Part shown: positions 1 to 64,000 of the stretch, piece by piece
Layout of the letters: each line of letters starts with the position of its first letter
Numbering within the stretch: the stretch's first letter is position 1
From: Streptomyces sp. NBC_00376
GTDB taxonomy: Bacteria > Actinomycetota > Actinomycetes > Streptomycetales > Streptomycetaceae
Length of the DNA: 64,000 bases
Assembly (NCBI RefSeq): GCF_036077095.1
Contig: NZ_CP107960.1
Coordinates: 2,542,001-2,606,000, forward strand
Direction of reading: 5' to 3'
Program-made: the position numbers and the translations under genes
The notes under the pieces: generated by a model
The model's input: the letters and a program-made list of their open reading frames with translations, nothing else
What the model was told of the DNA's origin: nothing
The model's database searches: none

Positions 1-416
1 AGCCTGCGCAGCTTCCGGTCCTGGTTGTGGATGCTGGAGTTCGACAGCACCGCGTGCCGGAATCCGTCCGCGAGCAGATCCAGGGCCGGCAGCACGTCCG
101 GGAAGAGCGACCAGGCGGCCTCGTAGTGAGTCACGTGGCAAGCGAACCAGTCGTCGGCCTCGGCATCGTCCAGTGCCCGCGAAAGGAACTCCCTGACCCG
201 GTCCCGGCGCTGCCCCAGGAAGTCCGTCTCCCCGGCGGCGAACCGCGCCCAGTGCACGTCGGTCAGCTCCCGCCATGCGACGAGGGCCTGCTCGACGTTC
301 TCGTATCCGTCGGGCAGGCCCTCCTGTTCGAGGTGCTTGCGCATGCCGAAGCGGTCGGCATGGGTGTAGTCGAAGATCGTGTCGTCGATGTCCCAGAGCA
401 CGGCTCGGATGACCAT
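1..416 (-). CDS. HAD-family hydrolase, C-terminal part outside window
   Basis: Reading leftward from an ATG at 416, the protein opens with hydrophobic residues and DIDDT, the haloacid dehalogenase motif I that carries the nucleophilic Asp. About 120 residues on it shows SNSS, the motif II Ser/Thr region. The alpha-helical stretch between the motifs fits a C1-type cap, as in small-molecule phosphatases. Roughly 138 codons are visible and the frame is open at base 1, so motifs III and IV lie outside the window. It follows gltX on the same strand after about 260 bp that contain a hairpin. The substrate cannot be told from sequence. Confidence 0.85.
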   Translation of the reverse strand, partial: MVIRAVLWDIDDTIFDYTHADRFGMRKHLEQEGLPDGYENVEQALVAWRELTDVHWARFAAGETDFLGQRRDRVREFLSRALDDAEADDWFACHVTHYEAAWSLFPDVLPALDLLADGFRHAVLSNSSIHNQDRKLRR

Positions 417-622
417 GCGGCCAGGCTAGCGGTCACGCGCCGGGCACGGGAGGGCGTCGCGGTGCCCCCGGGTCCCGGCGGCCGGGATCACTTCACTCGC
501 GGTCGGGCGCGGTCGCGGCCTTGATCGTGGCCTGGGCGGCGCCTGGCAGCGCAGGGGCCTTGGCGTGGTCCGACGCCACGACCCCGGCTCTGCCACGGAG
601 TTGACGTCCGGCAGAAACGGCG

Positions 623-660
623 GAGGGGCGGCCGCCGGATGAACCGGTGGCCGCCCCCTC
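623..660 (-). terminator. Probable gltX terminator hairpin
   Basis: GAGGGGCGGCC pairs with GGCCGCCCCCTC across a short AT-containing loop with one bulged base, starting about 17 bp after the gltX stop. There is no good T-tract, which is usual for Streptomyces hairpins. The rest of 417-676 shows no gene I can support. Confidence 0.55.
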
Positions 661-676
661 GGGCGTCGTACGGGCG

Positions 677-2149
677 TTACGCGGCCAGCTTGGCCAGCGC
701 TGCGTCCACGCGGGCCAGGGTCTTCTCGCGGCCCAGGATCTCCAGGGACTCGAAGAGCGGCAGGCCGATGGTGCGGCCGGTGACCGCCACGCGGACCGGG
801 GCCTGGGCCTTGCCGAGCTTCAGGCCGTGCTCCTCGCCCGCGGTGAGGATGGCGTTCTTCAGCGCGTCGGCGTTCCACTCGGCGTCGGCCAGCTTGGCGC
901 GGGCCGTGGTCAGGAGGGCGTCGGAGCCCTCCTTCATCGCCTTGTTCCAGGACGCCTCGTCCGTCGCCGGCTCGTCGAGGAAGAGGAAGTCGACGTTGGC
1001 CGTGATGTCCGAGAGGACCGTGACGCGGGTCTGGGCGTGCGGGGCGATCTCCGCGAACTGCTCCGCGTCGAAGGACTCCGGGGCCCACGGGGCGAACGGG
1101 GCCTTCAGCCAGGGGCCGCAGGCCTCGGTGAACGCCTTCACGTCCATCTTGCGGATGTGCTCGGCGTTGATGTGCTCGCACTTCTTCAGGTCGAAGCGCG
1201 CCGGGTTGGCGTTGACGTCCCCGATGTCGAACGCGGCCACCATCTCGTCGATGGAGAAGATGTCGCGGTCCTCGGCGATGGACCAGCCCAGCAGGGAGAG
1301 GTAGTTGAGCAGCCCCTCGGGCAGGAAGCCGCGCTCGCGGTAGAGGTTGAGCGAGGCCTGCGGGTCGCGCTTGGAGAGCTTCTTGTTGCCCTCGCCCATG
1401 ACGTACGGCAGGTGGCCGAAGGCCGGGGTGTCCTTGGCGATGCCCAGCTCGATGAGCGCCTTGTACAGGGCGAGCTGACGCGGGGTGGAGGAGAGCAGGT
1501 CCTCGCCGCGCAGGACGTGGGTGATCTCCATCAGCGCGTCGTCGACCGGGTTGACCAGCGTGTAGAGCGGGGCGCCGTTGGCCCGGACGATGCCGTAGTC
1601 CGGCACGTTCTCCGGCTGGAAGGTCAGCTCGCCGCGGACCAGGTCGTTGAAGGTGAGCGCCTCGTCGGGCATCCGGAAGCGGACGATGGAGGTGCGGCCC
1701 TCGGCCTCGTAGGCGGCGATCTGCTCGGCGCTCAGCTCGCGGCAGTGGCCGTCGTAGCCGGACGGCTTGCCGGCGGCGCGGGCGGCGTCGCGGCGGGCGT
1801 CGAGCTCCTCGGTGGTGCAGTAGCAGTGGTACGCGTACCCGCCCGCGAGGAGCCTGTCGGCGACGTCCTTGTAGATGTCCATCCGCTGCGACTGGCGGTA
1901 CGGGGCGTGCGGGCCGCCGACCTCGGGGCCCTCGTCCCAGTCGAAGCCGAGCCAGCGCATGGACTCCAGGAGCTGGTTGTAGGAGTCCTCGGAGTCGCGG
2001 GCCGCGTCCGTGTCCTCGATGCGGAAGACCAGGGTGCCGCCGTGGTGCCGGGCGAAGGCCCAGTTGAACAGGGCGGTGCGGACCAGGCCCACGTGGGGGT
2101 TGCCGGTCGGGGAGGGACAGAAACGTACACGGACGGGTGCGTTAACCAC
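677..2149 (-). CDS. gltX: Glutamyl-tRNA synthetase
   Basis: Class I aminoacyl-tRNA synthetase that loads Glu onto tRNA-Glu; in actinobacteria it normally also mischarges tRNA-Gln for the GatCAB pathway. The 490-residue length is normal. Near the N-terminus, [11 protein letters not shown] is the HIGH-type ATP signature, and KLSKRD in mid-protein is the KMSKS-type loop. The start is GTG at 2149, inside the last codons of the upstream FAH-family gene (8-nt overlap GTGGTTAA), so the two are probably translationally coupled. A cytosolic housekeeping gene. Confidence 0.97.
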
Positions 2150-2918
2150 GCTTGATCACCTTGTTGGTGAGAGTGCCGATGCCTTCGATGGTGACGGCGA
2201 CCTCGTCGCCGACATGGAGGGGTCCGACCCCTGCGGGAGTGCCGGTGAGGATCACATCGCCCGGGAGCAGCGTCATGGCTTCCGTGATGTGGACGACCAG
2301 ATCCTCGATCGAGCGGATCATGTCGCTCGTACGGCCGAGTTGCCGTTGCTCTCCGTTGACCGTCGCCTGAATGGTGAGGTCGTGGGGGTCGAGGTCGGTC
2401 TCCACCCAGGGGCCGAGCGGGCAGGACGTGTCGAAGCCCTTGGCACGGGCCCACTGCTTCTCGCGCTTCTGGGCGTCGCGGGCGGTGACGTCATTGGCAC
2501 AGGTGTAGCCGAAGATGACGTCCTTGACCCGCTCGCGCGGAACTTCCCGGCACATGCGGCCGATGACCACGGCCAGTTCGGCCTCGTGGTGGAGTTCGTT
2601 GGAGAAGGAGGGGTACTCGATGGCGTCGCCGGAGCCGATCACCGAGGTGGTGGGCTTGAAGAAGGCGACGGGTACGTCCGGTACCTCGTTGCCCAGCTCC
2701 TTGGCGTGCTCCGCGTAGTTGCGGCCGATGGCCACGACCTTGTTGGGGAGCACGGGCGGCAGGAGGCGGACCTTGCTCAGCGGGACCTTGGTGCCGGAGA
2801 GCTCGAACTCGGCGTACGGGATGCCCTTGATGATGTCGAGGACGAGACCATCGGGCCCCTCGCCCTCGACGGCGCCGAAGGCGACATTGCCGTCGATGGA
2901 GAACCTGGCGATGCGCAC
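2142..2918 (-). CDS. Fumarylacetoacetate hydrolase-family protein
   Basis: A 258-residue FAH-fold enzyme of the single-domain type (acylpyruvase, 2-hydroxyhepta-dienoate isomerase and similar). The centre reads [15 protein letters not shown], then [21 protein letters not shown] with the metal-binding Glu pair, and [12 protein letters not shown]. The C-terminal [19 protein letters not shown] is the family signature. It probably binds Mg2+ and cleaves or decarboxylates a beta-diketo acid; the natural substrate is unknown. It is first in a two-gene unit with gltX, an arrangement I recall as common in actinobacteria. Start is ATG at 2918. Confidence 0.92.
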
Positions 2919-3048
2919 GGGATGCTGTCGCCCCTCACTTGCTGGCTGAAGACTGACGCTCCAGGCTAACGCGTCGCCCGTCGGGAACCGCTCCGATTAC
3001 CGGGCGGCGCGGGTCACCCGACAGGCTCCGAGGGGGACGGCGTCCGTG

Positions 3049-3234
3049 CTACTCAGCGGCGGCGGTGACCGGGGCGACCATGAGGACGGTGCGCCGGGGG
3101 TTGGCCGTCTGGGTGGGCAGGTCCACGGCGTGCTCCGGCTGCTCCGGCGTCCGCGGCCCGACGGCGCCGTCGAGGTGCGCCAGCGTGGTGCGCCGGGGGT
3201 TGGCAATGTTGCGGAACATCATCGTCGTCTTCAT
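3049..3234 (-). CDS. Small 61-residue protein with two ANPRRT repeats
   Basis: ATG at 3234 opens a 61-residue reading frame starting MKTTMMFRN. It contains the same element twice, IANPRRTTL near the N-terminus and TANPRRTVL near the C-terminus, joined by a Pro/Glu-rich linker TPEQPEHAVDLPTQ. There is no signal peptide or membrane segment. No strong Shine-Dalgarno is visible. I believe similar short proteins occur in other Streptomyces next to gltX, but that is from memory. The internal repetition argues that the frame is real. Function unknown. A Crp-type palindrome lies about 130 bp upstream. Confidence 0.5.
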   Translation of the reverse strand: MKTTMMFRNIANPRRTTLAHLDGAVGPRTPEQPEHAVDLPTQTANPRRTVLMVAPVTAAAE

Positions 3235-3363
3235 CTGCCGTTCGGACCCTGTCGGTACGGGCGCCGCCCGGAGGGGCGCCGGTTGTCGGATTTGCCATCC
3301 CTGTAAAGGGTCAGGCTAAACATCCGATTCCCTCCGGAAGCCCGGAAGAGACGACGATCATCA

Positions 3364-3379
3364 TGTGAGTTTGCTCACG
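3364..3379. promoter_or_regulatory. Crp-type palindrome
   Basis: TGTGAGTTTGCTCACG fits the TGTGA-N6-TCAC(A) half-site layout of Crp/Fnr regulators, with a complete GTGA...TCAC pair. It lies between the minus-strand small gene (start 3234) and the plus-strand cvnA1 (start 3813), so it could serve either. Binding is inferred from the pattern only. The remainder of 3235-3812, a 578-bp gap, is relatively AT-rich for this genome; I see no further gene in it and take it to be promoter DNA for the conservon. Confidence 0.4.
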
Positions 3380-3812
3380 AACCGACAGACAATTCCCCCA
3401 TTCCAGGCGGCCGATCACGTCGACAGAAACGGACATTACGTAACTGAATCAGCCATTCCGCTCCTGATCATGTCGACTGGGACACCTCTTACGCTTCGTC
3501 GGTTCGCCGGTAATCATCCGTTTTATCCGTGATCACGCTCCACTGCTTGTTACTCAGTCATCACAACGCGTCACCCAGGTCACAGCCCGGCACGGGGCCC
3601 TTGTTGGAGATCCGGCACTGTGCTGGAATTCCACGCACCGCCGCGGGTTTCAAGCCGGCGCGCAGGGGCGCAACGGAGCGCCGAGTGGCGGCGGGAAGGG
3701 GAAGGACGCCGGTCACTCACGACCACCATGGGGCGGGTACAACGCCCCACGACGCCGACACCGTCCGACCGCCCAGCGCGGGGGGACGCCTGGTCCAGAG
3801 GTTGCGACGCTA

Positions 3813-6800
3813 GTGCAGGGACGTTTCAAGAGGGATGGCAGCGCTGCGGCGGAGCGGGAGCCGCACGGCGGGACCGACCGCGGCTCCTCGGCCCAGCACG
3901 CCCAGAACCCCGGGCCTGCCGCGGCCGGCGACAGCGGCGACCGTGCTCAGCGACCCGGTGCCGCGGCGAACGGTGACGTCGATCCGATCTCGTCGCTCAA
4001 GTCCCGGGGGCCCGTCAGCACCGGCTCGCGAGTCGCGCTTCGCAACTGGCGCATCAGCACCCGTCTGGTCTCCCTGCTCGCCCTTCCCGTGGTCGCCGCG
4101 ACCACGCTGGGTGGTCTGCGGATCAACGAGTCCATGAGCGACATCCAGCAGCTGGATCACATGCAGTTGCTGACGAACATGACGAAGCAGGCGACGTCGC
4201 TCGCCCAGGCGCTCCAGCAGGAGCGAGACCAGTCGGCCGGTCCGCTGGCCAACGGGGTGAAGGCCGACGACTTCAAGGTCACCGAGCCCCGCAAGAAGAC
4301 CGACCGGGCGAAGACCGCCTTCCTCGACGCGACGACCTCGATCGGCGACCCCTCCGGCGACGAGGCCCTCGAAGGCATCTTCGCCAGCGTCACCCAGATC
4401 GCGAGCCAGCTCGCCGAGATCCGTGACATCCGCAAGGCGGCGTACGTCAAGGGCAGCCCGAGTCTTCAGACCGTCGACCAGTACAGCCAGCTGATCACCT
4501 CGCTGCTGAGCCTCTCGCAGGACATGGCGCAGGCGACCAGCAACTCGGAGATGATCAAGCGGACCCGGGCGCTGGCGGCCTTCTCCTCCGCCAAGGAGTA
4601 CGCCTCGGTCCAGCGCGCGATCATCGCCGCGGCCCTGCCCGGCGGGAACAACAAGCAGCCGCACCTCGACGAGAACGACAAGCAGTTCGGCCGCGCCGCG
4701 CTGCGCAAGGAGCGGTCGGCGCTCACCTCCTTCAAGGCCGTGTACAAGGCGACCGGCAACAACGCCGACGAGCTGACCGCCACGCTCGACGAGGGCAACC
4801 CCGAGATCAAGGCCGCCGACGCCTACGCCAGGAAGGTGCTGGAGAGCCCCGGGGGCATGTCCGGCACCGCGCGGCGTTCCTACCTGGACTGGTACGACCA
4901 GAGCTCGACCAAGATCCAGGCGATGAAGACCATCGAGGAGACCCTCCTCAGCGACATGGAGGGCAAGGCCCGCGAGCTCCGCGACGAGTCGAAGCGCGAA
5001 GCGATCATCAGCGGTGCGCTCATCCTGCTGGTGCTCGGTGTCTCGCTGGTCGGTGCCTTCGTCGTCGCCCGGTCGATGATCCGTTCGCTGCGGCGGCTGC
5101 AGGACACGGCCACCCGCGTCGCCCAGGACCGGCTGCCCGAGCTCGTCAAGCAGCTCTCCGAGGCCGACCCGCAGGACGTGGACACCTCGGTCGAGTCCGT
5201 CGGTGTGCACTCCCGGGACGAGATCGGCCAGGTGGCCGCGGCCTTCGACGACGTGCACCGCGAGGCCGTCCGTCTCGCCGCCGAGCAGGCCCTGCTCCGG
5301 GGCAACGTCAACGCGATGTTCACCAACCTCTCGCGCCGCAGCCAGGGCCTCATCCAGCGTCAGCTCTCGCTCATCTCCGAACTGGAGTCGCGCGAGGCCG
5401 ACCCGGACCAGCTCTCCTCGCTCTTCAAGCTCGACCACCTCGCGACCCGTATGCGCCGTAACGGCGAGAACCTCCTCGTCCTCGCGGGCGAGGAGCCGGG
5501 CCGCCGGTGGACCCGCCCCGTCCCCCTGGTCGACGTGCTCCGTGCCGCCGCCTCCGAGGTGGAGCAGTACGAGCGCATCGAACTGGCCGCGGTGCCCGCC
5601 ACCGAGGTGGCCGGCCGCGTGGTCAACGACCTCGTGCACCTGCTCGCCGAGCTGCTGGAGAACGCCACGTCGTTCTCCTCGCCCCAGACCAAGGTCCGGG
5701 TCACCGGTCACGCGCTGCCCGACGGGCGGGTGCTGGTCGAGATCCACGACACCGGCATCGGCCTCTCCCCCGAGGACCTCGCCGCGATCAACGAGCGGCT
5801 CGCCTCGCCGCCCACCGTGGACGTCTCGGTCTCCCGCCGCATGGGTCTGTTCGTGGTCGGCCGGCTGTCCCTGCGTCACGGCATCCGGATCCAGCTGCGG
5901 CCCTCCGACTCCGGCGGCACGACCGCGCTGGTCATGCTGCCCGTCGATGTCGCGCACGGCGGCAAGCAGCCGGCTCCCAAGCAGGCTCCCGGACAGCAGT
6001 CCGGCGCCCCGGGCGGTCTGCTCGGCGGTGGCCCGGGGGGCCCGGGCAACGACTCCCGTCCCGGCCTCGGCGGCCCCGCCTCGGGCCCGGCGGGCCGTCT
6101 CGCCTCGGGTCCCGGCGCCTCGCGCGGTCAGGTCGGTGCGGGCTCCGCGCCGCGTGCCGCGCTGCCCTCGCGCGACGGCGGCCCCCGCCACCAGGCTGGC
6201 CAGCCGAACCAGCAGGGCCAGCAGAACGCCGGCTTCCAGTCCGCCGGGCTGTCCGGCACCGGGCCGCAGGACGCCTCCCGCCCGGAGCCGCAGCGTCAGG
6301 GCGGCGGCCTCGCCGGTGCCTTCGGCAACGGTGCCCGCCTCGGCGCCCGCGGCCAGGGCGACGGACCGGGCCGTACGGATTCGGGCCGTCCCGACCTGTT
6401 CGGCCAGAACCGCCTGGGTTCGGACCGTCAGGACCAGCACCGCCAGGACCAGCACCGCCAGGGCCAGGACCAGAACGGTCCGCAGGGCCGCCCGAACGGC
6501 CCCTCCCCGTGGCAGCCGTCCCAGCCGCAGCAGGCCCGGCAGAACCCGGCCGGCCAGGACGGCCCCGGCCGTCAGCTGCCCCCGGTCGGCGGCCCCCGTG
6601 CCGAGCTGCCCGGCGGCAACCCGCAGCCGCAGCGTCCGCAGACCACCAGCTGGGGCACCGAGGAGCCGTCCGCGCCGCGGCACACTCCGCTGGACGCCCC
6701 GCGCGGTCACGAGGACCCCGAGTCCACCGGCCAGTTCCAGCGGCCGATGAACCCGCCGCTCACGCCGCGGGCGCCCATGGACGACCGGCAGGGCCCCGGC

Positions 6801-7568
6801 TCCACCGCCGAGTTCGCCCGCCCGGACTTCTCGGCCCCGGCCCCGCAGTCCTACGGCTCGCAGAACCCGTCCGCGCAGGACCCGGCGAGCACCGCGCAGT
6901 TCGCCCGCCCCGACTTCGGCCAGCCGCAGCCCGCACGGGCGCAGGACCAGGGCCTACCGGCACCGCGCCGGGGCGGCCGGGAGGACGAGGACTTCGGTGC
7001 CCCGCGGACGCCCGCCGGTGACGCGCAGTACCGTCCGGTCCTGCCGGCGCAGCCGCAGCCCGAGGCGCTGCCTCCGGCGGCCGGCCCCGGGGACGGTCGT
7101 ACCCCGCTGTACGACACCCTGGAGACGAACTGGTTCCACGGCCCGCAGCAGGGCGGCCAGCAGCCGCCCGCCGAGCCGCAGTCGCCCACGTCCCTCCCCC
7201 AGCGGCCGACCGCCCCGGGGGCTCCCGCGGCGCCGCGCCGCGACGGAGGCGACGCCGACGGCACCACAAGTTCCTGGCGCCCCTCGCCGAACGACGAACT
7301 CGTGCGGCAGGCGGAGCGGGTCAAGAAGCCCGCGGCAGGCGGAGTCACCACCTCCGGACTGCCGCGCCGAGTGCCTCGCGCCAACCTGGTGCCGGGCACC
7401 GCACAGCAGCAGAACCATCAGTCCGGTCCTCAGGTGTCACGTGCCCCCGACGATGTACGCGGGCGGTTGACCAATCTCCGCCGGGGCATCCAGCAAGGGC
7501 GGCAGGCCAACAACAGCCAGTCGACCGGCAGTTTCCCACTCGGCCCCACTCACCAGCAGGAGCGTTAG
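3813..7568 (+). CDS. cvnA: CvnA-type sensor kinase-like protein, conservon copy 1
   Basis: First gene of a conservon (cvnABCD), the membrane sensor of a GPCR-like actinobacterial switch. After about 85 residues comes a transmembrane segment (LLALPVVAATTLGG), then a helical extracytoplasmic NIT-like sensor, a second membrane segment (ISGALILLVLGVSLVGAFVVA), HAMP, a DHp-like helix (LDHLATRMRRNGENLL) and an HATPase domain with LLAELLENATSFSS and DTGIGLSPED. A long Pro/Gln/Gly-rich cytoplasmic tail of over 450 residues ends in LPRRVPRANLVPGTA and LRRGIQQGR, also seen in copy 2. A short QDQHR repeat lies near residues 870-890. The start is GTG at 3813; the ribosome site is weak. The stop at 7568 touches cvnB1. 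Confidence 0.92.
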   Translation: MQGRFKRDGSAAAEREPHGGTDRGSSAQHAQNPGPAAAGDSGDRAQRPGAAANGDVDPISSLKSRGPVSTGSRVALRNWRISTRLVSLLALPVVAATTLGGLRINESMSDIQQLDHMQLLTNMTKQATSLAQALQQERDQSAGPLANGVKADDFKVTEPRKKTDRAKTAFLDATTSIGDPSGDEALEGIFASVTQIASQLAEIRDIRKAAYVKGSPSLQTVDQYSQLITSLLSLSQDMAQATSNSEMIKRTRALAAFSSAKEYASVQRAIIAAALPGGNNKQPHLDENDKQFGRAALRKERSALTSFKAVYKATGNNADELTATLDEGNPEIKAADAYARKVLESPGGMSGTARRSYLDWYDQSSTKIQAMKTIEETLLSDMEGKARELRDESKREAIISGALILLVLGVSLVGAFVVARSMIRSLRRLQDTATRVAQDRLPELVKQLSEADPQDVDTSVESVGVHSRDEIGQVAAAFDDVHREAVRLAAEQALLRGNVNAMFTNLSRRSQGLIQRQLSLISELESREADPDQLSSLFKLDHLATRMRRNGENLLVLAGEEPGRRWTRPVPLVDVLRAAASEVEQYERIELAAVPATEVAGRVVNDLVHLLAELLENATSFSSPQTKVRVTGHALPDGRVLVEIHDTGIGLSPEDLAAINERLASPPTVDVSVSRRMGLFVVGRLSLRHGIRIQLRPSDSGGTTALVMLPVDVAHGGKQPAPKQAPGQQSGAPGGLLGGGPGGPGNDSRPGLGGPASGPAGRLASGPGASRGQVGAGSAPRAALPSRDGGPRHQAGQPNQQGQQNAGFQSAGLSGTGPQDASRPEPQRQGGGLAGAFGNGARLGARGQGDGPGRTDSGRPDLFGQNRLGSDRQDQHRQDQHRQGQDQNGPQGRPNGPSPWQPSQPQQARQNPAGQDGPGRQLPPVGGPRAELPGGNPQPQRPQTTSWGTEEPSAPRHTPLDAPRGHEDPESTGQFQRPMNPPLTPRAPMDDRQGPGSTAEFARPDFSAPAPQSYGSQNPSAQDPASTAQFARPDFGQPQPARAQDQGLPAPRRGGREDEDFGAPRTPAGDAQYRPVLPAQPQPEALPPAAGPGDGRTPLYDTLETNWFHGPQQGGQQPPAEPQSPTSLPQRPTAPGAPAAPRRDGGDADGTTSSWRPSPNDELVRQAERVKKPAAGGVTTSGLPRRVPRANLVPGTAQQQNHQSGPQVSRAPDDVRGRLTNLRRGIQQGRQANNSQSTGSFPLGPTHQQER

Positions 7569-7991
7569 TTGAGCCCGATGAGTCAGGCCGCGCAGAATCT
7601 GAACTGGTTGATCACCAACTTCGTGGACAACACCCCCGGGGTGTCGCACACGGTGGTGGTCTCCGCCGACGGACTCCTGCTGGCCATGTCCGAAGGATTC
7701 CCCCGTGACCGCGCCGACCAGCTGGCGGCCGTCGCCTCCGGGCTCACCTCGCTGACCGCGGGTGCCTCCCGGATCTTCGAAGGCGGCGCCGTCAGCCAGA
7801 CCGTGGTGGAGATGGAACGCGGGTTCCTCTTCCTGATGTCCATCTCGGACGGCTCCTCACTGGCCGTTCTCGCCCACCCGGACGCCGACATCGGTCTGGT
7901 CGGGTACGAGATGGCCCTGCTGGTCGACCGTGCGGGCAGCGTCCTCACCCCCGACCTCCGTGCCGAACTCCAGGGCAGCCTGCTCCACTAG
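7569..7991 (+). CDS. cvnB: CvnB roadblock/LC7 protein, conservon copy 1
   Basis: A 140-residue Roadblock/LC7 (MglB-like) protein expected to associate with the CvnD GTPase. Typical features are NWLITNFVDNTPGVSHTVVVSADGLLLAMSEG and the later MSISDGSSLAVLAHPDADIGLVGYEM. The frame opens with TTG at 7569 immediately after the cvnA1 stop, preceded by AGGAG; the next in-frame ATG is at 7578. Copy 2 has GTG at the matching place, so I keep the upstream start. Residues differ from copy 2 at only three places: Ser/Asn, Leu/Ile and a C-terminal His/Asn. Confidence 0.92.
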   Translation: MSPMSQAAQNLNWLITNFVDNTPGVSHTVVVSADGLLLAMSEGFPRDRADQLAAVASGLTSLTAGASRIFEGGAVSQTVVEMERGFLFLMSISDGSSLAVLAHPDADIGLVGYEMALLVDRAGSVLTPDLRAELQGSLLH

Positions 7992-8124
7992 GCGGCCACG
8001 GATCGATGACAGACTCGATTGCCCCAGGTAATGCCCGTATCCCTCACCCGTCAGGCCGCTTAGAGCCCCCCACCGGCCCCTTCAGACGGCAAGCCGACGT
8101 ACTGCTGTCACGCCCGGAGGATTC

Positions 8125-8532
8125 ATGACCCCGCCACCCGCCTCACCCGATCCGTACGGCGCATTGCACCACGCGTCGTACGAAGGTGAAGGCGACCAGC
8201 CACTGGTCCGCCCGTACGCCATGACCGGTGGCCGGACCCGGCCCCGCTATCAGCTCGCCATAGAGGCACTGGTCTCCACCACGGCCGACCCCGCGCATCT
8301 GGGGACCCTGCTCCCCGAGCACCAGCGGATCTGCCACCTCTGCCGTGAGGTGAAGTCGGTGGCCGAGGTGTCGGCGCTGCTGTCGATGCCGCTCGGTGTG
8401 GCCCGGATTCTCGTCGCGGACCTGGCGGAAGCCGGCATGGTGGCCATCCACCAGCCGGGCAATGGAGAGGCCGGCGGCGCGCCGGATGTGACACTGCTCG
8501 AAAGGGTGCTCAGTGGACTTCGCAAGCTCTAG
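8125..8532 (+). CDS. cvnC: CvnC DUF742 protein, conservon copy 1
   Basis: A 135-residue DUF742 protein, the third conservon component. The hallmark is LVRPYAMTGGRTRPRYQLAIEALVSTT followed by a winged-helix-like region (HQRICHLCREVKSVAEVSALLSMPLGVARILVADLAEAG) ending LLERVLSGLRKL. GGAGG precedes the ATG at 8125. The last 20 nt overlap cvnD1, implying coupled translation. Compared with copy 2 it lacks the 70-residue Pro/Gln-rich N-terminal extension. Confidence 0.92.
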   Translation: MTPPPASPDPYGALHHASYEGEGDQPLVRPYAMTGGRTRPRYQLAIEALVSTTADPAHLGTLLPEHQRICHLCREVKSVAEVSALLSMPLGVARILVADLAEAGMVAIHQPGNGEAGGAPDVTLLERVLSGLRKL

Positions 8533-9094
8533 CGGCGGTGCGGCCCGCGCCACCACCTCGGCGAAGATCGTGGTGGCCGGGGGCTTCGGCGTGGGCAAGA
8601 CCACGTTCGTAGGTGCCGTCTCGGAGATCAACCCGTTGCGTACGGAGGCCGTGATGACGTCCGCGTCCGCGGGCATCGACGACCTGACGCACACCGGGGG
8701 CAAGACGACGACGACCGTCGCCATGGACTTCGGTCGCATCACCCTGGACCAGGACCTGATCCTGTACCTCTTCGGTACGCCCGGTCAGGACCGTTTCTGG
8801 TTCATGTGGGACGACCTGGTCCGCGGCGCCATCGGCGCCGTCGTCCTCGTCGACACCCGCCGCCTCGCCGACTGCTTCCCCGCCGTCGACTACTTCGAGA
8901 ACAGCGGCCTCCCGTTCGTCATCGCCCTCAACGGCTTCGACGGACACCAGCCCTACACCCCCGACGAGGTCCGCGAAGCCCTCCAGATCGGCCCCGACAC
9001 GCCGATCATCACGACGGACGCGCGGCACCGCGCGGACGCCAAGAGCGGTCTGATCACGCTCGTGGAGCACGCCCTCATGGCCCGGCTCAAGTAG
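8513..9094 (+). CDS. cvnD: CvnD GTPase, conservon copy 1
   Basis: A 193-residue small GTPase of the conservon type. The P-loop is GGFGVGKT at residues 23-30, the DxxG switch is replaced by LFGTPGQDRFW as in this family, and ALNGFDG stands at the guanine-recognition position. The GTG start at 8513 lies inside cvnC1. The protein differs from copy 2 at about five positions, and a 257-bp block (8738-8994) is identical at DNA level to 14003-14259. Confidence 0.94.
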   Translation: MDFASSSGGAARATTSAKIVVAGGFGVGKTTFVGAVSEINPLRTEAVMTSASAGIDDLTHTGGKTTTTVAMDFGRITLDQDLILYLFGTPGQDRFWFMWDDLVRGAIGAVVLVDTRRLADCFPAVDYFENSGLPFVIALNGFDGHQPYTPDEVREALQIGPDTPIITTDARHRADAKSGLITLVEHALMARLK

Positions 9095-9249
9095 TCACAA
9101 GTCGGTATTGCCATACGGTAGTTACCGTAGTCGGACGGGGGTGGACTGTGTCCTTTGACACGATCCACCCCCGTGTTCATAACGTTTCGAAAGAGAATTA
9201 CCCTGCGTTCGACACCCGACGCATCCGAACGGTGCCGCTGCGCTCACAT

Positions 9250-9281
9250 GAGCCCCGCCTTTTGGCGGGGCTCGTTCTTTA
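9250..9281 (+). terminator. Conservon 1 terminator
   Basis: A perfect 10-bp stem GAGCCCCGCC / GGCGGGGCTC with a TTTT loop (9250-9273), followed by GTTCTTTAT. It separates the two conservons, which suggests that copy 2 has its own promoter in 9282-9441. Confidence 0.85.
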
Positions 9282-9441
9282 TGCCCGTTTTATCCGAGGT
9301 CTGCGCCACTCGGAATGGCAGATTCCGACTGTTTGGAACGCGACCGGTCGCCGTGCTGGAATTCGTCGAACTCCCGAGTAGTACGGCCCTGAACGAAATA
9401 CGGCACAACGTAGGTGCCGACGCCGAGAGGTTGTTGGTCGA

Positions 9442-12400
9442 GTGAGGCGAAGCAACGCGGGCTCCACGGCGCAGGAGCGGGGCAACTTCACGCCGCCACC
9501 GCGCGCTGCGGCGTCCTCCGCGGAGGCGTCCGACGCGACGGTGCCCGGTGGCAGCACGAGTCGGCTGTCGCCGCGCAACTGGCGGGTACCCACCCGGCTC
9601 AACGCGATTCTCCTGATCCCCGTCCTGGTCGGCCTGGTCATGGGCGGATTCCAGGTGAAGGGGTCGATCGACACCTGGCGCGAGGCGCAGGACGCCGAGA
9701 AGACCGCGCTCATCGTGCGCGCGGCCGCCGAGTACGGCCAGGCGCTGCTCAACGAGCGTGACCTCTCCGCCCAGCCCCTGCTGTCCAACAAGCGGAACGC
9801 CGACATCATCGCGGAGGTCCGGGCCACCACCGACGCCGCCGCGGACAAGTTCGACGCGGCCGTGAAGGACATGCCGAAGAAGCAGGGCCTGGAGCGGCGC
9901 CTTCAGCTGTTCCAGCTGGAGGAGCCCACCCTTCCCGAGCTGCGCAAGGCCGCCTTCGCCGAGGGCATGGACCCGGTGAAGACGGAGGAGGGCTACGTCA
10001 AGGTCCAGCACTCGCTGATGGAGTTCAGCAACGAGCTGGGTCTGGGCACCGGCAACATCACCGCCTACGGTCGTACGGTCTACGCGATCGAGCTCGCCAA
10101 GGCTGCAGAATCGCTTCAGCGCTCCATCGGCATGCACCTCCTGGTGCGTCCGAGCCAGGAGAGCGCCAAGTTCGACGCCCAGGTCAAGGCCTTCGGCTCG
10201 TACAACTACCTGGAGCAGATCGCGCTCGGCGAGTTCAACTCCGGCGGCACCGAGGCCGACGCGGCCCGGCTGAAGCAGGTCATGGTCGCCAAGGCCGAAG
10301 AGGGCGCGAAGGACCTGAAGCAGGCCAAGGAGGAGGCCGACGCCGCGGGGACCCCGTTCGTCGCCCCGCCCAGCATCGACGGCTCGGTCTTCGACGGCAT
10401 GGCCCAGCAGATCGGCCAGGGCAAGTCGCCCGAGAAGCTGGCCGCGAAGGGCATCACGCCGGAGACCTGGATGGCGGCCGCCACCGCCAAGTTCGACGGC
10501 TACACCACGGTCGAGGACGAGCTCGTCGACAAGGCGGTGACCGAGGCCGCGGACATCTCGTCCAGCGCCAAGAACGACGCCGTCATCAACGCCGCCGTCG
10601 TGGTCGTCGCCCTGCTGGCCGCCTTCGTCCTGGCCGGACTCATGGCCCGGCAGATGAGCCGCTCGATGCGCCAACTGCGCACCGCCGCCTTCGGGATAGC
10701 CGAGCAGCGGCTGCCGATGCTGGTCGACCAGCTCTCCCGGGCCGAACCGGGCCGGGTCGACACCCGCGTCCAGCCGATCCCGATCCACAGCCACGACGAG
10801 ATCGGCGAGGTCGCCCGCGCCTTCGACCAGGTGCACCGCGAGGCGGTCCGGCTGGCGGCCGAGCAGGCCATGCTCCGGGGCAACGTCAACGCGATCTTCA
10901 CCAATCTCTCGCGCCGCAACCAGTCGCTGATCGAGGGCCAGCTGACCCTCATCACCGACCTGGAGAACAACGAGGCCGACCCGGACCAGCTGGAGAACCT
11001 CTTCCGGCTGGACCACCTGGCCACCCGCATGCGCCGCAACGGCGAGAACCTCCTGGTCCTCGCCGGCGAGGAGCCCGGCCGCCGCTGGAACCAGCCCGTC
11101 CCGCTGGTCGACGTGCTCCGGGCCGCCGCCTCCGAGGTGGAGTCGTACGAGCGCATCGAGCTCGCCGGGGTGCCCGAGACCGAGATCCACGGCCAGTCGG
11201 TCACCGACCTCGTGCACCTGCTGGCCGAGCTGCTGGAGAACGCCACCACGTTCTCCTCGCCGCAGACCAAGGTGCGGGTCACCGCGACCCGGCTGCCCGA
11301 CAGCCGCGTGATGATCGAGATCCACGACAAGGGCATCGGGCTCACCGCCGAGGACTTCGCCGACATCAACCACAAGCTGGCCAACCCGCCGACCGTGGAC
11401 GCCGCGGTGTCGCAGCGGATGGGTCTGTTCGTGGTCGGCCGGCTCTCCGACCGGCACGGCATCCGGGTCCAGCTGCGCCCCTCGGGCGAGCAGGCCGGAA
11501 CCACCTCGCTGGTCATGCTGCCGGACGCGATCACCCACGGCGGCGGCGGCGAACCGTCCGCCGCGACGGACGACTTCACCGTCTCCTCGATCATTCCGGA
11601 GCAGCAGAGCTTCGAACAGCAGCCGTCCCCGCACATGCGCACGGCGGCGGAGCTCGGCTTCGACGACTCGCGCTACGAGCAGCCCTCGGCGGACGCGGCG
11701 CAGCTGGACCCGGTGGGCCGTTCGCTGATGCGTGAGGAGCGCCGGGCGGCGCTGGAGGCGCAGACGGCGAGCGGGCACCAGCAGTTCCCGCAGGAGCAGT
11801 ACGCCGACAACCAGTACGGGGACGGCGGGTACGCCGGGAACGGCTACGCCCAGGAGCCGCAGCAGGGTTCGCAGCAGGAGCAGTACGAGCAGGCTCCCCA
11901 GCAGGTCCCGCAGCAAGGGCAGTACGAGCAGGCTCCGTACCAGGGCGGCTACGAGCCCTACCAGGCCGATGCGGGCCTCGCCCAGCAGCCCGGCCAGGGT
12001 CTGCCCGGTGGTTATACGGAAGGCGCGTACGCGGCCGCTGAGGCCCCGCAGCCGTCCTACGAGGAGCAGTTCGCTCCCCAACCCCACCAGGACGACTGGC
12101 CGGATCAGGGCGCTTACCAGGACACGTACGAGCCTTCGGCGCCGGCGGAAGCGGAATCCTTCGCGAGCGCTCCCGCAGAGCCGCAGGAGCGCGTAGGCTT
12201 CGACCGTCCGGGGCCCACGCCCGACTCCGGTCCCGAGCTGACCGAAGCCGGTCTGCCGCGCCGGGGCGGTCAGCAGCACTGGCAGCCCACCGGCCGGGGC
12301 AACAGCCGGCCCGTCGCCGCGCAGCAACAGCGGCAGCGGGAGGAACCGCAGCAGGAGCCCGCTCAGGCGGGCGCGGACGGCTCCGACGACTGGCGCTCGG

Positions 12401-12657
12401 CCAACGACGAGCGCTGGGAGCGGGCCGAGAAGCTCCGGGAGCCCAAGGCGGGCGGGATCACCCCGTCCGGACTCCCCCGGCGGGTGCCCAAGGCCAATCT
12501 GGTCGAGGGCACGGCCGAGCAGACCTTGCAGGGCGGCCCCCAGGTTTCCCGTGCCCCCGAGGACGTCCGCGGCAGGTTGAGCAACCTGCGGCGGGGCGTG
12601 CTGCGGGGACGCAGCGCGGGTTCGGACGACAGTAATACCTACAACCAGGAGCGTTAG
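9442..12657 (+). CDS. cvnA: CvnA-type sensor kinase-like protein, conservon copy 2
   Basis: A 1071-residue paralogue of the first CvnA with the same order: a short N-terminal tail, transmembrane segment (LNAILLIPVLVGLVMGG), helical sensor region, second membrane segment (VVVVALLAAFVLAGLMA), HAMP, DHp-like LDHLATRMRRNGENLL, HATPase with LLAELLENATTFSS and KGIGLTAED, then a Gln/Pro/Tyr-rich tail ending LPRRVPKANLVEGTA. The sensor and tail have diverged strongly from copy 1 while the catalytic core is close, so the two probably answer different cues. GTG start at 9442 with GAGAGG upstream. It ends one base before cvnB2. Confidence 0.92.
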   Translation: MRRSNAGSTAQERGNFTPPPRAAASSAEASDATVPGGSTSRLSPRNWRVPTRLNAILLIPVLVGLVMGGFQVKGSIDTWREAQDAEKTALIVRAAAEYGQALLNERDLSAQPLLSNKRNADIIAEVRATTDAAADKFDAAVKDMPKKQGLERRLQLFQLEEPTLPELRKAAFAEGMDPVKTEEGYVKVQHSLMEFSNELGLGTGNITAYGRTVYAIELAKAAESLQRSIGMHLLVRPSQESAKFDAQVKAFGSYNYLEQIALGEFNSGGTEADAARLKQVMVAKAEEGAKDLKQAKEEADAAGTPFVAPPSIDGSVFDGMAQQIGQGKSPEKLAAKGITPETWMAAATAKFDGYTTVEDELVDKAVTEAADISSSAKNDAVINAAVVVVALLAAFVLAGLMARQMSRSMRQLRTAAFGIAEQRLPMLVDQLSRAEPGRVDTRVQPIPIHSHDEIGEVARAFDQVHREAVRLAAEQAMLRGNVNAIFTNLSRRNQSLIEGQLTLITDLENNEADPDQLENLFRLDHLATRMRRNGENLLVLAGEEPGRRWNQPVPLVDVLRAAASEVESYERIELAGVPETEIHGQSVTDLVHLLAELLENATTFSSPQTKVRVTATRLPDSRVMIEIHDKGIGLTAEDFADINHKLANPPTVDAAVSQRMGLFVVGRLSDRHGIRVQLRPSGEQAGTTSLVMLPDAITHGGGGEPSAATDDFTVSSIIPEQQSFEQQPSPHMRTAAELGFDDSRYEQPSADAAQLDPVGRSLMREERRAALEAQTASGHQQFPQEQYADNQYGDGGYAGNGYAQEPQQGSQQEQYEQAPQQVPQQGQYEQAPYQGGYEPYQADAGLAQQPGQGLPGGYTEGAYAAAEAPQPSYEEQFAPQPHQDDWPDQGAYQDTYEPSAPAEAESFASAPAEPQERVGFDRPGPTPDSGPELTEAGLPRRGGQQHWQPTGRGNSRPVAAQQQRQREEPQQEPAQAGADGSDDWRSANDERWERAEKLREPKAGGITPSGLPRRVPKANLVEGTAEQTLQGGPQVSRAPEDVRGRLSNLRRGVLRGRSAGSDDSNTYNQER

Positions 12658-12658
12658 T

Positions 12659-13081
12659 GTGAGCCCGATGAGCCAGGCGGCGCAGAATCTGAACTGGTTG
12701 ATCACCAACTTCGTGGACAACACCCCCGGGGTGTCGCACACGGTGGTGGTCTCCGCCGACGGACTCCTGCTGGCCATGTCCGAGGGATTCCCCCGTGACC
12801 GCGCCGACCAGCTGGCGGCCGTCGCCTCCGGGCTGACCTCGCTGACCGCGGGTGCTTCGCGGATCTTCGAGGGCGGCGCGGTGAATCAGACAGTTGTGGA
12901 GATGGAACGCGGATTCCTCTTCATCATGTCCATTTCCGACGGATCTTCACTTGCCGTTCTCGCACATCCGGACGCCGATATCGGTCTGGTTGGGTACGAA
13001 ATGGCACTTCTCGTCGACCGTGCGGGCAGTGTCCTCACCCCGGACCTCCGTGCTGAACTGCAGGGAAGTCTTCTTAACTAA
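12659..13081 (+). CDS. cvnB: CvnB roadblock/LC7 protein, conservon copy 2
   Basis: 140 residues, nearly identical to the copy-1 CvnB over the whole length. Start is GTG at 12659, one base after the cvnA2 stop, with AGGAG upstream. Residue 126 onward reads VLTPDLRAELQGSLLN. Expected to bind the GTPase CvnD as an MglB-type partner. The 5' third is almost identical to copy 1 in DNA, whereas the 3' part (from about 12890) has many synonymous changes and uses more A/T at third positions, a mosaic pattern. Confidence 0.92.
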   Translation: MSPMSQAAQNLNWLITNFVDNTPGVSHTVVVSADGLLLAMSEGFPRDRADQLAAVASGLTSLTAGASRIFEGGAVNQTVVEMERGFLFIMSISDGSSLAVLAHPDADIGLVGYEMALLVDRAGSVLTPDLRAELQGSLLN

Positions 13082-13170
13082 TAGACAGACAGTGCGTTTC
13101 GCGCCACCGGGCCATAAGGTGCGTTGGCGCGGACCCACTGGGATCGGGACCGGTAGTCGGAGGAGGAATC

Positions 13171-13797
13171 GTGGACACACCCCAGGGCGGACACCCGTAC
13201 AACGGTGGCCGGCAGGTACCGGGTGAGCACGGGGACAACCGGTTCAACTTCCCCTCCGCACCCAGCGGACACGGCGCCCAGCAGCCTTACCGGCCCTATC
13301 AGCAGCAGCCGCAGCAGCCCCCGCGGCCGCCGCACGACGCCCAGCAGGGTTCCGGGTGGCCCACGCAGCGTCCGTACCGCTACAACTCGCCCCAGGCGCC
13401 CCGTATCCAGCCGGTCCAGCCGCGGCAGACCCCCGAGCCTGCCGCGCCCGCCGCGCACAATCCGCTGGTTCGTCCGTACGCCATGACCGGCGGCCGGACC
13501 CGACCGCGCTACCAACTCGCCATTGAGGCGTTGGTCAGTACCACGGCCGATCCGTCCCGGCTGCAAGGGCAGTTGCCCGAGCACCAGCGGATCTGCCGGC
13601 TGTGCTTCGAGATCAAGTCGGTCGCCGAGATTTCGGCACTGCTCTCGATCCCGCTCGGCGTTGCCCGGATCCTCGTAGCCGACCTGGCAGAGGCCGGACT
13701 CGTCGCTATCCATCAGCCCGGCGGCGACGAGTCCGCCGGCGGCCAGCCAGATGTGACACTGCTCGAAAGGGTGCTCAGTGGACTTCGCAAGCTCTAG
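13171..13797 (+). CDS. cvnC: CvnC DUF742 protein with Pro/Gln-rich N-terminus, copy 2
   Basis: A 208-residue DUF742 protein. The conserved domain begins around residue 105 at LVRPYAMTGGRTRPRYQL and ends LLERVLSGLRKL. Before it lie about 100 low-complexity residues rich in Gln, Pro, Tyr and Gly, absent from copy 1. GTG start at 13171 has a perfect GGAGGAA site. It overlaps cvnD2 by 20 nt, as in copy 1. Confidence 0.92.
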   Translation: MDTPQGGHPYNGGRQVPGEHGDNRFNFPSAPSGHGAQQPYRPYQQQPQQPPRPPHDAQQGSGWPTQRPYRYNSPQAPRIQPVQPRQTPEPAAPAAHNPLVRPYAMTGGRTRPRYQLAIEALVSTTADPSRLQGQLPEHQRICRLCFEIKSVAEISALLSIPLGVARILVADLAEAGLVAIHQPGGDESAGGQPDVTLLERVLSGLRKL

Positions 13798-14359
13798 CGG
13801 CGGAGCAGCCCGCTCCACTACCTCGGCGAAGATCGTGGTGGCAGGGGGCTTCGGCGTGGGTAAGACCACGTTCGTCGGTGCCGTCTCGGAGATCAATCCG
13901 CTGCGCACCGAAGCCGTGATGACGTCCGCCTCCGCGGGCATCGACGACCTGACGCACACCGGGGACAAGACCACCACGACGGTGGCGATGGACTTCGGTC
14001 GTATCACCCTGGACCAGGACCTGATCCTGTACCTCTTCGGTACGCCCGGTCAGGACCGTTTCTGGTTCATGTGGGACGACCTGGTCCGCGGCGCCATCGG
14101 CGCCGTCGTCCTCGTCGACACCCGCCGCCTCGCCGACTGCTTCCCCGCCGTCGACTACTTCGAGAACAGCGGCCTCCCGTTCGTCATCGCCCTCAACGGC
14201 TTCGACGGACACCAGCCCTACACCCCCGACGAGGTCCGCGAAGCCCTCCAGATCGGCCCGGACACGCCGATCCTGACGACGGACGCGCGGCACCGCGCGG
14301 ACGCCAAGAGTGCGCTGATCACGCTCGTGGAGCACGCCCTCATGGCGCGCCTGCGGTAG
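13778..14359 (+). CDS. cvnD: CvnD GTPase, conservon copy 2
   Basis: 193 residues, near-identical to the other CvnD. P-loop GGFGVGKT, LFGTPGQDRFW and ALNGFDG are all kept. The differences are conservative: Ala/Ser near residue 13, TGD for TGG, Leu/Ile, Ala/Gly and a C-terminal Arg for Lys. The near identity of B and D proteins from both copies suggests that they could interchange partners. The gene ends in front of a strong convergent hairpin. Confidence 0.94.
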   Translation: MDFASSSGGAARSTTSAKIVVAGGFGVGKTTFVGAVSEINPLRTEAVMTSASAGIDDLTHTGDKTTTTVAMDFGRITLDQDLILYLFGTPGQDRFWFMWDDLVRGAIGAVVLVDTRRLADCFPAVDYFENSGLPFVIALNGFDGHQPYTPDEVREALQIGPDTPILTTDARHRADAKSALITLVEHALMARLR

Positions 14360-14382
14360 GGCCCCACGGTCCGGACACACGG

Positions 14383-14419
14383 AAGGGCCCCGCACTCCCG
14401 AAGGAGTGCGGGGCCCTTT
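14383..14419. terminator. Bidirectional terminator between cvnD2 and accE
   Basis: A perfect 16-bp stem AAGGGCCCCGCACTCC / GGAGTGCGGGGCCCTT with a CGAA loop, flanked by A and T runs on the two sides. It lies between convergent cvnD2 (stop 14359) and accE (stop 14433), so it can serve both. Confidence 0.9.
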
Positions 14420-14432
14420 CGCGCGTGGTGTG

Positions 14433-14636
14433 TCAGCCCTGCCAGGAGTGCGGGGCGCGGAAGCCCGGCGTGCGTTCCAGGCGGCGCCAGCCGGCGGTGT
14501 TGCGGCCCCGGTGGGCGGGGGGCGTGGCGGGCTGGGCCGCGGCGCGGGCGAGCAGGACCGCGGTTATCGCGGCCAGTTCCTCGGGGTCGGCAAGGCCCTT
14601 CTCGACGCGCAGCACGGACTCGGCAGCAGTGCTCAT
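14433..14636 (-). CDS. accE: Acyl-CoA carboxylase epsilon subunit
   Basis: A 67-residue protein, the small epsilon subunit specific to actinobacterial acyl-CoA carboxylases, which helps hold alpha and beta subunits together. Typical are the N-terminal helix VEKGLADPEELAAITAVL and the C-terminal WRRLERTPGFRAPHSWQ. It follows accB after 66 bp on the same strand. Confidence 0.92.
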   Translation of the reverse strand: MSTAAESVLRVEKGLADPEELAAITAVLLARAAAQPATPPAHRGRNTAGWRRLERTPGFRAPHSWQG

Positions 14637-14702
14637 GGGTTGTTTCTCCGTCTTCTCGGCAGGTCTTCGCGGGCTCGGCAGGGGTGCTGCGCGGTGTGCG
14701 GA

Positions 14703-16286
14703 CTACTGCGGGGGGTTGCCGTGCTTGCGGGACGGCAGGTCTGCGTGCTTGGAACGGAGCATGGCGAGCGAGGCGATCAGCACCTCGCGGGTCTCGGCGG
14801 GGTCGATGACGTCGTCGACCAGGCCTCGCTCGGCTGCGTAGTACGGATGCATCAGTTCCGCCTTGTACTCCTTGACCATGCGCTTGCGCATGGCTTCCGG
14901 GTCCTCGGCGTCGGCGATCTGCCGACGGAAGATGACGTTGGCGGCGCCCTCGGCGCCCATCACCGCGATCTCGTTGGTCGGCCAGGCGTACGTCAGGTCC
15001 GCACCGATGGACTGGCTGTCCATCACGATGTACGCACCGCCGTAGGCCTTGCGCAGGATCAGCGAGATCCTCGGCACCGTGGCGTTGCAGTACGCGTAGA
15101 GCAGCTTCGCACCGTGCCGAATGATTCCACCGTGCTCCTGATCGACCCCGGGCAGAAAGCCGGGTACGTCCAAAAGAGTGATGATGGGAATGTTGAATGC
15201 ATCACACATCTGGACGAAGCGGGCCGCCTTCTCGGAAGCCTCGATGTCCAGGACGCCGGCCAGGGTCTGCGGCTGGTTGGCGACGATGCCGACGACCTGG
15301 CCGTCCATCCGGGCCAGGGCGCAGACGATGTTGCGGGCCCAGCGCTCGTGGATCTCCAGGTAGTCGCCGTCGTCGACGAGCTCCTCGATGACCTTGTGCA
15401 TGTCGTACGGGCGGTTGCCGTCGGCCGGGACCAGGTCGAGCAGGACGTCGCCGCGCCGGTCGGCGGGGTCGTCGCTCGCGGCGGTCGGCGGGTTCTCGCG
15501 GTTGTTGGAGGGCAGCATCCCGATCAGGTAGCGGACCTCGGCGATGCAGGTCTCCTCGTCGTCGTACGCGAAGTGCGCGACGCCCGAGGTCTCGGCGTGC
15601 ACGTCCGCGCCGCCGAGCCCGTTCTGGGTGATCTCCTCACCGGTGACCGCCTTCACGACGTCCGGTCCGGTGATGAACATCTGGGAGGTCTCGCGGACCA
15701 TGAACACGAAGTCGGTCAGCGCCGGGCTGTACGCCGCGCCGCCCGCGCACGGGCCGAGCATCACGCTGATCTGCGGGATCACGCCCGAGGCCCGGGTGTT
15801 GCGCTGGAAAATGCCGCCGTACCCGGCGAGCGCGGAGACGCCCTCCTGGATACGGGCGCCGGCGCCGTCGTTCAGCGAGACCAGCGGGGCACCGGCCGAG
15901 ATGGCCATGTCCATGATCTTGTGGATCTTCGTGGCGTGGGCCTCGCCCAGCGCACCGCCGAAGATCCGGAAGTCGTGCGCGTACACGAAGACCGTGCGGC
16001 CCTCGACCGTGCCCCAGCCGGTGATGACACCGTCGGTGTACGGCTTCTTCTCCTCCAGGCCGAACCCCGTGGCCCGGTGCCGGCGCAGCTGCTCGACCTC
16101 CTTGAACGAACCCTCGTCCAGGAGCAGCGCGATGCGCTCACGCGCCGTCAGCTTGCCCTTGGCGTGCTGCGCCTCGGTCGCCCGGTCACTCGGTCCGCGA
16201 CGGGCCTGCTCACGCAGCGCCAGCAGTTCGGCCACCCGGCCACGGGTGTCGCTCGGCTCGCCCGGGGTTTCGTCCACAACGGTCAT
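14703..16286 (-). CDS. accB: Acetyl/propionyl-CoA carboxylase beta subunit
   Basis: A 527-residue carboxyltransferase that moves CO2 from biotin to acetyl- or propionyl-CoA, giving malonyl- or methylmalonyl-CoA for fatty acid and polyketide synthesis. Visible signatures are KGKLTARERIALLLDEGSF at the N-terminus, SLNDGAGARIQEGVSALAGYG, MLGPCAGGAAYSPALTDF (oxyanion-hole Gly pair) and the C-terminal-half GFLPGVDQEHGGIIRHGAKLL, KAYGGAYIVM and TYAWPTNEIAVMGAEGA. The biotinylated alpha subunit is not in this window. Start is ATG at 16286. Confidence 0.96.
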   Translation of the reverse strand: MTVVDETPGEPSDTRGRVAELLALREQARRGPSDRATEAQHAKGKLTARERIALLLDEGSFKEVEQLRRHRATGFGLEEKKPYTDGVITGWGTVEGRTVFVYAHDFRIFGGALGEAHATKIHKIMDMAISAGAPLVSLNDGAGARIQEGVSALAGYGGIFQRNTRASGVIPQISVMLGPCAGGAAYSPALTDFVFMVRETSQMFITGPDVVKAVTGEEITQNGLGGADVHAETSGVAHFAYDDEETCIAEVRYLIGMLPSNNRENPPTAASDDPADRRGDVLLDLVPADGNRPYDMHKVIEELVDDGDYLEIHERWARNIVCALARMDGQVVGIVANQPQTLAGVLDIEASEKAARFVQMCDAFNIPIITLLDVPGFLPGVDQEHGGIIRHGAKLLYAYCNATVPRISLILRKAYGGAYIVMDSQSIGADLTYAWPTNEIAVMGAEGAANVIFRRQIADAEDPEAMRKRMVKEYKAELMHPYYAAERGLVDDVIDPAETREVLIASLAMLRSKHADLPSRKHGNPPQ

Positions 16287-16413
16287 GTACCGACCCTACG
16301 AAGCCGGGCAAGCAAATCCTGCCGTCGACTCCGTACAGTCTCGTGACCCGTTTCCTGGTGGAGCCCAACAGAACCCGGACGGCGTGCAGGCGAAGTACCA
16401 GCCAGTACGGGGC

Positions 16414-16440
16414 AGTCTTTGTGCGAGTCCGACAAAGACT
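16414..16440. promoter_or_regulatory. Inverted repeat upstream of accB, touching the end of the SBP gene
   Basis: AGTCTTTGT and ACAAAGACT form a perfect 9-bp inverted repeat around a 9-base loop. It lies about 130 bp upstream of the accB start and reaches the stop of the solute-binding-protein gene, so it may be an operator for accB or a terminator for the operon. I cannot decide from sequence. The remaining bases 16287-16413 show no gene. Confidence 0.35.
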
Positions 16441-17696
16441 CACTGTGGTCTGCTGCACACCCCTGTCAGCCTCCGGGTGTCGTCCGGTTGGGCCTCCTGG
16501 ACCCGTTGGACGTCGGCGAGCCGGGGTCGCACCGGGGCGTCGGGGTGGGCCATGGTCAGCAGCACCGCCTCGTAGAAGGCGTCCCGCACGGCGGCGGGCA
16601 TCACATCGGAGGCGTCCAGGCAGAGCGGCACCCGCTGGTCGGTGAGGCGGTCGCTGATCTGCTTCTCGACGGTCCCCTTCGGGGCAGGCACGCGGAAGTT
16701 CGGCGAGAATACCCCGGCCCGGCGGCCCCACTCCTGCTGGGCCCCGCGCGAGGTGAGCCGGGTGAGCAGATCACGGGCCTGTGCGGAGTCGCCGAAGAGC
16801 ACGGCGAAGTCGGCGGACACCTCGCGGCCCTTGAGCCCGCGGCCTTTGAGCCCGGGGCCCGAGGGCAGCAGCGGCGCGGAGTCCGTGACGGCGGCCTGCC
16901 CGCTGCGGTCCCGGTAGAAGAACCGGGCGAAGGAGCCCTGGTGCTCCAGCTCACATTTCTTGGTTTCGTCGAAGAGCAGCCCGTGCCCGCCGGGCTCTCC
17001 CCGGTGGTCTTCGCGCATGGCCCGGCCGGCGGCTTCCGCGTCCTGGGCCAGCAGTCCGGCCCACAGGCTCCAGGCGCCGACGAGCCGGTCGTCCGTCCAC
17101 TCCAGGCCCCCGGTCGCCCAGCGCTCGTACAGCACCGGGCCCGCATTCTGCAGGATCAGGTCCTCGATCCAGTCGCTGCCCGGCCAGCCGGACGCGCCGT
17201 CGTCGCCCATGCCGATGCACCAGGAGGCGAGCGACGCGGGGCGGGCCGGCGGCGGGCTGCCCTTGCGGTACCAGACGAGGGACTTGAGGTCGGCCTTGAG
17301 CGGCACCCAGAGATTGGCCTCTATGCCCTTCGCCTCCGGCTGCCAGGGTCTGCCGTACTTCGCGGCCGCGCCCTTGCCGCCCAGCGGGCGCAGCCGCCCC
17401 TCCGCGGCGTACTCGACGAGGTCCCCGACGCCGGGCAGGATCGCGATGTCGGGCGGATTGCCGGCCTGCACGGCGGCGAGCAGGACCTCCCGGGTGGCGG
17501 CGGTGCCCTGGTAGGTGTACGGGGTGCCCAGGGTGTCCAGGACCGCCTTGAAGTGCGTCTCCTGTATGTCGGTCCACGGCCCGAGGATCGTCACCCTCGG
17601 CTGTTCGTCGCTGCCGCCGGGTGCGGCGAGCCCGCAGCCCGCCGCGGTCAGCGCCAGGCACAGCAGGAGCAGGAGTGCCCGGGCACGCACCGTCAT
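16440..17696 (-). CDS. Extracellular solute-binding lipoprotein
   Basis: A 418-residue secreted lipoprotein. The N-terminus MTVRARALLLLLCLALTAAG ends in a lipobox with Cys at residue 21. The body resembles family-1 type ABC solute-binding proteins: VTILGPWTD at the start, PPDIAILPGVGDLVEYAAEGRL, then LVWYRKG and WCIGMGDDGASGWPGSDWIEDL. No permease or ATPase lies nearby. Instead the gene ends a five-gene operon with a membrane protein, a VWA protein, a PknG-like kinase and a protease. ATG start at 17696 overlaps the upstream stop (ATGA). By analogy with mycobacterial GlnH it may sense a ligand for the kinase rather than import it; that is inference. Confidence 0.85.
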   Translation of the reverse strand: MTVRARALLLLLCLALTAAGCGLAAPGGSDEQPRVTILGPWTDIQETHFKAVLDTLGTPYTYQGTAATREVLLAAVQAGNPPDIAILPGVGDLVEYAAEGRLRPLGGKGAAAKYGRPWQPEAKGIEANLWVPLKADLKSLVWYRKGSPPPARPASLASWCIGMGDDGASGWPGSDWIEDLILQNAGPVLYERWATGGLEWTDDRLVGAWSLWAGLLAQDAEAAGRAMREDHRGEPGGHGLLFDETKKCELEHQGSFARFFYRDRSGQAAVTDSAPLLPSGPGLKGRGLKGREVSADFAVLFGDSAQARDLLTRLTSRGAQQEWGRRAGVFSPNFRVPAPKGTVEKQISDRLTDQRVPLCLDASDVMPAAVRDAFYEAVLLTMAHPDAPVRPRLADVQRVQEAQPDDTRRLTGVCSRPQ

Positions 17697-18700
17697 CCGG
17701 CCCTCCAGTAGTCGGCGTTCAGGTGCCGGCCGATGCCGACGGCGGGCAGCAGTACGACCAGGGCGCCGGCCGCGAGCGCCCCGTAGTAGATGCCGCTCTG
17801 CCAGCCCTGGGCGGCCAGCCCGGCGCGCACCTCGGTCGCCGTTTTGGTGACGTCCTGCTGGGATTCGGCCAGGTCGGCGTGGTTCCGGGCCTGTTGTTCG
17901 ATCAGGACCAGCCCGTCGCGGGCCTCGCCCAGCCGGTCCTGGGTGTTGCTCGTCGCGATCAGCGGGACCGTCGCCAGGAAGACGACGGCCAGCAGCGAGA
18001 CCAGCAGACAGAGATCGCGGCTGTGCCCGCAGCGGGTGCGCAGCGTCCACAGCGCGGAGAGGGTGATCAGGGCCATGGCAAGCAGGCCGAGTTCGGCGAC
18101 CGCCCAGCCGGTCCACCGCAGGGGGCTCATCGAGGTGAGCGTGTCGATCCTGGCCATCTGGTGTCCCTGGAGGACGTCCAGACGCGGCACCACACCGGTG
18201 CCCTTGCGGGTGAGGAGGGTCTCGGCCTCCTCGAACTTCTCCTGCTGCATCGGCTCGTCCCGCACGTACTTCACCGCGCCGGGGGTGATGGAGCTGCTGT
18301 AAGAGGTGAGCAGCCCGTTCACGGTTTCGAGCACCCCGCGGCCGCGGTCCCCGTCGATCTGTACGTCGGAGAGCCGGGACAGGCCCTGGTCGGCGGCGGC
18401 GAGCTGGTTCTCGTACCGCGCGCCGGCGCCGACCACATCGGCGATGCGCTCGCGCACGGATGTCCGGGCCTCCTCGTGGGCGCGCAGCAGGGCGAGCTGG
18501 GTGGCGGCCACGCCCTGCACGGCCGGGGCGCCGCGGGTGCGCATCTCGCCGGCCGAGATCTGGACCTCGCGGTACGAGACGAGCAGGGCGGTCATCGAGA
18601 CCAGGGCGGTCACCAGCAGCGCGGCCAGGTGCCATTCCAGCAGCCGCCGGGTCCGGGAGCGGTAGGCGTTCCTGCGCGGGCGGACCGGTCCGGGGCTCAC
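17693..18700 (-). CDS. Four-helix membrane protein, GlnX-like position
   Basis: A 335-residue membrane protein with no family I recognise. A basic N-terminal tail precedes a first membrane segment (LAALLVTALVSMTALLVSY, about residues 23-43). There follow about 150 residues predicted outside the membrane (helical, many charged residues), then two close segments (VAELGLLAMALITLSALW and LLVSLLAVVFLATVPLIA), a 60-residue helical loop and a last segment (YYGALAAGALVVLLPAVGI). The layout of a helical sensory loop between membrane segments recalls mycobacterial GlnX. GTG start at 18700 overlaps the upstream TGA; its own stop overlaps the lipoprotein start. Confidence 0.8.
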   Translation of the reverse strand: MSPGPVRPRRNAYRSRTRRLLEWHLAALLVTALVSMTALLVSYREVQISAGEMRTRGAPAVQGVAATQLALLRAHEEARTSVRERIADVVGAGARYENQLAAADQGLSRLSDVQIDGDRGRGVLETVNGLLTSYSSSITPGAVKYVRDEPMQQEKFEEAETLLTRKGTGVVPRLDVLQGHQMARIDTLTSMSPLRWTGWAVAELGLLAMALITLSALWTLRTRCGHSRDLCLLVSLLAVVFLATVPLIATSNTQDRLGEARDGLVLIEQQARNHADLAESQQDVTKTATEVRAGLAAQGWQSGIYYGALAAGALVVLLPAVGIGRHLNADYWRAG

Positions 18701-20106
18701 AGCTGCCTCCCGCAGTCGATGCAGAACACGGCGGCGGGTCCGGCCGGGTGGTCGCAGTGCGGGCAGCGGGTCCCCGGCCCGGGTGCCGGGAAGGCGGGCA
18801 GTTCCACGGGGTGTCCGGAGGTGATGCTCAGCATCCCCTGGCGGACGGCGCCCGGGTCGACGGCGGATCCGATCCGGACCCGTCCCTGGGGGCCGTCCAC
18901 GATGCGGGCGACCTTGCGGACCTCGTCCAGGACCCAGTCGGCGGCGATCTCGGTGGCGAGCCGGACGGCGAGCCCGAGCTGTGCCTCGGCCCGCTCGCGG
19001 CTCTCCAGGTCGAGGGCGGCGTACCCGTGGTTGAGGGCGGTCCGCATCTGTGTGGAGACGTTCATGGTGTGGATGTTGCGGCCCACGGCGCCGGAGATGC
19101 GGGCGGTGTCCGCGGCGGTGCCCGACGGCAGCCAGCGGACCACGACCGGCTCGGTGGCGCCGCCGACGGAGACCGCGGCGAGCTGGAGGGGCACGCCCAG
19201 CGGGTCGTTGCCCGCGTCGGCCCGGAGGGTGAGGAGGTAGTCGCGGGACTCCGGCTGCCACTGGTGGGTGCGGAACTCCAGCCGGTGCGGATCGTCCCGG
19301 ACCCGGTCCGGCTCCAGCCGCTGCTGGTGCGGTGCGGTCTCGGTCAGGGTCACTTCCCGCACCGCCGGGCGCACCGTCACCACGATGGGGAGTTCGGGGC
19401 TGCGGACCCGGCGCAGCCTGACCAGGGCGGTGGCGACGGCGGGGGCGAAGGCGTCGGGCGAGGACACGGCGGTGCCGTGCAGCCGTTCCGCGACGGCGAG
19501 CAGCGGGGCCGGGTCCCAGCCAACCCCCGGTGCGACGACATCGGCGGTGAACTCGCCCTCACATGCGGCCAGTTCGATGCTCAGCTCACTGTCCGGGTGG
19601 TTGGCGTCGTCCCCCTCGCCCCGGCTGCCGCCGTCGGTGACGAGCACCAGGTGCCGTACGGGAAGGGGGCGTTCGGCGAAGAGTTCGCGCGCCATGGCCA
19701 GCCAGGTGGTGTAGCCGGCCGGCTCCTGCCCCTCGGCGGACGCGGAGATCCGTCCGACGCTGAACACGGCCCGGTGCCGGTCGTCGGGCCCGGCCAGCGC
19801 CCACCGGCCGCGCAGCGGGTAGCACTGCTCTCCGCCGCCGCCCAGCACGGTGTACGAGATTCCGTCGGGCAGGGCGCCCACCGCCCCGGTCAGCGCGGCG
19901 ACGGCCGCGTCACGCCGCCCGGCGGCCACGTCCACCGCGATGACCAGCGCGATGTCGACGGCGGGCACCCGGTCGCGCGGCCCGGCGGCGACCGCCCGGA
20001 CCCGCACATGGGCGTCGATCCGGGCGTCCCGGTCCGGCCGCTGTTTCTTCGCGACCTGGACGGTGAGGCCGATTCCGAGTCCGGGCGACGCGGCGGTGCG
20101 GCCCAT
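18697..20106 (-). CDS. VWA-domain protein with C-terminal zinc ribbon
   Basis: A 469-residue soluble protein. Residues 50-230 look like a von Willebrand A fold: hydrophobic strand ALVIAVDVAAG (Asp59), central VRHLVLVTDGGSRGEGDD and a following beta/alpha series. The metal site is degenerate, since DxSxS reads DVAAG. The middle has beta-sandwich character. The last 25 residues hold two CxxC pairs (CPHCDHP and CIDCGRQL), a zinc ribbon. The start abuts the kinase stop with no gap, so they are co-translated. Probably an adaptor for the PknG-like kinase or the protease; the partner is inferred from the operon. Confidence 0.8.
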   Translation of the reverse strand: MGRTAASPGLGIGLTVQVAKKQRPDRDARIDAHVRVRAVAAGPRDRVPAVDIALVIAVDVAAGRRDAAVAALTGAVGALPDGISYTVLGGGGEQCYPLRGRWALAGPDDRHRAVFSVGRISASAEGQEPAGYTTWLAMARELFAERPLPVRHLVLVTDGGSRGEGDDANHPDSELSIELAACEGEFTADVVAPGVGWDPAPLLAVAERLHGTAVSSPDAFAPAVATALVRLRRVRSPELPIVVTVRPAVREVTLTETAPHQQRLEPDRVRDDPHRLEFRTHQWQPESRDYLLTLRADAGNDPLGVPLQLAAVSVGGATEPVVVRWLPSGTAADTARISGAVGRNIHTMNVSTQMRTALNHGYAALDLESRERAEAQLGLAVRLATEIAADWVLDEVRKVARIVDGPQGRVRIGSAVDPGAVRQGMLSITSGHPVELPAFPAPGPGTRCPHCDHPAGPAAVFCIDCGRQL

Positions 20107-22452
20107 TCAACTGCCTCCAGGGGTGCGGCGCCGGGGCGGGAACCAGTAGCGGGTCTGCGGGCGGACGGCGTGCGAGAGGTCGATGAGCTTCTCGTGGTCG
20201 GCGGTGTCCCTGCACTGCCGGGCCATCCAGCGGTAGCACCGGGCCAGGTCCTCCCGCACGGCCCGCTCCCCGGGCACCGGTGGCGGTGGCAGTCCCCGCC
20301 GCCACCAGTGCCCGTCGTGGCGCGGGTCGCCGGCCTCGGCCCGGACCGCGTCGAGCTTCCACTCGTACAGTTCGGTGCGCAGCAGCCGGGCCGACTCGTC
20401 GCCCGTCACCACGGACGCCGGATGCGGCCCGTGGCCGCCCTCGCGCAGCGGGACCGCGGCGAGCACGGCGTCGATCCGCCGCGTCCCGGGCAGCGGCCGC
20501 CCGCCCGCAGCGAGCCGGGCCGCCCGGATGCGCAGCGCGGCGATCCGGGCGACGGTGTGGTCCCGCGACTCGTCCGGCACCAGGTCCAGGACCTCGGCCG
20601 CGGCGTCCCGGTCGCCGCGCTCCAGCGCCAGCCTGGCCAGGCCCAGCGCGGCTCCGACGTGGGAGGGGTTGCGGGCGTGCACGGCCCGGAAGAGTTCGTA
20701 CGCCGACGGGATCGGACCGGCCGGGCGGTCCGGGCCGAGCTGTTCCGCGGCGTAGGCCAGGGCCAGCTTCGCGGCGTACTCGCCGGGCAGCGCGCGGTGG
20801 ACGGCGGCGAAGTGTTCCAGGGCGGCCTCCAGCAGCTGCCGCCGGTCGTCCAGTACCTCCGCGCTGCGCAGCGCGACGAGCCCCCAGTGCCAGCTGAGCC
20901 GCCACTGCCGCACCGGCCCCGGTCCGGGTATGGCGTCAGCCGCCGCCACCTGTTCGCGCGCCAGGCTCAGGGCTTCGGCGCCCTCCCGGCCGAGCAGCAG
21001 CCGGGCGTTGTGCAGACAGATCTCCACCGACTGTTCGCCCTCGGCGGGCTGGGCCAGCAGCCGTCCGGGGTCGTAGCTGCTCACCAGGAACCGGGCGGCC
21101 TCCGGGTCCCCCGGGTAGGGCCTGGGCACCGGCAGCCGCCGGGCGATCTCGGTGGGGGTGGGGAGCCCGGTGTCCAGCGCGGGCGCCCGGGGCGTCAGGT
21201 CGCGGCGGTGCGGGGTGCGCTCCAGCCAGTGCGCGTAGTCGGGTACGGTGCCCAGCCGCCCGCCGAGCAGCCGGGTGGACGGGGTGAAGTAGGCGGAGGG
21301 CTCGGTCCGGTCCTGCTTGCCGCGCAGCGCCCGGATCTCTCGCAGCACCCCGCGCAGCTGGCCCGCCATCTCCTCCGCGTCGGCGAACCGGCGTTCCGGG
21401 TCCTGGTCGGTCGCCCGTTCCACCACCAGCCGGAAGGAGCTGGTGCCGAGGCCGGGTACGTCGTCGCCGACCGCCCAGCCCGCCAGTTCGGCCAGGGTCG
21501 CGCCGACCGTGTGGATGTCGTGGGCGACGGTCAGCGGGCTGCCGCTGACCATCTCGGGCGCGGCGTATCTGGGGGTGATGACGGGCGGCGGTTCGGTGGA
21601 TCCCTGTTTGCGGACCCCGCCGAGGTCGATGACCTTCACGCCCTCGTGCTGGTGGACGACGTTGGACGGCTTCATGTCCCCGTACAGGAAGCCCATGCCG
21701 TGCAGATGGGCGAGGGCTTCGAGGATCTGGCAGCCGTAGGTGATGACGTGTTCGATGTCGAGGACGAAGTTGCCCTGCCGGGTCGCCTCGACGACGGCGG
21801 ACAGGGTGCGGTCGCCGACGTCCTGCATCACGATGTAGCCGCCGGAGACCGTGCCGTCCGCGCTGACGGTGCTGACGAAGTCCCGGATCTGGACGATGCG
21901 TTCGTGCCGGATGGCGACGAGGCTGCGGCGCTCCTCGGCGGCCTGGGCGGCGCCGCGTTCCGCGTACCGGTTCAGCATCCCCTTCACGGCGACGAGGTCT
22001 TCGAGGTGGGTGTCGCGGGCGAGGTAGACCCAGCCCTGGCCGCCGTGGGCGATGGGTCCGAGGATGCGGTACTGGCCCTGGAGCAGCGGACCGTCCCGGT
22101 CGAGTTCGGGGCGGTAGGAGTAGGGGGCGCCGCACCTGGGGCAGTGGCCCTCGTCGGGCGGCGGGGCGGCTGTGTACGGGGCGACGAAGTAGGTGGCGCA
22201 GGACTTGGACGAGCAGCTCATCCGGACGTGGGCCCGGGTCACGGCGGCGCTCAGCCGCTGGTCGGGGGTGCTCGGGTCGAGCCGTGGCAGTTCCAGCAGC
22301 TGCCGGGGGCCGCACCGGTCGGGGGCGGTGGGCAGCGGCGGGAGTCCCGGGCCGTCCTCGGAGCGGCCGCAGGTGTCGCAGTAGCCGGTGGACCGCACCG
22401 CGCCGTCGCAGGGGGCTCCGGTGAACCGGCGGTGCGGGCAGGGGATCCTCAT
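20107..22452 (-). CDS. PknG-type serine/threonine kinase with zinc ribbons and TPR-like tail
   Basis: 781 residues. The N-terminus has two cysteine clusters (CPHRRFTGAPC with CDTCG at 5-28; MSCSSKSC with CPRCG at 80-107), matching the rubredoxin-like region of PknG. The kinase domain follows: glycine loop AHGGQGWVYLARD (135-147), Lys157 in VAVKGML, catalytic YGDMKPSNVV (Asp259; YGD for HRD) and DLGG (Asp276; DLG for DFG). The C-terminal half is alpha-helical with TPR character, as in PknG. In mycobacteria PknG controls glutamate metabolism by phosphorylating GarA/OdhI and responds to GlnH/GlnX; no FHA target gene is present here. The start overlaps the protease stop (ATGA). Confidence 0.88.
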   Translation of the reverse strand: MRIPCPHRRFTGAPCDGAVRSTGYCDTCGRSEDGPGLPPLPTAPDRCGPRQLLELPRLDPSTPDQRLSAAVTRAHVRMSCSSKSCATYFVAPYTAAPPPDEGHCPRCGAPYSYRPELDRDGPLLQGQYRILGPIAHGGQGWVYLARDTHLEDLVAVKGMLNRYAERGAAQAAEERRSLVAIRHERIVQIRDFVSTVSADGTVSGGYIVMQDVGDRTLSAVVEATRQGNFVLDIEHVITYGCQILEALAHLHGMGFLYGDMKPSNVVHQHEGVKVIDLGGVRKQGSTEPPPVITPRYAAPEMVSGSPLTVAHDIHTVGATLAELAGWAVGDDVPGLGTSSFRLVVERATDQDPERRFADAEEMAGQLRGVLREIRALRGKQDRTEPSAYFTPSTRLLGGRLGTVPDYAHWLERTPHRRDLTPRAPALDTGLPTPTEIARRLPVPRPYPGDPEAARFLVSSYDPGRLLAQPAEGEQSVEICLHNARLLLGREGAEALSLAREQVAAADAIPGPGPVRQWRLSWHWGLVALRSAEVLDDRRQLLEAALEHFAAVHRALPGEYAAKLALAYAAEQLGPDRPAGPIPSAYELFRAVHARNPSHVGAALGLARLALERGDRDAAAEVLDLVPDESRDHTVARIAALRIRAARLAAGGRPLPGTRRIDAVLAAVPLREGGHGPHPASVVTGDESARLLRTELYEWKLDAVRAEAGDPRHDGHWWRRGLPPPPVPGERAVREDLARCYRWMARQCRDTADHEKLIDLSHAVRPQTRYWFPPRRRTPGGS

Positions 22453-23831
22453 CGGCGGCCGGCCCGGCCGTGCTCGCCGCGCGGTCCGGGTACGTCCGCC
22501 CGGCCGTGCCGCTCCAGCTCCGCCCGGACTTCACGCAGCAGGGCGCGCAGGGCGGAGAGCCGTTCGCGCGGGTCGCCGACGGTGCGCAGCCGGGCCAGCT
22601 GCTGTCGGTGGCGGGCCGCCTCGGTGCGCGGCCGGGGGCCCAGGGAGGCGGATTCCACCAGGCCGTTCAGCCCGGCCCATTGCTTCTCGATCTCCTCGAC
22701 GCGGCGGACCAGTTCGACGGCCCGTTCGTCGAGGGCCGGTACCAGCAACTGCCGTACCACCTCGTCCACTTCGTCGCCGCCGCTGTCCCGCACGATGACG
22801 AGCAGCCGGAAGCCGAGTGTCCGCACCCGGGCGAGCAGGGGCACCAGCCGGTGCGGCCGCCGGTCCTCGTCGAGCCCGACCACGGCGAGGGTGGGCCCGG
22901 AGCTCCCCCGCCCGCCGTCCGCCGCCCGCTCGGGCGGGGTGCCGCCCGTGAGCAGCCACTCGCGGTAGGCCTGGGCCTGGTGGCGGGGCGGGCGCAGCCT
23001 GGTCACCAGTTCGCCGACGAAGTCCTCGGGGGCGGTGCGGCCGCCCCGGTAGACGAGATGGGCGCGGTGCAGATGGTGCCTGAGCGTGCGGTCGCGGCCG
23101 CCGCCGTGCGGTACGACGCTGAAGCGCACCGCGGGTTCCTCACCCCCGGCGAACCATCTGCGCAGCCGCCGGTCCAGGCCGTGGTCCCAGCCGTCCGGGC
23201 CACTCAACTCGGCGACCAGTGGGACGAGTTCGGCGATCCGGTCGATCGGGATCATGTACGAGAACGCCAGGTCGTTGTCGGCGGGCAGCGCCAGATCGAG
23301 GTCGCCGCGCCAGCTGACGACCATCCCGACGACCCGCTCGGACGTTCCGGCCGGTCCGCCGCGCACCTGCACGGCGGCGCCGCTGAACCCGGGTTTCACC
23401 ACTTGTTCGTTGCGTGCGGCGTCGAGCTGGATCCAGGCGCCGTGTGCTCCGCTGATCCGCCCGGTCAGCCACATCCCGTCGGCGAAGGAGCGCGCGTAGC
23501 CGCCGATCCACACCTCGCCGCCGCGCTCCAGGTGCCGTTCGAGCGTCGCGGGGGTGGCGTGCGGGCGCGGGCTGTCCAGGGCGAGTACGGCGATGTCCTC
23601 GCGGGTCGCGCCGAGACCGGGCAGCCAGCCGCCCTCGGCGACGCGGGCCCCGACCGGGGCGATGGCGGGGTTCTCGGCGAATTCCACCCAGATCCGGGCG
23701 TCCGGCTCCCCCACCACGTGCGCGCAGGTGAGTGCCCGGTCCTGGGTCAGCAGCACACCGGCGCCGCAGACCGGCCCGTTCGCGTCGTCCCGCCGTAATC
23801 GGATCCGCCAGTCCGCCCTCAGCTCCCCCAT
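22449..23831 (-). CDS. Trypsin-like serine protease heading the PknG operon
   Basis: A 460-residue protein with a chymotrypsin-like fold in the first 215 residues: His38 in LTCAHVV, Asp79 in REDIAVLAL and Ser150 in KPGFSGAAV. The usual GDSGGP is altered but the nucleophile is present. There is no signal peptide, so it should be cytosolic. Residues 220-450 are helical and charged, with an Arg-rich basic end; they resemble the accessory regions of trypsin-like proteins found with bacterial effector or conflict systems. It is the first gene of the five-gene operon, and the promoter should lie in 23832-23940. The target protein is unknown. Confidence 0.82.
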   Translation of the reverse strand: MGELRADWRIRLRRDDANGPVCGAGVLLTQDRALTCAHVVGEPDARIWVEFAENPAIAPVGARVAEGGWLPGLGATREDIAVLALDSPRPHATPATLERHLERGGEVWIGGYARSFADGMWLTGRISGAHGAWIQLDAARNEQVVKPGFSGAAVQVRGGPAGTSERVVGMVVSWRGDLDLALPADNDLAFSYMIPIDRIAELVPLVAELSGPDGWDHGLDRRLRRWFAGGEEPAVRFSVVPHGGGRDRTLRHHLHRAHLVYRGGRTAPEDFVGELVTRLRPPRHQAQAYREWLLTGGTPPERAADGGRGSSGPTLAVVGLDEDRRPHRLVPLLARVRTLGFRLLVIVRDSGGDEVDEVVRQLLVPALDERAVELVRRVEEIEKQWAGLNGLVESASLGPRPRTEAARHRQQLARLRTVGDPRERLSALRALLREVRAELERHGRADVPGPRGEHGRAGRR

Positions 23832-23940
23832 GCCGCACGAGAATACGCGCGCAGCGGGGGCCGCTCCCAGACCTCGGACACACTCCGGTCACTCCATGCC
23901 CATCCGGTGTCACGGAGCGGGAGCCGCCACCGTACGCGCG

Positions 23941-23983
23941 ATGCGGGGCGGGGCAGTCCGCCGAGGACTGCCCCGCCCCGCAT
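23941..23983 (-). terminator. GH101 gene terminator
   Basis: A perfect 19-bp stem (arms 23941-23959 and 23965-23983, GC-rich with ends ATGC/GCAT) and a 5-base loop, starting 10 bp after the GH101 stop. No T-tract. It insulates the downstream protease-kinase operon. Confidence 0.85.
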
Positions 23984-23992
23984 CGGATCGAG

Positions 23993-26900
23993 TCAGCCGC
24001 CGCAGTGGAAGCGGGCGTCGCCCCAGTCCGCGTGGTCGTTGCCGTTGCCGTCGCCGCCGTCGCCGACGACCAGTTCGACGTACTTGGCCCCGGTGACGTC
24101 CGCCGTCAGCGACCAGGCGCTGTCGGCCGCCTTCAGCACGGGCGACTTCACCTTCTCGGTGCCGTCGGCCGTGACGGAGAACTGCACGCTGCCGGCGCTC
24201 TTCTGCACGTCGTCCACGCCGACCTGGGCGGTGAACGAGGTGCACTTCCCGCCCAGGTAGTAGCGGATCCTCGCCGGCGCGTGGCTGCCGAGCCCCTTGG
24301 TGTAGACGGTGCCGCCGATGGTCAGCGGGGAGCCGTCGCCGGTGCCGGTCTCACCGTTGGAGAGGTCCTTCTCCACCGGGCCCCAGCCGTTCTGGGAGGC
24401 CGTCCAGTCCAGGTCGCTGGCCCAGCTGTCGGTGGTGGGCGGCGGCGGCAGGGTCCGTACGGAGGTCTGCGCGCCGAGCGTGCGCCGTGCCCCGCCGACG
24501 GTGTACTGCGCCTCGGAACTCAGGCCGTACGTCTGGTACTTGGCGTCCACCGGCGGGGTGACCTGCCAGCTGCCGGTGACCTGGGCGCCCGCCGCGACGG
24601 AGTCGAAGGTGACGGCGCCGGTGGGCTCCGCCGTCCAGCCCTCGGGCACGGTCAGGCTGAGTGCGACGCCGGTCGCCGCCGTCGCCTCGTAGTTGGTGAA
24701 CGAGACCTTGACGGTGTTGGCCGTGCCCGGCTCCAGGGTCTCGGCGGCCGGTGCGACGGTGAGGGTGCCGCAGGCGGCCTGCTCGGAGTCGGGGGCCGGG
24801 CCGAGGTCGGTCACGGTGAAGGAGTCGAGTACGAAGTCGGCGCCGTCGGGGGCGTCGTCGCGCTTGCGCAGCCCGGTCCAGGCGTCGCCGCAGCCCGCGG
24901 TGACGGTCTCGGCGAAGTGGCCGGTGGTGCGCTGCTGTCCGATGGCGGTGGTCCGGGTCTCGACCGAGCCGGGCTTTCCTTCGGCGGTGATCCGGTCGTA
25001 GCCGTCGACCCACTCGTAGGCGCCCGCGTGGCTGGACTGGTAGTCGTACTCGACCTTGTAGCGGTGCCCGTCGGTCATCGGCACGGTCCACGGGGCGGTG
25101 CGGTAGACGAGTCCGGAGTTCTCCTCGTGGGACTTGAGGGACTCCTTGCCGCCGATCACGTCGTCGATCAGCTTTCCGTTCCAGCCGGCCTGGGTGTACG
25201 GGGCGTGCAGCTGGGAGATGACGGTGCGGGGGTCGGTGGAGCCGCCCGCGTCGCCCTTGAGGAAGGGGCCCCAGCCCTGGTCGACGGCCTCGAAGTCCTC
25301 GTAGGAGAGGGTGTTCGCCTTCGTCTCCGGGGCGTTGGCGACGATGCGTACGTCATCGGCCCGGACGCTCGCGGAGCTGCCGTCGGCCGCCTCGATGCGC
25401 AGGGTGGTGCTGCCGTTCGCGGGGGCGGTGAAGTTCACCTTGGCCCGCTGGAAGTACGTGCCGTGCCGCTCGGACGCGGCGACGTAGTCCTTCGCGGTGG
25501 AGCGGTCCACCGAGACGGACTTCCCGCCGATCGAGAGCGTGGTGTGCCGGCTCTTCCCGGGCTGGACCTCGATGAGCGCGGACGCGGTGTAGCGCTTGCC
25601 GGGGGCGAGGCCGTCGACGCGCTGCGAGAGCGCGGCGGTGGAGCTGCCGGAGAGCTGGGCGCTGGTGAGGCCCTTGGCGTCGGTCTCACGGGCGACGGTG
25701 CCGGTCTTCGACCAGGCGGTCAGCCCCTTGTCGTTGAAGCCCGGGTCGTCGACCGGGGTGCCCTCGCCCCACCGGGGGTCGGCGGCCTTCGGGGCCTGCT
25801 GCGGGTAGAGGACGTACGGCTGACCCGCCTTGGCGGTCAGCGTGATCTTCCCGTCGACGGGCTTGACCGTGCCGGTCTTGACCCGGCCGTTGTCGGTGAG
25901 CTCGTAGACGGTGTACGTGCCGTTCGACGGCACCGCCCAGCTGCTCGTACCGCCGGACTTGCTGTAGTGGTACAGCTTCTTCCCGCCGTCCCACGGCAGC
26001 AGGTAGTCGGTGCCGCTGAGGACCTTGCGGCCGTGGTCGTAGAACGTCCTCTTGCCGTCCTCGACCGTGCCCCGGACACCGCCGGTGAAGGTGATGTCGT
26101 TGCCGTCCCAGCGGGTGATCTTCTGGTGCTGGAGGTACTTGGCTGGCAGGTTGCGCTGCCAGATGTTGCTGGAGAAGGCGTTCCAGTCGGTCTCGTTGGT
26201 CCAGCCCTCGAACTCCTCGATGGCCGTCTGGCCGAGGACCGGGTCGTTGTTCCAGACGTCCTTCTCGCCGTTGCGGATGAACCGGATGATCTTCGAGTTG
26301 AGGCCCTTGTTGGTGGCGCCGCCGTAGTCGAGGTCATTGGCCCAGTGCGACCAGAGCGAGCCGCGCTCGAACTTGTCGGCCCACTCGGTGGCGACGTTCC
26401 AGCCCTGCTTCTGCACGGACTGCAGGGTCTTGTCCGCGATCCAGCCGTGCGAGTAGTAGACGTCGATGTAGAGCAGGCTGAGATTGGGGTCCGTCTCGTC
26501 GCGCAGCTGCTGGAAGCGCTTGGCCAGGTCGCCGCTGTTGATGTCGCGGCGCTGGTCGATGTAGTAGCTCTGGCCCAGCCAGTTCCAGCCCGGCTTGGTC
26601 TTGTCGACGAGCTTCTCGTCGAAGGCCTTGGCCTCCGGGTACGCCTCGGTGGCGTTGACGTGGACGCCGAAGGTGGCGCCCCACTTCTTGCCGTCCTTCA
26701 GGAGCGCGTTGAGGTCCTTCAGCCCGCCGGCGCGCTTGTTGTAGTCGCCGCCGTAGTCGGGGTGGGCGGAGTCGTGGCCCTCGGAGGCGTATCCCTTGAG
26801 GAGCGCGAGCTGCCCGAGGCCGTCGGTGGCGAGCGAGACCCGCTTGACGTCGTCGAGGGTGCGCAGGAAGGGGTGGGTGGCCTGGCTGGCGAAGTTGAAC

Positions 26901-27868
26901 GGAATGTGGGTGACGACCCGCTCCGCGGTGTCCTTGCTGCCGGGCGCCACGACGCCGATGGAGCGGAACGCGACGGCTCCGTCCTGCCAGTCGACCGCCT
27001 TGTCACCGTTGGCGTCGGGGGTGACGACGACCTTCGCCCAGGGCAGGTTGTTCCCGCTCTCCGGCTTCGGTGCCCCGTCCCCGCGGTAGGTCCACTGACC
27101 GGACCAGACGCCGACCCGGACGCTGCCGTCGTCGGCCTTGCGGGCCTGGTGCCAGAACCGGGCGTCGTCGCCGCCGGTGGCGCCGGACGGCTTGTCGTAC
27201 GAGGAGTTGGACTCCACGGCCGCGGCGAGCGAACCGGTGTTGAGAAACGCGTACGAGGCACCGACCGGCGCCTTGTCGGCGGCGGTGTCCGCGGTGACCT
27301 TCGAGAAGACGTCGGCGGTCTTCGTCGAGTCGTTGTCCAGCCGGGTGAAGGCGGTGGCCCCGCCGTTGTCCGTGGAGCCGACGGAGACCAGGTCGTGGCC
27401 GGGGATGTCGATGGTGCCGACGCGGAACGTCTCGGTGTCGCGGACGGCCGTCACCTTGAAGGTGGTGGCGCGTCCGGAGACGGAGAGCGAGGCGTCGATC
27501 TCGATGCCGGGCAGGTCGGTGAAGACCAGCGTGTAGCGGGCGGCCGAGGCGGTGACCACGGGGGCGCCCTTGAGCTTCACCGGGTGCGCGGTGCCGTTCA
27601 GGGTCACGGCGGTGACCGGCTGGGTGCTGCCGAACAGCTGACTGCCGGTGGCCTTGTCGGTGTACGCAAGGACGCGCGGGAAGTCGTCGGCGACGGCGAC
27701 CGAGAGCTGCTCGGACCCGATGACGGTGGCGCCCGCGGGGACGGCCGGCCCGACTGCGGCGGGTGCGGGGGCGGAGGCGGCGGTGGCGGGGAGCGCGGTC
27801 CCCACCAGCGCCAGGACGGCGGCTGAGGCGGCGGCGACAGCGCCCGCCGAAGTGAATCTTCGCGACAT
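23993..27868 (-). CDS. Secreted endo-alpha-N-acetylgalactosaminidase (GH101)
   Basis: A 1291-residue exported glycosidase that releases Gal-beta-1,3-GalNAc (core 1) from Ser/Thr of mucin-type glycoproteins. A signal peptide begins MSRRFTSAGAVAAASAAVLA and ends near TAASA. The catalytic region shows LLYIDVYYSHGW, whose Asp near residue 468 fits the nucleophile, and NVATEWADKFE, whose Glu near 493 fits the acid/base, in the expected spacing. Beta-sandwich regions follow, then an NEW3-like domain, and a C-terminal NPCBM module from about 1130 (NGWGPVEKDLSNGE, KGLGSHAPARIRYYL). An in-frame upstream ATG at 27940 would put 24 residues before the signal peptide, so 27868 is preferred. Confidence 0.9.
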   Translation of the reverse strand: MSRRFTSAGAVAAASAAVLALVGTALPATAASAPAPAAVGPAVPAGATVIGSEQLSVAVADDFPRVLAYTDKATGSQLFGSTQPVTAVTLNGTAHPVKLKGAPVVTASAARYTLVFTDLPGIEIDASLSVSGRATTFKVTAVRDTETFRVGTIDIPGHDLVSVGSTDNGGATAFTRLDNDSTKTADVFSKVTADTAADKAPVGASYAFLNTGSLAAAVESNSSYDKPSGATGGDDARFWHQARKADDGSVRVGVWSGQWTYRGDGAPKPESGNNLPWAKVVVTPDANGDKAVDWQDGAVAFRSIGVVAPGSKDTAERVVTHIPFNFASQATHPFLRTLDDVKRVSLATDGLGQLALLKGYASEGHDSAHPDYGGDYNKRAGGLKDLNALLKDGKKWGATFGVHVNATEAYPEAKAFDEKLVDKTKPGWNWLGQSYYIDQRRDINSGDLAKRFQQLRDETDPNLSLLYIDVYYSHGWIADKTLQSVQKQGWNVATEWADKFERGSLWSHWANDLDYGGATNKGLNSKIIRFIRNGEKDVWNNDPVLGQTAIEEFEGWTNETDWNAFSSNIWQRNLPAKYLQHQKITRWDGNDITFTGGVRGTVEDGKRTFYDHGRKVLSGTDYLLPWDGGKKLYHYSKSGGTSSWAVPSNGTYTVYELTDNGRVKTGTVKPVDGKITLTAKAGQPYVLYPQQAPKAADPRWGEGTPVDDPGFNDKGLTAWSKTGTVARETDAKGLTSAQLSGSSTAALSQRVDGLAPGKRYTASALIEVQPGKSRHTTLSIGGKSVSVDRSTAKDYVAASERHGTYFQRAKVNFTAPANGSTTLRIEAADGSSASVRADDVRIVANAPETKANTLSYEDFEAVDQGWGPFLKGDAGGSTDPRTVISQLHAPYTQAGWNGKLIDDVIGGKESLKSHEENSGLVYRTAPWTVPMTDGHRYKVEYDYQSSHAGAYEWVDGYDRITAEGKPGSVETRTTAIGQQRTTGHFAETVTAGCGDAWTGLRKRDDAPDGADFVLDSFTVTDLGPAPDSEQAACGTLTVAPAAETLEPGTANTVKVSFTNYEATAATGVALSLTVPEGWTAEPTGAVTFDSVAAGAQVTGSWQVTPPVDAKYQTYGLSSEAQYTVGGARRTLGAQTSVRTLPPPPTTDSWASDLDWTASQNGWGPVEKDLSNGETGTGDGSPLTIGGTVYTKGLGSHAPARIRYYLGGKCTSFTAQVGVDDVQKSAGSVQFSVTADGTEKVKSPVLKAADSAWSLTADVTGAKYVELVVGDGGDGNGNDHADWGDARFHCGG

Positions 27869-27992
27869 GTGCCCTGAGTAGTCCCCGTGACCGGACACCG
27901 TCAACGACCTGCGACGACTCGGAGCCCTCCAGTCCAACAACCGCGTTGCGTAAGTCCAAGTGGACGGTAGGTGTCCGGTCCGGTACGCGATC

Positions 27993-28412
27993 TCAGCGGC
28001 GGACCTCGCGCGGCGCTCCCATGGTGTGGTGGGACAGCGCCAGCACGCTCAGGCCGAACATCAGGACGCCCAGCGGGACATGGACCGACGGGACACGCGC
28101 GATACCGAGCACGACCTGCACCGAGGCGAGGACGAGGAAGCCGGACGCGTACCCGATGGGACGGGCCGGACCACCGCCCGGCCGCCACGCCAGCACCGCG
28201 GCGAGCACGTACAGCATCGACGCCCCGTACATCACGCGCGCCCCGATGCCGTGCAGCAGCTCACCGTGCGACGAGGACAGCAGCACACCGGCGCTCACCG
28301 CCTGGAGGAAGATGGTCAGGGTCTGCAGGGCGACCGATATCCGCAGGAACGCGGCAGCCCGCCGCGCCGCGTCCGTGCCTGTCGTTGTGGTCGTCCCTGT
28401 CGTCGTGGTCAT
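27993..28412 (-). CDS. Small four-helix membrane protein
   Basis: 139 residues beginning with a Thr-rich tail (MTTTTGTTTTTGTD). Four hydrophobic segments follow at about 25-45, 58-75, 87-105 and 110-128. No known domain is recognised. It is divergent from the ECF41-like sigma factor gene 118 bp away, and so may be controlled by it. Start ATG at 28412. Confidence 0.7.
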   Translation of the reverse strand: MTTTTGTTTTTGTDAARRAAAFLRISVALQTLTIFLQAVSAGVLLSSSHGELLHGIGARVMYGASMLYVLAAVLAWRPGGGPARPIGYASGFLVLASVQVVLGIARVPSVHVPLGVLMFGLSVLALSHHTMGAPREVRR

Positions 28413-28530
28413 GATGCCGTCCCCTTGTCCGCCCGGAAGCAGTGGATCGATAAGGTCTCACCAGCCCGACGACACAGCTCCGCGAAATGCAAGGCGGGAA
28501 CGAGAACGGCGGGCCCGGGGGGAAGTGGTC

Positions 28531-29484
28531 ATGGCCAGGGGTGCACCCGCGTGGAGCGCGGCGGACGTCGCCGGTGAGCGACGCCAACTCATCAACATCG
28601 CCTACCGGTTGCTCGGTTCGCTGGCCGAGGCCGAGGACGCCGTGCAGGAGGCGTACGCCCGCTGGTACGCGCGGTCACGGAGCGAACGGGAGGCCGTCGT
28701 GTCGCCCGGTGCCTGGCTGACGACGGTGACCGGGCGCATCTGTCTGGACGTGCTCGGCTCGGCGCGGGCCCGGCGCGAGCGCTACGTCGGCGCGTGGCTG
28801 CCCGAGCCGCTGCCCGACCGCCGGGAGTGGGCCGACGGGCGCGGCCCCGACACCGCCGACCCCGCCGACCTGATCACCCTGGACGAGTCGGTCACCATGG
28901 CCTTCCTCGTCGTCCTGGAGTCGATGACGCCCGCCGAGCGGGTCGCCTTCGTGCTGCACGACGTGTTCCGCTACTCCTTTCCCGAGATCGCCGGGATCGT
29001 CGGCCGCACCCCGGGGGCCTGCCGGGAGCTGGCGAGTTCGGCCCGGCGGCGAGTGCACGCCGAGCGCGCTCCGGCGGGCGCGACGGCGGGGCAGGCCGAG
29101 GTGGTGCGGCAGGTGAAGGAGGCGTGGGAGGCCAAGGACATCACGGCTCTCGTCGGCCTCCTGGATCCCGGCGCCGTGATGACCGCCGACGGCGGCGGCC
29201 TGGTCGGCACCGTGCTGCGCCCGGTCGAGGGCGGCGCGAGCATCGCCCAGTACATGATCGCGATCGCCGACAAGGCTCCCGGGCTGCGGCTCCTGGAGCG
29301 TTCGGTGGCCGGCGCGCCGGGCCTGATCGCCCAGCACGCGGGCGTCACCGCGACCGTGGCGGCGTTCGACGCCTCCGGTGGCCGCGCCACCCAGATCTGG
29401 GTGGTCCGCAACCCGGAGAAGCTACGCCTGTGGACACCGGGCGAGCCCGACGGGGGACGGGATTTCACCAGCGCAGGGCCGTGA
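28531..29484 (+). CDS. ECF41-like sigma factor with SnoaL-type C-terminal domain
   Basis: 317 residues. Region 2 shows QLINIAYRLLGSLAEAEDAVQEAYARWY. The linker has WLPEP and region 4 reads MTPAERVAFVLHDVFRYSFPEIAGIVGRT. After residue 190 comes a SnoaL-like NTF2 domain with DGGGL, close to the DGGGK element of ECF41 sigma factors, in which the C-terminal extension takes the place of a separate anti-sigma factor. ATG at 28531 is preceded by GGGGGAAG. The usual ECF41 neighbour (a carboxymuconolactone decarboxylase or oxidoreductase) is absent; the divergent gene is a small membrane protein. It ends 20 nt inside the convergent MBL gene. Confidence 0.9.
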   Translation: MARGAPAWSAADVAGERRQLINIAYRLLGSLAEAEDAVQEAYARWYARSRSEREAVVSPGAWLTTVTGRICLDVLGSARARRERYVGAWLPEPLPDRREWADGRGPDTADPADLITLDESVTMAFLVVLESMTPAERVAFVLHDVFRYSFPEIAGIVGRTPGACRELASSARRRVHAERAPAGATAGQAEVVRQVKEAWEAKDITALVGLLDPGAVMTADGGGLVGTVLRPVEGGASIAQYMIAIADKAPGLRLLERSVAGAPGLIAQHAGVTATVAAFDASGGRATQIWVVRNPEKLRLWTPGEPDGGRDFTSAGP

Positions 29485-30337
29485 AGTCGATCGGCTGGGG
29501 GCGCAGCTGGGCCGCGCGGTCCGCGAGTGCGACCAGTCGCCGGGACATCTCGTCGGCGTCCAGCCGGCGCCGGTCACCATGGCCCGGCAGCACCCACTCG
29601 AACCGCAGCTTCCCCGCCGTCCGCGCCAGCGAGGCGGCCAGCTCCTCGATCGAGTACCAGGTCACGCTCTCCACGACTTCGAGGTCCTCGGTCGTCCGCG
29701 ACCAGTAGAAACTGTCACCGCTGAAGCAGTACCGGTCGTCCGCGAGGTAGAGCACGCTGCCCCGGGTGTGACCGGGCAGCGGATGGGCGGTGACACCCTC
29801 GCCGATCTCCACCGGGTCGAGCCCCCGGATCACCTGGTCCGCGTCCGGAACCGCGTCGAGGTCGCCCTCGTGGATCCACAGCCTGGCCCCGAAGTGGTCG
29901 GCGTAGCGACGCCCGTGCGCGACGTGGTCCCGGTGGGTGAGCAGTACGTCGGTGACGGGCCCCGTGGCCGCCACGTACCGCTCGGCGAGTCCCGGGCTCC
30001 AGCGCGGGGTGTCGATCATCATGACCGTGCCGGAGGGCCTCCGCAGCAGATAGGAGTTGGCACCGGCGGTGTGCGTGGAGTTGTGCCCGCAGACCAGCAC
30101 GCCGTCGTCCAGGGCCATCGGGAACGGGTCGAGCGAGGGGTCCGGCTGTCCGGACGCGGGCCGGATGGACCGGGTGTGACAAGCAAAGACGGCAGCGTGT
30201 AAGCGCCGGTTCTCCGCGTCGTCGTCCGGCTGCCGCAGAATCCGCGACGCCCCTTCCTCCTCGATGATCAGCTCGGGCGCGAACTGTCGGGCGACGTCGC
30301 AGTTGGTGCAGCGATCGTCCACGTACCAGCCGTCCAC
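29465..30337 (-). CDS. MBL-fold hydrolase with N-terminal ferredoxin-like segment
   Basis: 290 residues. The MBL core has THRDHVAHG (the HxxDH metal motif), LPGHTRGS, FSGDSFYW and the C-terminal VLPGHGDR. The first 55 residues include VDDRCTNCDVARQFAPELI and a later FACHTRSI, resembling a ferredoxin-like region with only three cysteines left; similar fusions occur in plant and bacterial MBL proteins. GTG start at 30337 has AAGGAG seven bases upstream, a strong site. The 5' end overlaps the ATP-binding gene by 70 nt. The substrate is unknown. Confidence 0.88.
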   Translation of the reverse strand: MDGWYVDDRCTNCDVARQFAPELIIEEEGASRILRQPDDDAENRRLHAAVFACHTRSIRPASGQPDPSLDPFPMALDDGVLVCGHNSTHTAGANSYLLRRPSGTVMMIDTPRWSPGLAERYVAATGPVTDVLLTHRDHVAHGRRYADHFGARLWIHEGDLDAVPDADQVIRGLDPVEIGEGVTAHPLPGHTRGSVLYLADDRYCFSGDSFYWSRTTEDLEVVESVTWYSIEELAASLARTAGKLRFEWVLPGHGDRRRLDADEMSRRLVALADRAAQLRPQPIDFTALRW

Positions 30338-30894
30338 GGCAGGGCTCCTTCCACATCACCGGAAGCGACCCCGTCGAGGGCCGCCGCTCCAGGAATAGCC
30401 CACGTACCGCCCACGCCGGTAGACCCCACCGACGCCGCGAACTCGCACCACACCACCTTGCCGGGGTTCCGCTCCCCCACCCCCCACTTGTCCGCGAGCG
30501 CCGCCACCAGCCGCAGCCCACGGCCCCCTTCCTCCTCGGAATCCGTCCAGGAATCGGCGACCCGGACCTCCCCGTCACCACTGTCGTGGACCTCGACGCG
30601 CAGGGTCCGGCCGACCGGTTCCAGCTGGAGCCGGAGCCGAAACCCGCGACCGGGCGGGACGCCGTGCAGCAGGGCATTGGTGACGAGTTCGCTCACGCAG
30701 AGCAACACGTCGTCGACCCGGTCGTCGCACGCCCAGTCGACGAGAGCCTCGCGCACGAACTGTCGTACGAGTGGCACGGATCGGCGTTCCCGGCGGTGGA
30801 ACACCTCGCGGATGTGGGGGAGTTGGGTTGTCTCGTTCACGCAGCCAACGTCACACATGGTCACTACGGTTGAGCAGCGTGTGGGGTCGTACAT
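30268..30894 (-). CDS. ATP-binding anti-sigma/HATPase-type regulator
   Basis: 208 residues of the RsbW/SpoIIAB-like ATPase family common in Streptomyces. CVSELVTNALLHG is the N-box, VHDSGDG the G1 box and EEEGGRGLRLVAALADKWGV the G2 region. The tail after FAAS shows no domain and arises from sequence that also carries the ribosome site and start of the MBL gene. The start is uncertain: ATG 30894, ATG 30858 and GTG 30840 are all possible. Divergent from the XRE/DUF397 pair, it completes the three-part cassette typical of Streptomyces developmental regulators. Confidence 0.85.
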   Translation of the reverse strand: MYDPTRCSTVVTMCDVGCVNETTQLPHIREVFHRRERRSVPLVRQFVREALVDWACDDRVDDVLLCVSELVTNALLHGVPPGRGFRLRLQLEPVGRTLRVEVHDSGDGEVRVADSWTDSEEEGGRGLRLVAALADKWGVGERNPGKVVWCEFAASVGSTGVGGTWAIPGAAALDGVASGDVEGALPWTAGTWTIAAPTATSPDSSRPS

Positions 30895-30951
30895 CTCCGT
30901 TGTACGACTCCTGACGGGTCATTCGAGGTTCGCGACGGGGAGAGGCAGTTC

Positions 30952-31776
30952 ATACAACCGGCAAAGAAGAAGAGCAAGCGGATCACGTCCTGGCACCTGA
31001 TCGGCGCCCAGCTGGCGACGTTCCGCAAGGCGGCCCGAATGACACAGGCGGCGTTGGCCGAGCAGTGCTCGGTGGGCGACAACACGATCGCGTCGATCGA
31101 GCAGGGACGCAGAGCGCTGCAATGGGACTTCGCGGTCCAGCTGGACGAACTGTTGGACACAAAGGGGGCGTTGCAGGTTGCGGTGGAGAGGGTTCCGAAG
31201 AAGGAGCGCTTTCCGGTCTTCGTCCAAGACTTCATCGATTACGAGCAGGGGGCGCTGACCCTGCTCTCGTACCAGAACCAGGTGGTGCCGGGGCTGCTCC
31301 AGACCGAGGAGTACGCCCGCTTCCTGTTCTCCTGCCAGTACCCACCCCTCGAAGAGGACCAGTTGGAGGAGCGGCTGGCTGCCCGGCTCGACCGGCAGAG
31401 TCTCCTGGAACGCAAGCCCCGCCCGATGCTCCACTTCATCCTGGAGGAGAGCATCCTGCGCAGCGAGATCGGCGATCCCTCCAGGATGCGGGAGCAGATC
31501 GCCCACCTGCGCCGTTGCATGGAGCTCCCTTTCCTGGGCCTCCAGATCATGCCGAGGAAACTACCGAAGCACGCCGGGCTTGAGGGGCCCATGGTGCTGC
31601 TGGAGACCCCCGACCACGACCATCTCGCCTATGTCGAGGGACAGCTGACCAGCTACTTGCACGACGACCCCGACGACGTCAGTGTGCTCCAGCAGATTTA
31701 TGGGATGCTTCGTTCGCAGGCGCTTTCCGTCGAGAAGAGCGCGCGCCTACTGGACGAACTGCTTGGAGAGACATGA
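30952..31776 (+). CDS. XRE-family regulator (DUF5753 type), start codon unclear
   Basis: An N-terminal helix-turn-helix (GAQLATFRKAARMTQAALAEQCSVGDNTIASIEQG region) is followed by a DUF5753-like ligand domain (YEQGALTLLSYQNQVVPGLL, QTEEYAR, MLHFILEESILR). The only ATG that would serve is at 31039, inside helix 1 of the HTH, which would lose IGAQLATFRKAAR. The frame stays open back to 30874 without ATG, GTG or TTG. ATA at 30952 sits six bases after GGGGAGAGG, ideal spacing, and the following QPAKKKSKRITSWHL looks like a genuine N-terminus. I therefore place the start at ATA, either a rare start or a damaged ATG. The stop overlaps the DUF397 gene (ATGA). Confidence 0.75.
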   Translation: MQPAKKKSKRITSWHLIGAQLATFRKAARMTQAALAEQCSVGDNTIASIEQGRRALQWDFAVQLDELLDTKGALQVAVERVPKKERFPVFVQDFIDYEQGALTLLSYQNQVVPGLLQTEEYARFLFSCQYPPLEEDQLEERLAARLDRQSLLERKPRPMLHFILEESILRSEIGDPSRMREQIAHLRRCMELPFLGLQIMPRKLPKHAGLEGPMVLLETPDHDHLAYVEGQLTSYLHDDPDDVSVLQQIYGMLRSQALSVEKSARLLDELLGET

Positions 31777-32036
31777 CCCGCGCAGCCCATCCGGCCCATC
31801 GCACTGCCACCCTCGCCTGGTTCAAGTCCAGCTACAGCGGACCCCAGGGAGGCGACTGCATCGAAGTCGCTTACGACTGGCACAAGTCGAGCTACAGCGG
31901 CAGCCAGGGCGGCGACTGCGTAGAGGTGGCCGCCCACCCCACCGCCGTCCACATCCGTGACTCCAAGGTGACCGACGGCCCCGTTCTCACCGTTCCCCCC
32001 GCCGCCTGGACCGCGTTCCTGAACGCCACGGTCTGA
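31773..32036 (+). CDS. DUF397 protein with duplicated motif
   Basis: 87 residues. The DUF397 signature appears twice: WFKSSYSGPQGGDCIEVAY and WHKSSYSGSQGGDCVEVAA, followed by the usual single ending VHIRDSKVTDGPVLTVPPAAW. Most DUF397 proteins carry one copy, so this is an in-frame internal duplication. The ATG overlaps the XRE stop. It is the small partner of the XRE regulator, as in the WhiJ/BldB-type cassettes of Streptomyces, and probably modulates its DNA binding. Confidence 0.9.
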   Translation: MTRAAHPAHRTATLAWFKSSYSGPQGGDCIEVAYDWHKSSYSGSQGGDCVEVAAHPTAVHIRDSKVTDGPVLTVPPAAWTAFLNATV

Positions 32037-32108
32037 TCGCGTTACGGCCCGGTACGCCGGGCCGCAACCTCCTCCGCACTGCGTCGAGTTGTGAAGACTT
32101 CCCGTTCT

Positions 32109-32122
32109 TGAGAGCGCTCTCA
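32109..32122. promoter_or_regulatory. LacI-family (CebR-like) operator before GH64 gene
   Basis: TGAGAGCGCTCTCA is a perfect 14-bp palindrome centred on the CG step typical of LacI-family operators. It differs from the CebR box TGGGAGCGCTCCCA at one base in each arm. It stands 71 bp upstream of the glucanase start, with a TTGACG hexamer at 32132-32137 just downstream, a place from which a repressor could block transcription. Confidence 0.6.
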
Positions 32123-32193
32123 GTCATAAGTCTTGACGCCTGATGCGGCCCTCACGAGAGTGGTTGACCCCCCACAAACCTCGGGAGTCTCTC

Positions 32194-33423
32194 GTGATCT
32201 CGCGCAGAATGTTCCTGACGGGCGGCGCCGCCACCACCGCGACCGCCCTTACCTACCCCCTCTGGGGCAGCGCCCTCAGCCCGAGCGCGTCCGCCGCCCC
32301 CGCAACCTGTGAACTCGCCCTGGAGAACCGTTCGTTGCCGGGCAGGATCAACGCCTATGTCACCGGTCACGAGCAGGGCACCGACCGTTGGGTGCTGCTG
32401 CGGGCCGACGGCAGCGTCTACCGGCCCGACTCCCCCGCCGCCCCGCAGACCCCACTGCCCGTCGACTGCGCCATCCCCCTGAACCCGGTGGGTGGCGGAC
32501 CGGTGGTGCTCACGCTCCCCCAGATGTACGGCGCCCGCGTCTACTTCGTACGCGACGACACGCTCACGTTCTACCTCAATCCCGGTCCCGCCCTGGTCGA
32601 GCCGGCGTTCGCGACGTCCACCGACGCCAACTACGGCCGCACCTGGTCGTTCTGCGAGTTCACCTTCAACCCTCAGCAGCTGTACGCGAACATCAGCTAC
32701 GTCGACCTGGTCACCGCGCTGCCGATCGGCCTGACCCTGGCCGGCGACGCGACGCACACCGTGGCGCCACTCCCGGACGGCGCGGTGCAGCGGATCGCGG
32801 ACGGCCTCACCGCCCAGGCCGCCGCCGACGGCCGGCCGTGGGACAAGCTGGTGATCCGCGGGGCGGACGGCAACGTACTGCGGGTGATCTCGCCGCAGAA
32901 CCTGATGGCACCGTTCTTCGACCGCCCGGACGAGATGCCGTTCCGGGACGTGTTCACTTCCTACATCGACCGGGTCTGGGAGAAGTACCGCTCCACCGAC
33001 CTGCGGATCGACCTCCAGGGCGGCCGGGGCGTCCGCACCGGCCGGGTGAACGGGGACCTCCTGACCTTCGAGGGCGGGCACACCTTCACCAAGCCCGTCT
33101 CCAAGGACGTCTTCACCTGCAACCACGGCCCGTTCGCCAACAACCCGGGCGACCCGGACGACAAGAAGGCCCTGCTGGCCCGCCTGGCCTCCGGCTTCAA
33201 CCGCTCCCTGATGCTCACCCACCCCGACCAGCCGAACGGCACCTCGGCCGCCGACTACTACCGGGGCCCGGCCACCAACCACTGGTCCCGCGTCGTCCAC
33301 GCCAACACCCCGATCGGCTACGCCTTCCCCTACGACGACGTCCGCCCCGACGGCGAACCCGACGTCTCGGGCGCCGCCAACGACGGCAACCCGCGCCGCT
33401 TCACGGTGACCGTGGGGGCCTGA
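32194..33423 (+). CDS. Tat-exported GH64 beta-1,3-glucanase
   Basis: 409 residues from GTG at 32194, chosen because GGGAG lies just upstream and because the protein then starts with a Tat signal: ISRRMFLTGGAATTATALTYPLWG, cleaved near SASAA. The body matches glycoside hydrolase family 64, which cuts laminarin-type beta-1,3-glucan: GRINAYVTGHEQGTDRWVLL, FYLNPGPALVEPAFATSTDANYGRTWSFCEFTF, then FTCNHGPFANN. The C-terminus RRFTVTVGA is the complete end. The last 28 bp and the terminator recur 2.27 kb downstream (see the repeat entries). Confidence 0.9.
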   Translation: MISRRMFLTGGAATTATALTYPLWGSALSPSASAAPATCELALENRSLPGRINAYVTGHEQGTDRWVLLRADGSVYRPDSPAAPQTPLPVDCAIPLNPVGGGPVVLTLPQMYGARVYFVRDDTLTFYLNPGPALVEPAFATSTDANYGRTWSFCEFTFNPQQLYANISYVDLVTALPIGLTLAGDATHTVAPLPDGAVQRIADGLTAQAAADGRPWDKLVIRGADGNVLRVISPQNLMAPFFDRPDEMPFRDVFTSYIDRVWEKYRSTDLRIDLQGGRGVRTGRVNGDLLTFEGGHTFTKPVSKDVFTCNHGPFANNPGDPDDKKALLARLASGFNRSLMLTHPDQPNGTSAADYYRGPATNHWSRVVHANTPIGYAFPYDDVRPDGEPDVSGAANDGNPRRFTVTVGA

Positions 33424-33467
33424 CCCGGCGACTTCGGCCCGCACCGGGACGCGCCGGTGCGGGCCCT
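33396..33467 (+). repeat. 72-bp direct repeat, left copy (GH64 3' end plus hairpin)
   Basis: Covers the last codons of the GH64 gene, its stop and the hairpin. The copy at 35665-35736 differs at only three bases, all in the coding part; the final 50 bp, from GCCTGA to GGGCCCT, are identical. Within it lies the stem GGCCCGCACCGG / CCGGTGCGGGCC (33436-33465), the GH64 terminator. Confidence 0.95.
33436..33465. terminator. GH64 terminator hairpin
   Basis: A perfect 12-bp stem with a GACGCG loop, 12 bp after the GH64 stop. The convergent hypothetical gene stops at 33473, so it may serve both sides. Confidence 0.8.
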
Positions 33468-33472
33468 GAGCT

Positions 33473-33877
33473 CTACAAGCCGTCCGCAAAGTTCGAGGAA
33501 ATGAAAACCCCCGCGTCCTCTTCTCCGAGGAGCACGAAGTATTCCCCGTTCGCGATGAATTCATCACAGATACGCTTCGCGAAATAATCCTCGTCATGTT
33601 CGCCTCGGGGAAGGATCCTCACGTGCGCTGGAACCATCCGGTATGGCCACCCGGAATTTACTCCTTCGTCCACGAGGACTTGCACAAAGAAATCTTCTGA
33701 GTCGAAGTTTGCACCGAGGAAGTGCAGACCATCGCCATGCATCTTGGGTTCCGCAGCAAGCGCGGGCGAAATCACTCCAACGAGACGCTCAAACAGGAAC
33801 CTGGGAGCCATCCCGGCCTGCTGCCAGCGTTCACGCAGCTCACCACTGAAGCCAACATGCAACATGTAGGTACACAT
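33473..33877 (-). CDS. Hypothetical protein, 134 residues, lower GC
   Basis: An open frame from ATG at 33877 (MCTYMLHVGF; a second ATG at 33865) ending at TAG five bases beyond the left 72-bp repeat. It has alternating hydrophobic and acidic stretches (LHFLGANFDSEDFFVQVLVDEG, EYFVLLGEEDAGVFISS) like a small globular alpha/beta protein. No family is recognised. A clearly lower GC content and less third-position G/C than its neighbours suggest acquisition with the surrounding insert. Confidence 0.6.
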   Translation of the reverse strand: MCTYMLHVGFSGELRERWQQAGMAPRFLFERLVGVISPALAAEPKMHGDGLHFLGANFDSEDFFVQVLVDEGVNSGWPYRMVPAHVRILPRGEHDEDYFAKRICDEFIANGEYFVLLGEEDAGVFISSNFADGL

Positions 33878-34094
33878 TTACTAGCACTCTCGACTTTCAC
33901 GCCACGCAACTCCGCCCCGATCCTCGGCAAACTCGATCCGGTCGATAGACTCAGCCGCCGCCGGGGAGGGTGAAGTTGGAGTTGCCGACGATGAACATAA
34001 CCGATTCCAAATGAGATGTATTTTCCCGCCGAAAATCCCTCAACGCTGTTCGCGCCGTCTCTTCACTGGCGTGTCCGTTAAATCGGTTGTCTGG
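33878..34094. other. AT-richer intergenic stretch with a possible 15-residue peptide
   Basis: 217 bp with no long frame. On the minus strand, ATG at 33998 to TGA at 33951 encodes MFIVGNSNFTLPGGG, in front of the hypothetical gene and on the same strand. No clear ribosome site is visible, so this may be chance. The rest shows no recognisable feature. Confidence 0.25.
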
Positions 34095-35024
34095 TCAGCG
34101 GTTTATCCAGTCCGGTGCCCACACGTCGTCCGGGGTTCGCGGCCCTGAGGTACGCAGATGGTCGCGTAGCGCGGCCAGCACGGGGTGCTGGTCTCCGGTG
34201 CGGCACAGCAGCACGTGTGGGTAGACCGGGGTCGGTTCGTGCAACGGGATGCGCCGCAGGTCGTGGGTCTGGGGCCACAGGTACCGGTCCCCGCTAGTGA
34301 CGAGGGTGGCCAGCGAGGCCGAGTCGGCTAGCGCGTCCATCAGGGCCTCGTCACCGAAGTTGGGGCCGAGCGCGTCGACGCTCAGACCGAAGACCTCGGA
34401 CAGTGCCTGGTAAAACGCCGCCCACTCCGTGCCAGGCATGATCCCGGGGATCCAGATGCGGTGGCCGGCCAGGTCCGCAGGCTTGACCCAGGGCGCGTCC
34501 GCCAACGGGTGGCCGGGTCCGACCAGGAGCTGAAGGGGTGCGTCCAGGAGTCTTTCGGCGCTGATCCCGGCCGGGACCTGGCCTGCCGGCAGAGCACGGA
34601 AGGACGCGTCGACAGTCCCATCGAGCACCGCGCGGGTGGCCTGGGCGGCGTTCTCTTCACTCAGCGTGACGGCGTCGAGGTCCATCTCCGGGTGGGAGCG
34701 GTAGAACCGGTAGACGGCCTGGGCAGGTGCGATGCGCCGGTTGAGAACGTCGACGCGCAAGGGTCGACTGCCGGGGCGCACGGCCTGCTCTGCCTGCTCG
34801 ACGGTAGTCAGGACCTTCTTGGCATGCGGCAAGAAGACCTGTCCGTCCAGGCTCATGCGGGAGCCGCGGGAGGTGCGCACCAGGAGCTTGACCTCGAGGT
34901 GCTTCTCCAGGGTCGCGATCCGTTTGGAGACCGCCTGCTGGCTGATCCCGAGCTCGTCCGCCGCCGCCTGGAACTGGCCGGTCTCGGCGACGGTCACGAA
35001 CGTCCGCATCGCTTCAACATCCAC
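34095..35024 (-). CDS. LysR-family transcriptional regulator
   Basis: 309 residues. The N-terminal winged HTH reads MDVEAMRTFVTVAETGQFQAAADELGISQQAVSKRIATLE, a textbook LysR opening. The effector domain follows from about residue 90 (RPLRVDVLNRR, LQLLVGPGHPLADAPWV, RIWIPGI). It is divergently arranged with the acetyltransferase 90 bp away and is the likely regulator of that gene. Start ATG at 35024. Confidence 0.93.
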   Translation of the reverse strand: MDVEAMRTFVTVAETGQFQAAADELGISQQAVSKRIATLEKHLEVKLLVRTSRGSRMSLDGQVFLPHAKKVLTTVEQAEQAVRPGSRPLRVDVLNRRIAPAQAVYRFYRSHPEMDLDAVTLSEENAAQATRAVLDGTVDASFRALPAGQVPAGISAERLLDAPLQLLVGPGHPLADAPWVKPADLAGHRIWIPGIMPGTEWAAFYQALSEVFGLSVDALGPNFGDEALMDALADSASLATLVTSGDRYLWPQTHDLRRIPLHEPTPVYPHVLLCRTGDQHPVLAALRDHLRTSGPRTPDDVWAPDWINR

Positions 35025-35041
35025 ACTCCCACCCTAATGTC

Positions 35042-35056
35042 ACAACGAAAAGTTGT
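35042..35056. promoter_or_regulatory. Probable LysR operator
   Basis: ACAACGAAAAGTTGT is a 5-5-5 dyad in the 90-bp gap between the divergent LysR and acetyltransferase genes, 18 bp from the regulator start, which is where an autoregulatory LysR site is expected. Confidence 0.5.
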
Positions 35057-35114
35057 TGCTGGTTGGACGCGAGGTTGTTTGATTGTGAGTTCTTCAGGGT
35101 GGTGGGATCAACGC

Positions 35115-35678
35115 ATGTCTACTCGCACAGATCAGATCATGTACGTCCAGAAGCCCGAGTTCGCGCGTCATATGGAGCGAGTCGTGGAGGTGACCGATGC
35201 GACGTCCCGGCTGAACGTGCTGCCGTTTAGCGACGGCGAAGGGCGCGCGGAACTACTGTCTTTTGTGTTCGGTGGCCCGCTCCCGGAGTCGGTGACGATC
35301 TACCCGCCGTTCTTCACCGAGTGCGGGCTGAACACGACGTTCGGGGAGAACGTCTTCGTCAATCAGGGATGCACGTTCATGGACCGGGGAGGGATTCGGA
35401 TCGGCAACGGTGTCATGATCGCTCCGAAGGTCAATCTCATCACCGGGGGGCACCCTCTACCCCTCGCCGAGCGCCGCGAGTACCTCTCCCTCGCCCCGAT
35501 CATCATCGAAGACGACGTTTGGATCGGTGCGGGAGCAACGATCACGCAAGGAGTGACCATCGGTGCCGGCGCGGTGGTCGCTGCCGGCGCGGTGGTCACT
35601 CGTCATGTTCCTGCCCGCACTCTGGTCGCGGGAGTCCCCGCCCAGGCGATCAAGGCGACCTGCACCGCTTCACAGTGA
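35115..35678 (+). CDS. Hexapeptide-repeat O-acetyltransferase (maltose/galactoside type)
   Basis: 187 residues of the left-handed beta-helix acetyltransferase family (LacA/Maa/NodL). ECGLNTTFGENVFVNQGCTFMDRGGIRIGNGVMIAPKVNLITGGHPL carries the usual catalytic His, and the hexapeptide repeats continue (IIIEDDVWIGAGATITQGVTIGAGAVVAAGAVVT). ATG at 35115; a modest GGTGGGAT precedes it. The last residues (KATCTASQ) and the stop are read out of the right copy of the GH64-derived repeat, so the native C-terminus may have been lost or replaced. An overlapping frame still spells the GH64-like HRFTVTAGA. Confidence 0.9.
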   Translation: MSTRTDQIMYVQKPEFARHMERVVEVTDATSRLNVLPFSDGEGRAELLSFVFGGPLPESVTIYPPFFTECGLNTTFGENVFVNQGCTFMDRGGIRIGNGVMIAPKVNLITGGHPLPLAERREYLSLAPIIIEDDVWIGAGATITQGVTIGAGAVVAAGAVVTRHVPARTLVAGVPAQAIKATCTASQ

Positions 35679-35736
35679 CCGCGGGAGCCTGACCCGGCGA
35701 CTTCGGCCCGCACCGGGACGCGCCGGTGCGGGCCCT
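35665..35736 (+). repeat. 72-bp direct repeat, right copy
   Basis: Same sequence as 33396-33467 with three substitutions. The acetyltransferase stop lies inside its 5' part, and the terminator-like hairpin 35705-35734 is intact. The last base touches the stop of the convergent dioxygenase gene. Confidence 0.95.
35705..35734. terminator. Second copy of the GH64 hairpin
   Basis: Identical 12-bp stem and GACGCG loop to 33436-33465, now between the convergent acetyltransferase and AlkB-like genes. Confidence 0.75.
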
Positions 35737-36512
35737 CAAGGTCGGACGGGCGGCATCAGATCGCTCTCGCTGATGGTGTACGTCAGCAGGGGGTAGATGA
35801 AGTCCGTTTCATTGTTCTCACGGCGCCGCAGTCGGTAGAACTCGCGCTGCTGCTCATCGTCGGCCGGCATGAGGCGCGCGCCCTGTGGGAGGTACGCATG
35901 TCCGTCGCGGAACCGAACAAGGGTCTTTGACGTTCGAAACGTCACGCCCAGCCATTGGTTGTCCGCCGCCTGGGCGGGCGCGTCCAATACGATTTTGTGC
36001 TTGAGTCGCCGATTCGAGGCGACAGAGAACGCGACGACACTGTTGTGGGCGAGGGGGATCTCGAATTTCTCGCCACCGGACTCCTTTGATTCGAAGATCA
36101 GCTTCCTCGGCGGGTCCGCTTCAGGATGCTGGTAGCAGGAGAAGACAGCGATGAACGACTCGTCCGCCAGATCGAGGGCTTGGTCGGAATGGCTGCCCAT
36201 GGTTCTGTAAGCGTTCGTGTAGCTCTCGATGAGAGCGTTGTTGAAGCCGACCGGAATCGCCGCACGTTCTTGAATCTGTTGCGCCAGCCGTTCGTGCACA
36301 GCCCGGAAACGCTGCGTCGGGCTGCCGTATCGAGTGGTCGTGCGTACGAGAGGCACACCACCCGCATCGTCGACCTTGGCAAGCACGGCGCCTCGCCGGC
36401 CCTTTCCTACGTCTTCCCAACGAGCTGACGCGAACAGCTCCGCAAAGAGATTTCCCTCCGTTGGCAAGGCGCACGAGATGATCTCGTCCGAGACCCTAGG
36501 CTCGGGGGGCAA
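35736..36512 (-). CDS. AlkB-like Fe(II)/2-oxoglutarate dioxygenase, second of pair
   Basis: 258 residues. The core ESYTNAYRTMGSHSDQALDL resembles the AlkB NxYxxG...HxD segment. FIAVFSCYQ and PRKLIFES follow as the matching strands, then VVAFSVASNRRLKHKIVLD with the second metal His. An Arg/Thr-Phe strand (WLGVTFRTSKTLVRF) fits the 2-oxoglutarate Arg region. It likely uses Fe(II) and 2-oxoglutarate to hydroxylate a substrate; whether that is a nucleic acid or a small molecule cannot be told. The 17-nt overlap with the upstream gene marks an operon. Confidence 0.7.
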   Translation of the reverse strand: MPPEPRVSDEIISCALPTEGNLFAELFASARWEDVGKGRRGAVLAKVDDAGGVPLVRTTTRYGSPTQRFRAVHERLAQQIQERAAIPVGFNNALIESYTNAYRTMGSHSDQALDLADESFIAVFSCYQHPEADPPRKLIFESKESGGEKFEIPLAHNSVVAFSVASNRRLKHKIVLDAPAQAADNQWLGVTFRTSKTLVRFRDGHAYLPQGARLMPADDEQQREFYRLRRRENNETDFIYPLLTYTISESDLMPPVRP

Positions 36513-37794
36513 CGTAGTCTCCCGTGTTCATGCTGAAGAGAAATTCATCGCCGTAGTCGATGAAGGCCGAGGTCCTGTTCTCCTCGGCGTACCGCCTGCG
36601 CAGATCGTCCATGCCGGCCGGTGTGGGTGGCTCCAGCTGCACCAGATCTCCGGCCAATTTGAGGAACGTGTGGCCGTTCTTGTGAACGGCTTCGGCGTTC
36701 GAACAGCGCACCACATATCCCAAACGGGTCGGGAGCAATTCGGCGTCCAACGCCGAGGGCCGGATTTCGTGCGTGTACAGGCGGTTGGTGGACAGCGGCA
36801 TGAAGAACACGGAGCCGGGATAGAGCGTCACGGTGAACTGCGGGGGGAGCGCGCCCCCGTCGTGTTCTTCGGTCGGTCCCTTGAGGCGGAAGTGGAGTCT
36901 GGTCAGCCCGCTGGCGCCTTTCACGCCGTAGTCGAAGGCGTCTTCGGCCAGGGGCTGCAGCTTTTCGAGCCGGTCATAGAAGGTACAGAAGGCCATGATG
37001 CCGTTGACGGGCATGTCCTTGGTCTTGTCGGCATGGGCCGAGATCTTGGCCTTGGACTGCTTGCGCTCGGCCGTGGCAAGGGTGTTGTGGTAGATCTGAG
37101 CGAGGACGTGATTCAGCGGTGCCTGGTTCCGGAAGACGGCGGCGGCCTCGCGGTTCAGAACATCGACGATGTGCGTGTCGGTCGGGCCGAAGCTCTCGGT
37201 CGGCCCCGAGAGATTCGTGGAGCAGCGGAGCAGGCGGAAATGCAGTTCGTCACCGTTCCGTGTGACGGGCGTCAGATAGATTCCGCTGCGATGGGCTGTT
37301 CCGGGCTTGGTGGACTCCGTCAGGGACTGGAACTCGTGCTCCGCACTGATCCGTCCGAAGTGACCGGCGTCGGGTCCGAAAAAGCGGCGGTAGTACACGC
37401 CGACGCCGTGTACGCGGATGGGGACTCGGCCGAGGTCGACGAGGGTCCAGGGTCTGTCGGCGTCCTCGCGGTAGCCGTGCGACAGCTCGCGGATGACGAA
37501 TACCCGGGCAGCCGTATGCAGTTGACGGCCACTGATCCCGGATATGTCGCCACACAGGTAGACGTTCTTCTGTGCGAGGTCGGGCGAACCGGAAGCAAGG
37601 TCCTCCGGCGTGATCGTGGACCCGAAGAAGTCCTTGATCAAGTCATTGCCCTGCAACATCGAAGGTGCGACCAAGATATTGCTCGCATTCTCGATGCGGG
37701 CTTCTGTCAGCTCTGTTGCGTACATCAAACGGCACCTGCCATTCGCGGATCCTGATGGATTGCTCAAAACCGTGGACATGGCAACGGCCCGCAT
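36496..37794 (-). CDS. AlkB-like Fe(II)/2-oxoglutarate dioxygenase, first of pair, with long N-terminal domain
   Basis: 432 residues. The C-terminal half has the double-stranded beta-helix signature: ISAHADKTKDM (HxD), LTRLHFRLKGP, PGSVFFMPLSTNRLYTHEIRPS (distal His) and PTRLGYVVRCS (2-oxoglutarate Arg). The first 200 residues (NILVAPSMLQGNDLIKDFFG, VYLCGDISGISGRQLHTA) are not recognised and may bind the substrate. The start is uncertain: ATG 37794 is used, but in-frame ATGs at 37779 and 37725 are possible. With the next gene it forms a two-dioxygenase operon. Confidence 0.65.
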   Translation of the reverse strand: MRAVAMSTVLSNPSGSANGRCRLMYATELTEARIENASNILVAPSMLQGNDLIKDFFGSTITPEDLASGSPDLAQKNVYLCGDISGISGRQLHTAARVFVIRELSHGYREDADRPWTLVDLGRVPIRVHGVGVYYRRFFGPDAGHFGRISAEHEFQSLTESTKPGTAHRSGIYLTPVTRNGDELHFRLLRCSTNLSGPTESFGPTDTHIVDVLNREAAAVFRNQAPLNHVLAQIYHNTLATAERKQSKAKISAHADKTKDMPVNGIMAFCTFYDRLEKLQPLAEDAFDYGVKGASGLTRLHFRLKGPTEEHDGGALPPQFTVTLYPGSVFFMPLSTNRLYTHEIRPSALDAELLPTRLGYVVRCSNAEAVHKNGHTFLKLAGDLVQLEPPTPAGMDDLRRRYAEENRTSAFIDYGDEFLFSMNTGDYVAPRA

Positions 37795-37832
37795 TGATCC
37801 GCGGGTGCCCGCTCATGGCCGGACGGGAGGAC

Positions 37833-38228
37833 CTAGTTCTGCGGTGCGAGGGTGCGCAGGACGCAGAACTCGTTGCCCTCCGGGTCTGCCATGACCACCC
37901 AGTTCCGGTCCGGGCCCTGGCCAACATCCGTCCTGGTGGCGCCGAGGCCGAGCAGTCTGGTCACCTCGTCCTCGGTGCTGCCGTCGATCGGGCTGACGTC
38001 GAGGTGGAGCCGGTTCTTCACGGTCCTGCACTCGGGTACCTGGATGAACAGCAGGGTGGGCGGCATCTGGCGGGCCCGGACGTCCTCGACGGTCGGCACC
38101 CAGGAGCCGATCTCGACCTTTCCCTCGCTCCGGTCGATCACCTTGAAGTCCAGGACCTCGCACCAGAAGGCCGCGAGCCTCTCCGGATCACGGCAGTCAA
38201 CTGCCAGCTCGGTGAACCTACTTGTCAT
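37833..38228 (-). CDS. VOC/glyoxalase-like protein
   Basis: 131 residues starting at ATG 38228 behind GGGGAGAG; an upstream in-frame start adds six residues without a ribosome site. The beta-alpha-beta-beta-beta pattern FTELAVDCRDPERLAAFWCEVLDFKV, NRLHLDVSP and DRNWVVMADPEGNEFCVL is the glyoxalase-like (DUF4440-unrelated) VOC type widespread in Streptomyces. Substrate unknown. Confidence 0.88.
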   Translation of the reverse strand: MTSRFTELAVDCRDPERLAAFWCEVLDFKVIDRSEGKVEIGSWVPTVEDVRARQMPPTLLFIQVPECRTVKNRLHLDVSPIDGSTEDEVTRLLGLGATRTDVGQGPDRNWVVMADPEGNEFCVLRTLAPQN

Positions 38229-38305
38229 GACTCTCCCCGATAGCACGGACGGGCCTCAGGGTACGCTGCCCGGCATTCGGGCCCCTCGATGAAAGGATCG
38301 ACCAC

Positions 38306-38593
38306 GTGCACGTTGAATTCACCGGCCGCGTCATCGAGTGGCGGGGGCCCTCACCGTTCTACTTCGCCGCCGTGCCGGCCGAACAGGCCGCCGACATCCG
38401 CGAGGTGGCCGCGCTCGCCACGTACGGCTGGGGCGCGGTCCCCGTGGACGCACGCATCGGCGAGACCGCGTTCACCACTTCGCTCTTCCCCAAGGACGGC
38501 AGCTACCTGCTGCCGCTCAAGAGCGCGGTCCGCAAGCCGCAGGGGCTCTCGACGGGCGACGAGGTGACCGTGACCGTGACCGTTCGCGTGTAA
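38306..38593 (+). CDS. DUF1905 protein
   Basis: 95 residues from GTG 38306 preceded by AAAGGA. VEFTGRVIEWRGPSPFYFAAVPAEQAADI and GWGAVPVDARIGETAFTTSLFPKDGSYLLPLKSAVRK are typical of the DUF1905 beta-barrel. Function unknown. A single-gene unit, divergent from the VOC gene. Confidence 0.88.
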   Translation: MHVEFTGRVIEWRGPSPFYFAAVPAEQAADIREVAALATYGWGAVPVDARIGETAFTTSLFPKDGSYLLPLKSAVRKPQGLSTGDEVTVTVTVRV

Positions 38594-38594
38594 C

Positions 38595-38840
38595 TCAGCG
38601 CTCCCGCGCGTACGTCACGATCCACGCGACGGCGAGTACGACACCGGCAACCCCCACACCGAAGACGCCGACGACCGTCCAGATCCCCTTCCCGGCCACT
38701 GCGGCACGCACCCCACCGGCGAGCCCGCCGACGGCCATGCTGACGCCGAGTACGAACGCCCGTGATCCCCGGGGGCTCAGCCAGTGCCACAGGTTCGGAC
38801 GGCGGCGGCCGGGCGTTGGCGGGCCTGCGGCGTCTGTCAC
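38595..38840 (-). CDS. Small membrane protein, two predicted helices
   Basis: 81 residues from GTG 38840. An N-terminal Pro/Arg-rich tail precedes two hydrophobic segments (FVLGVSMAVGGLAGGVRA and VVGVFGVGVAGVVLAVAWIV). It ends YARER. No family recognised. It converges on the DUF1905 gene with one base between the stops. Confidence 0.65.
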   Translation of the reverse strand: MTDAAGPPTPGRRRPNLWHWLSPRGSRAFVLGVSMAVGGLAGGVRAAVAGKGIWTVVGVFGVGVAGVVLAVAWIVTYARER

Positions 38841-38897
38841 CGGTACCTCACCCTTCCTGGTTCGCAGTTGACCATGCTAATCCGGTCACGGAGAGCA

Positions 38898-38938
38898 GCA
38901 CGGGGTGCTCCTGTCCGGCGGACAGGAGCACCCCGTGC
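38898..38938 (-). terminator. Terminator of the M15-like gene
   Basis: A perfect 19-bp stem (38898-38916 with 38920-38938) and a three-base GGC loop, 20 bp after the stop of the secreted-protein gene. Confidence 0.85.
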
Positions 38939-38957
38939 GAGGCGATGCGTGCGGAGG

Positions 38958-39482
38958 TCAGCAGCCGCCGCAGTTGTAGTACGTCACGTCCCAGTGGTTG
39001 CCCTCGTCGGCGTAGACGTTGCCGGAGCCCGACTGGTACTGGGGGGCACCGTCGCCACGCACACCGATGTAGGTGAAGACGTTGTGGACGTAGTTGGTGA
39101 GGCAGGTCGACTTGGCGAAGTCGAGCTTGTAGCCGTTCCAGTGCGAGTACGTGCCGCCGGCGTGCCCGGTCTCGGTGCCGCCGGTGATGTTCAGCGCGCA
39201 GCCGGTGGCGCTCTTGAGGGTCTGGGCGCCCTGGGCGGTGGCCAGGTTGAGCTGGTCGAACGAGGTGCAGGTGGCGACGTTGCGGTCGGAGCAGCCGCCG
39301 GAGGACGACCAGGTGATCCCGGAGGAGCTGAACCGGGCGGTGGCCTGGGCGTGCGTGAGCTTGGTGACGGCGTGGGCCTGGGTGGCACCACCGCCGAGGA
39401 CGCCGACGCCCGGGGCGAAGAGGACGCCGAGGACGAGGGCGAGTGCGGTCAGGACGGGGCGCAGTCTCATACGGGACACCAT
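38958..39482 (-). CDS. Secreted M15-type (D-Ala-D-Ala carboxypeptidase/endolysin-like) protein
   Basis: 174 residues. The signal peptide starts MVSRMRLRPVLTALALVLGV and probably ends at QAHA. After residue 38, LTHAQATARFSSSGITWSSSGGC opens the domain. The zinc motif of peptidase family M15 is visible: TYSHWNGYKLD (SHxxGxxxD) and DEGNHWDVTYY (ExxHW). Six cysteines suggest disulfides. It may cut peptidoglycan peptides outside the cell or act as a toxin or lytic factor. There is no adjacent immunity or cell-wall gene. The family assignment rests on motifs only. Confidence 0.65.
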   Translation of the reverse strand: MVSRMRLRPVLTALALVLGVLFAPGVGVLGGGATQAHAVTKLTHAQATARFSSSGITWSSSGGCSDRNVATCTSFDQLNLATAQGAQTLKSATGCALNITGGTETGHAGGTYSHWNGYKLDFAKSTCLTNYVHNVFTYIGVRGDGAPQYQSGSGNVYADEGNHWDVTYYNCGGC

Positions 39483-39638
39483 GGGGGGATCTCCTCCTGC
39501 TCATGACAAGTAAGTACAGGGAGATACTGCCCGAGTTCTACGCGCGTCCGCCAGAGGGTGGCGGCATCGGCGGGCAGTAATTGAGCGGGTGTTCGGCCGG
39601 CGTTCACGAGCCGCTCCGGAGCACACTCCGACTTAGAT

Positions 39639-39685
39639 GTTGAAGGTTGAACTAGATTGCGCTAGAGTCAATCTCGTTGAAGGTT
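39639..39685. promoter_or_regulatory. Direct repeats upstream of yceI-like gene
   Basis: GTTGAAGGTT occurs at 39639-39648 and again at 39676-39685 in an AT-rich stretch 46-93 bp before the start, each followed by (G/A)AAC-like bases. The spacing of 37 bp (about 3.5 turns) and the position suggest operator sites for a regulator not encoded beside it. Confidence 0.5.
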
Positions 39686-39731
39686 AAACAACTACTTCGA
39701 CCCCGCTCGATCACGTCCCCAAGGAGGAGCC

Positions 39732-40343
39732 ATGGCTCTGTTCGGCCGCAGGAACAACAACGCCCCCGCCACCACCACCGTCGACCCGGCCCTGGCCGCC
39801 CTCACCGGCGAGTACACGATCGACCCGGCGCACAGCAGCATCGGTTTCACCGTGCGCCACGCGATGGTCACCAATGTGCGCGGCTCCTTCGGTGAGCACG
39901 AGGGCACGCTGAAGCTGGACGGCTCGAACCCGGCGAACTCCACCGCTTCGATCGACGTCAGGATCGCCAGCGTCGACACCGGCATCGCCGACCGCGACGG
40001 CCACCTGGTCAGCGGCGACTTCTTCGACGCCGAGAAGTTCCCGCTCATGACGTTCCGCTCCACGCAGGCCGAGCAGCTCGGCGGCGACACGTACCGCGTC
40101 ACCGGCGACCTCACCATCAAGGACGTCACGCGTCCGCTCTCCATCGACCTGGAGTTCAACGGCTCCGCCACCGACGTCTACGGCAACGAGCGGGTCGGCT
40201 TCGAGGGCAGCACGAACATCCTGCGTTCCGACTGGGGCCTGACCTGGAACGCGGCGCTGGAGACCGGTGGCGTGATGGTCAGCGACAAGGTCAAGCTCAG
40301 CTTCGACATCTCCGCGATCAAGTCCGCCGCGACCCAGGCCTGA
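39732..40343 (+). CDS. YceI-family lipocalin-like protein
   Basis: 203 residues. GEYTIDPAHSSIGFTVRHAMVTNVRGSFGEHEGTLKLDGSNP is the YceI signature, and VTGDLTIKDVTRPLSIDLEFNG matches the central strands. YceI proteins form a beta-barrel that binds isoprenoid-like lipids. There is no signal peptide (MALFGRRNNN), so it is cytosolic. AGGAGGAG directly precedes the ATG. Likely regulated through the upstream direct repeats. Confidence 0.93.
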   Translation: MALFGRRNNNAPATTTVDPALAALTGEYTIDPAHSSIGFTVRHAMVTNVRGSFGEHEGTLKLDGSNPANSTASIDVRIASVDTGIADRDGHLVSGDFFDAEKFPLMTFRSTQAEQLGGDTYRVTGDLTIKDVTRPLSIDLEFNGSATDVYGNERVGFEGSTNILRSDWGLTWNAALETGGVMVSDKVKLSFDISAIKSAATQA

Positions 40344-40350
40344 CACGTAC

Positions 40351-40403
40351 CGCCGTCCGACGCGTACCGTCCCCCGGCGCCTGCCGCCGTCCGACGCGTA
40401 CCG
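40351..40403 (+). repeat. 19-bp direct repeat after yceI-like gene
   Basis: CGCCGTCCGACGCGTACCG occurs at 40351-40369 and 40385-40403, period 34 bp, directly after the stop. It is noncoding and of unknown role, probably a local duplication. Confidence 0.8.
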
Positions 40404-40440
40404 CCGACCGACACCTTCGGCACCGCACCACGCCTGAACC

Positions 40441-40490
40441 CGAGCGCGCCCGCTCTCTCCTCCCCCGCCGGGGAGGGAGGCGGGCGCTCG
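40441..40490. terminator. Convergent terminator
   Basis: An imperfect long hairpin: CGAGCGC...CCTCCCCC, GCC loop, GGGGAGGGAGG...GCGCTCG. It lies between the convergent YceI-like and oxidoreductase genes. Confidence 0.65.
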
Positions 40491-40520
40491 GCGTTGCCCC
40501 GGCGGCGCGGCGCGGCCCCG

Positions 40521-41558
40521 TCACGCCCGGCGGGCGGCGACCGCGCGGTTCACGTCGTCGGTGATCAGGTCCGCGTTGATGGCCGCGGCGGCCTGTACCC
40601 CGGCAGCGGCGGCGGCGACGACCTTCCCCCTCGGGTCGGCGACGTTGCCGGCCACCCAGATGCCGGGCACCTCCGTCGCCCCGGCCGGGTCGGCGGCGAC
40701 GTACGTCCCGAGCACCTGGCCCTCCGCCTCCATCCCGGCCGCCTCCAGCCCCAGGCCCGCGAGGAAGTCCGCGCGGGCGGTGAAGCCGGGGTGCACCACG
40801 ACGGCCTCGCGCGGGATCACCCGGCCACCCGCCAGCCGCACCCCGGTGAGCCGGTCGTCCGTCGCTTCGAGGCCGACCACCTCGCCGTCGACCACGGCGA
40901 TGCCGCGGGCGGCCAGCTGCTCGTACTCCTCGTCCGTGGGCTCGGGCCCGGTGTGGCGGAAGAGGGTGACGTCCTCGCTCCACTGGCGCCACATCAGCGC
41001 CTGGTGCACGGCCAGCGGGCCGGTGGACAGGATGCCGATCGGGCGGGAGGCGACCTCCCGGCCGTGGCAGTACGGGCAGTGCAGGACGTCGCGCCCCCAC
41101 CGCTCGGCCACGCCGGGCACCGGGGGCAGCTCGTCGACCAGGCCGGTGGTCACCAGGAGCCGGCGCGCCACCACCGGGGGCCCGTCCTTCCGTACGACGC
41201 GGAATCCCGCGTCACCGGGCAGCCGCTCGGCGGCCACCACGGCGTCCTGGGCGAGCTCTCCCCCGTAACGGGTCACCTCGTCCCGGCCGATGGCCAGCAG
41301 CTCCGAGGGCGGAACGCCGTCGTGTCCCAGGTACCCGTGCATGTGCGCGGCGGGGGCGTTGCGCGGCTGTCCGGCGTCGATCACCAGCACCGACCGGCGC
41401 GCCCTGGCCAGGGTCACGGCTCCGCTCAGTCCGGCGGCGCCACCGCCGATCACCACCACGTCGTAGGGGCGGTCCGGGTCACCGTCCGCGCCCCGGCCGC
41501 CGGTCGCGTCACCGGTCGCATTGCTGGTCATGTCGTTATTGCTGGTCATGTCGTTCAT
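40521..41558 (-). CDS. Thioredoxin-reductase-like FAD oxidoreductase
   Basis: 345 residues. The Rossmann motif is VVVIGGGAAGLSGAVTLAR, HCPYCHG gives the redox CxxC near the NADPH domain, and GIWVAGNVADPRGKVVAAAAAGVQAAAAI is the FAD-binding end. The two-domain length fits the TrxB-like class; the domain order is that of low-molecular-weight TrxR. No thioredoxin gene is adjacent. ATG 41558 follows GGGAGG. The N-terminus has MNDMTSNNDMTSN, coded by an 18-bp tandem repeat (41520-41555). Confidence 0.9.
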   Translation of the reverse strand: MNDMTSNNDMTSNATGDATGGRGADGDPDRPYDVVVIGGGAAGLSGAVTLARARRSVLVIDAGQPRNAPAAHMHGYLGHDGVPPSELLAIGRDEVTRYGGELAQDAVVAAERLPGDAGFRVVRKDGPPVVARRLLVTTGLVDELPPVPGVAERWGRDVLHCPYCHGREVASRPIGILSTGPLAVHQALMWRQWSEDVTLFRHTGPEPTDEEYEQLAARGIAVVDGEVVGLEATDDRLTGVRLAGGRVIPREAVVVHPGFTARADFLAGLGLEAAGMEAEGQVLGTYVAADPAGATEVPGIWVAGNVADPRGKVVAAAAAGVQAAAAINADLITDDVNRAVAARRA

Positions 41559-41661
41559 GAGGAGCACCTCCCTTTCCCCCGGAGCGTGCGCGACACGGCG
41601 CCATATCGGCAAGTTCCGTTGCCGTAGCAGCAAATCACTGCGCGGGTAGCCGGGCCCCTAG

Positions 41662-43103
41662 TAGTGCTTGGTCATGTGCGGTCTGCGATGGCGTGTCTTC
41701 TTGATGGGTTGTGTCGTTGACAGGACGTGCTGAGTGGGGAGTTGGCTGCGGTCCGGTGTGATCTGGAGGACTTCGCGGCGGAGATGTTCGAGCCGTTCGC
41801 GCGAGCGGATCAGCGTCGGTGGGGTGGGGTCTATCTGCGGGGCCTGCTGCTGGACGGCGGGCGCAAGTCGGTGGAACCGATGGCCGCCCGCCTTGGCGAA
41901 GACGGGAACCGGCAGGCGCTGGCCCACTTCATCACCTCCAGCCCGTGGGATGCGGCGCATGTGCGGGCCCGTCTGGCCTGGCGTATGCAGCCGGTCGTCA
42001 AGCCCACCGCGTTGATCATCGATGACACCGGGTTCCTCAAGGACGGGGATGCGTCGGCGTGTGTGACCCGGCAGTACACCGGCACTGCGGGCAAGGTCAC
42101 CAACTGCCAGGCCGGGGTGTCGCTGCACCTGGCTTCCAACGGCGCCTCGGCGGCGGTGAACTGGCGTCTGTTCCTGCCCGGGAGCTGGGATCCCGCCTCG
42201 CCGAAGGCCGATCAGGCCAAAGTGGCCCGCCGTGGCAAGTGCGCCATCCCTGCCCAGGTGGGCCATGTCGAGAAGTGGCAGCTGGCCCTCGACATGATCG
42301 ACGAGACGCGGTCCTGGGGCATCGAGGTGCCCCAGGTCATCGCCGACGGCGGCTATGGTGACACCGCCGCCTTCCGGCTCGGCCTGGAAGAACGCGGTCT
42401 CGATTACGTGGTGGGCATCTCGACCCCGACCACCGCACAGCCCGAGGACGCACAGCCGTCTGCCCCGGCCTGCACAGGCCGGGGCAGACGGCCGGTTCCT
42501 GCCTACCCCGAGCCGGCCCGGAGGGTGAAGAGCCTGGTCATCGCGGCCGGAAAGTCTTCCGCGCGGCCGGTGCAGTGGAGGGAGGGATCACGGCCGGGCA
42601 GTGGCCGCAGCGGGCACAAACGCATGTACTCGCGCTTCGTGGCCCTGCGGATCCGGCCCGCCGGACGCGAGATCCGCAAGGCCACGGCCACCACCGAGCT
42701 TCCGGTCCGCTGGTTGCTGGCCGAATGGCCCGCCGACCAGGACGAGCCCGTGCAGTTCTGGCTCTCCAACCTGCCCGCAACCACCCCGTTGCCAGTCCTC
42801 GTGCGCACCGCGAAGCTCCGCTGGCGCATCGAGAACGACTACCGCGAGATGAAACAGGCCCTGGGCCTGGCCCACTTCGAAGGCCGAACCTGGCCAGGCT
42901 GGCACCACCACGTCACCCTCGTCTCGGTCGCCCACGCCTTCTGCACCCTGCAGCGACTGAGCCGATCCCCAAAAGAGACGGCGTCGGCCTGAGCCTCTAC
43001 CGAGTCGTCCACGAGCTGCAGATACTCCTCGCGATCTGGACCGGCGCCTGCCCCACCTGTCACCGCAACATGCCAGACCCCGCACCAACATGACCAAGCA
43101 CTA
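41662..43103 (+). mobile_element. IS701-family insertion sequence, apparently intact
   Basis: A 1442-bp element. The ends TAGTGCTTGGTCATGT and ACATGACCAAGCACTA are perfect 16-bp inverted repeats. It is flanked by CTAG on both sides (41658-41661, 43104-43107), the 4-bp YTAR-type duplication of IS701 elements. One full-length transposase lies inside. Perfect ends, duplication and frame point to a recent insertion. Confidence 0.93.
41727..42992 (+). CDS. IS701-family DDE transposase
   Basis: 421 residues from GTG 41727. IIDDTGFLKDG holds the first Asp, QVIADGGYGDTAAFR the second, and RIENDYREMKQALGLAHFEGR the Glu. The N-terminal region ARADQRRWGGVYLRGLLLDGGRKSVEPMAARLG is typical of IS701 transposases. 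No frameshift or internal stop. Cut-and-paste transposition is expected. Confidence 0.95.
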   Translation: MLSGELAAVRCDLEDFAAEMFEPFARADQRRWGGVYLRGLLLDGGRKSVEPMAARLGEDGNRQALAHFITSSPWDAAHVRARLAWRMQPVVKPTALIIDDTGFLKDGDASACVTRQYTGTAGKVTNCQAGVSLHLASNGASAAVNWRLFLPGSWDPASPKADQAKVARRGKCAIPAQVGHVEKWQLALDMIDETRSWGIEVPQVIADGGYGDTAAFRLGLEERGLDYVVGISTPTTAQPEDAQPSAPACTGRGRRPVPAYPEPARRVKSLVIAAGKSSARPVQWREGSRPGSGRSGHKRMYSRFVALRIRPAGREIRKATATTELPVRWLLAEWPADQDEPVQFWLSNLPATTPLPVLVRTAKLRWRIENDYREMKQALGLAHFEGRTWPGWHHHVTLVSVAHAFCTLQRLSRSPKETASA

Positions 43104-45890
43104 CTAGAAGGTGTCCTCCTCCGGTTCGCCGACCGTCTGCTCCGACCAGATGACCTTGCCCGTCTCGGTGTAGCGGGTCCCCCAGCGTTCGGCGAACTGG
43201 GCGACGAGGAACAGGCCCCGGCCGCCCTCGTCCGTCGTCGCCGCGTAGCGCAGGTGCGGGGAGGTGCTGCTGCTGTCGGAGACCTCGCAGATGAGGTTGC
43301 GGTCGTACAGCAGGCGGACCTCGATGGGCGCCGTGCCGTAGCGCACCGCATTGGTGACCAGTTCGCTCAGGATCAGTTCGGTGGCGAACGCCTCCTCCTC
43401 CAGACCCCGGTCCGCGAGCCACTGGGAGACGTTCTTGCGGACCCCGGCGACGGCCGCCGGATCGGTGGCCACGGCCCACTGCGCGACCTGGTCCGGATCG
43501 AGCGTGCGGGTGCGTGCCACGAGCAGCACGATGTCGTCGTCCGGCCGTTCGCTCAGCAGCTCGTCGAGCACGTCGTCGCAGGTCTCCTCCGGCGTCCGGT
43601 CGCGGCCGGCGAGGCTGTCGCGCAGCAGGGCGAGACCGGTGTCGATGTCCCGGCCGCGCCGCTCGACGAGGCCGTCCGTGTAGAGGACCAGACGGCTCCC
43701 CTCGGGTACGTGGAACTCGGCCGCCTCGAAGGGCATGCCGCCGATGCCGAGCGGAAGCCCGATCGGGGCCTCGGGGAACTCGACCGCGCCGTCGGGGAGG
43801 ACCAGCACGGGCCCGGGGTGGCCGGCGCGGGCCACCGTGCAGTTCCCGGAGACAGCGTCGTAGATCGCGTACAGGCAGGTGGCCCCGGCGATCTCGGCAC
43901 CGTCGTCGTCGGCCTCGTCCCGGTCGATCCGCATGACCATTTCGTCGAGGTGGCCCAGGAGTTCGTCGGGGGCGGGATCCAGCGAGGAGAAGTTGTGGAC
44001 GCTGGTGCGCAGCCGCCCCATGGTGGCCGCGGCGTGCAGCCCGTGCCCGACCACGTCGCCGACGACCAGCGCCACCCTGGCGCCGGACAGCGGGATCACG
44101 TCGAACCAGTCGCCGCCCACCCCCTCGTGCGCGGGCAGATAGCGGTAGGCGACGTCGAGGGCGCTCTGCTCGGGCAGGCCGCGTGGCAGCAGGCTGCGCT
44201 GCAGCGTCACGGCCAGTGCGTGCTCCCGCGTGTAGCGGCGGGCGTTGTCCACGCCGACCGCGGCCCGCGCCACCAGTTCCTCCGCGAAGGACATGTCGTC
44301 GTCGTCGAAGGGTTCGGATTCTCCCGAGCGCCAGAAGTTGGCCATGCCCATGACCGTGCCGCGCGCGTGCAGCGGCACCGAGATGAGCGAGTGGAATCCC
44401 TGTTCCTTGAGCCGCTCGGCCACGTCGGGGTCCCAGTTCCGCCAGCCCAGCTTCGTGAAGTCGCTCTTCAGATCGGAATCGTCGCTGTGCACCCGCATGG
44501 CCCTGGTCCGGTTGGGGACGAAGCCCACCACATGGCCGACCGGGTACAGCGGATGGTCCGCGCGGACCGCCGCGACGGAGGTGCGGCGCATCGCCAGCGT
44601 GCCGCCGTCCGGGGTGACCGGCTCGTCCCCGCGCCGTACGGGGTCGGCGAGGTCGACCGTCGCGGCGTCGGCGAAGCCGGGGACCGCCACGTCCGTCAGC
44701 TCGTGGGCCGTCCGGGTCACATCAAGGGTGGTACCGATCCGGGCACCGGCCTCGTACAGGAGCAGCAGCCGTTCGGTCGCGAATTCCGCCTGTCCCGTGA
44801 CCGCGCGGAGTTCGGTGGTGTCGCGCAGCGTCACCACGGTGCCGGGCGGGCCGCCGTGCGCGTCGGTCGGGCGGAGGTTGACGGCCAGCATCCGGCTGCC
44901 GGCCCGCAGCACCTCGTCCGAGACGGTCCGGCCGGAGACCAGCAGATCTGCCGTGTCCGGGGTCAGCCCGAGCTCCGACACGACCCGGCCCTCGGCGTCC
45001 GGGGGCAGGTCGAGGAGCCGGCGGGCCTCGTCGTTGGCGAGGGTCAGCCGCCGGTCGGCCCCGATGATCAGGACGCCCTCGCGGACCGCGTGCAGCACCG
45101 CGTCGTGGTGCTCGTACATCCGGGTCATCTCGGCGGCGCCGAGGCCGTGGGTCTGGCGGCGCAGCCGTCTGCTCAGGAGCGCCGCGCCGCTCGCGGTGAG
45201 CGCGAGAGCGACCGCGGCGGCGATCGCGGCGAGCGGGATGGACTGGTCCGCCGCGCTGTTCACGGACTCGACGGTGATCCCCACCGACACCACTCCGGCG
45301 ACCGAGCCGTCGGCCCGGGGCACGGGCACGACCGAGTTGACCGCGGGTCCGCGGCTTCCGTTGAAGGTCCGGGTGAAGCCCTGCCCGGTCAGCGCTTCCT
45401 TGTAGGGGCCGATTATGTGCTTGCCGATCAGATCGGGATCGGGATGGGTGTAGCGGATGCCCTGGGGGTTCGCCACGACGACGGAGTCGACGTGGGTCCG
45501 CTTGCGCACCTCCTCGGCGCGCGGCTGCAGGATCGCGGTGGGGTTCTTGCTGTCCAGCGCGGCGGCGGTCCCGGGCGCGTAGGCGAAGGTCTCGGCGACG
45601 CTCAGGGTGTGGGCGCGGGCCTCGTCCATGGTGTCGCGGCGGCCCTGCACCACCAGCGCGACGGCCCCCGCCGCGATGAGCAGCAGCACGAGCCCGACGA
45701 CGAAGACGAAGACCTGGCCGGCCACGGTGTGCAGGCTGAACAGGTAGCGCAGCTCACGGCCCGGGGACCAGCGGGTGTGGTCCCGGCCGGACTGCGCGGG
45801 CGCCTGTTGGCCCAGGCCTCCGCCATCGTGCCGATGTGATCGCCGGGCGGAGCGTCGCAGCCGCGCCCGGAATCGGCCGATACCAGACAT
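43104..45890 (-). CDS. Membrane sensor SpoIIE-type phosphatase with PAS, GAF and HATPase domains
   Basis: 928 residues. Order: cytosolic tail, membrane segment (VFVFVVGLVLLLIAAGAVALVV, about 57-78), extracytoplasmic single-Cache region with GIRYTHPDPDLIGKHIIGPYKEAL as in DcuS/CitA sensors, second membrane segment (AAIAAAVALALTASGAALL), PAS (HDAVLHAVREGVLIIGADRRLTLAND), GAF (about 360-530), PP2C/SpoIIE domain (VGGDWFDVIPL, VVGDVVGHGLHAA, DDDIVLLVAR) and C-terminal RsbW-like ATPase (ELVTNAVRYG, GRGLFLVAQFAERWG). It probably dephosphorylates an anti-anti-sigma factor in response to an external carboxylate-like signal. Its TAG stop is the CTAG target of the IS701 insertion. Confidence 0.93.
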   Translation of the reverse strand: MSGIGRFRARLRRSARRSHRHDGGGLGQQAPAQSGRDHTRWSPGRELRYLFSLHTVAGQVFVFVVGLVLLLIAAGAVALVVQGRRDTMDEARAHTLSVAETFAYAPGTAAALDSKNPTAILQPRAEEVRKRTHVDSVVVANPQGIRYTHPDPDLIGKHIIGPYKEALTGQGFTRTFNGSRGPAVNSVVPVPRADGSVAGVVSVGITVESVNSAADQSIPLAAIAAAVALALTASGAALLSRRLRRQTHGLGAAEMTRMYEHHDAVLHAVREGVLIIGADRRLTLANDEARRLLDLPPDAEGRVVSELGLTPDTADLLVSGRTVSDEVLRAGSRMLAVNLRPTDAHGGPPGTVVTLRDTTELRAVTGQAEFATERLLLLYEAGARIGTTLDVTRTAHELTDVAVPGFADAATVDLADPVRRGDEPVTPDGGTLAMRRTSVAAVRADHPLYPVGHVVGFVPNRTRAMRVHSDDSDLKSDFTKLGWRNWDPDVAERLKEQGFHSLISVPLHARGTVMGMANFWRSGESEPFDDDDMSFAEELVARAAVGVDNARRYTREHALAVTLQRSLLPRGLPEQSALDVAYRYLPAHEGVGGDWFDVIPLSGARVALVVGDVVGHGLHAAATMGRLRTSVHNFSSLDPAPDELLGHLDEMVMRIDRDEADDDGAEIAGATCLYAIYDAVSGNCTVARAGHPGPVLVLPDGAVEFPEAPIGLPLGIGGMPFEAAEFHVPEGSRLVLYTDGLVERRGRDIDTGLALLRDSLAGRDRTPEETCDDVLDELLSERPDDDIVLLVARTRTLDPDQVAQWAVATDPAAVAGVRKNVSQWLADRGLEEEAFATELILSELVTNAVRYGTAPIEVRLLYDRNLICEVSDSSSTSPHLRYAATTDEGGRGLFLVAQFAERWGTRYTETGKVIWSEQTVGEPEEDTF

Positions 45891-45949
45891 AACTTCAGGT
45901 CTAGCATGAATCGCACCTGCCCGAGCGTTGCCGGTAGCCGGTCAGCGGC

Positions 45950-47329
45950 TCAGAACCCGCCCCCGTCGAATCCTCCGCCGCCCCCGAAGTCACCTCCTCC
46001 TCCGAAGCCTCCGCCGTCGAAGCCCGAATCGAAGCCGGAGGGGTCGAAGTCGGCCCCGGAGAAGTCTCCGCCGCTCCAGTCCCCGCCGGAGCCGAAGTCG
46101 CCGCCGCCGTACTCCGCCGCGTACGCGGGGCTCGACAGCATGGAGCCGAGCGCGGTGCCGACGAGCAGACCGGGGAGCAGCCCGCCGCCGAAGTAACCGC
46201 CCGCCCACGGACCGTACGCCGGGCCCGCCTCCCAGTACGGGCGGCGGCCGTCGCCGGTCTCGACGGTTCGGCTCAGCGGCTCCTCGCCCGCGCGCAGCCG
46301 GACCTCGTCCGCCGCGCAGACCGGGACCTCGCGTGCCGTTCCGCCGGACGGGGACCACCGGACGTCGGTGACCGAGGGGCCGTGGCGCGGGTCGAAGAAG
46401 CACGGCGGACGCCGGTCCGGCAGCTCGCCGCCGGTCCGGCGGGCCTCCAGGACGGCGAGGGAGAAGCGGCCGTCCTCCAGCGCCCGGGTGACCCCGCGCA
46501 CGTCGGACGGGCGGCGGGCCTTCGACATGCGAGACTTCGCGGTCTCGTACGAGTCGAGCGCCCGCTCGTAGTCCGCCCGCATGACGTCGTCGGCGCCCGC
46601 CTCGGCGGGGTGGAAGTCCAGCCGGTCCAGGGTTTCGCCGTACGCGGTGATGTCCTCGTCCACGACGACCCGGAGCCTGTCGAGCGCGGCCCGCTCCTCG
46701 GCCTCCTTGCGCCTGCGGTTGCGGCGGACGAGCGCGTAGGCCGTGCCGCCGCCCAGCACCAGGACCGCGCCGACCGTGATCAGCCCGACGGCGGACGACG
46801 ATCCGCCGCCGGACGAGCCGCCCCAGGAGGCGGGGGCGCTGCCCCGGGCCTGTTCCACGGCCCGGTCGACGAAGGCGTTCAGCTGGGTCGCGGCGTCGGT
46901 GCCCGTGCCGGGCGCCTTCACAGCGGCGGTGAGGTTGTGGACCGCCCGGGTGGACATGACCTGGGGGTCGGCGCCGGCGTCGAAGCCGTTGCCGAGGCGG
47001 ACCGCGTAGACGCCGGTGATTCCGGTGTCGGTGCGCAGGGTGGCCAGCAGGGTCTTCGCGGGGAACGCGGAGGTCTGTGGCAGTACCGCCACGAACACCG
47101 GCTTGTCGGCGTCCTTGATCTTCTTCGTCAGGGCGGCGGCCTGCCCCGGTGAGAGCTGGCCGGACGCCGCCGGGTCGACGTACACCGGGCTTTTTCGCAG
47201 CGCCTGCGCGACGTCGTCGACGGTGGCCGCCCGGATCGACGACGGCGCACCGGGCGCCATGCCCAGGACGGCCGCCGCCAGGATCAGCAGCAGGCCGGCC
47301 AGCATCGCCGGGAACAGCCTGTTCCGCAT
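45950..47329 (-). CDS. Membrane-anchored protein with Gly/Asp/Phe-rich tail (TPM-like)
   Basis: 459 residues. Signal peptide (MLAGLLLILAAAVLGMAPGA), then about 130 residues of an alpha/beta domain similar to TPM proteins (VYVDPAASGQLSPGQAAALTKKI, PVFVAVLPQTSAF), a membrane segment (SAVGLITVGAVLVLGGGTAYALV), a helical charged cytoplasmic part, and a tail made of repeated GGGDFGSGGDWSGGDF-like units ending GGGF. Such tails resemble those of YgcG-type proteins. Function unknown. Start ATG 47329. Confidence 0.8.
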   Translation of the reverse strand: MRNRLFPAMLAGLLLILAAAVLGMAPGAPSSIRAATVDDVAQALRKSPVYVDPAASGQLSPGQAAALTKKIKDADKPVFVAVLPQTSAFPAKTLLATLRTDTGITGVYAVRLGNGFDAGADPQVMSTRAVHNLTAAVKAPGTGTDAATQLNAFVDRAVEQARGSAPASWGGSSGGGSSSAVGLITVGAVLVLGGGTAYALVRRNRRRKEAEERAALDRLRVVVDEDITAYGETLDRLDFHPAEAGADDVMRADYERALDSYETAKSRMSKARRPSDVRGVTRALEDGRFSLAVLEARRTGGELPDRRPPCFFDPRHGPSVTDVRWSPSGGTAREVPVCAADEVRLRAGEEPLSRTVETGDGRRPYWEAGPAYGPWAGGYFGGGLLPGLLVGTALGSMLSSPAYAAEYGGGDFGSGGDWSGGDFSGADFDPSGFDSGFDGGGFGGGGDFGGGGGFDGGGF

Positions 47330-47369
47330 AGTTCGAAGTTAACCCGGATGAGTGGTGGGTGCGACAGCC

Positions 47370-47440
47370 CGGCCCGCCGCGCGGCGGGTGCGCCGGCCCC
47401 GGTCCGCCGCGGGGCGGGTGCGCCGGCCCGGCCCGCCGCG
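47370..47440. repeat. GC-rich imperfect tandem repeat
   Basis: A roughly 30-bp unit containing GGCGGGTGCGCCGGCCC occurs twice, followed by a partial third (GGCCCGCCGCG). The units are self-complementary, so they may fold into a terminator for the GH1 remnant or simply be slippage products. Confidence 0.55.
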
Positions 47441-47441
47441 C

Positions 47442-47655
<214 letters not shown>

Positions 47656-47926
47656 GGGCCGAGGCGGTCTCCGCCGGAACAGTGCCGTCAATACTTCACG
47701 CCGACATCGGTCCGTACCCATCTCCCACACAGGCAGGGCGTGTTGAGTGTTCAGCTTCTGAACGCGAGCTCTGACCCGGCCCACGCCCCGGCCCACGCCC
47801 AGGTCCGCGCCGCGGCGAACGCGATGGCGGTGATCAGGGAGAAGGGCGGAGCAGGCAATGAAGCCCGCTCCGCAACTGCCGATGTGCGGCATACCAGGTG
47901 GTGGTGCGCCCGCATACGGTCGCGTC
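47656..47926. other. Intergenic stretch without a recognised gene
   Basis: Open frames exist on both strands but none has a family match, repeat or convincing ribosome site. It probably contains debris of the deleted GH1 gene and the promoter of the split membrane-protein gene at 47927. Confidence 0.4.
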
Positions 47927-48198
47927 ATGCACTTCGAAGACGGCGAACCGGTGTTCAGGAAAAGCCGCTTGGGGACGAACCGCTACCGGGATTCATTCGC
48001 AGTGCTCCGGCCCCCAGGCCGGGGGTGAAGCGAATCAGGTGGTGGCGACGCGGAGCGTCGCAGATTCTTGTCTGCGGAGCAGGCCGCAGCCGCGCGCGCG
48101 GGGGCTGTTCGCGGGAATGGTGGAGGGCACGGTTCCGGTGGTGCGGGGAACGGATGTTCCCGGTGACGGCAGGTGTGCGGTCTCTCTATGCTCGGCCC

Positions 48199-49446
48199 AT
48201 GCAGCTTCGGTACACCTTCCGTGTGCACCCGGAGCCCGGTCAACGCGCCGCGTTGGAGCGGGCGTTCGGGTGCGCAAGGGTGGTGTTCAACGACGCACTC
48301 CGAGCCCGCCAGGACGCGTACGCGGCGAACGAGCCGTATCCGAGCGGGGCCGCACTCTCGAAGCGGCTGATCACCGAGGCGAGGCACACTCCGCAACGGG
48401 CCTGGCTGGGCGAGGCGTCCTCGGTCGTACTGCAACAGGCGCTGCGGGACGTGGAAGTTGCCTACAGGAACTTCTTCGCCTCCCTCAAGGGGAAGCGCAA
48501 GGGCCCGAAGGTCGGGGCGCCGCGTTTCAAGTCGCGCAAGGATGCCCGGCAGGCGATCCGGTTCACCGCGAACGCCCGCTGGAAGATCACCGGCCGGGGA
48601 CGGCTGGCGCTGCCGAAGATCGGCGAACTTCGGGTGACCTGGTCGAGGGTGCTGCCCGTGACCCCCTCCAGCGTCACCCTCATCAAGGACGCGGCGGGCC
48701 GGTACTTCGCCTCCTTCGTCATCGACACCGATCCCGACACCGACCGGGCCCGGTGGGAGGCTCCCGACCCGGACCGCGCGATCGGCATCGACCTCGGGCT
48801 GACGACCTTCGCGGTCCTCTCGGACGGCACGAGGATCGCCTCCCCGAGGTTTCTGCGCCGGGCGGAGAAGAAACTGAAGAAGGCCCAGCAGAACCTGTCC
48901 CGTAAGAAGAAGGGGTCGAAGAACCGGGAGAAGGCCCGGCTGAAGGTCGCCCGCGCCCACGCGCAGGTCGCCGACGCGCGCAAGGAGTTCCACCACCAGC
49001 TCTCCACGAAGCTGATTCGCGAGAACCAAGCGATCGCGGTGGAGGACCTGGCGGTATCCGCACTCGCGCGCACCCGGCTGGCCAAGAGCATCCATGACGC
49101 GGGCTGGTCCCAGTTCGTGAACATGCTCGAATACAGGGCGAAACGGTACGGGCGGGTGTTCGTGAAGATCGGCAGGTTCGAACCGACCAGCCAGATCTGC
49201 TCCGCCTGCGGCCACCGCGACGGCCCCAAACCCCTCCACATCCGGGAATGGACCTGCCCGGCCTGCGGGGCAGTCCACGACCGCGACCACAACGCCTCGA
49301 AGAACGTGAAAACGGCCGCCGGACTGGCGGTAACAGCCTGCGGAGCGAAGGTAGGACCAGAACCCGTTCTGGCACAGCGCGAAGAAACAGGAAGCCACGG
49401 AATCACCTACCCACACCGTGCCGCGCAGCGGCACAGCAACAGGTAG
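48199..49446 (+). CDS. tnpB: TnpB RNA-guided nuclease (IS605 family)
   Basis: 415 residues from ATG 48199. The N-terminal OrfB HTH region is YTFRVHPEPGQRAALERAFGCARVVFNDAL. RuvC-I is GIDLGLTTFAVLSDG (Asp), RuvC-II is AIAVEDLAV (Glu), the zinc finger is CSACGH...CPACG and RuvC-III is DRDHNASKNV (Asp). All catalytic residues are kept, so the nuclease may be active. TnpB proteins use an omega RNA from the element's right end to cut DNA next to a TAM, which helps retain the element. The frame is open upstream to 47599 but shows no TnpB homology before 48199. Confidence 0.95.
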   Translation: MQLRYTFRVHPEPGQRAALERAFGCARVVFNDALRARQDAYAANEPYPSGAALSKRLITEARHTPQRAWLGEASSVVLQQALRDVEVAYRNFFASLKGKRKGPKVGAPRFKSRKDARQAIRFTANARWKITGRGRLALPKIGELRVTWSRVLPVTPSSVTLIKDAAGRYFASFVIDTDPDTDRARWEAPDPDRAIGIDLGLTTFAVLSDGTRIASPRFLRRAEKKLKKAQQNLSRKKKGSKNREKARLKVARAHAQVADARKEFHHQLSTKLIRENQAIAVEDLAVSALARTRLAKSIHDAGWSQFVNMLEYRAKRYGRVFVKIGRFEPTSQICSACGHRDGPKPLHIREWTCPACGAVHDRDHNASKNVKTAAGLAVTACGAKVGPEPVLAQREETGSHGITYPHRAAQRHSNR

Positions 49447-49490
49447 GGACGGCCAGAATCCTCGCCCTTCAGGGCGAGGAGCATGTCAAG
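49330..49490 (+). ncRNA. Predicted omega RNA (reRNA) of the TnpB element
   Basis: The 3' part of tnpB together with the right end is where IS605 omega RNAs are made. The stable 10-bp hairpin at 49459-49480 and the trailing GCATGTCAAG mark its 3' scaffold end. The guide would be read from the flanking DNA (from about 49491, AGTACAACCCCCGCAAACCC). The 5' end is not visible and the extent is an estimate. Confidence 0.45.
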
Positions 49491-49812
49491 AGTACAACCC
49501 CCGCAAACCCGATCGGCCTCGCCCTGATCGTCATCAGCGTGCTGCTCGTCGGCGGGATGCTCCTGCTCATGCAACTTCGCGCGGGACCGTTCGCGTACCC
49601 GTCGACCCCCACACCGGTGAGCACGGAGACCGACGACACATGGCGGTACGTGCCGGGGGCGGAGGACCCCGGCACGTACGGGAACACCGGGTCCGATCCC
49701 TCCACGCCGCCGGAGGGCGACGACCCGGCGCCGTGACGCGGACGACCGGATTCACGGGCGGAGGAATTCCGGGCCCACGGCAACCGCGCCGTGGGCCCGT
49801 CCCTCGCGAGGC

Positions 49813-51420
49813 CTACTCCGTCGGCTCGACGCCCGCGCGCAGCAGCCCGTAGGTGTACGCGTCCTCCAGGGCCTGCCAGGACGCGGCGATGACGTTCTCG
49901 GCGACGCCGACCGTCGCCCAGTCGCCGGCGCCGTCGCCGGTGGTGATGAGGACTCGGGTGGTGGACTCGGTGCCGGTGCGGCCTTCGAGGATGCGGACCT
50001 TGTAGTCGATGAGCTCCAGCTTGGCGAGCTGGGGGTAGATGCGTTCCAGGGCGACGCGGAGCGCCCGGTCGAGGGCGTTGACGGGGCCGTTGCCCTCGGC
50101 GGTGGCGACGATGCGTTCGCCCTTGGCCCAGAGCTTCACGGTGGCCTCGTTGGCGTGGGTGCCGTCGGGGCGGTCCTCGACGATGGCGCGCCAGGACTCG
50201 GTGCGGAAGTAGCGGCGTACCCGGCCCTCGGCCTCGGCGCGCAGCAGCAGTTCGAAGGAGGCGTCGGCGGCCTCGTACGTGTAGCCCTTGAGCTCGCGCT
50301 CCTTGACCCGCTCGACGACCCGGCCGACGAGCGCCCGGTCGCCGCCGAGGTCGATACCGAGCTCCTTGCCCTTGAGCTCGATGGAGGCGCGGCCCGCCAT
50401 GTCGGAGACCAGCATCCGCATGGTGTTACCGACCAGGGCGGGGTCGATGTGCTGGTAGAGGTCGGGGTCGACCTTGATCGCGGAGGCGTGCAGTCCGGCC
50501 TTGTGGGCGAAGGCAGAAACACCCACATAGGGCTGGTGAGTGGAGGGAGTGAGGTTGACGACCTCGGCGATGGCGTGCGAGACGCGGGTCATGTCGGCGA
50601 GCGCGCCCTCGGGCAGGACCGCCTTGCCGTACTTGAGTTCCAGGGCCGCGACGACGGGGAAGAGGTTGGCGTTGCCCACCCGCTCGCCGTAGCCGTTGGC
50701 GGTGCACTGGACATGGGTGGCGCCCGCGTCGACGGCGGCGAGGGTGTTGGCGACGGCGCAGCCGGTGTCGTCCTGGGCGTGGATGCCGAGCCGGGCGCCG
50801 GTGTCGGCGAGCACGGTGGCGACGACGGCCTGGACCTGGGCGGGGAGCATGCCGCCGTTGGTGTCGCAGAGGATGACCACATCGGCGCCGGCCTCGGAGG
50901 CGGCGCGCACGACGGCCTTGGCGTACTCGGGGTTGGCGCGGTAGCCGTCGAAGAAGTGCTCGCAGTCCACGAAGACCCGGCGGCCCTGCTCACGGAGGTA
51001 GGAGACGGTGTCGACGACCATCTCCAGGTTCTCTTCGAGGGTGGTGCGCAGCGCCAGTTCCACATGGCGGTCGTGGGACTTGGCGACCAGCGTGATGACC
51101 GGGGCGCCGGACTCCAGCAACGCCTTGACCTGAGGGTCCTCGGCGGCCCTGCCACCGGCCCGGCGGGTCGCGCCGAAGGCGACCAGCTCGGCGTTCTTGA
51201 ATTCGATCTCCTGCTGCGCGCGGGCGAAGAACTCGGTGTCGCGGGGGTTGGCGCCGGGCCAGCCGCCCTCGATGAAGCCCACGCCGAAGTTGTCCAGGTG
51301 CCGGGCGATGGTCAGCTTGTCCGCGACCGTCAGGTTGATGCCTTCACGCTGGGCCCCGTCGCGCAGTGTGGTGTCGAAGACATGGAAACTGTCGTCGGTG
51401 GGCTTGGCCTTGGTGGTCAT
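49813..51420 (-). CDS. cimA: Citramalate synthase
   Basis: 535 residues of the DRE-TIM aldolase family: FDTTLRDGAQREGINLTV, FIEGGWPGANPRDTEFF, VVILCDTNGGMLP, GIHAQDDTGCAVAN and QCTANGYGERVGNANL. A C-terminal LeuA allosteric domain follows (from about 400). The FIEGGWPG element and long form are typical of CimA-type enzymes rather than LeuA. It condenses acetyl-CoA with pyruvate to citramalate, the first step of the threonine-independent isoleucine route. ATG 51420 follows CAGGAG. An Ile-codon leader and terminator lie upstream. ilvE and leuB, which act in the same pathway, are 6-8 kb away. Confidence 0.93.
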   Translation of the reverse strand: MTTKAKPTDDSFHVFDTTLRDGAQREGINLTVADKLTIARHLDNFGVGFIEGGWPGANPRDTEFFARAQQEIEFKNAELVAFGATRRAGGRAAEDPQVKALLESGAPVITLVAKSHDRHVELALRTTLEENLEMVVDTVSYLREQGRRVFVDCEHFFDGYRANPEYAKAVVRAASEAGADVVILCDTNGGMLPAQVQAVVATVLADTGARLGIHAQDDTGCAVANTLAAVDAGATHVQCTANGYGERVGNANLFPVVAALELKYGKAVLPEGALADMTRVSHAIAEVVNLTPSTHQPYVGVSAFAHKAGLHASAIKVDPDLYQHIDPALVGNTMRMLVSDMAGRASIELKGKELGIDLGGDRALVGRVVERVKERELKGYTYEAADASFELLLRAEAEGRVRRYFRTESWRAIVEDRPDGTHANEATVKLWAKGERIVATAEGNGPVNALDRALRVALERIYPQLAKLELIDYKVRILEGRTGTESTTRVLITTGDGAGDWATVGVAENVIAASWQALEDAYTYGLLRAGVEPTE

Positions 51421-51525
51421 GCTGGTCTGACTCCTGTCGGATGAGCGGATCCGGACGATCTGGCTCCACTTGCCCCCATCATCCCGCGTGCGTCTCGCGC
51501 CGGCCGAGGTGAGGGCCGGAAAACG

Positions 51526-51551
51526 AAAAAACCCCTCGCGGGTGCGAGAGG
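51526..51551 (-). terminator. Attenuator hairpin in the cimA leader
   Basis: On the minus strand, CCTCTCGC pairs with GCGAGGGG (one U-G pair) across a four-base loop, followed by TTTTTT. This intrinsic terminator, rare in form for Streptomyces, stands between the leader peptide and cimA, where readthrough is needed for expression. Confidence 0.75.
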
Positions 51552-51606
51552 TCTGCGCGCGGGTCTGGGGCACGGTGGCCGTGCCGCACGAGGTGGTACG
51601 GGACGG

Positions 51607-51642
51607 TCACTGCGGACCGGCGCGCCTGCTGCCGATAATCAT
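51607..51642 (-). CDS. Leader peptide MIIGSRRAGPQ for cimA attenuation
   Basis: ATG ATT ATC GGC ... TGA encodes 11 residues with two Ile codons straight after the start, about 55 bp before the terminator hairpin and 186 bp before cimA. Isoleucine is the end product of the citramalate route, so ribosome stalling at these codons could decide whether the hairpin forms. There is no Shine-Dalgarno, so the mRNA may be leaderless or nearly so. Assigned from position and codon content. Confidence 0.6.
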   Translation of the reverse strand: MIIGSRRAGPQ

Positions 51643-51700
51643 GGCGTTCGAGGGCACGGAAGCAGTCTTGCACAGGGCCGCCTCCGTGCCCCGACCCGTC

Positions 51701-53035
51701 TCAGGATGCGGGCGTGACGCTCGTCGCGCCGGACGGCTCCGCGTCCGCCCGGTCCGCGTCCTCGGCACCGACCCGGCCCAGGTCGATGTCGCGGGTCTCG
51801 CGCATGGTCAGGTAGACGACCAGGGAGACCGCCGCGCAGCCTGCCACGTACCAGTAGAAGCCGGACTCGATGCCCGCCTTCTTGAACCAGAGCGCGACGT
51901 ATTCGGCGGTGCCGCCGAAGAGCGCGTTGGCGATGGCGTACGGGAGGGCGACGCCCAGGGCGCGGATACCGGTCGGGAAGAGCTCCGCCTTCACACAGGC
52001 GTTGATCGAGGTGTAGCCGGTGACGACGACCAGGGCGAGCAGCGCCAGGCCGAACGCGGGCCAGAACGTGCCCGCGTGCTTGAGCATCGTCATGATCGGC
52101 ACGGTCAGGAAGGTGGAGCCGACGGCGAAGGTGATCAGCAGCGGGCGGCGGCCGATCCGGTCGGAGAGCATGCCGGCCAGCGGCTGGATGCACATGAAGA
52201 CGAACAGGGCGCAGAAGCTGACGAGCGAGGCGGTGGGCTTGTCCATCCCCGCGCTCTTGGACAGGAACTTGGAGAGGTAGGTCGTGTACGTGTAGTACGC
52301 GACGGTCCCGCCCATGGTCAGCGCCATCACCAGGAACGCCTCGCGCTTGTGCCGCCACAGCGCCTTCAGCGTGCCGCGGTCGGCCTCCTCGGCGGCGCCG
52401 GACTCCGCGTACACCTCGGTCTCCAGCATCGAGCGGCGCAGGTAGAAGACGATCGCGGCGGCGAGCGCACCGACGATGAACGGGATGCGCCAGCCCCAGC
52501 TGTGCAGGGCCGCCTCGGACATGTTGCGCTGGAGGACGATCTGCAGGCCGAGGCCGACGAGCTGTCCCGCGGTCATGGAAACGTACTGGAAGCTGGAGGC
52601 GAAGCCGCGCCGGTGGGGGGCGGACGCCTCGGTGAGGTACGTGGCGCTGGCGGCGTACTCGCCCCCGACGGACAGGCCCTGGAGCAGCCGGGCAACCAGC
52701 AGGACGGCGACCCCGCCGTACCCCGCGACGTCGTACGTCGGTGCGGCTGCGATGAGGATCGCGGAGGCCGACATGAGCGTGACGGTGAGGGTGAGCGCCG
52801 CCTTGCGGCCCCTGCGGTCGCCGATCCGGCCGAGCAGCCAGCCGCCGACCGGCCGCATGAAGAAGCCGACGGCGAAGATGCCCATGGTGTTCATGAGATT
52901 GGCGGTCTCATTGCCTTCGGGGAAGAACGAATCCGCGAAGTAGACCGCGAAGGTCGCGTACACGAACCAGTCGAACCACTCGACCATGTTGCCGGCCGAA
53001 CCGACCCAGATTTTCTTCCACTGCTCTCGTCCCAT
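51701..53035 (-). CDS. MHS-family (metabolite:H+ symporter) MFS transporter
   Basis: 444 residues with about 12 membrane segments. The MHS hallmarks are clear: GNMVEWFDWFVYATFAVYFADSFFP near the N-terminus, GRIGDRRGRKAALTLTVTLMS, ARLLQGLSVGGEYAASATYLTEASAPHRRGFASSFQY and WGWRIPFIVGALAA. Relatives import 2-oxoglutarate, citrate, shikimate or betaine-like acids. It follows tetR by 98 bp on the same strand and may belong to the urease-aguA-tetR unit. The tail is acidic. Confidence 0.92.
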   Translation of the reverse strand: MGREQWKKIWVGSAGNMVEWFDWFVYATFAVYFADSFFPEGNETANLMNTMGIFAVGFFMRPVGGWLLGRIGDRRGRKAALTLTVTLMSASAILIAAAPTYDVAGYGGVAVLLVARLLQGLSVGGEYAASATYLTEASAPHRRGFASSFQYVSMTAGQLVGLGLQIVLQRNMSEAALHSWGWRIPFIVGALAAAIVFYLRRSMLETEVYAESGAAEEADRGTLKALWRHKREAFLVMALTMGGTVAYYTYTTYLSKFLSKSAGMDKPTASLVSFCALFVFMCIQPLAGMLSDRIGRRPLLITFAVGSTFLTVPIMTMLKHAGTFWPAFGLALLALVVVTGYTSINACVKAELFPTGIRALGVALPYAIANALFGGTAEYVALWFKKAGIESGFYWYVAGCAAVSLVVYLTMRETRDIDLGRVGAEDADRADAEPSGATSVTPAS

Positions 53036-53133
53036 GGTCCGTCACCGTGCCCGAACAGCGGGGACCGGAACAAGGGCGCAATGCGCAACGATCGCGCGTA
53101 CTTACGTGCGTTTCGTTCACGGCGCGGCGGCCG

Positions 53134-53739
53134 CTACCGGACGGCGAGCGACTCCTCGATGAACTCTCGTACCTGTGCCAGGACTTGGGGACGGCCGGTG
53201 CCGGGGAGGCCGACCGCGACATGGACGCTGAAGCCGTCGAGCAGGGCGCGCAGCCGGGTCGCGAACCGCCCGGCGTCGACCGGGCGGAACTCCCCGGCCG
53301 ACGCGCCCCGCTCCAGCAGGTCCACCAGGTCGCGGTGCCAGGCGGCCTCGATGGCGGCCTGCCGGGCGCGCGCGTCGTCGTCCGCGTTCTGCGAGCGGTT
53401 CCACACCTCCAGCCAGAGCGTCCAGTGCGGATCGCGGGGGCCGTCGGGCAGGTACAGGTCGATGTACCCGTCGAGCCGTTCGCGGGCCGTCGCGGACCCG
53501 GCCATCAGTGCGCCGCGCTCCGCGCCGAGCCGTCCCTCGCTCCACTCCAGGGTCTGGAGCAGCAGCTCGTCCTTGGTGCGGAAGTAGTAGAGGAGGTGTC
53601 CGCTGCTCATCTGGACCTCGCGGCCGAGTCCGGCCATGGTGAGGCCGTCGAGCCCCCGTTCGGCGATGGTGGCCATGGCGGCGGCCAGCAGTTCCTCACG
53701 GGGCGGGGCGGTGTTGCGACGACGTGGCGCGGGGGGCAC
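53134..53739 (-). CDS. TetR-family regulator (BetI-like)
   Basis: 201 residues. The HTH is EELLAAAMATIAERGLDGLTMAGLGREVQMSSGHLLYYFRTKDELL. The C-terminal domain is helical, with WLEVWNRSQNADDDARARQA as in BetI/TetR_C_6 members. GTG start four bases after the aguA stop. It is the last regulator-type gene of the unit, and the double dyad before ureAB is its most likely target. Confidence 0.9.
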   Translation of the reverse strand: MPPAPRRRNTAPPREELLAAAMATIAERGLDGLTMAGLGREVQMSSGHLLYYFRTKDELLLQTLEWSEGRLGAERGALMAGSATARERLDGYIDLYLPDGPRDPHWTLWLEVWNRSQNADDDARARQAAIEAAWHRDLVDLLERGASAGEFRPVDAGRFATRLRALLDGFSVHVAVGLPGTGRPQVLAQVREFIEESLAVR

Positions 53740-53742
53740 GGT

Positions 53743-54756
53743 TCAGACCTTCGGCTGCTGTTGCGTGATGCAGTGGATGCCTCCACCGCCGGCAAAGATC
53801 GTACGGGCGTCGACGAGGGTCACCGTACGGTCGGGGAACAGCTCGCCGAAGATGGCCGCCGCCTCCTTGTCGCGCGGGTCGTCGAAGGCGCAGAGGACCA
53901 CACCCCCGTTGCAGAGGTAGTGGTTGATGTAGGAGTAGTCGACCCACTCCCCGTCCGCCTGCAGCACGGTGGGCGCCGGGACCTCGACGACGTTCAGCGA
54001 GCGGCCCCTGGCGTCGGTGGCCTCGCGCAGGATGCGCACCGTCTCGCGGGTGACCTCGTGGTCGGGGTGGGCCGGGTCCGGCTGGACGTGGGCTACGACG
54101 GTGCCGGGGCGGGCGAACGCGGCGACGATGTCGACATGGCCGAGGGTGCCGTACATGCCGTAGTCACCGGAGAGTCCGCGCGGCAGCCAGATGGCCTTCT
54201 CGGTGCCGAGCCGGGCGTGGATCTCGGACTCGACCTGCTCGCGGGTCCAGTCGGGGTTGCGCTCCTTGCCGAGCTGGACGGTCTCGGTGAGCAGTACGGT
54301 GCCCTCGCCGTCCACATGGATGGCGCCGCCCTCGTTGACCAGCCGGGAGCTCTGCACGGGTACGTCGGCGAGCTCGGCGACGGAGCGGGCGATGTGCTGG
54401 TCGTGCTCCCAGCGGGCCCAGTCCTGGGCGCCCCAGCCGTTGAACATCCAGTCGACGGCGGCCAGTCGGTTCCCGTCGGTGACGAAGGTGGGGCCGATGT
54501 CCCGCATCCAGGCGTCGTCGAGGGGGCGGACGGCCAGCTCGACGTCCGGGCCGAGGAGCGCGCGGGCGCTGTCCTCCTGGCCGGGGCCCACCACCATCGT
54601 GACGGGCTCGAAGCGGCGCACGGCGCGGGCGACGGTGGCCCAGGCGGCGCGGGCCTCGTCCAGTTCGGCGTCGGTTTCGAAGGTCGGGTTGGGGCCCGGC
54701 CAGGCCATCCAGGTGCGTTCGTGCGGGGCCCACTCGGGCGGCATGCGGAAGGTCAC
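53743..54756 (-). CDS. aguA: Agmatine deiminase
   Basis: 337 residues of the guanidino-group modifying superfamily (peptidyl-arginine-deiminase-like). MPPEWAPHERTWMAWP is the family opening, DDAWMRDIGPTFV holds the substrate Asp, YGTLGHVDIVAAF the catalytic His, and GGGGIHCITQQQP the nucleophilic Cys near residue 328. It turns agmatine into N-carbamoylputrescine and NH3. It follows ureC after 10 bp. No N-carbamoylputrescine amidase (aguB) is in the window. Confidence 0.94.
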   Translation of the reverse strand: MTFRMPPEWAPHERTWMAWPGPNPTFETDAELDEARAAWATVARAVRRFEPVTMVVGPGQEDSARALLGPDVELAVRPLDDAWMRDIGPTFVTDGNRLAAVDWMFNGWGAQDWARWEHDQHIARSVAELADVPVQSSRLVNEGGAIHVDGEGTVLLTETVQLGKERNPDWTREQVESEIHARLGTEKAIWLPRGLSGDYGMYGTLGHVDIVAAFARPGTVVAHVQPDPAHPDHEVTRETVRILREATDARGRSLNVVEVPAPTVLQADGEWVDYSYINHYLCNGGVVLCAFDDPRDKEAAAIFGELFPDRTVTLVDARTIFAGGGGIHCITQQQPKV

Positions 54757-54766
54757 TGCGGTGTCC

Positions 54767-56500
54767 TTAGAGGAAGTAGAGGCGGTTGAGAGAGACGGAG
54801 TCGGCGGGCTCGGAGCGCAGCGGGTCGCCGTCCAGGGTGACCAGACCGCTGCGGGCGTCCACGGCGACCTCTCCGGTGCGGGAGTTGTGGATCAGGTCGC
54901 CGGGGCCGATGCCGCGGGTGCCGCGCACGCCGACGCGGCGGCGGCGGGTGGGCATCGAGTCGGCGCCGAGCTGGGTCGCCGCCTGCGAGACGAAGGCCAC
55001 CGAGAGGTCGGCGGCGGTGGCTCCGTACGCCCCGAACTGCGGTCCCAGGACGAGGGGTTCGCAGGTGTCGGTGGCGGCGTTCGGGTCGCCCGTGACGCCG
55101 TACGCGGGGAAGCCGGACTTCAGCACGAGCTGCGGCTTGGCGCCGAAGAACTCGGGACGCCACAGCACGATGTCGGCCATCTTGCCGGTCTCGATGGAGC
55201 CGATCTCGTGCGAGAGACCGTGGGCGATGGCGGGGTTGATGGTGAGCTTGGCGATGTAGCGCAGCACCCGGGCGTTGTCGTCCGCCGGGCCGTCGCCCTC
55301 CATCGGGCCGAGCTCGGCCTTCATCTTCCCGGCCATCGCGAAGGTGCGGCGCACCGTCTCGCCGGCCCGTCCCATGCCCTGCGCGTCGGACGAGGTGATG
55401 CCGATGGCCCCCAGGTCGTGCAGGACGTCCTCGGCGCCCATCGTCCCGGCGCGGATCCGGTCGCGGGCCATGGCGGCGTCGCCCGGCAGGTCCGTCTTGA
55501 GGTCGTGTACGGAGACGATCATCCCGTAGTGCTCGGCGACGGCGTCCCGGCCGAAGGGCAGCGTGGGGTTGGTGGACGAGCCGATGACGTTCTCGACGCC
55601 CGCCATCTTCAGGACGTTGGGGACGTGTCCGCCGCCGCAGCCCTCGATGTGGAACGCGTGGATCGTGCGGCCTTCCAGGACCTTCAGGGTGTCCTCGACC
55701 GACAGGCACTCGTTCAGCCCGTCGCTGTGCAGGGCGACCTGGACGTCGTGCTCCTCGGCGACCCGCAGCGCGGTGTCCAGGGCGCGGGTGTGGGCGCCCA
55801 TGTCCTCGTGCACCTTGAAGCCGCAGGCCCCGCCCTCCGCGAGCGCCTCGACCAGCGGGGCCTGGTGCGAGGACGAACCGCGGCCCAGGAAGCCGATGTT
55901 GACCGGCCAGGCGTCGAAGGCGTTGAAGGCGTGGCGCAGCGCCCAGGGCGAGTTGACGCCGACGCCCCAGACCGGGCCGAACTCCTGGCCGATGATCGTG
56001 GTGACGCCGGAGGCGAGCGAGGCCTCCATGATCCGCGGCGAGAGCAGGTGGACATGGGTGTCGACGGCGCCCGCCGTCGCGATCATCCCCTCGCCGGAGA
56101 CGATGGTCGTGCCCGTGCCGACGACGACGTCCACGCCGTCCAGGGTGTCCGGGTTGCCGGCCCGGCCGATCGACGCGATCCGGCCCTCGCGGATGCCGAT
56201 CGACACCTTGCGGATGCCCTGCACGGCGTCGATGACCAGCACATTGCTGATGACGACGTCACAGGTGTCGCGGACCGCGGCGGCCTTGAGGTGCAGCCCG
56301 TCGCGGGCGGTCTTGCCGAATCCGGCGAGGAACTCCTCGCCGTACTCCTGCGCGTCGGACTCGACGCGGACGGTCAGGCCCGAGTCGCCGAGGCGGACGC
56401 GGTCACCGGCGCGCGGGCCGTGCGTGGCGGCGTACGCGTGGGGGTCTATGTGCCGGCTGCCCGGCGCGCAGTGGTCGTTGTGCTTGGTCGGCCTGCTCAT
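54767..56500 (-). CDS. ureC: Urease alpha-subunit paralogue with altered flap
   Basis: 577 residues. The nickel ligands are kept: DTHVHLL, carbamylatable Lys near 229 in CGFKVHEDMG, ALHSDGLNE, FHIEGCGGGHVPN and SSDAQGMGR. The mobile flap, normally MVCHHLDPD, reads VSVHDLKTD, so the conserved Cys is Val while the catalytic His remains. TNPTRPF is TNPTLPF. No ureD/E/F/G accessory genes are near. It may be a low-activity urease served by accessory proteins elsewhere, or an amidohydrolase for another ureido compound. ATG overlaps the ureAB stop (ATGA). Confidence 0.9.
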   Translation of the reverse strand: MSRPTKHNDHCAPGSRHIDPHAYAATHGPRAGDRVRLGDSGLTVRVESDAQEYGEEFLAGFGKTARDGLHLKAAAVRDTCDVVISNVLVIDAVQGIRKVSIGIREGRIASIGRAGNPDTLDGVDVVVGTGTTIVSGEGMIATAGAVDTHVHLLSPRIMEASLASGVTTIIGQEFGPVWGVGVNSPWALRHAFNAFDAWPVNIGFLGRGSSSHQAPLVEALAEGGACGFKVHEDMGAHTRALDTALRVAEEHDVQVALHSDGLNECLSVEDTLKVLEGRTIHAFHIEGCGGGHVPNVLKMAGVENVIGSSTNPTLPFGRDAVAEHYGMIVSVHDLKTDLPGDAAMARDRIRAGTMGAEDVLHDLGAIGITSSDAQGMGRAGETVRRTFAMAGKMKAELGPMEGDGPADDNARVLRYIAKLTINPAIAHGLSHEIGSIETGKMADIVLWRPEFFGAKPQLVLKSGFPAYGVTGDPNAATDTCEPLVLGPQFGAYGATAADLSVAFVSQAATQLGADSMPTRRRRVGVRGTRGIGPGDLIHNSRTGEVAVDARSGLVTLDGDPLRSEPADSVSLNRLYFL

Positions 56501-57186
56501 GCGCCTGTTCCCTTCACTCCCAGATATCCGCAGGCCGCGGCGCGCCGCAGGGCCTCTTCGCGCGCGCCCGGCGCGTCCAGCGGACCGTCGACGAGACCGG
56601 CGAAGCCGATCGCCACGCGCGCGCCGCCTATGGGCACCAGGCCCACCTCGACGCTCTCCCCCGGCCCGAACCGCACGGACGACCCGGCGGGGACGGCGAG
56701 CCGCATGCCGTAGGCGGCCTCGCGGGCGAAGTCGAGCCGCGGGTTGGCCTCGAAGAAGTGGAAGTGCGAGGTCACGGAGACCGGCACGGTCGCGGTGTTG
56801 AGGACGCTCAGCCGCACCGCGGGCTCCGGCTCGGGCGTGGCGGGCCCGGGAACGACGGCCCCGGGACCCTCGTCGCCCAGCCCTTCGCCCAGCGGCCGGG
56901 AGATCACGGCGAGCCGGGAACCGTCGTCGAAGACGGCCTCCACATGGACCTCGGTGACGACGTCGGCGACGCCCGGCAGCACGTCGTCGGGGCCCAGCAC
57001 GGACCGCGCCGCCTCGATGGCCTCGGCCAGCCGGAGCCCGTCCCGGGCGGCCTCGCAGACCGTGTCCGCGATCAGCGCCGTCGCCTCGGGCACATTGAGC
57101 TTGAGGCCCCGGGCGCGGCGGGCACGGGCCAGTTCGGCCGCACTGAAGAGCAGCAGCCGGTCACGTTCCGTCGGAGTCAGTCGCAC
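56497..57186 (-). CDS. ureAB: Fused urease gamma/beta subunit
   Basis: 229 residues. Residues 1-100 are UreA-like (MRLTPTERDRLLLFSAAELARARRARGLKLNVPEATALI, PGVADVVTEVHVEAVF). About 130-229 is UreB-like (VLNTATVPVSVTSHFHFFEANPRLDFARE, GMRLAVPAGSSVRFGPG). Such fusions occur in some actinobacteria. It heads the ureAB-ureC-aguA-tetR unit. The start is 19 bp downstream of a strong double dyad. Confidence 0.93.
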   Translation of the reverse strand: MRLTPTERDRLLLFSAAELARARRARGLKLNVPEATALIADTVCEAARDGLRLAEAIEAARSVLGPDDVLPGVADVVTEVHVEAVFDDGSRLAVISRPLGEGLGDEGPGAVVPGPATPEPEPAVRLSVLNTATVPVSVTSHFHFFEANPRLDFAREAAYGMRLAVPAGSSVRFGPGESVEVGLVPIGGARVAIGFAGLVDGPLDAPGAREEALRRAAACGYLGVKGTGA

Positions 57187-57204
57187 GTCTCCACACCTCT
57201 CGGT

Positions 57205-57245
57205 TTAGAGCGCCACTCTAACTCATGGTTAGAGTGGCGCTCTAA
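57205..57245. promoter_or_regulatory. Double TetR-type operator before ureAB
   Basis: TTAGAGCGCCACTCTAAC and GTTAGAGTGGCGCTCTAA are perfect 18-bp inverted arms with a 5-base spacer. Each arm is itself a TTAGAG-N5-CTCTAA dyad, so there are two 17-bp operator units 23 bp apart centre to centre. This is typical of cooperative TetR binding over a promoter. Confidence 0.75.
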
Positions 57246-57295
57246 TATGTGAGAGGGCACACCCCGGGGTGCGGGAGGACGCGTCCGGGCAGACG

Positions 57296-57331
57296 AAAGC
57301 CGCGCCCGCCGGTAAGCGGGGCGCGGCTTTT
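57296..57331 (-). terminator. ilvE terminator
   Basis: AAAGCCGCGCCC (57296-57307) and GGGCGCGGCTTT (57319-57330) form a 12-bp stem, 34 bp after the ilvE stop, with T residues on both outer sides. Confidence 0.85.
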
Positions 57332-57364
57332 CGTTACTACGGGGCCCGATCCGAACGAGAGGCC

Positions 57365-58453
57365 CTAGCCGAGGGGGTGCATCCAGCCGTGGGTGTCCTC
57401 GGCGACACCGCGCTGGATGTCGAGCAGGCGCTCGCGCAGCTTCATCGTGACCTCGCCGGGCGTGCCGTTGCTCTGGGTCCACTCGCCGCCCTCGGACTTC
57501 ACTGTGCCGACGGGGGTGATGACGGCGGCGGTGCCGCAGGCGAAGACCTCGGTGAGGGTGCCGTCGGCGGTGTCGTCGCGCCACTGGTCGATGGAGACGC
57601 GGCCCTCCTCCGACTCGTAGCCGAGGTCGCGGGCGACCTTGAGCAGCGAGTCACGGGTGACACCGGCGAGCAGCGAGCCGGTCAGGGCCGGGGTGACGAT
57701 CTTGTTCCCGTACACGAAGTACAGGTTCATGCCGCCGAGCTCCTCGACCCACTTGTGCTCGACCGCGTCGAGGTAGGCGACCTGGTCGCAGCCCTTCTCG
57801 GCGGCCTCGGCCTGGGCGAGGAGGGACGCGGCGTAGTTGCCGCCGGTCTTGGCGTCGCCCATGCCGCCGGGGACGGCGCGGACCCGGTTCTCGGAGAGCC
57901 AGATCGAGACCGGCTTCACACCGCCGGGGAAGTACGCGCCGGCCGGCGAGGCGATCACCAGGAACAGGTACTCGTTGGCGGGCCGCACACCGAGGCCGAT
58001 CTCGGTCGCGATCATGAACGGGCGCAGGTAGAGGGACTCCTCGCCGCCGTGCGCCGGAACCCAGGCCTGGTCCTGCTTGACCAGCGCGTCGCAGGCCGCG
58101 ATGAACGTCTCGACCGGCAGCTCGGGCATGGCCAGCCGGCGGGCGGAGGCCTGGAAGCGCTTGGCGTTGGCCTCGGGACGGAAGGTGGCGACCGAGCCGT
58201 CGGGCTGGCGGTAGGCCTTGAGGCCCTCGAAGATCTCCTGCCCGTAGTGCAGGGTCATGTTGGCGGGGTCGATCGACAGCGGCGCGTACGGCACGAGCTG
58301 GGCGTCGTGCCAGCCGCGGCCCTCGGTCCACCTGATCGTCACCATGTGATCGGTGAAGCGGCGGCCGAATCCGGGATTGACCATGCTCGCCTCGCGCTCC
58401 GCGTCGGACAGTGGGTTCGAGGAGGGCTTGAGCTCGATCGTGGGCGTCGTCAT
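57365..58453 (-). CDS. ilvE: Branched-chain amino acid aminotransferase
   Basis: 362 residues of the fold-type IV PLP enzymes. [26 protein letters not shown] and [43 protein letters not shown] match IlvE. The PLP lysine is expected in [10 protein letters not shown], and [15 protein letters not shown] is the phosphate-binding end. It makes Leu, Ile and Val from their keto acids with glutamate. ATG 58453. It sits with leuB, but hairpins separate the two. Confidence 0.96.
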
Positions 58454-58640
58454 GAGTGCGTGTCCTTCACCGTTGTGTGTGTTGGACCGCGCTCACGCCG
58501 CTCCTGCCAGACAGGTGCTAGGACGTCCGAGTTTTGTTGCGAGCCACGGCCCCGTTCGATTATCGCTCCCGGGTGGCCGTGCACGAAACGACGCGATCGC
58601 GGTCCAGTGGTCGATGGTGGCACCCGGGGCCGCGCAAGGT

Positions 58641-58675
58641 GAAGCCGCCGGGTGCGGTGGTTGCCCGGCGGCTTC
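58641..58675 (-). terminator. leuB terminator
   Basis: GAAGCCGCCGGG and CCCGGCGGCTTC form a perfect 12-bp stem with an 11-base loop, 18 bp after the leuB stop. The rest of 58454-58640 contains no gene; a GATAAT hexamer on the minus strand near 58560 may be the ilvE -10 element. Confidence 0.8.
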
Positions 58676-58692
58676 GAAACGGAGTCGTCGGG

Positions 58693-59736
58693 TCAGTTCG
58701 CTACGCGTACCGCGAGCGCGTCGCCGATCTGGTCGGTCGTACGGCTCGTCGAACTGTCGCGCTCCGCGAGGTCGGCGGAGACGGCGTCCTCGATGCGCAC
58801 GGCCTCGGCCTCGTAGCCGAGGTGGCGCAGCAGGAGGGCGACGGAGAGGACCGTGGCCGTCGGGTCGGCCTTGCCCTGGCCCGCGATGTCGGGGGCGGAG
58901 CCGTGGACCGGCTCGAACATCGACGGGAAGGTGCCCGTCGGGTTGATGTTGCCGGACGCGGCCAGGCCGATGCCGCCGGTCACGGCAGCGGCGAGGTCGG
59001 TGAGGATGTCGCCGAAGAGGTTGTCGGTGACGATGACGTCGAAGCGCTCCGGCTGGGTGACGAAGAAGATCGTCGCGGCGTCGACGTGCAGGTAGTCGGT
59101 GGTGACCTCGGGGTACTCGGTCGCGACCTTGTCGAAGATGTTCTTCCACATGTGGCCGGCGTACACGAGGACGTTGTTCTTGTGCACCAGCGTCAGCTTC
59201 TTGCGCGGGCGGGCGTTCGCCCGCTCGAACGCGTCCCGGACGACGCGCTCGACGCCGTACGCGGTGTTGACGCTGACCTCGGTGGCGACCTCGGCCGGCG
59301 TACCGGTGCGCAGCGAGCCGCCGTTTCCGGTGTACGGGCCCTCGGTGCCCTCGCGGACGACGACGAAGTCGATGTCGGGGCGGCCGGCCAGCGGGGTCGC
59401 AGTGTTCGGGAACAGCTTCGACGGCCTCAGGTTGATGAAGTGGTCGAAGGCGAACCGCAGCTTCAGCAGGAGCCCGCGCTCCAGGACGCCCGACGGCACG
59501 GAGGGGTCTCCGATCGCGCCGAGCAGGATGGCGTCGTGGGCCTTGAGGGCTTCGAGCTCCGCGTCCGGGAGGGTTTCACCGGTGCGGTGCCACCGCTGGG
59601 CGCCAAGGTCGTACTCCTTGGTCTCCAGCTTCACATCCTGCGGGAGAACAGCGTTGAGGACCTTGAGGCCCTGGGCCACGACCTCCTGGCCGATACCGTC
59701 ACCGGGGATCACTGCGAGATTGATGCTGCGAGACAT
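58693..59736 (-). CDS. leuB: 3-Isopropylmalate dehydrogenase
   Basis: 347 residues of the isopropylmalate/isocitrate dehydrogenase family: [20 protein letters not shown] at the start, [63 protein letters not shown] (Lys) and [31 protein letters not shown] (metal Asp). [17 protein letters not shown] completes the NAD site. Last oxidative step of leucine synthesis; it also acts on methylmalate from the CimA route. ATG 59736. Confidence 0.96.
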
Positions 59737-59763
59737 GTCCGCACCCTACTGCGCGTCCCACCC

Positions 59764-59777
59764 CATGACACGTCATG
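59764..59777. promoter_or_regulatory. Short dyad upstream of leuB
   Basis: CATGACACGTCATG has 6-bp perfect arms, 28 bp before the leuB start. It might be an operator; there is no other support. Confidence 0.25.
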
Positions 59778-59879
59778 TCCACCATACGGACGCACGGGGA
59801 GCTGTACGTGTACCGCTCACCTACTCGGCGGTACGGCGTCGGGCAATGGGTGGACGTTCTGCTCCATGCGGGAGAGCGG

Positions 59880-60028
59880 CCGAGACCGTGGAGTGGTCCC
59901 GGGTGCGGTACACCGGCTTCTCTTTCCTGGCGGTGGGGGTGGAGCCCGGACCGCACGCCCGGATGAAGGTCACCGCACTCGCCGTGTCGGGCGAGCGCAT
60001 CGACCACTTCGAGATCGGCCGGGGCTGA
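59880..60028 (+). pseudogene. C-terminal fragment of a metallophosphoesterase-like protein
   Basis: The plus strand reads VEWSRVRYTGFSFLAVGVEP and, after a short stretch, ALAVSGERIDHFEIGRG before TGA at 60028. I recall this ending in Streptomyces purple-acid-phosphatase/metallophosphoesterase proteins. No catalytic domain precedes it: upstream DNA belongs to the leuB promoter. Probably a remnant. Confidence 0.4.
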
Positions 60029-60033
60029 CCGTC

Positions 60034-60055
60034 GGGCCGGTCCTGGGACCGGCCC
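60034..60055. terminator. Hairpin between convergent units
   Basis: A perfect 10-bp stem GGGCCGGTCC / GGACCGGCCC with a TG loop, then GTTC. It separates the plus-strand remnant from the convergent 42-residue gene. Confidence 0.75.
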
Positions 60056-60067
60056 GTTCAGCCGGTC

Positions 60068-60196
60068 TCAGTGGCCCGTGGAGCCGCCGTTGTCCCTGCG
60101 GTCGAGGGCGCGCTGGAGGGCGGCGGCGGCATTGCGGCGCTCCGACTCGGTCGGGCGGGGGGTGTGACGGACGCGGCGGGCAGTCGTCTGGACCAT
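60068..60196 (-). CDS. Small basic protein, 42 residues
   Basis: From ATG 60196 the frame reads MVQTTARRVRHTPRPTESERRN and ends ALDRRDNGGSTGH. It is basic, with a helix-forming middle (ERRNAAAALQRALDRR). AAGGAG stands ten bases upstream. I believe near-identical short proteins are annotated in other Streptomyces, from memory only. Function unknown; preceded by direct repeats that look regulatory. Confidence 0.65.
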   Translation of the reverse strand: MVQTTARRVRHTPRPTESERRNAAAALQRALDRRDNGGSTGH

Positions 60197-60223
60197 GATG
60201 GATCGACTCCTTGAGATCGCGAG

Positions 60224-60274
60224 GATTTCGAGATCGAAAAATCGTGAAGCTGATTTCGAGATCGGGATTTCGAG
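60224..60274. repeat. Direct repeats GATTTCGAGATCG before the 42-residue gene
   Basis: GATTTCGAGATCG occurs at 60224-60236 and 60252-60264, and a shorter GATTTCGAG at 60266-60274. A related GAGATCG lies at 60213-60219. All sit within 80 bp upstream of the start, suggesting iterated regulator sites. The remainder of 60275-60589 shows no gene I can support. Confidence 0.65.
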
Positions 60275-60589
60275 GCGCCGGAAGGGGCGGGGAGCGGGCG
60301 CCGCAGGGGTTGCCTGCACAGGGCGCGCACTCACGACCGCCAGTCGCTGGATCTAGCGAGACGTTCGGCTCCTACAAAGCTAGGGCAGCTCGGCCGGTCT
60401 GTCTCCACAATTACTCGGACTTCCTACTATCTGAGACGGAGGTTTACGACCGGCCTCCCGCGACACCCCGGCGAAGGCCCGGATTTCCGGCGATCACGCC
60501 TGGTCAGAGGTGGTGACACGGCGACGGGACGCATCGGCCCGGCTGCCGTCGGCGAAGTGCGCCGGTCGTGGGAAACGAGTGGGAGACGA

Positions 60590-61432
60590 TCAGGCGCGCT
60601 GCCCGAACTCCTGCACTCCCACCACCCGCAGCAGTTGCAGCCGTTCGTACGCCTCGCTGCCCGGCCGGGCCGTATGGATGACCAGACTCTGCCCGCAGGC
60701 CGCGCTGAGCAGTACCTCGCACTCCAGGTCCAGCAGCCCGACGACCGGGTGCAGGAACCGCTTGTGCTCGGCGCGGCGCAGTGCAACCCGGTGCTCGGTC
60801 CACAGGGTCTCGAACTCCTCGCTCCCCTCGCGCAGCTCCCGTACCAGGGCACCCAGCGGGACGTCCCCGGGACGTGCCGCGAGCACCGCCCGGAGCTGGG
60901 CCACATGCGTGCGGGAGTGCGTCTCGTGGTCCTCGGGCGGGAAGAGCACGCGCCCGGCCGGGTCGGTGAACCAGTCCCGGATGATGTTCCGGCCCGGCCG
61001 CGCCTCACCGGTCAGCGCGACGGCCATGGCGTTCTGCGCCAGCACTTCGCCCCGGTCGCTGAAGACCTGGGCGGGCGCGTCGTGCAGCCGGTCGAGGACC
61101 ATCAGCAGCCCGGGGCGCACATGCTGGGTGGGGCCGTGCCGGTCGCGCGGCGGTTCCTCCCCCGCCAGATGGAACAGGTGATCGCGCTCGTCCCCGCTCA
61201 GCCGCAACGCCCTGGCCAGCGCGGACAGCATCTGACGCGAGGGGCGTGAGCCCCGGCTCTGCTCCAGGCGCGTGTAGTGGTCCACGGACGCACCGGCGAG
61301 CTGGGCGACCTCCTCCCGCCGCAGTCCGGGGGTACGTCTGCGGGAGCCACCGGTCAGACCGACATCGGCCGGTTCGAGGCGGGCGCGGCAGCGGCGCAGG
61401 AAGTCGGCCAGTTCGGCTCTGTCGAGGTCCAC
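60590..61432 (-). CDS. HTH regulator with MmyB-like ligand domain
   Basis: 280 residues from GTG 61432 (VDLDRAELADFLRRCRARLEP). The HTH_31 region is RRRTPGLRREEVAQLAGASVDHYTRLEQSRGSRPSRQMLSALARALRLS. The C-terminal MmyB-like domain is LMVLDRLHDAPAQVFSDRGEVLAQN, NIIRDWFTDPAGR and THVAQLRAVLAARPGD. The frame is open farther upstream, but that part is low-complexity and lies in the divergent promoter. Such regulators usually control the divergent oxidoreductase, here the SDR gene. Confidence 0.9.
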   Translation of the reverse strand: MDLDRAELADFLRRCRARLEPADVGLTGGSRRRTPGLRREEVAQLAGASVDHYTRLEQSRGSRPSRQMLSALARALRLSGDERDHLFHLAGEEPPRDRHGPTQHVRPGLLMVLDRLHDAPAQVFSDRGEVLAQNAMAVALTGEARPGRNIIRDWFTDPAGRVLFPPEDHETHSRTHVAQLRAVLAARPGDVPLGALVRELREGSEEFETLWTEHRVALRRAEHKRFLHPVVGLLDLECEVLLSAACGQSLVIHTARPGSEAYERLQLLRVVGVQEFGQRA

Positions 61433-61576
61433 GCGCTCATCATCGCCTCGCCCCGGACCGGGTATCCAGGGAGCGCCGGTCCCTGGACGACCACGTCTCT
61501 CCCGCCGCCCGCCACCCCGCCGCAGAGTGAGTACCGGAAAGCCGCCGGCACGCGGCGGAGCGGACGTGAGGAATCG

Positions 61577-62443
61577 ATGATGCTGACTCTGGTGACAGGT
61601 GCGACGGGTGAGGTCGGACGGCGCTTCGTCCCCCGGCTGCTGCAACGAACCGCTCCCGGTGACACGGTCCGGGTGATCGTGCGCGACGCGGAGCGCGGTG
61701 AGCGGTTCGCCGCGCTGGGGGCGGAGGTCGTCGTGGGTGACCTGCGCGAGCCGGACGACGTGACGAAGGCGGTGGCCGGGACGGACGCGGTGGTGAACAT
61801 CGCGGCGGCGTTCCGCGGCGTGCCCGACGACGAGATGTGGGCGGTCAACCGCGACGCCGCCCTGCTACTCGGCCGGACGGCGGTGGACTCGGGGACCGGC
61901 AGGTTCGTCCAGGTCGGCACCAACCTCGCCTACGGCGCGGGGCGCGGCAGGCCGCTCACGGAGGACGACGTCACAGTGCCCGGCGGGCCCATGTGGGGCG
62001 CGTACGCGCAGTCCAAGGCGGCGGCCGACGAGGGGCTCCTCGCCCTGCACCGCACGCACGGGCTCGACGTCCGCATCGGCACCCTGGCCTTCGTGTACGG
62101 GGAGGGCGACCCGCACCTCACGCAGGTGATGCGGTGGGTGGGGGAATGGGCCGCGACGCAGCGTCTGGCGATGGTGCACCACGCGGACGTCGCCCAGGGC
62201 CTGTTGCGGCTGCTGTTCGCTCCCGGCCCGGCGGGCCGCCGCTACAACTTCTCGGACGACGCCCCCGTCACGGCGGTGGACCTGCACCGGCTCAACGGGG
62301 TGCCGGTGCAGGCCGGGATGGCGGACCGGGTCGACCCCGACCCCTGGTACGGACTGATGTCGAACCTGCGGGCCCGCGACGAACTGGGCCACCGGCCGCT
62401 GTACCCGTCGGTGTGGACGGCACGGGACGCGGGCGCGCTGTAG
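61577..62443 (+). CDS. Extended SDR / NAD(P)-dependent epimerase-type oxidoreductase
   Basis: 288 residues. TLVTGATGEVGRRFV is the Rossmann Gly motif, VVGDLREPDDV the Asp region, and GAYAQSKAAADEGLL the YxxxK catalytic pair. FVYGEGDPHL and a shortened C-terminal substrate domain follow. ATG 61577 follows GTGAGGAA. Divergent from the MmyB-like regulator 144 bp away, its probable controller. Substrate unknown. Confidence 0.9.
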   Translation: MMLTLVTGATGEVGRRFVPRLLQRTAPGDTVRVIVRDAERGERFAALGAEVVVGDLREPDDVTKAVAGTDAVVNIAAAFRGVPDDEMWAVNRDAALLLGRTAVDSGTGRFVQVGTNLAYGAGRGRPLTEDDVTVPGGPMWGAYAQSKAAADEGLLALHRTHGLDVRIGTLAFVYGEGDPHLTQVMRWVGEWAATQRLAMVHHADVAQGLLRLLFAPGPAGRRYNFSDDAPVTAVDLHRLNGVPVQAGMADRVDPDPWYGLMSNLRARDELGHRPLYPSVWTARDAGAL

Positions 62444-62538
62444 GGGCCGCCACGCGCGGGCCGTCCACCAGGTACTCAGTCTCCATTTGAGTACCTGCCA
62501 CGTGTCGAAGAACCGTGCGTCGCACGACAGTTGGGCAC

Positions 62539-63111
62539 ATGAACGGCCTCTACGCTCTCAAGCCCTGGTACGCGGACCGCCTCTCCGGCGTTCGCGTCTC
62601 GCTGGTCCGCCGTGAGGTGTCGCCCGACACCCTCACCGCGGCCGGTGTGGTCTCGGCGGCCGGTGCCGCCGCCGCGCTGGCCTGGCTGCCCGCTCCGCTC
62701 GCCGCCCTGCCGGTCGCCCTGCTGCTCGCGGCCCGGCTCGCCTTCGCCAACCTGGACGGCGCGCTGGCCCGCGAGACGGGCCGGACGACCCGGCGCGGCT
62801 CGGTGCTCAACGAGCTCGGTGACCGGGTGGCCGATCTGGTCGTGCTGGCCGGCTTCCTGGCGCTCGCCCCGCTGTGGCTGGTGGCGGTGGCCGGGCTCGC
62901 GGCGACCCTGCCGTCCTGGGTGTCGCTGGCCGGGGCGGCGGCGGGCGCGCCCCGGCGCAACGGCGGCCCGGTCGGCAAGACCGAGCGCTGTCTGCTGGTC
63001 GTGGTCGCGGCGGCGAGCGGGTGGGCCGTACCCGTCCTGGCCGTGATCGCCGCCGGTTCGCTGCTCACCGCGGCGCTCCGGCTGGCGGGCCTGTGGCGGG
63101 AGCTGGCATGA
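62539..63111 (+). CDS. CDP-alcohol phosphatidyltransferase-family protein with degenerate Asp motif
   Basis: 190 residues, five to six membrane segments. The family motif DxxDGxxAR(x8)GxxxDxxxD appears as ANLDGALARETGRTTRRG and then SVLNELGD, so the first and third Asp are Ala and Asn. Two of four metal-binding Asp are kept. It would normally join an alcohol to CDP-diacylglycerol with loss of CMP. It overlaps cdsA (ATGA), so a lipid role is likely, but the activity is uncertain. ATG 62539 has a weak ribosome site. Confidence 0.82.
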   Translation: MNGLYALKPWYADRLSGVRVSLVRREVSPDTLTAAGVVSAAGAAAALAWLPAPLAALPVALLLAARLAFANLDGALARETGRTTRRGSVLNELGDRVADLVVLAGFLALAPLWLVAVAGLAATLPSWVSLAGAAAGAPRRNGGPVGKTERCLLVVVAAASGWAVPVLAVIAAGSLLTAALRLAGLWRELA

Positions 63112-63968
63112 GCGCCGTACTGATCGCCGAGGAGGCCGCGGCGCGGGCCGTACCGCTGGTCGCGGGGGTGCTGGGGGCGGGCGGTGTCGCCGTCGCCGTG
63201 CTGCCGTCGAAGGTCCGGATGCGGGCCGAGCTGCGCAAGCGGTGGCGTACCTGGGCTCTGGTGGCGCCGGTCTTCCTGGGGGCGTACTTCCTGGGCGGCG
63301 GCGGGACGTTCGCGCTGGCCGCCGGGCTCGGGGTGGTCGCGGCGGGCGAGTTCGCGCGGATGGCGGCGCTGCGCCGGGGCGATCTCGCGGTGCTCGTGAC
63401 GGCCTCGGTGGCGCTCCCCGCGCTGGCCTGGCTGGCGCCGCGGCTCCTCGACGTCCGGGCGGCGGCGCTGCTGCTGGTCGTGGCGGCGCTTCCGTCGGTA
63501 CTCGGCGGGGACGACCGGGCCGGCTTCACCCGCACCGCGCGCACCGCCTTCGGGCTGCTGTGGATCCCGGTCGCGCTGACCGGTCTGGTGACGCTCGGGG
63601 ACACGGCGGTCGCGGTGGGGCTCGCGGTGGCGCTCGGCGATGTCGGCGCCTGGTGCGGCGGTACGGCGCTGGGCCGCCGGGGCCCGCCGGCCCGGCCGCT
63701 GTCGCCGCTCTCCCCCAACAAGACCTGGGCGGGGGTGCTCGGCGCTGGGGTGGCGACGGCCCTGTTGCTGCTCGTGCTCGGCGAGTTCACCTTCCCGCTG
63801 TGGTTCGCGGTGATCGGCGGCTGTGTCCTCGGTGACCTGCTCGAATCGATGGTCAAGCGCGAGTCGGGGGTGAAGGACGCGGGCAGCTGGCTGCCCGGCT
63901 TCGGCGGCCTCCTCGACCGGATCGACTCCCTGTTGGTGGCCCTTCTCCTGGCGATGGTGATGACATGA
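63108..63968 (+). CDS. cdsA: Phosphatidate cytidylyltransferase (CdsA family)
   Basis: 286 residues with about eight membrane segments. The CDS signature is clear: LSPNKTWAGVLGAG, then VLGDLLESMVKRESGVKDAG and SWLPGFGGLLDRIDSLL, with Phe at the usual His of PxHGG. It makes CDP-diacylglycerol from phosphatidate and CTP. The genome is expected to hold a housekeeping cdsA elsewhere, so this may be a dedicated copy for the neighbouring phosphatidyltransferase. ATGA overlaps on both sides show one operon. Confidence 0.9.
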   Translation: MSAVLIAEEAAARAVPLVAGVLGAGGVAVAVLPSKVRMRAELRKRWRTWALVAPVFLGAYFLGGGGTFALAAGLGVVAAGEFARMAALRRGDLAVLVTASVALPALAWLAPRLLDVRAAALLLVVAALPSVLGGDDRAGFTRTARTAFGLLWIPVALTGLVTLGDTAVAVGLAVALGDVGAWCGGTALGRRGPPARPLSPLSPNKTWAGVLGAGVATALLLLVLGEFTFPLWFAVIGGCVLGDLLESMVKRESGVKDAGSWLPGFGGLLDRIDSLLVALLLAMVMT

Positions 63969-64000
63969 CCCGCACCCTTGCGCACGTACCTGCACGGGTC
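63965..64000 (+). CDS. Start of a further gene in the lipid operon, cut by the window end
   Basis: ATG at 63965 overlaps the cdsA stop (ATGA) and reads MTRTLAHVPARV before the sequence ends. Too short to identify. The tight coupling suggests another lipid-metabolism gene. Confidence 0.5.
   Translation, partial: MTRTLAHVPARV

Follow-up and report, generated by a model that had tools for sequence, protein, structure and literature searches.

A five-gene Streptomyces unit with a PknG-type kinase and a trypsin-like protease: a candidate re-wired GlnH-GlnX-PknG pathway

Can a nutrient-sensing pathway of the PknG type pass its signal to a protease? In the PknG pathway the kinase phosphorylates an FHA substrate of the GarA/OdhI type. 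Signalling along GlnH-GlnX-PknG is backed experimentally in mycobacteria and C. glutamicum (PMC6069109, PMC9769921). The question is raised by five adjoining genes in a 64,000-nucleotide stretch of the Streptomyces sp. NBC_00376 genome (the window). An earlier note, made from the DNA letters, likened them to the mycobacterial pknG-glnX-glnH set.

Results

The five genes are intact, occupy positions 16440-23831 as that note had placed them, and all lie on the minus strand. Along transcription their order is protease, kinase, VWA protein, membrane protein and solute-binding protein (SBP; Table 1), and the junctions in this order are a 4-base overlap, a zero gap and two more 4-base overlaps. That every junction is this tight had been claimed; the claim is right for the window but not as a general rule, because in relatives the kinase and VWA genes usually lie apart, by a median of 52 nt (n = 92). 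Overlaps of 4 bases occur in relatives at 57/87 protease-kinase, 76/85 VWA-membrane protein and 77/85 membrane protein-SBP junctions. A GH101 glycosidase gene lies upstream of the unit within the window. Between it and the protease gene sits an inverted repeat that possibly marks the upstream operon boundary; the terminator scan did not call this repeat, and the promoter and terminator scan gave no signal above chance.

Table 1. Features of the five-gene unit and its upstream flank (window positions)
Feature	Position	Strand	Basis
Trypsin-like serine protease, 460 aa, first gene	22449..23831	-	Trypsin_2, triad
Trypsin_2 domain, protease residues 23-154	23370..23765	-	Pfam
Ser/Thr kinase of PknG type, 781 aa, overlapping the protease gene by 4 bases	20107..22452	-	Pfam, PDB, profile comparison
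Rubredoxin-like Cys set of kinase (C80, C85, C104, C107)	22132..22215	-	CCCC in 98/107 relatives
Kinase catalytic domain, residues 130-323 (K157, E174, D259, D276)	21484..22065	-	Pfam, conservation
PknG_TPR domain, kinase residues 461-641	20530..21072	-	Pfam
VWA protein, 469 aa, C-terminal zinc-ribbon-like Cys, MIDAS degenerate (VDVAAGR)	18697..20106	-	Pfam, MIDAS comparison
4-TM membrane protein, GlnX-like, GTG start, 335 aa	17693..18700	-	4 hydrophobic segments; hhalign
Large TM1-TM2 loop, residues 44-198, probably on the outer side	18107..18571	-	TM calls; alignment of the family to GlnX 83-269
SBP lipoprotein of family 1 type, 418 aa, Cys21 in a lipobox-like motif	16440..17696	-	SBP_bac_1, PDB profile matches
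GC-rich perfect inverted repeat, 16-bp arms, without T tract	23943..23980	-	Direct sequence reading

The surroundings of the protease were compared at 123 loci, protease matches of 150 bits or less (L119 among them) being kept out. Removal of 7 duplicates left 116 loci and removal of 21 with short flanks left 95. All five genes are found in identical order at 89 of these 95 distinct loci (86 by profile and 3 more in which the 4-TM gene was recognised by hhalign; some VWA genes were located via stop-to-stop frames), so that the co-occurrence proposed as a check is borne out. Kinase, 4-TM protein and SBP are present at 94/95. Because the order is kept while the proteases diverge to 21% identity with that of the window, chance proximity is disfavoured. 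Searching by SBP yielded 51 loci, of which 46 could be resolved and 5 were dropped at contig ends; for 4 of the dropped ones a module protease lies on another contig of that genome. A module-type SBP is carried by 51/121 sampled Streptomyces genomes. From the named-genome scan the best 80 of 223 were retained. L119 and L112 are frame-broken modules and L111 holds a protease remnant. Listed names of the module proteases are mostly serine protease or S1 family peptidase, those of the membrane proteins mostly hypothetical protein.

Natural variants of the module exist. Protease and kinase are fused at 5 loci, and membrane protein and SBP at 6, each of the latter called with 5 TM. One clade (L148-L151; 4/46 resolvable SBP loci) has kinase, membrane protein and SBP, with neither protease nor VWA protein, so some versions of the module can do without the protease. 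The kinases of this clade have intact motifs.

The protease matches Pfam Trypsin_2 with 34.7 bits (cut-off 27.6) and no signal peptide was seen in it. Its triad His38/Asp79/Ser150 is intact, as had been noted, and the three residues are kept in 112 of 116 relatives; 3 relatives are partial and one carries a natural Ser-to-Gly exchange. In the module protease of L115 the catalytic Ser is lost. S. brevispora carries a protease 71% identical to that of the window.

The kinase has Pfam matches to Pkinase (96.3 bits) and PknG_TPR (PF16918; 105.7 bits, cut-off 27). The PknG rubredoxin model (PF16919) gives 18.0 bits, under its cut-off of 28.5, with all four Cys present; corynebacterial PknG is described as having no rubredoxin domain (PMC8546545). 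The catalytic loop reads YGD, and the active-site K, E, HRD-D, N and DFG-D are found in 107/107 relatives. Its top PDB match is M. tuberculosis PknG (2pzi, 228 bits, residues 97-639 aligned), and profile comparison of the kinase family with canonical PknG gives 100%, which upholds the PknG similarity first noticed in the letters. The genome carries two PknGs, and the sampled canonical ones form a separate clade (support 100/100). From this tree the module kinase is a PknG paralogue outside the canonical clade.

The membrane protein has no convincing Pfam match. Iterated HMMs merged it with GlnX sets, and the protease with helical-protein sets. Since such merging could be drift, module-only and canonical-only families were rebuilt for hhalign. 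Its family then matches GlnX at 98.3% (E 1.3e-14, over GlnX 83-269); the reversed control gives 0.6%, and reversed and shuffled controls range from 0 to 0.6%. In a control with 41 multi-TM proteins, which did not include loci from L148 on, the best of 37 unrelated proteins reaches 3.6%, and the four highest scores (95.0-97.4%) belong to module membrane proteins of the deep group. By these profile comparisons the membrane protein is a distant GlnX homologue. It shares with GlnX the predicted topology of 4 TM with a large TM1-TM2 loop. GlnX is described as carrying, between TM3 and TM4, a second four-helix bundle on the outer side (PMC9769921); this second large outer domain is absent here, TM3 and TM4 being only ~57 aa apart.

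The window SBP has a lipobox-like LTAAGC; the strict lipobox pattern is found in 43/88 SBPs. Its Pfam SBP_bac_1 score of 25.0 bits is slightly below the cut-off of 26. The earlier assignment to family 1 (sugar type) was correct: SBP_bac_1 is matched by 15/16 aligned members at E 0.1, SBP_bac_3 is not, and of the 26 PDB matches to the SBP profile, 15 have names that denote binding of sugar, chitin, maltose or glucose. GlnH belongs to SBP family 3 and binds Asp/Glu. Identity of the SBP with GlnH was rejected, as hhalign to GlnH gives 0.2% and the family is SBP_bac_1 rather than SBP_bac_3.

It could be asked whether the SBP serves a sugar importer encoded elsewhere, the other four genes regulating uptake. 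The sugar-binding PDB relatives of this family-1 SBP and the GH101 gene upstream would suit such a role. However, no ABC permease pair neighbours the SBP in the window, as the note had said, and a gene with at least 4 TM is among the next two same-strand genes after the SBP at only 5/94 loci; two 6-TM genes lie beside L160, a more distant SBP match. The SBP is moreover fused to the membrane protein at the six loci mentioned above. These natural fusions support an interaction of membrane protein and SBP, and we consider the importer explanation very improbable.

The VWA protein matches VWA_3 with 49.4 bits, its zinc ribbon being under the cut-off. The degenerate MIDAS that had been pointed out is real in the window protein but not a general trait, as DxSxS is intact in 46/94. 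A VWA protein is present at 89/90 resolved loci with a stand-alone protease and at 0/9 loci without one (5 fused, 4 protease-less), which fall into two separate clades. Most simply, the VWA gene would have been lost twice, both times where a stand-alone protease is absent. Because its loss tracks the absence of a stand-alone protease, the pattern suggests, from these two loss events, that the VWA protein is an adaptor.

Discussion

How does this unit relate to known systems? Like the GlnH-GlnX-PknG operon of mycobacteria and C. glutamicum, it combines a PknG-type kinase bearing a TPR tail and a rubredoxin-like Cys set with a 4-TM GlnX-like protein and an SBP lipoprotein in a single, here predicted, operon. 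It differs in having a family 1 SBP instead of SBP_bac_3, in the membrane protein without a second large outer domain, and in the added protease and VWA genes without an FHA substrate gene. The likeness to the mycobacterial set thus holds for kinase and membrane protein by homology and fails for the SBP. In addition, the genome of the module holds a canonical set too (L009; GlnX-GlnH-helical protein-PknG-PP2C-VWA-FHA). The presence of this second cluster led us to reject the module as an orthologue of the canonical PknG operon.

Kinase, VWA and membrane protein of the module are paralogues of their counterparts in the canonical Streptomyces cluster, the VWA proteins being homologous by profile comparison. 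The module has no PP2C, FHA or SBP_bac_3 gene, and a trypsin-like protease stands where the canonical cluster has the helical protein. The C-tail of the longer module proteases resembles this helical protein, which stands alone beside canonical PknG (hhalign 97.6%; reversed control 0.1%); the window protease is without the helical C-tail common to its longer relatives and the canonical helper protein. The canonical clusters showed no protease. Both protease and VWA had been regarded as additions. By our comparison the protease is a true addition relative to the canonical cluster, but the VWA protein is not, as the canonical cluster of this genome also carries one.

TerY-P triads are sets of kinase, PP2C and vWA. 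The module resembles these and the actinobacterial GAP1-N2 sets (PMC7159879) in its kinase, stand-alone vWA and zinc ribbons, and differs by lacking PP2C and by its extra protease, 4-TM protein and SBP. Among the matches listed (top two labels per gene), PP2C occurs only with canonical clusters and never beside modules.

Our results suggest that the five genes form a single signalling unit, namely a re-wired paralogue of the GlnH-GlnX-PknG pathway, in which an outside ligand acts on the PknG-type kinase and, via the VWA protein, on the cytosolic protease; we give this reading a probability of about 0.5. The SBP lipoprotein, of a sugar class judging from its family, would sense the ligand outside the cell. 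The 4-TM protein, whose homology to GlnX is established above, would read the SBP by contact, and it may control the cytosolic kinase through the TPR tail, as work on PknG implies. The kinase, with VWA as adaptor, would in turn control the trypsin-like protease, and this would cut some target protein. Physical coupling of kinase and protease is seen only as the natural fusion in one clade. Several observations tell against this reading: the protease-less clade, the lost Ser at L115, the missing helical C-tail of the window protease, the lack of a profile relation between SBP and GlnH, the absent second outer domain, the strict lipobox pattern in only 43/88 SBPs, and the small number of loss events (two) behind the adaptor proposal. 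The more detailed version, in which a sugar-type ligand licenses the protease through this chain and the ligand-to-metabolism relay is replaced, is put forward tentatively, the odds being somewhat against it.

A less likely alternative is a PknG-type nutrient sensor whose real task is to phosphorylate an unlinked substrate (compare GarA/OdhI), with protease and VWA as accessories, for example in feedback removal of kinase or membrane protein. The clade L148-L151, with intact kinase motifs and no protease or VWA, and the protease-free canonical clusters would fit it. It sits less well with the triad kept in stand-alone or fused form in 112/116 distinct proteins, and with a five-gene unit that has no FHA-type gene. 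In the fused clade, furthermore, the Lys of HRDxK is changed to Ser and the Gly of DFG to Ala in 5/5, yet the triad is kept, a pattern that a protease output would predict. It is important to note that the protease-less clade (kinase intact) and the fused clade (kinase altered, triad intact) point in opposite ways on whether the protease is the signal endpoint.

Could the unit instead serve conflict or defence, its trypsin-like effector being unleashed inside the cell under kinase/VWA control in a style akin to the VMAP (vWA-MoxR-associated protein) ternary systems of multicellular bacteria? Its patchy presence (51/121 genomes) and large divergence would agree with this, and in the same genus trypsin domains that lie outside the module score 118-148 bits against the module protease profile. 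The one whose neighbours were scanned (L064) belongs to a VMAP set that also contains Trypco1 and an AAA/MoxR-like ATPase (PMC7159879). VMAP ternary systems, as sketched there, also unite a trypsin-like peptidase and a vWA in one gene set. The module differs from them in showing no match to MoxR ATPase, VMAP-C or Trypco and in having, in their place, a PknG-type kinase that looks active and a predicted sensor of SBP and 4-TM protein. Membership in VMAP was rejected, since the five proteins have no MoxR or VMAP-C Pfam match, and four VMAP-type trypsin proteins show no match to the protease C-region (0.3%). A phage trigger would also be ill-suited to an SBP input. In PADLOC, among the matches listed, 25/32 are kinase models, mostly PD-T4-6, and the protease has a weak Avs1b match. 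A defence function is accordingly improbable.

Returning to the relay from ligand to protease, the natural variants (protease-kinase fusion, receptor-SBP fusion, sets without protease or VWA, and the Ser-to-Gly protease) offer a means of testing in which order the signal flows. If the relay is true, a ligand-to-protease output is added to a known type of nutrient-sensing pathway, and SBP-to-kinase signalling would extend from metabolic control to regulated proteolysis. A recurrent Streptomyces gene set, whose proteases and membrane proteins bear only generic names in listings, would thereby gain a function.

Results

Downstream of the protease gene in the window, the other four genes follow at junctions of −4, 0, −4 and −4 bases (Table), so that the zero gaps and 4-base overlaps described in the earlier note are confirmed. 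The host genome is 10 Mb in size and is grouped in one genus with genomes recorded as Streptomyces; GC content is 70%. The spacer between the GH101 gene and the protease gene is 161 bases long and contains a perfect inverted repeat of 16 bp, and a carboxyl transferase gene lies 153 bases downstream of the module. In several close relatives a product of ~1250–1315 aa, similar in size to the GH101 protein, is found upstream of the module. The GH101 neighbour may thus hint at an O-glycan ligand. Elsewhere, the window carries two similar adjacent operons, which we take to be of the conservon type. The genome also encodes, outside the module, a protein of 1457 aa in which numerous TPR repeats come after a trypsin domain (L067:8032-12405).

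Table. Coordinates of the module genes and other features of the window
Feature	Positions	Strand	Remarks
Protease gene	22449-23831	minus	First of five; Trypsin_2
Kinase gene	20107-22452	minus	Second of five; Pkinase and PknG_TPR
VWA (von Willebrand factor A-type) protein gene	18697-20106	minus	Third of five; VWA_3
4-TM membrane protein gene	17693-18700	minus	Fourth of five; no convincing match in the Pfam scan
Solute-binding lipoprotein (SBP) gene	16440-17696	minus	Fifth of five; SBP_bac_1, slightly under cut-off
GH101 endo-alpha-N-acetylgalactosaminidase	23993-27904	minus	Directly upstream of the protease gene
Operon	3813-9094		NIT-domain histidine-kinase-like protein first, then small proteins and a GTPase-like gene
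Operon	9442-14359		Same arrangement
OrfB_IS605/TnpB-like gene	48154-49446		Cas12f1-like TNB domain
410-aa product	36496-37728		No Pfam match at E 1e-5

Kinase and protease were searched separately in 121 genomes of the genus, and protease-based loci were taken from these and from named genomes scanned with a protease alignment (best 80 of 223 kept). The 123 loci with a protease match above 150 bits gave 116 distinct proteases, 95 of them with at least 6.8 kb downstream. All five genes were present in the same order in 80 of the 95, in a further six with membrane protein and SBP fused, and in a further three where the 4-TM gene was recognised by hhalign only (95.0–97.4%); the genes do keep together. 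Protease and kinase are fused and the VWA gene is missing in five loci, and one (L111) has only a protease remnant. In the reverse search with the SBP alignment, the 121 genomes contained 51 module-type SBPs (>360 bits), one per genome. Five lay at contig ends; a protease was in the locus in 42 of the other 46, and four (L148-L151, the protease-less clade) had kinase, membrane protein and SBP alone, with neither protease nor VWA gene. Genera named among the module loci are Streptomyces, Actinacidiphila, Peterkaempfera, Micromonospora (L132) and Actinokineospora (L144). Across the phylum, a sample of 396 genomes from 236 genera gave matches at E 1e-20 in 12 genomes and two genera; since the full-length high-scoring ones (four genomes) all belong to the window's genus, the unit is concentrated there.

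The HDS triad of the protease, read as intact in the window, is common to 112 of 116 relatives; three others are partial sequences, and L115, an otherwise complete five-gene set, has Gly for the catalytic Ser (GFGGAAV). All 107 kinase sequences keep the Lys, the Glu, the HRD Asp, the Asn and the DFG Asp. The rubredoxin-like Cys set is complete in 98 of 107 kinases, being absent from the fused clade and from three related five-gene sets (L033, L035, L123); the Cys pairs were not seen in the L148-L151 kinases. The degenerate MIDAS is real in the window's VWA protein but not general, as DxSxS is intact in 46 of 94 copies.

The predicted resemblance of the kinase to PknG holds, M. tuberculosis PknG being its closest solved structure. 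Assignment of the SBP to the sugar-type family 1 is likewise borne out: 15 of 16 module SBPs match SBP_bac_1 (E 0.1), and 15 of the 26 distinct PDB sequences found with the SBP profile are named sugar-, chitin-, maltose- or glucose-binding. PF28326, a newer Pfam accession, is found on most relatives of the membrane protein in a large protein collection.

A second PknG is present in the window's own genome. Its neighbourhood (L009) contains GlnX, GlnH (SBP_bac_3), a helical protein, PknG, PP2C, VWA and FHA/zinc-ribbon genes. This canonical cluster was found in 10 of 10 fully covered canonical loci (L009, L041-L049), and the VWA gene was called in nine. The VWA protein therefore belongs to the Streptomyces PknG scheme and is not, as had been proposed, an addition to it. 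For comparison by hhalign, one set of families was built from module loci and another from canonical loci. Kinase and PknG gave 100% (E 5e-132), the two VWA families 100% (E 1.5e-78), and membrane protein and GlnX 97.2%, rising to 98.3% (E 1.3e-14) with 85 sequences, which upholds the suspected likeness to GlnX. Unrelated pairs gave 0.1–0.4%, reversed or shuffled ones 0–0.6%, and unrelated multi-TM proteins against GlnX at best 3.6% (n=37). SBP and GlnH gave 0.2%. The C-terminal tail of the longer proteases (560–806 aa) matched the canonical helical protein at 96.3–97.6%; the window's protease is a short copy without this tail. In three loci (L018, L019, L062) the module adjoins canonical cluster genes in the same orientation.

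Discussion

Fusions and losses bear on how the products might work together. The trypsin triad is intact in all five fused protease-kinase proteins, and in all five the kinase has Ser for the catalytic-loop Lys and Ala for the DFG Gly. In the six membrane-SBP fusions five TM segments were called, the fifth lying between TM4 and the SBP in the three junctions that could be read clearly (L122, L133, L140); this predicted placement fits an SBP outside the cell. The VWA gene accompanies a stand-alone protease in 89 of 90 resolved loci (the exception is the L111 remnant) and is found in 0 of 9 loci without one (five fused, four protease-less). In an unrooted kinase tree of 30 rows, including four of the five fused loci, the protease-less clade joins the full five-gene locus L035 with support 100/100. 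Because the fused and protease-less clades separate in this tree, two VWA losses are the simplest reading. From these two events we infer that the VWA protein may link the kinase to the stand-alone protease.

We found no paper joining PknG, Streptomyces and a trypsin-like protease, and none joining SBP, protein kinase, trypsin-like, von Willebrand factor and Streptomyces. The set is undescribed in the titles and abstract openings that turned up, in which subscription literature was thinly covered. Its novelty is narrowed by what earlier papers report: SBP-linked or SBP-fused kinases in Streptomyces (SGR_4432 and SCO1468, which may or may not be members of the module, and others; PMC6069109), a fused S. 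coelicolor kinase-SBP protein (PMC1262709), and trypsin-containing VMAP systems and kinase-PP2C-vWA sets (PMC7159879).

In the known pathway, GlnH senses Asp/Glu outside, GlnX is the proposed relay and PknG phosphorylates GarA/OdhI; the PknG TPR domain is required, and its contact with GlnX is proposed (PMC6069109, PMC9769921, PMC8546545). By analogy, the module's signal would pass from the SBP through the 4-TM protein to the kinase, and the step from kinase to protease would be new. This step is supported by gene order, fusion, triad conservation and, in the fused clade, the altered kinase. Two observations speak against it: kinase motifs are intact in the protease-less clade, and one protease lacks the Ser. 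An order ligand-SBP-membrane protein-kinase-(VWA)-protease has, in our judgement, an even chance of being right. That the five products act as one unit is very probable (about 0.93). Compared with the canonical cluster, the module adds a trypsin-like protease and has an SBP of a different class (SBP_bac_1 versus SBP_bac_3): it is a conserved, paralogous PknG-type signalling unit in which a protease has been added and the SBP class exchanged.
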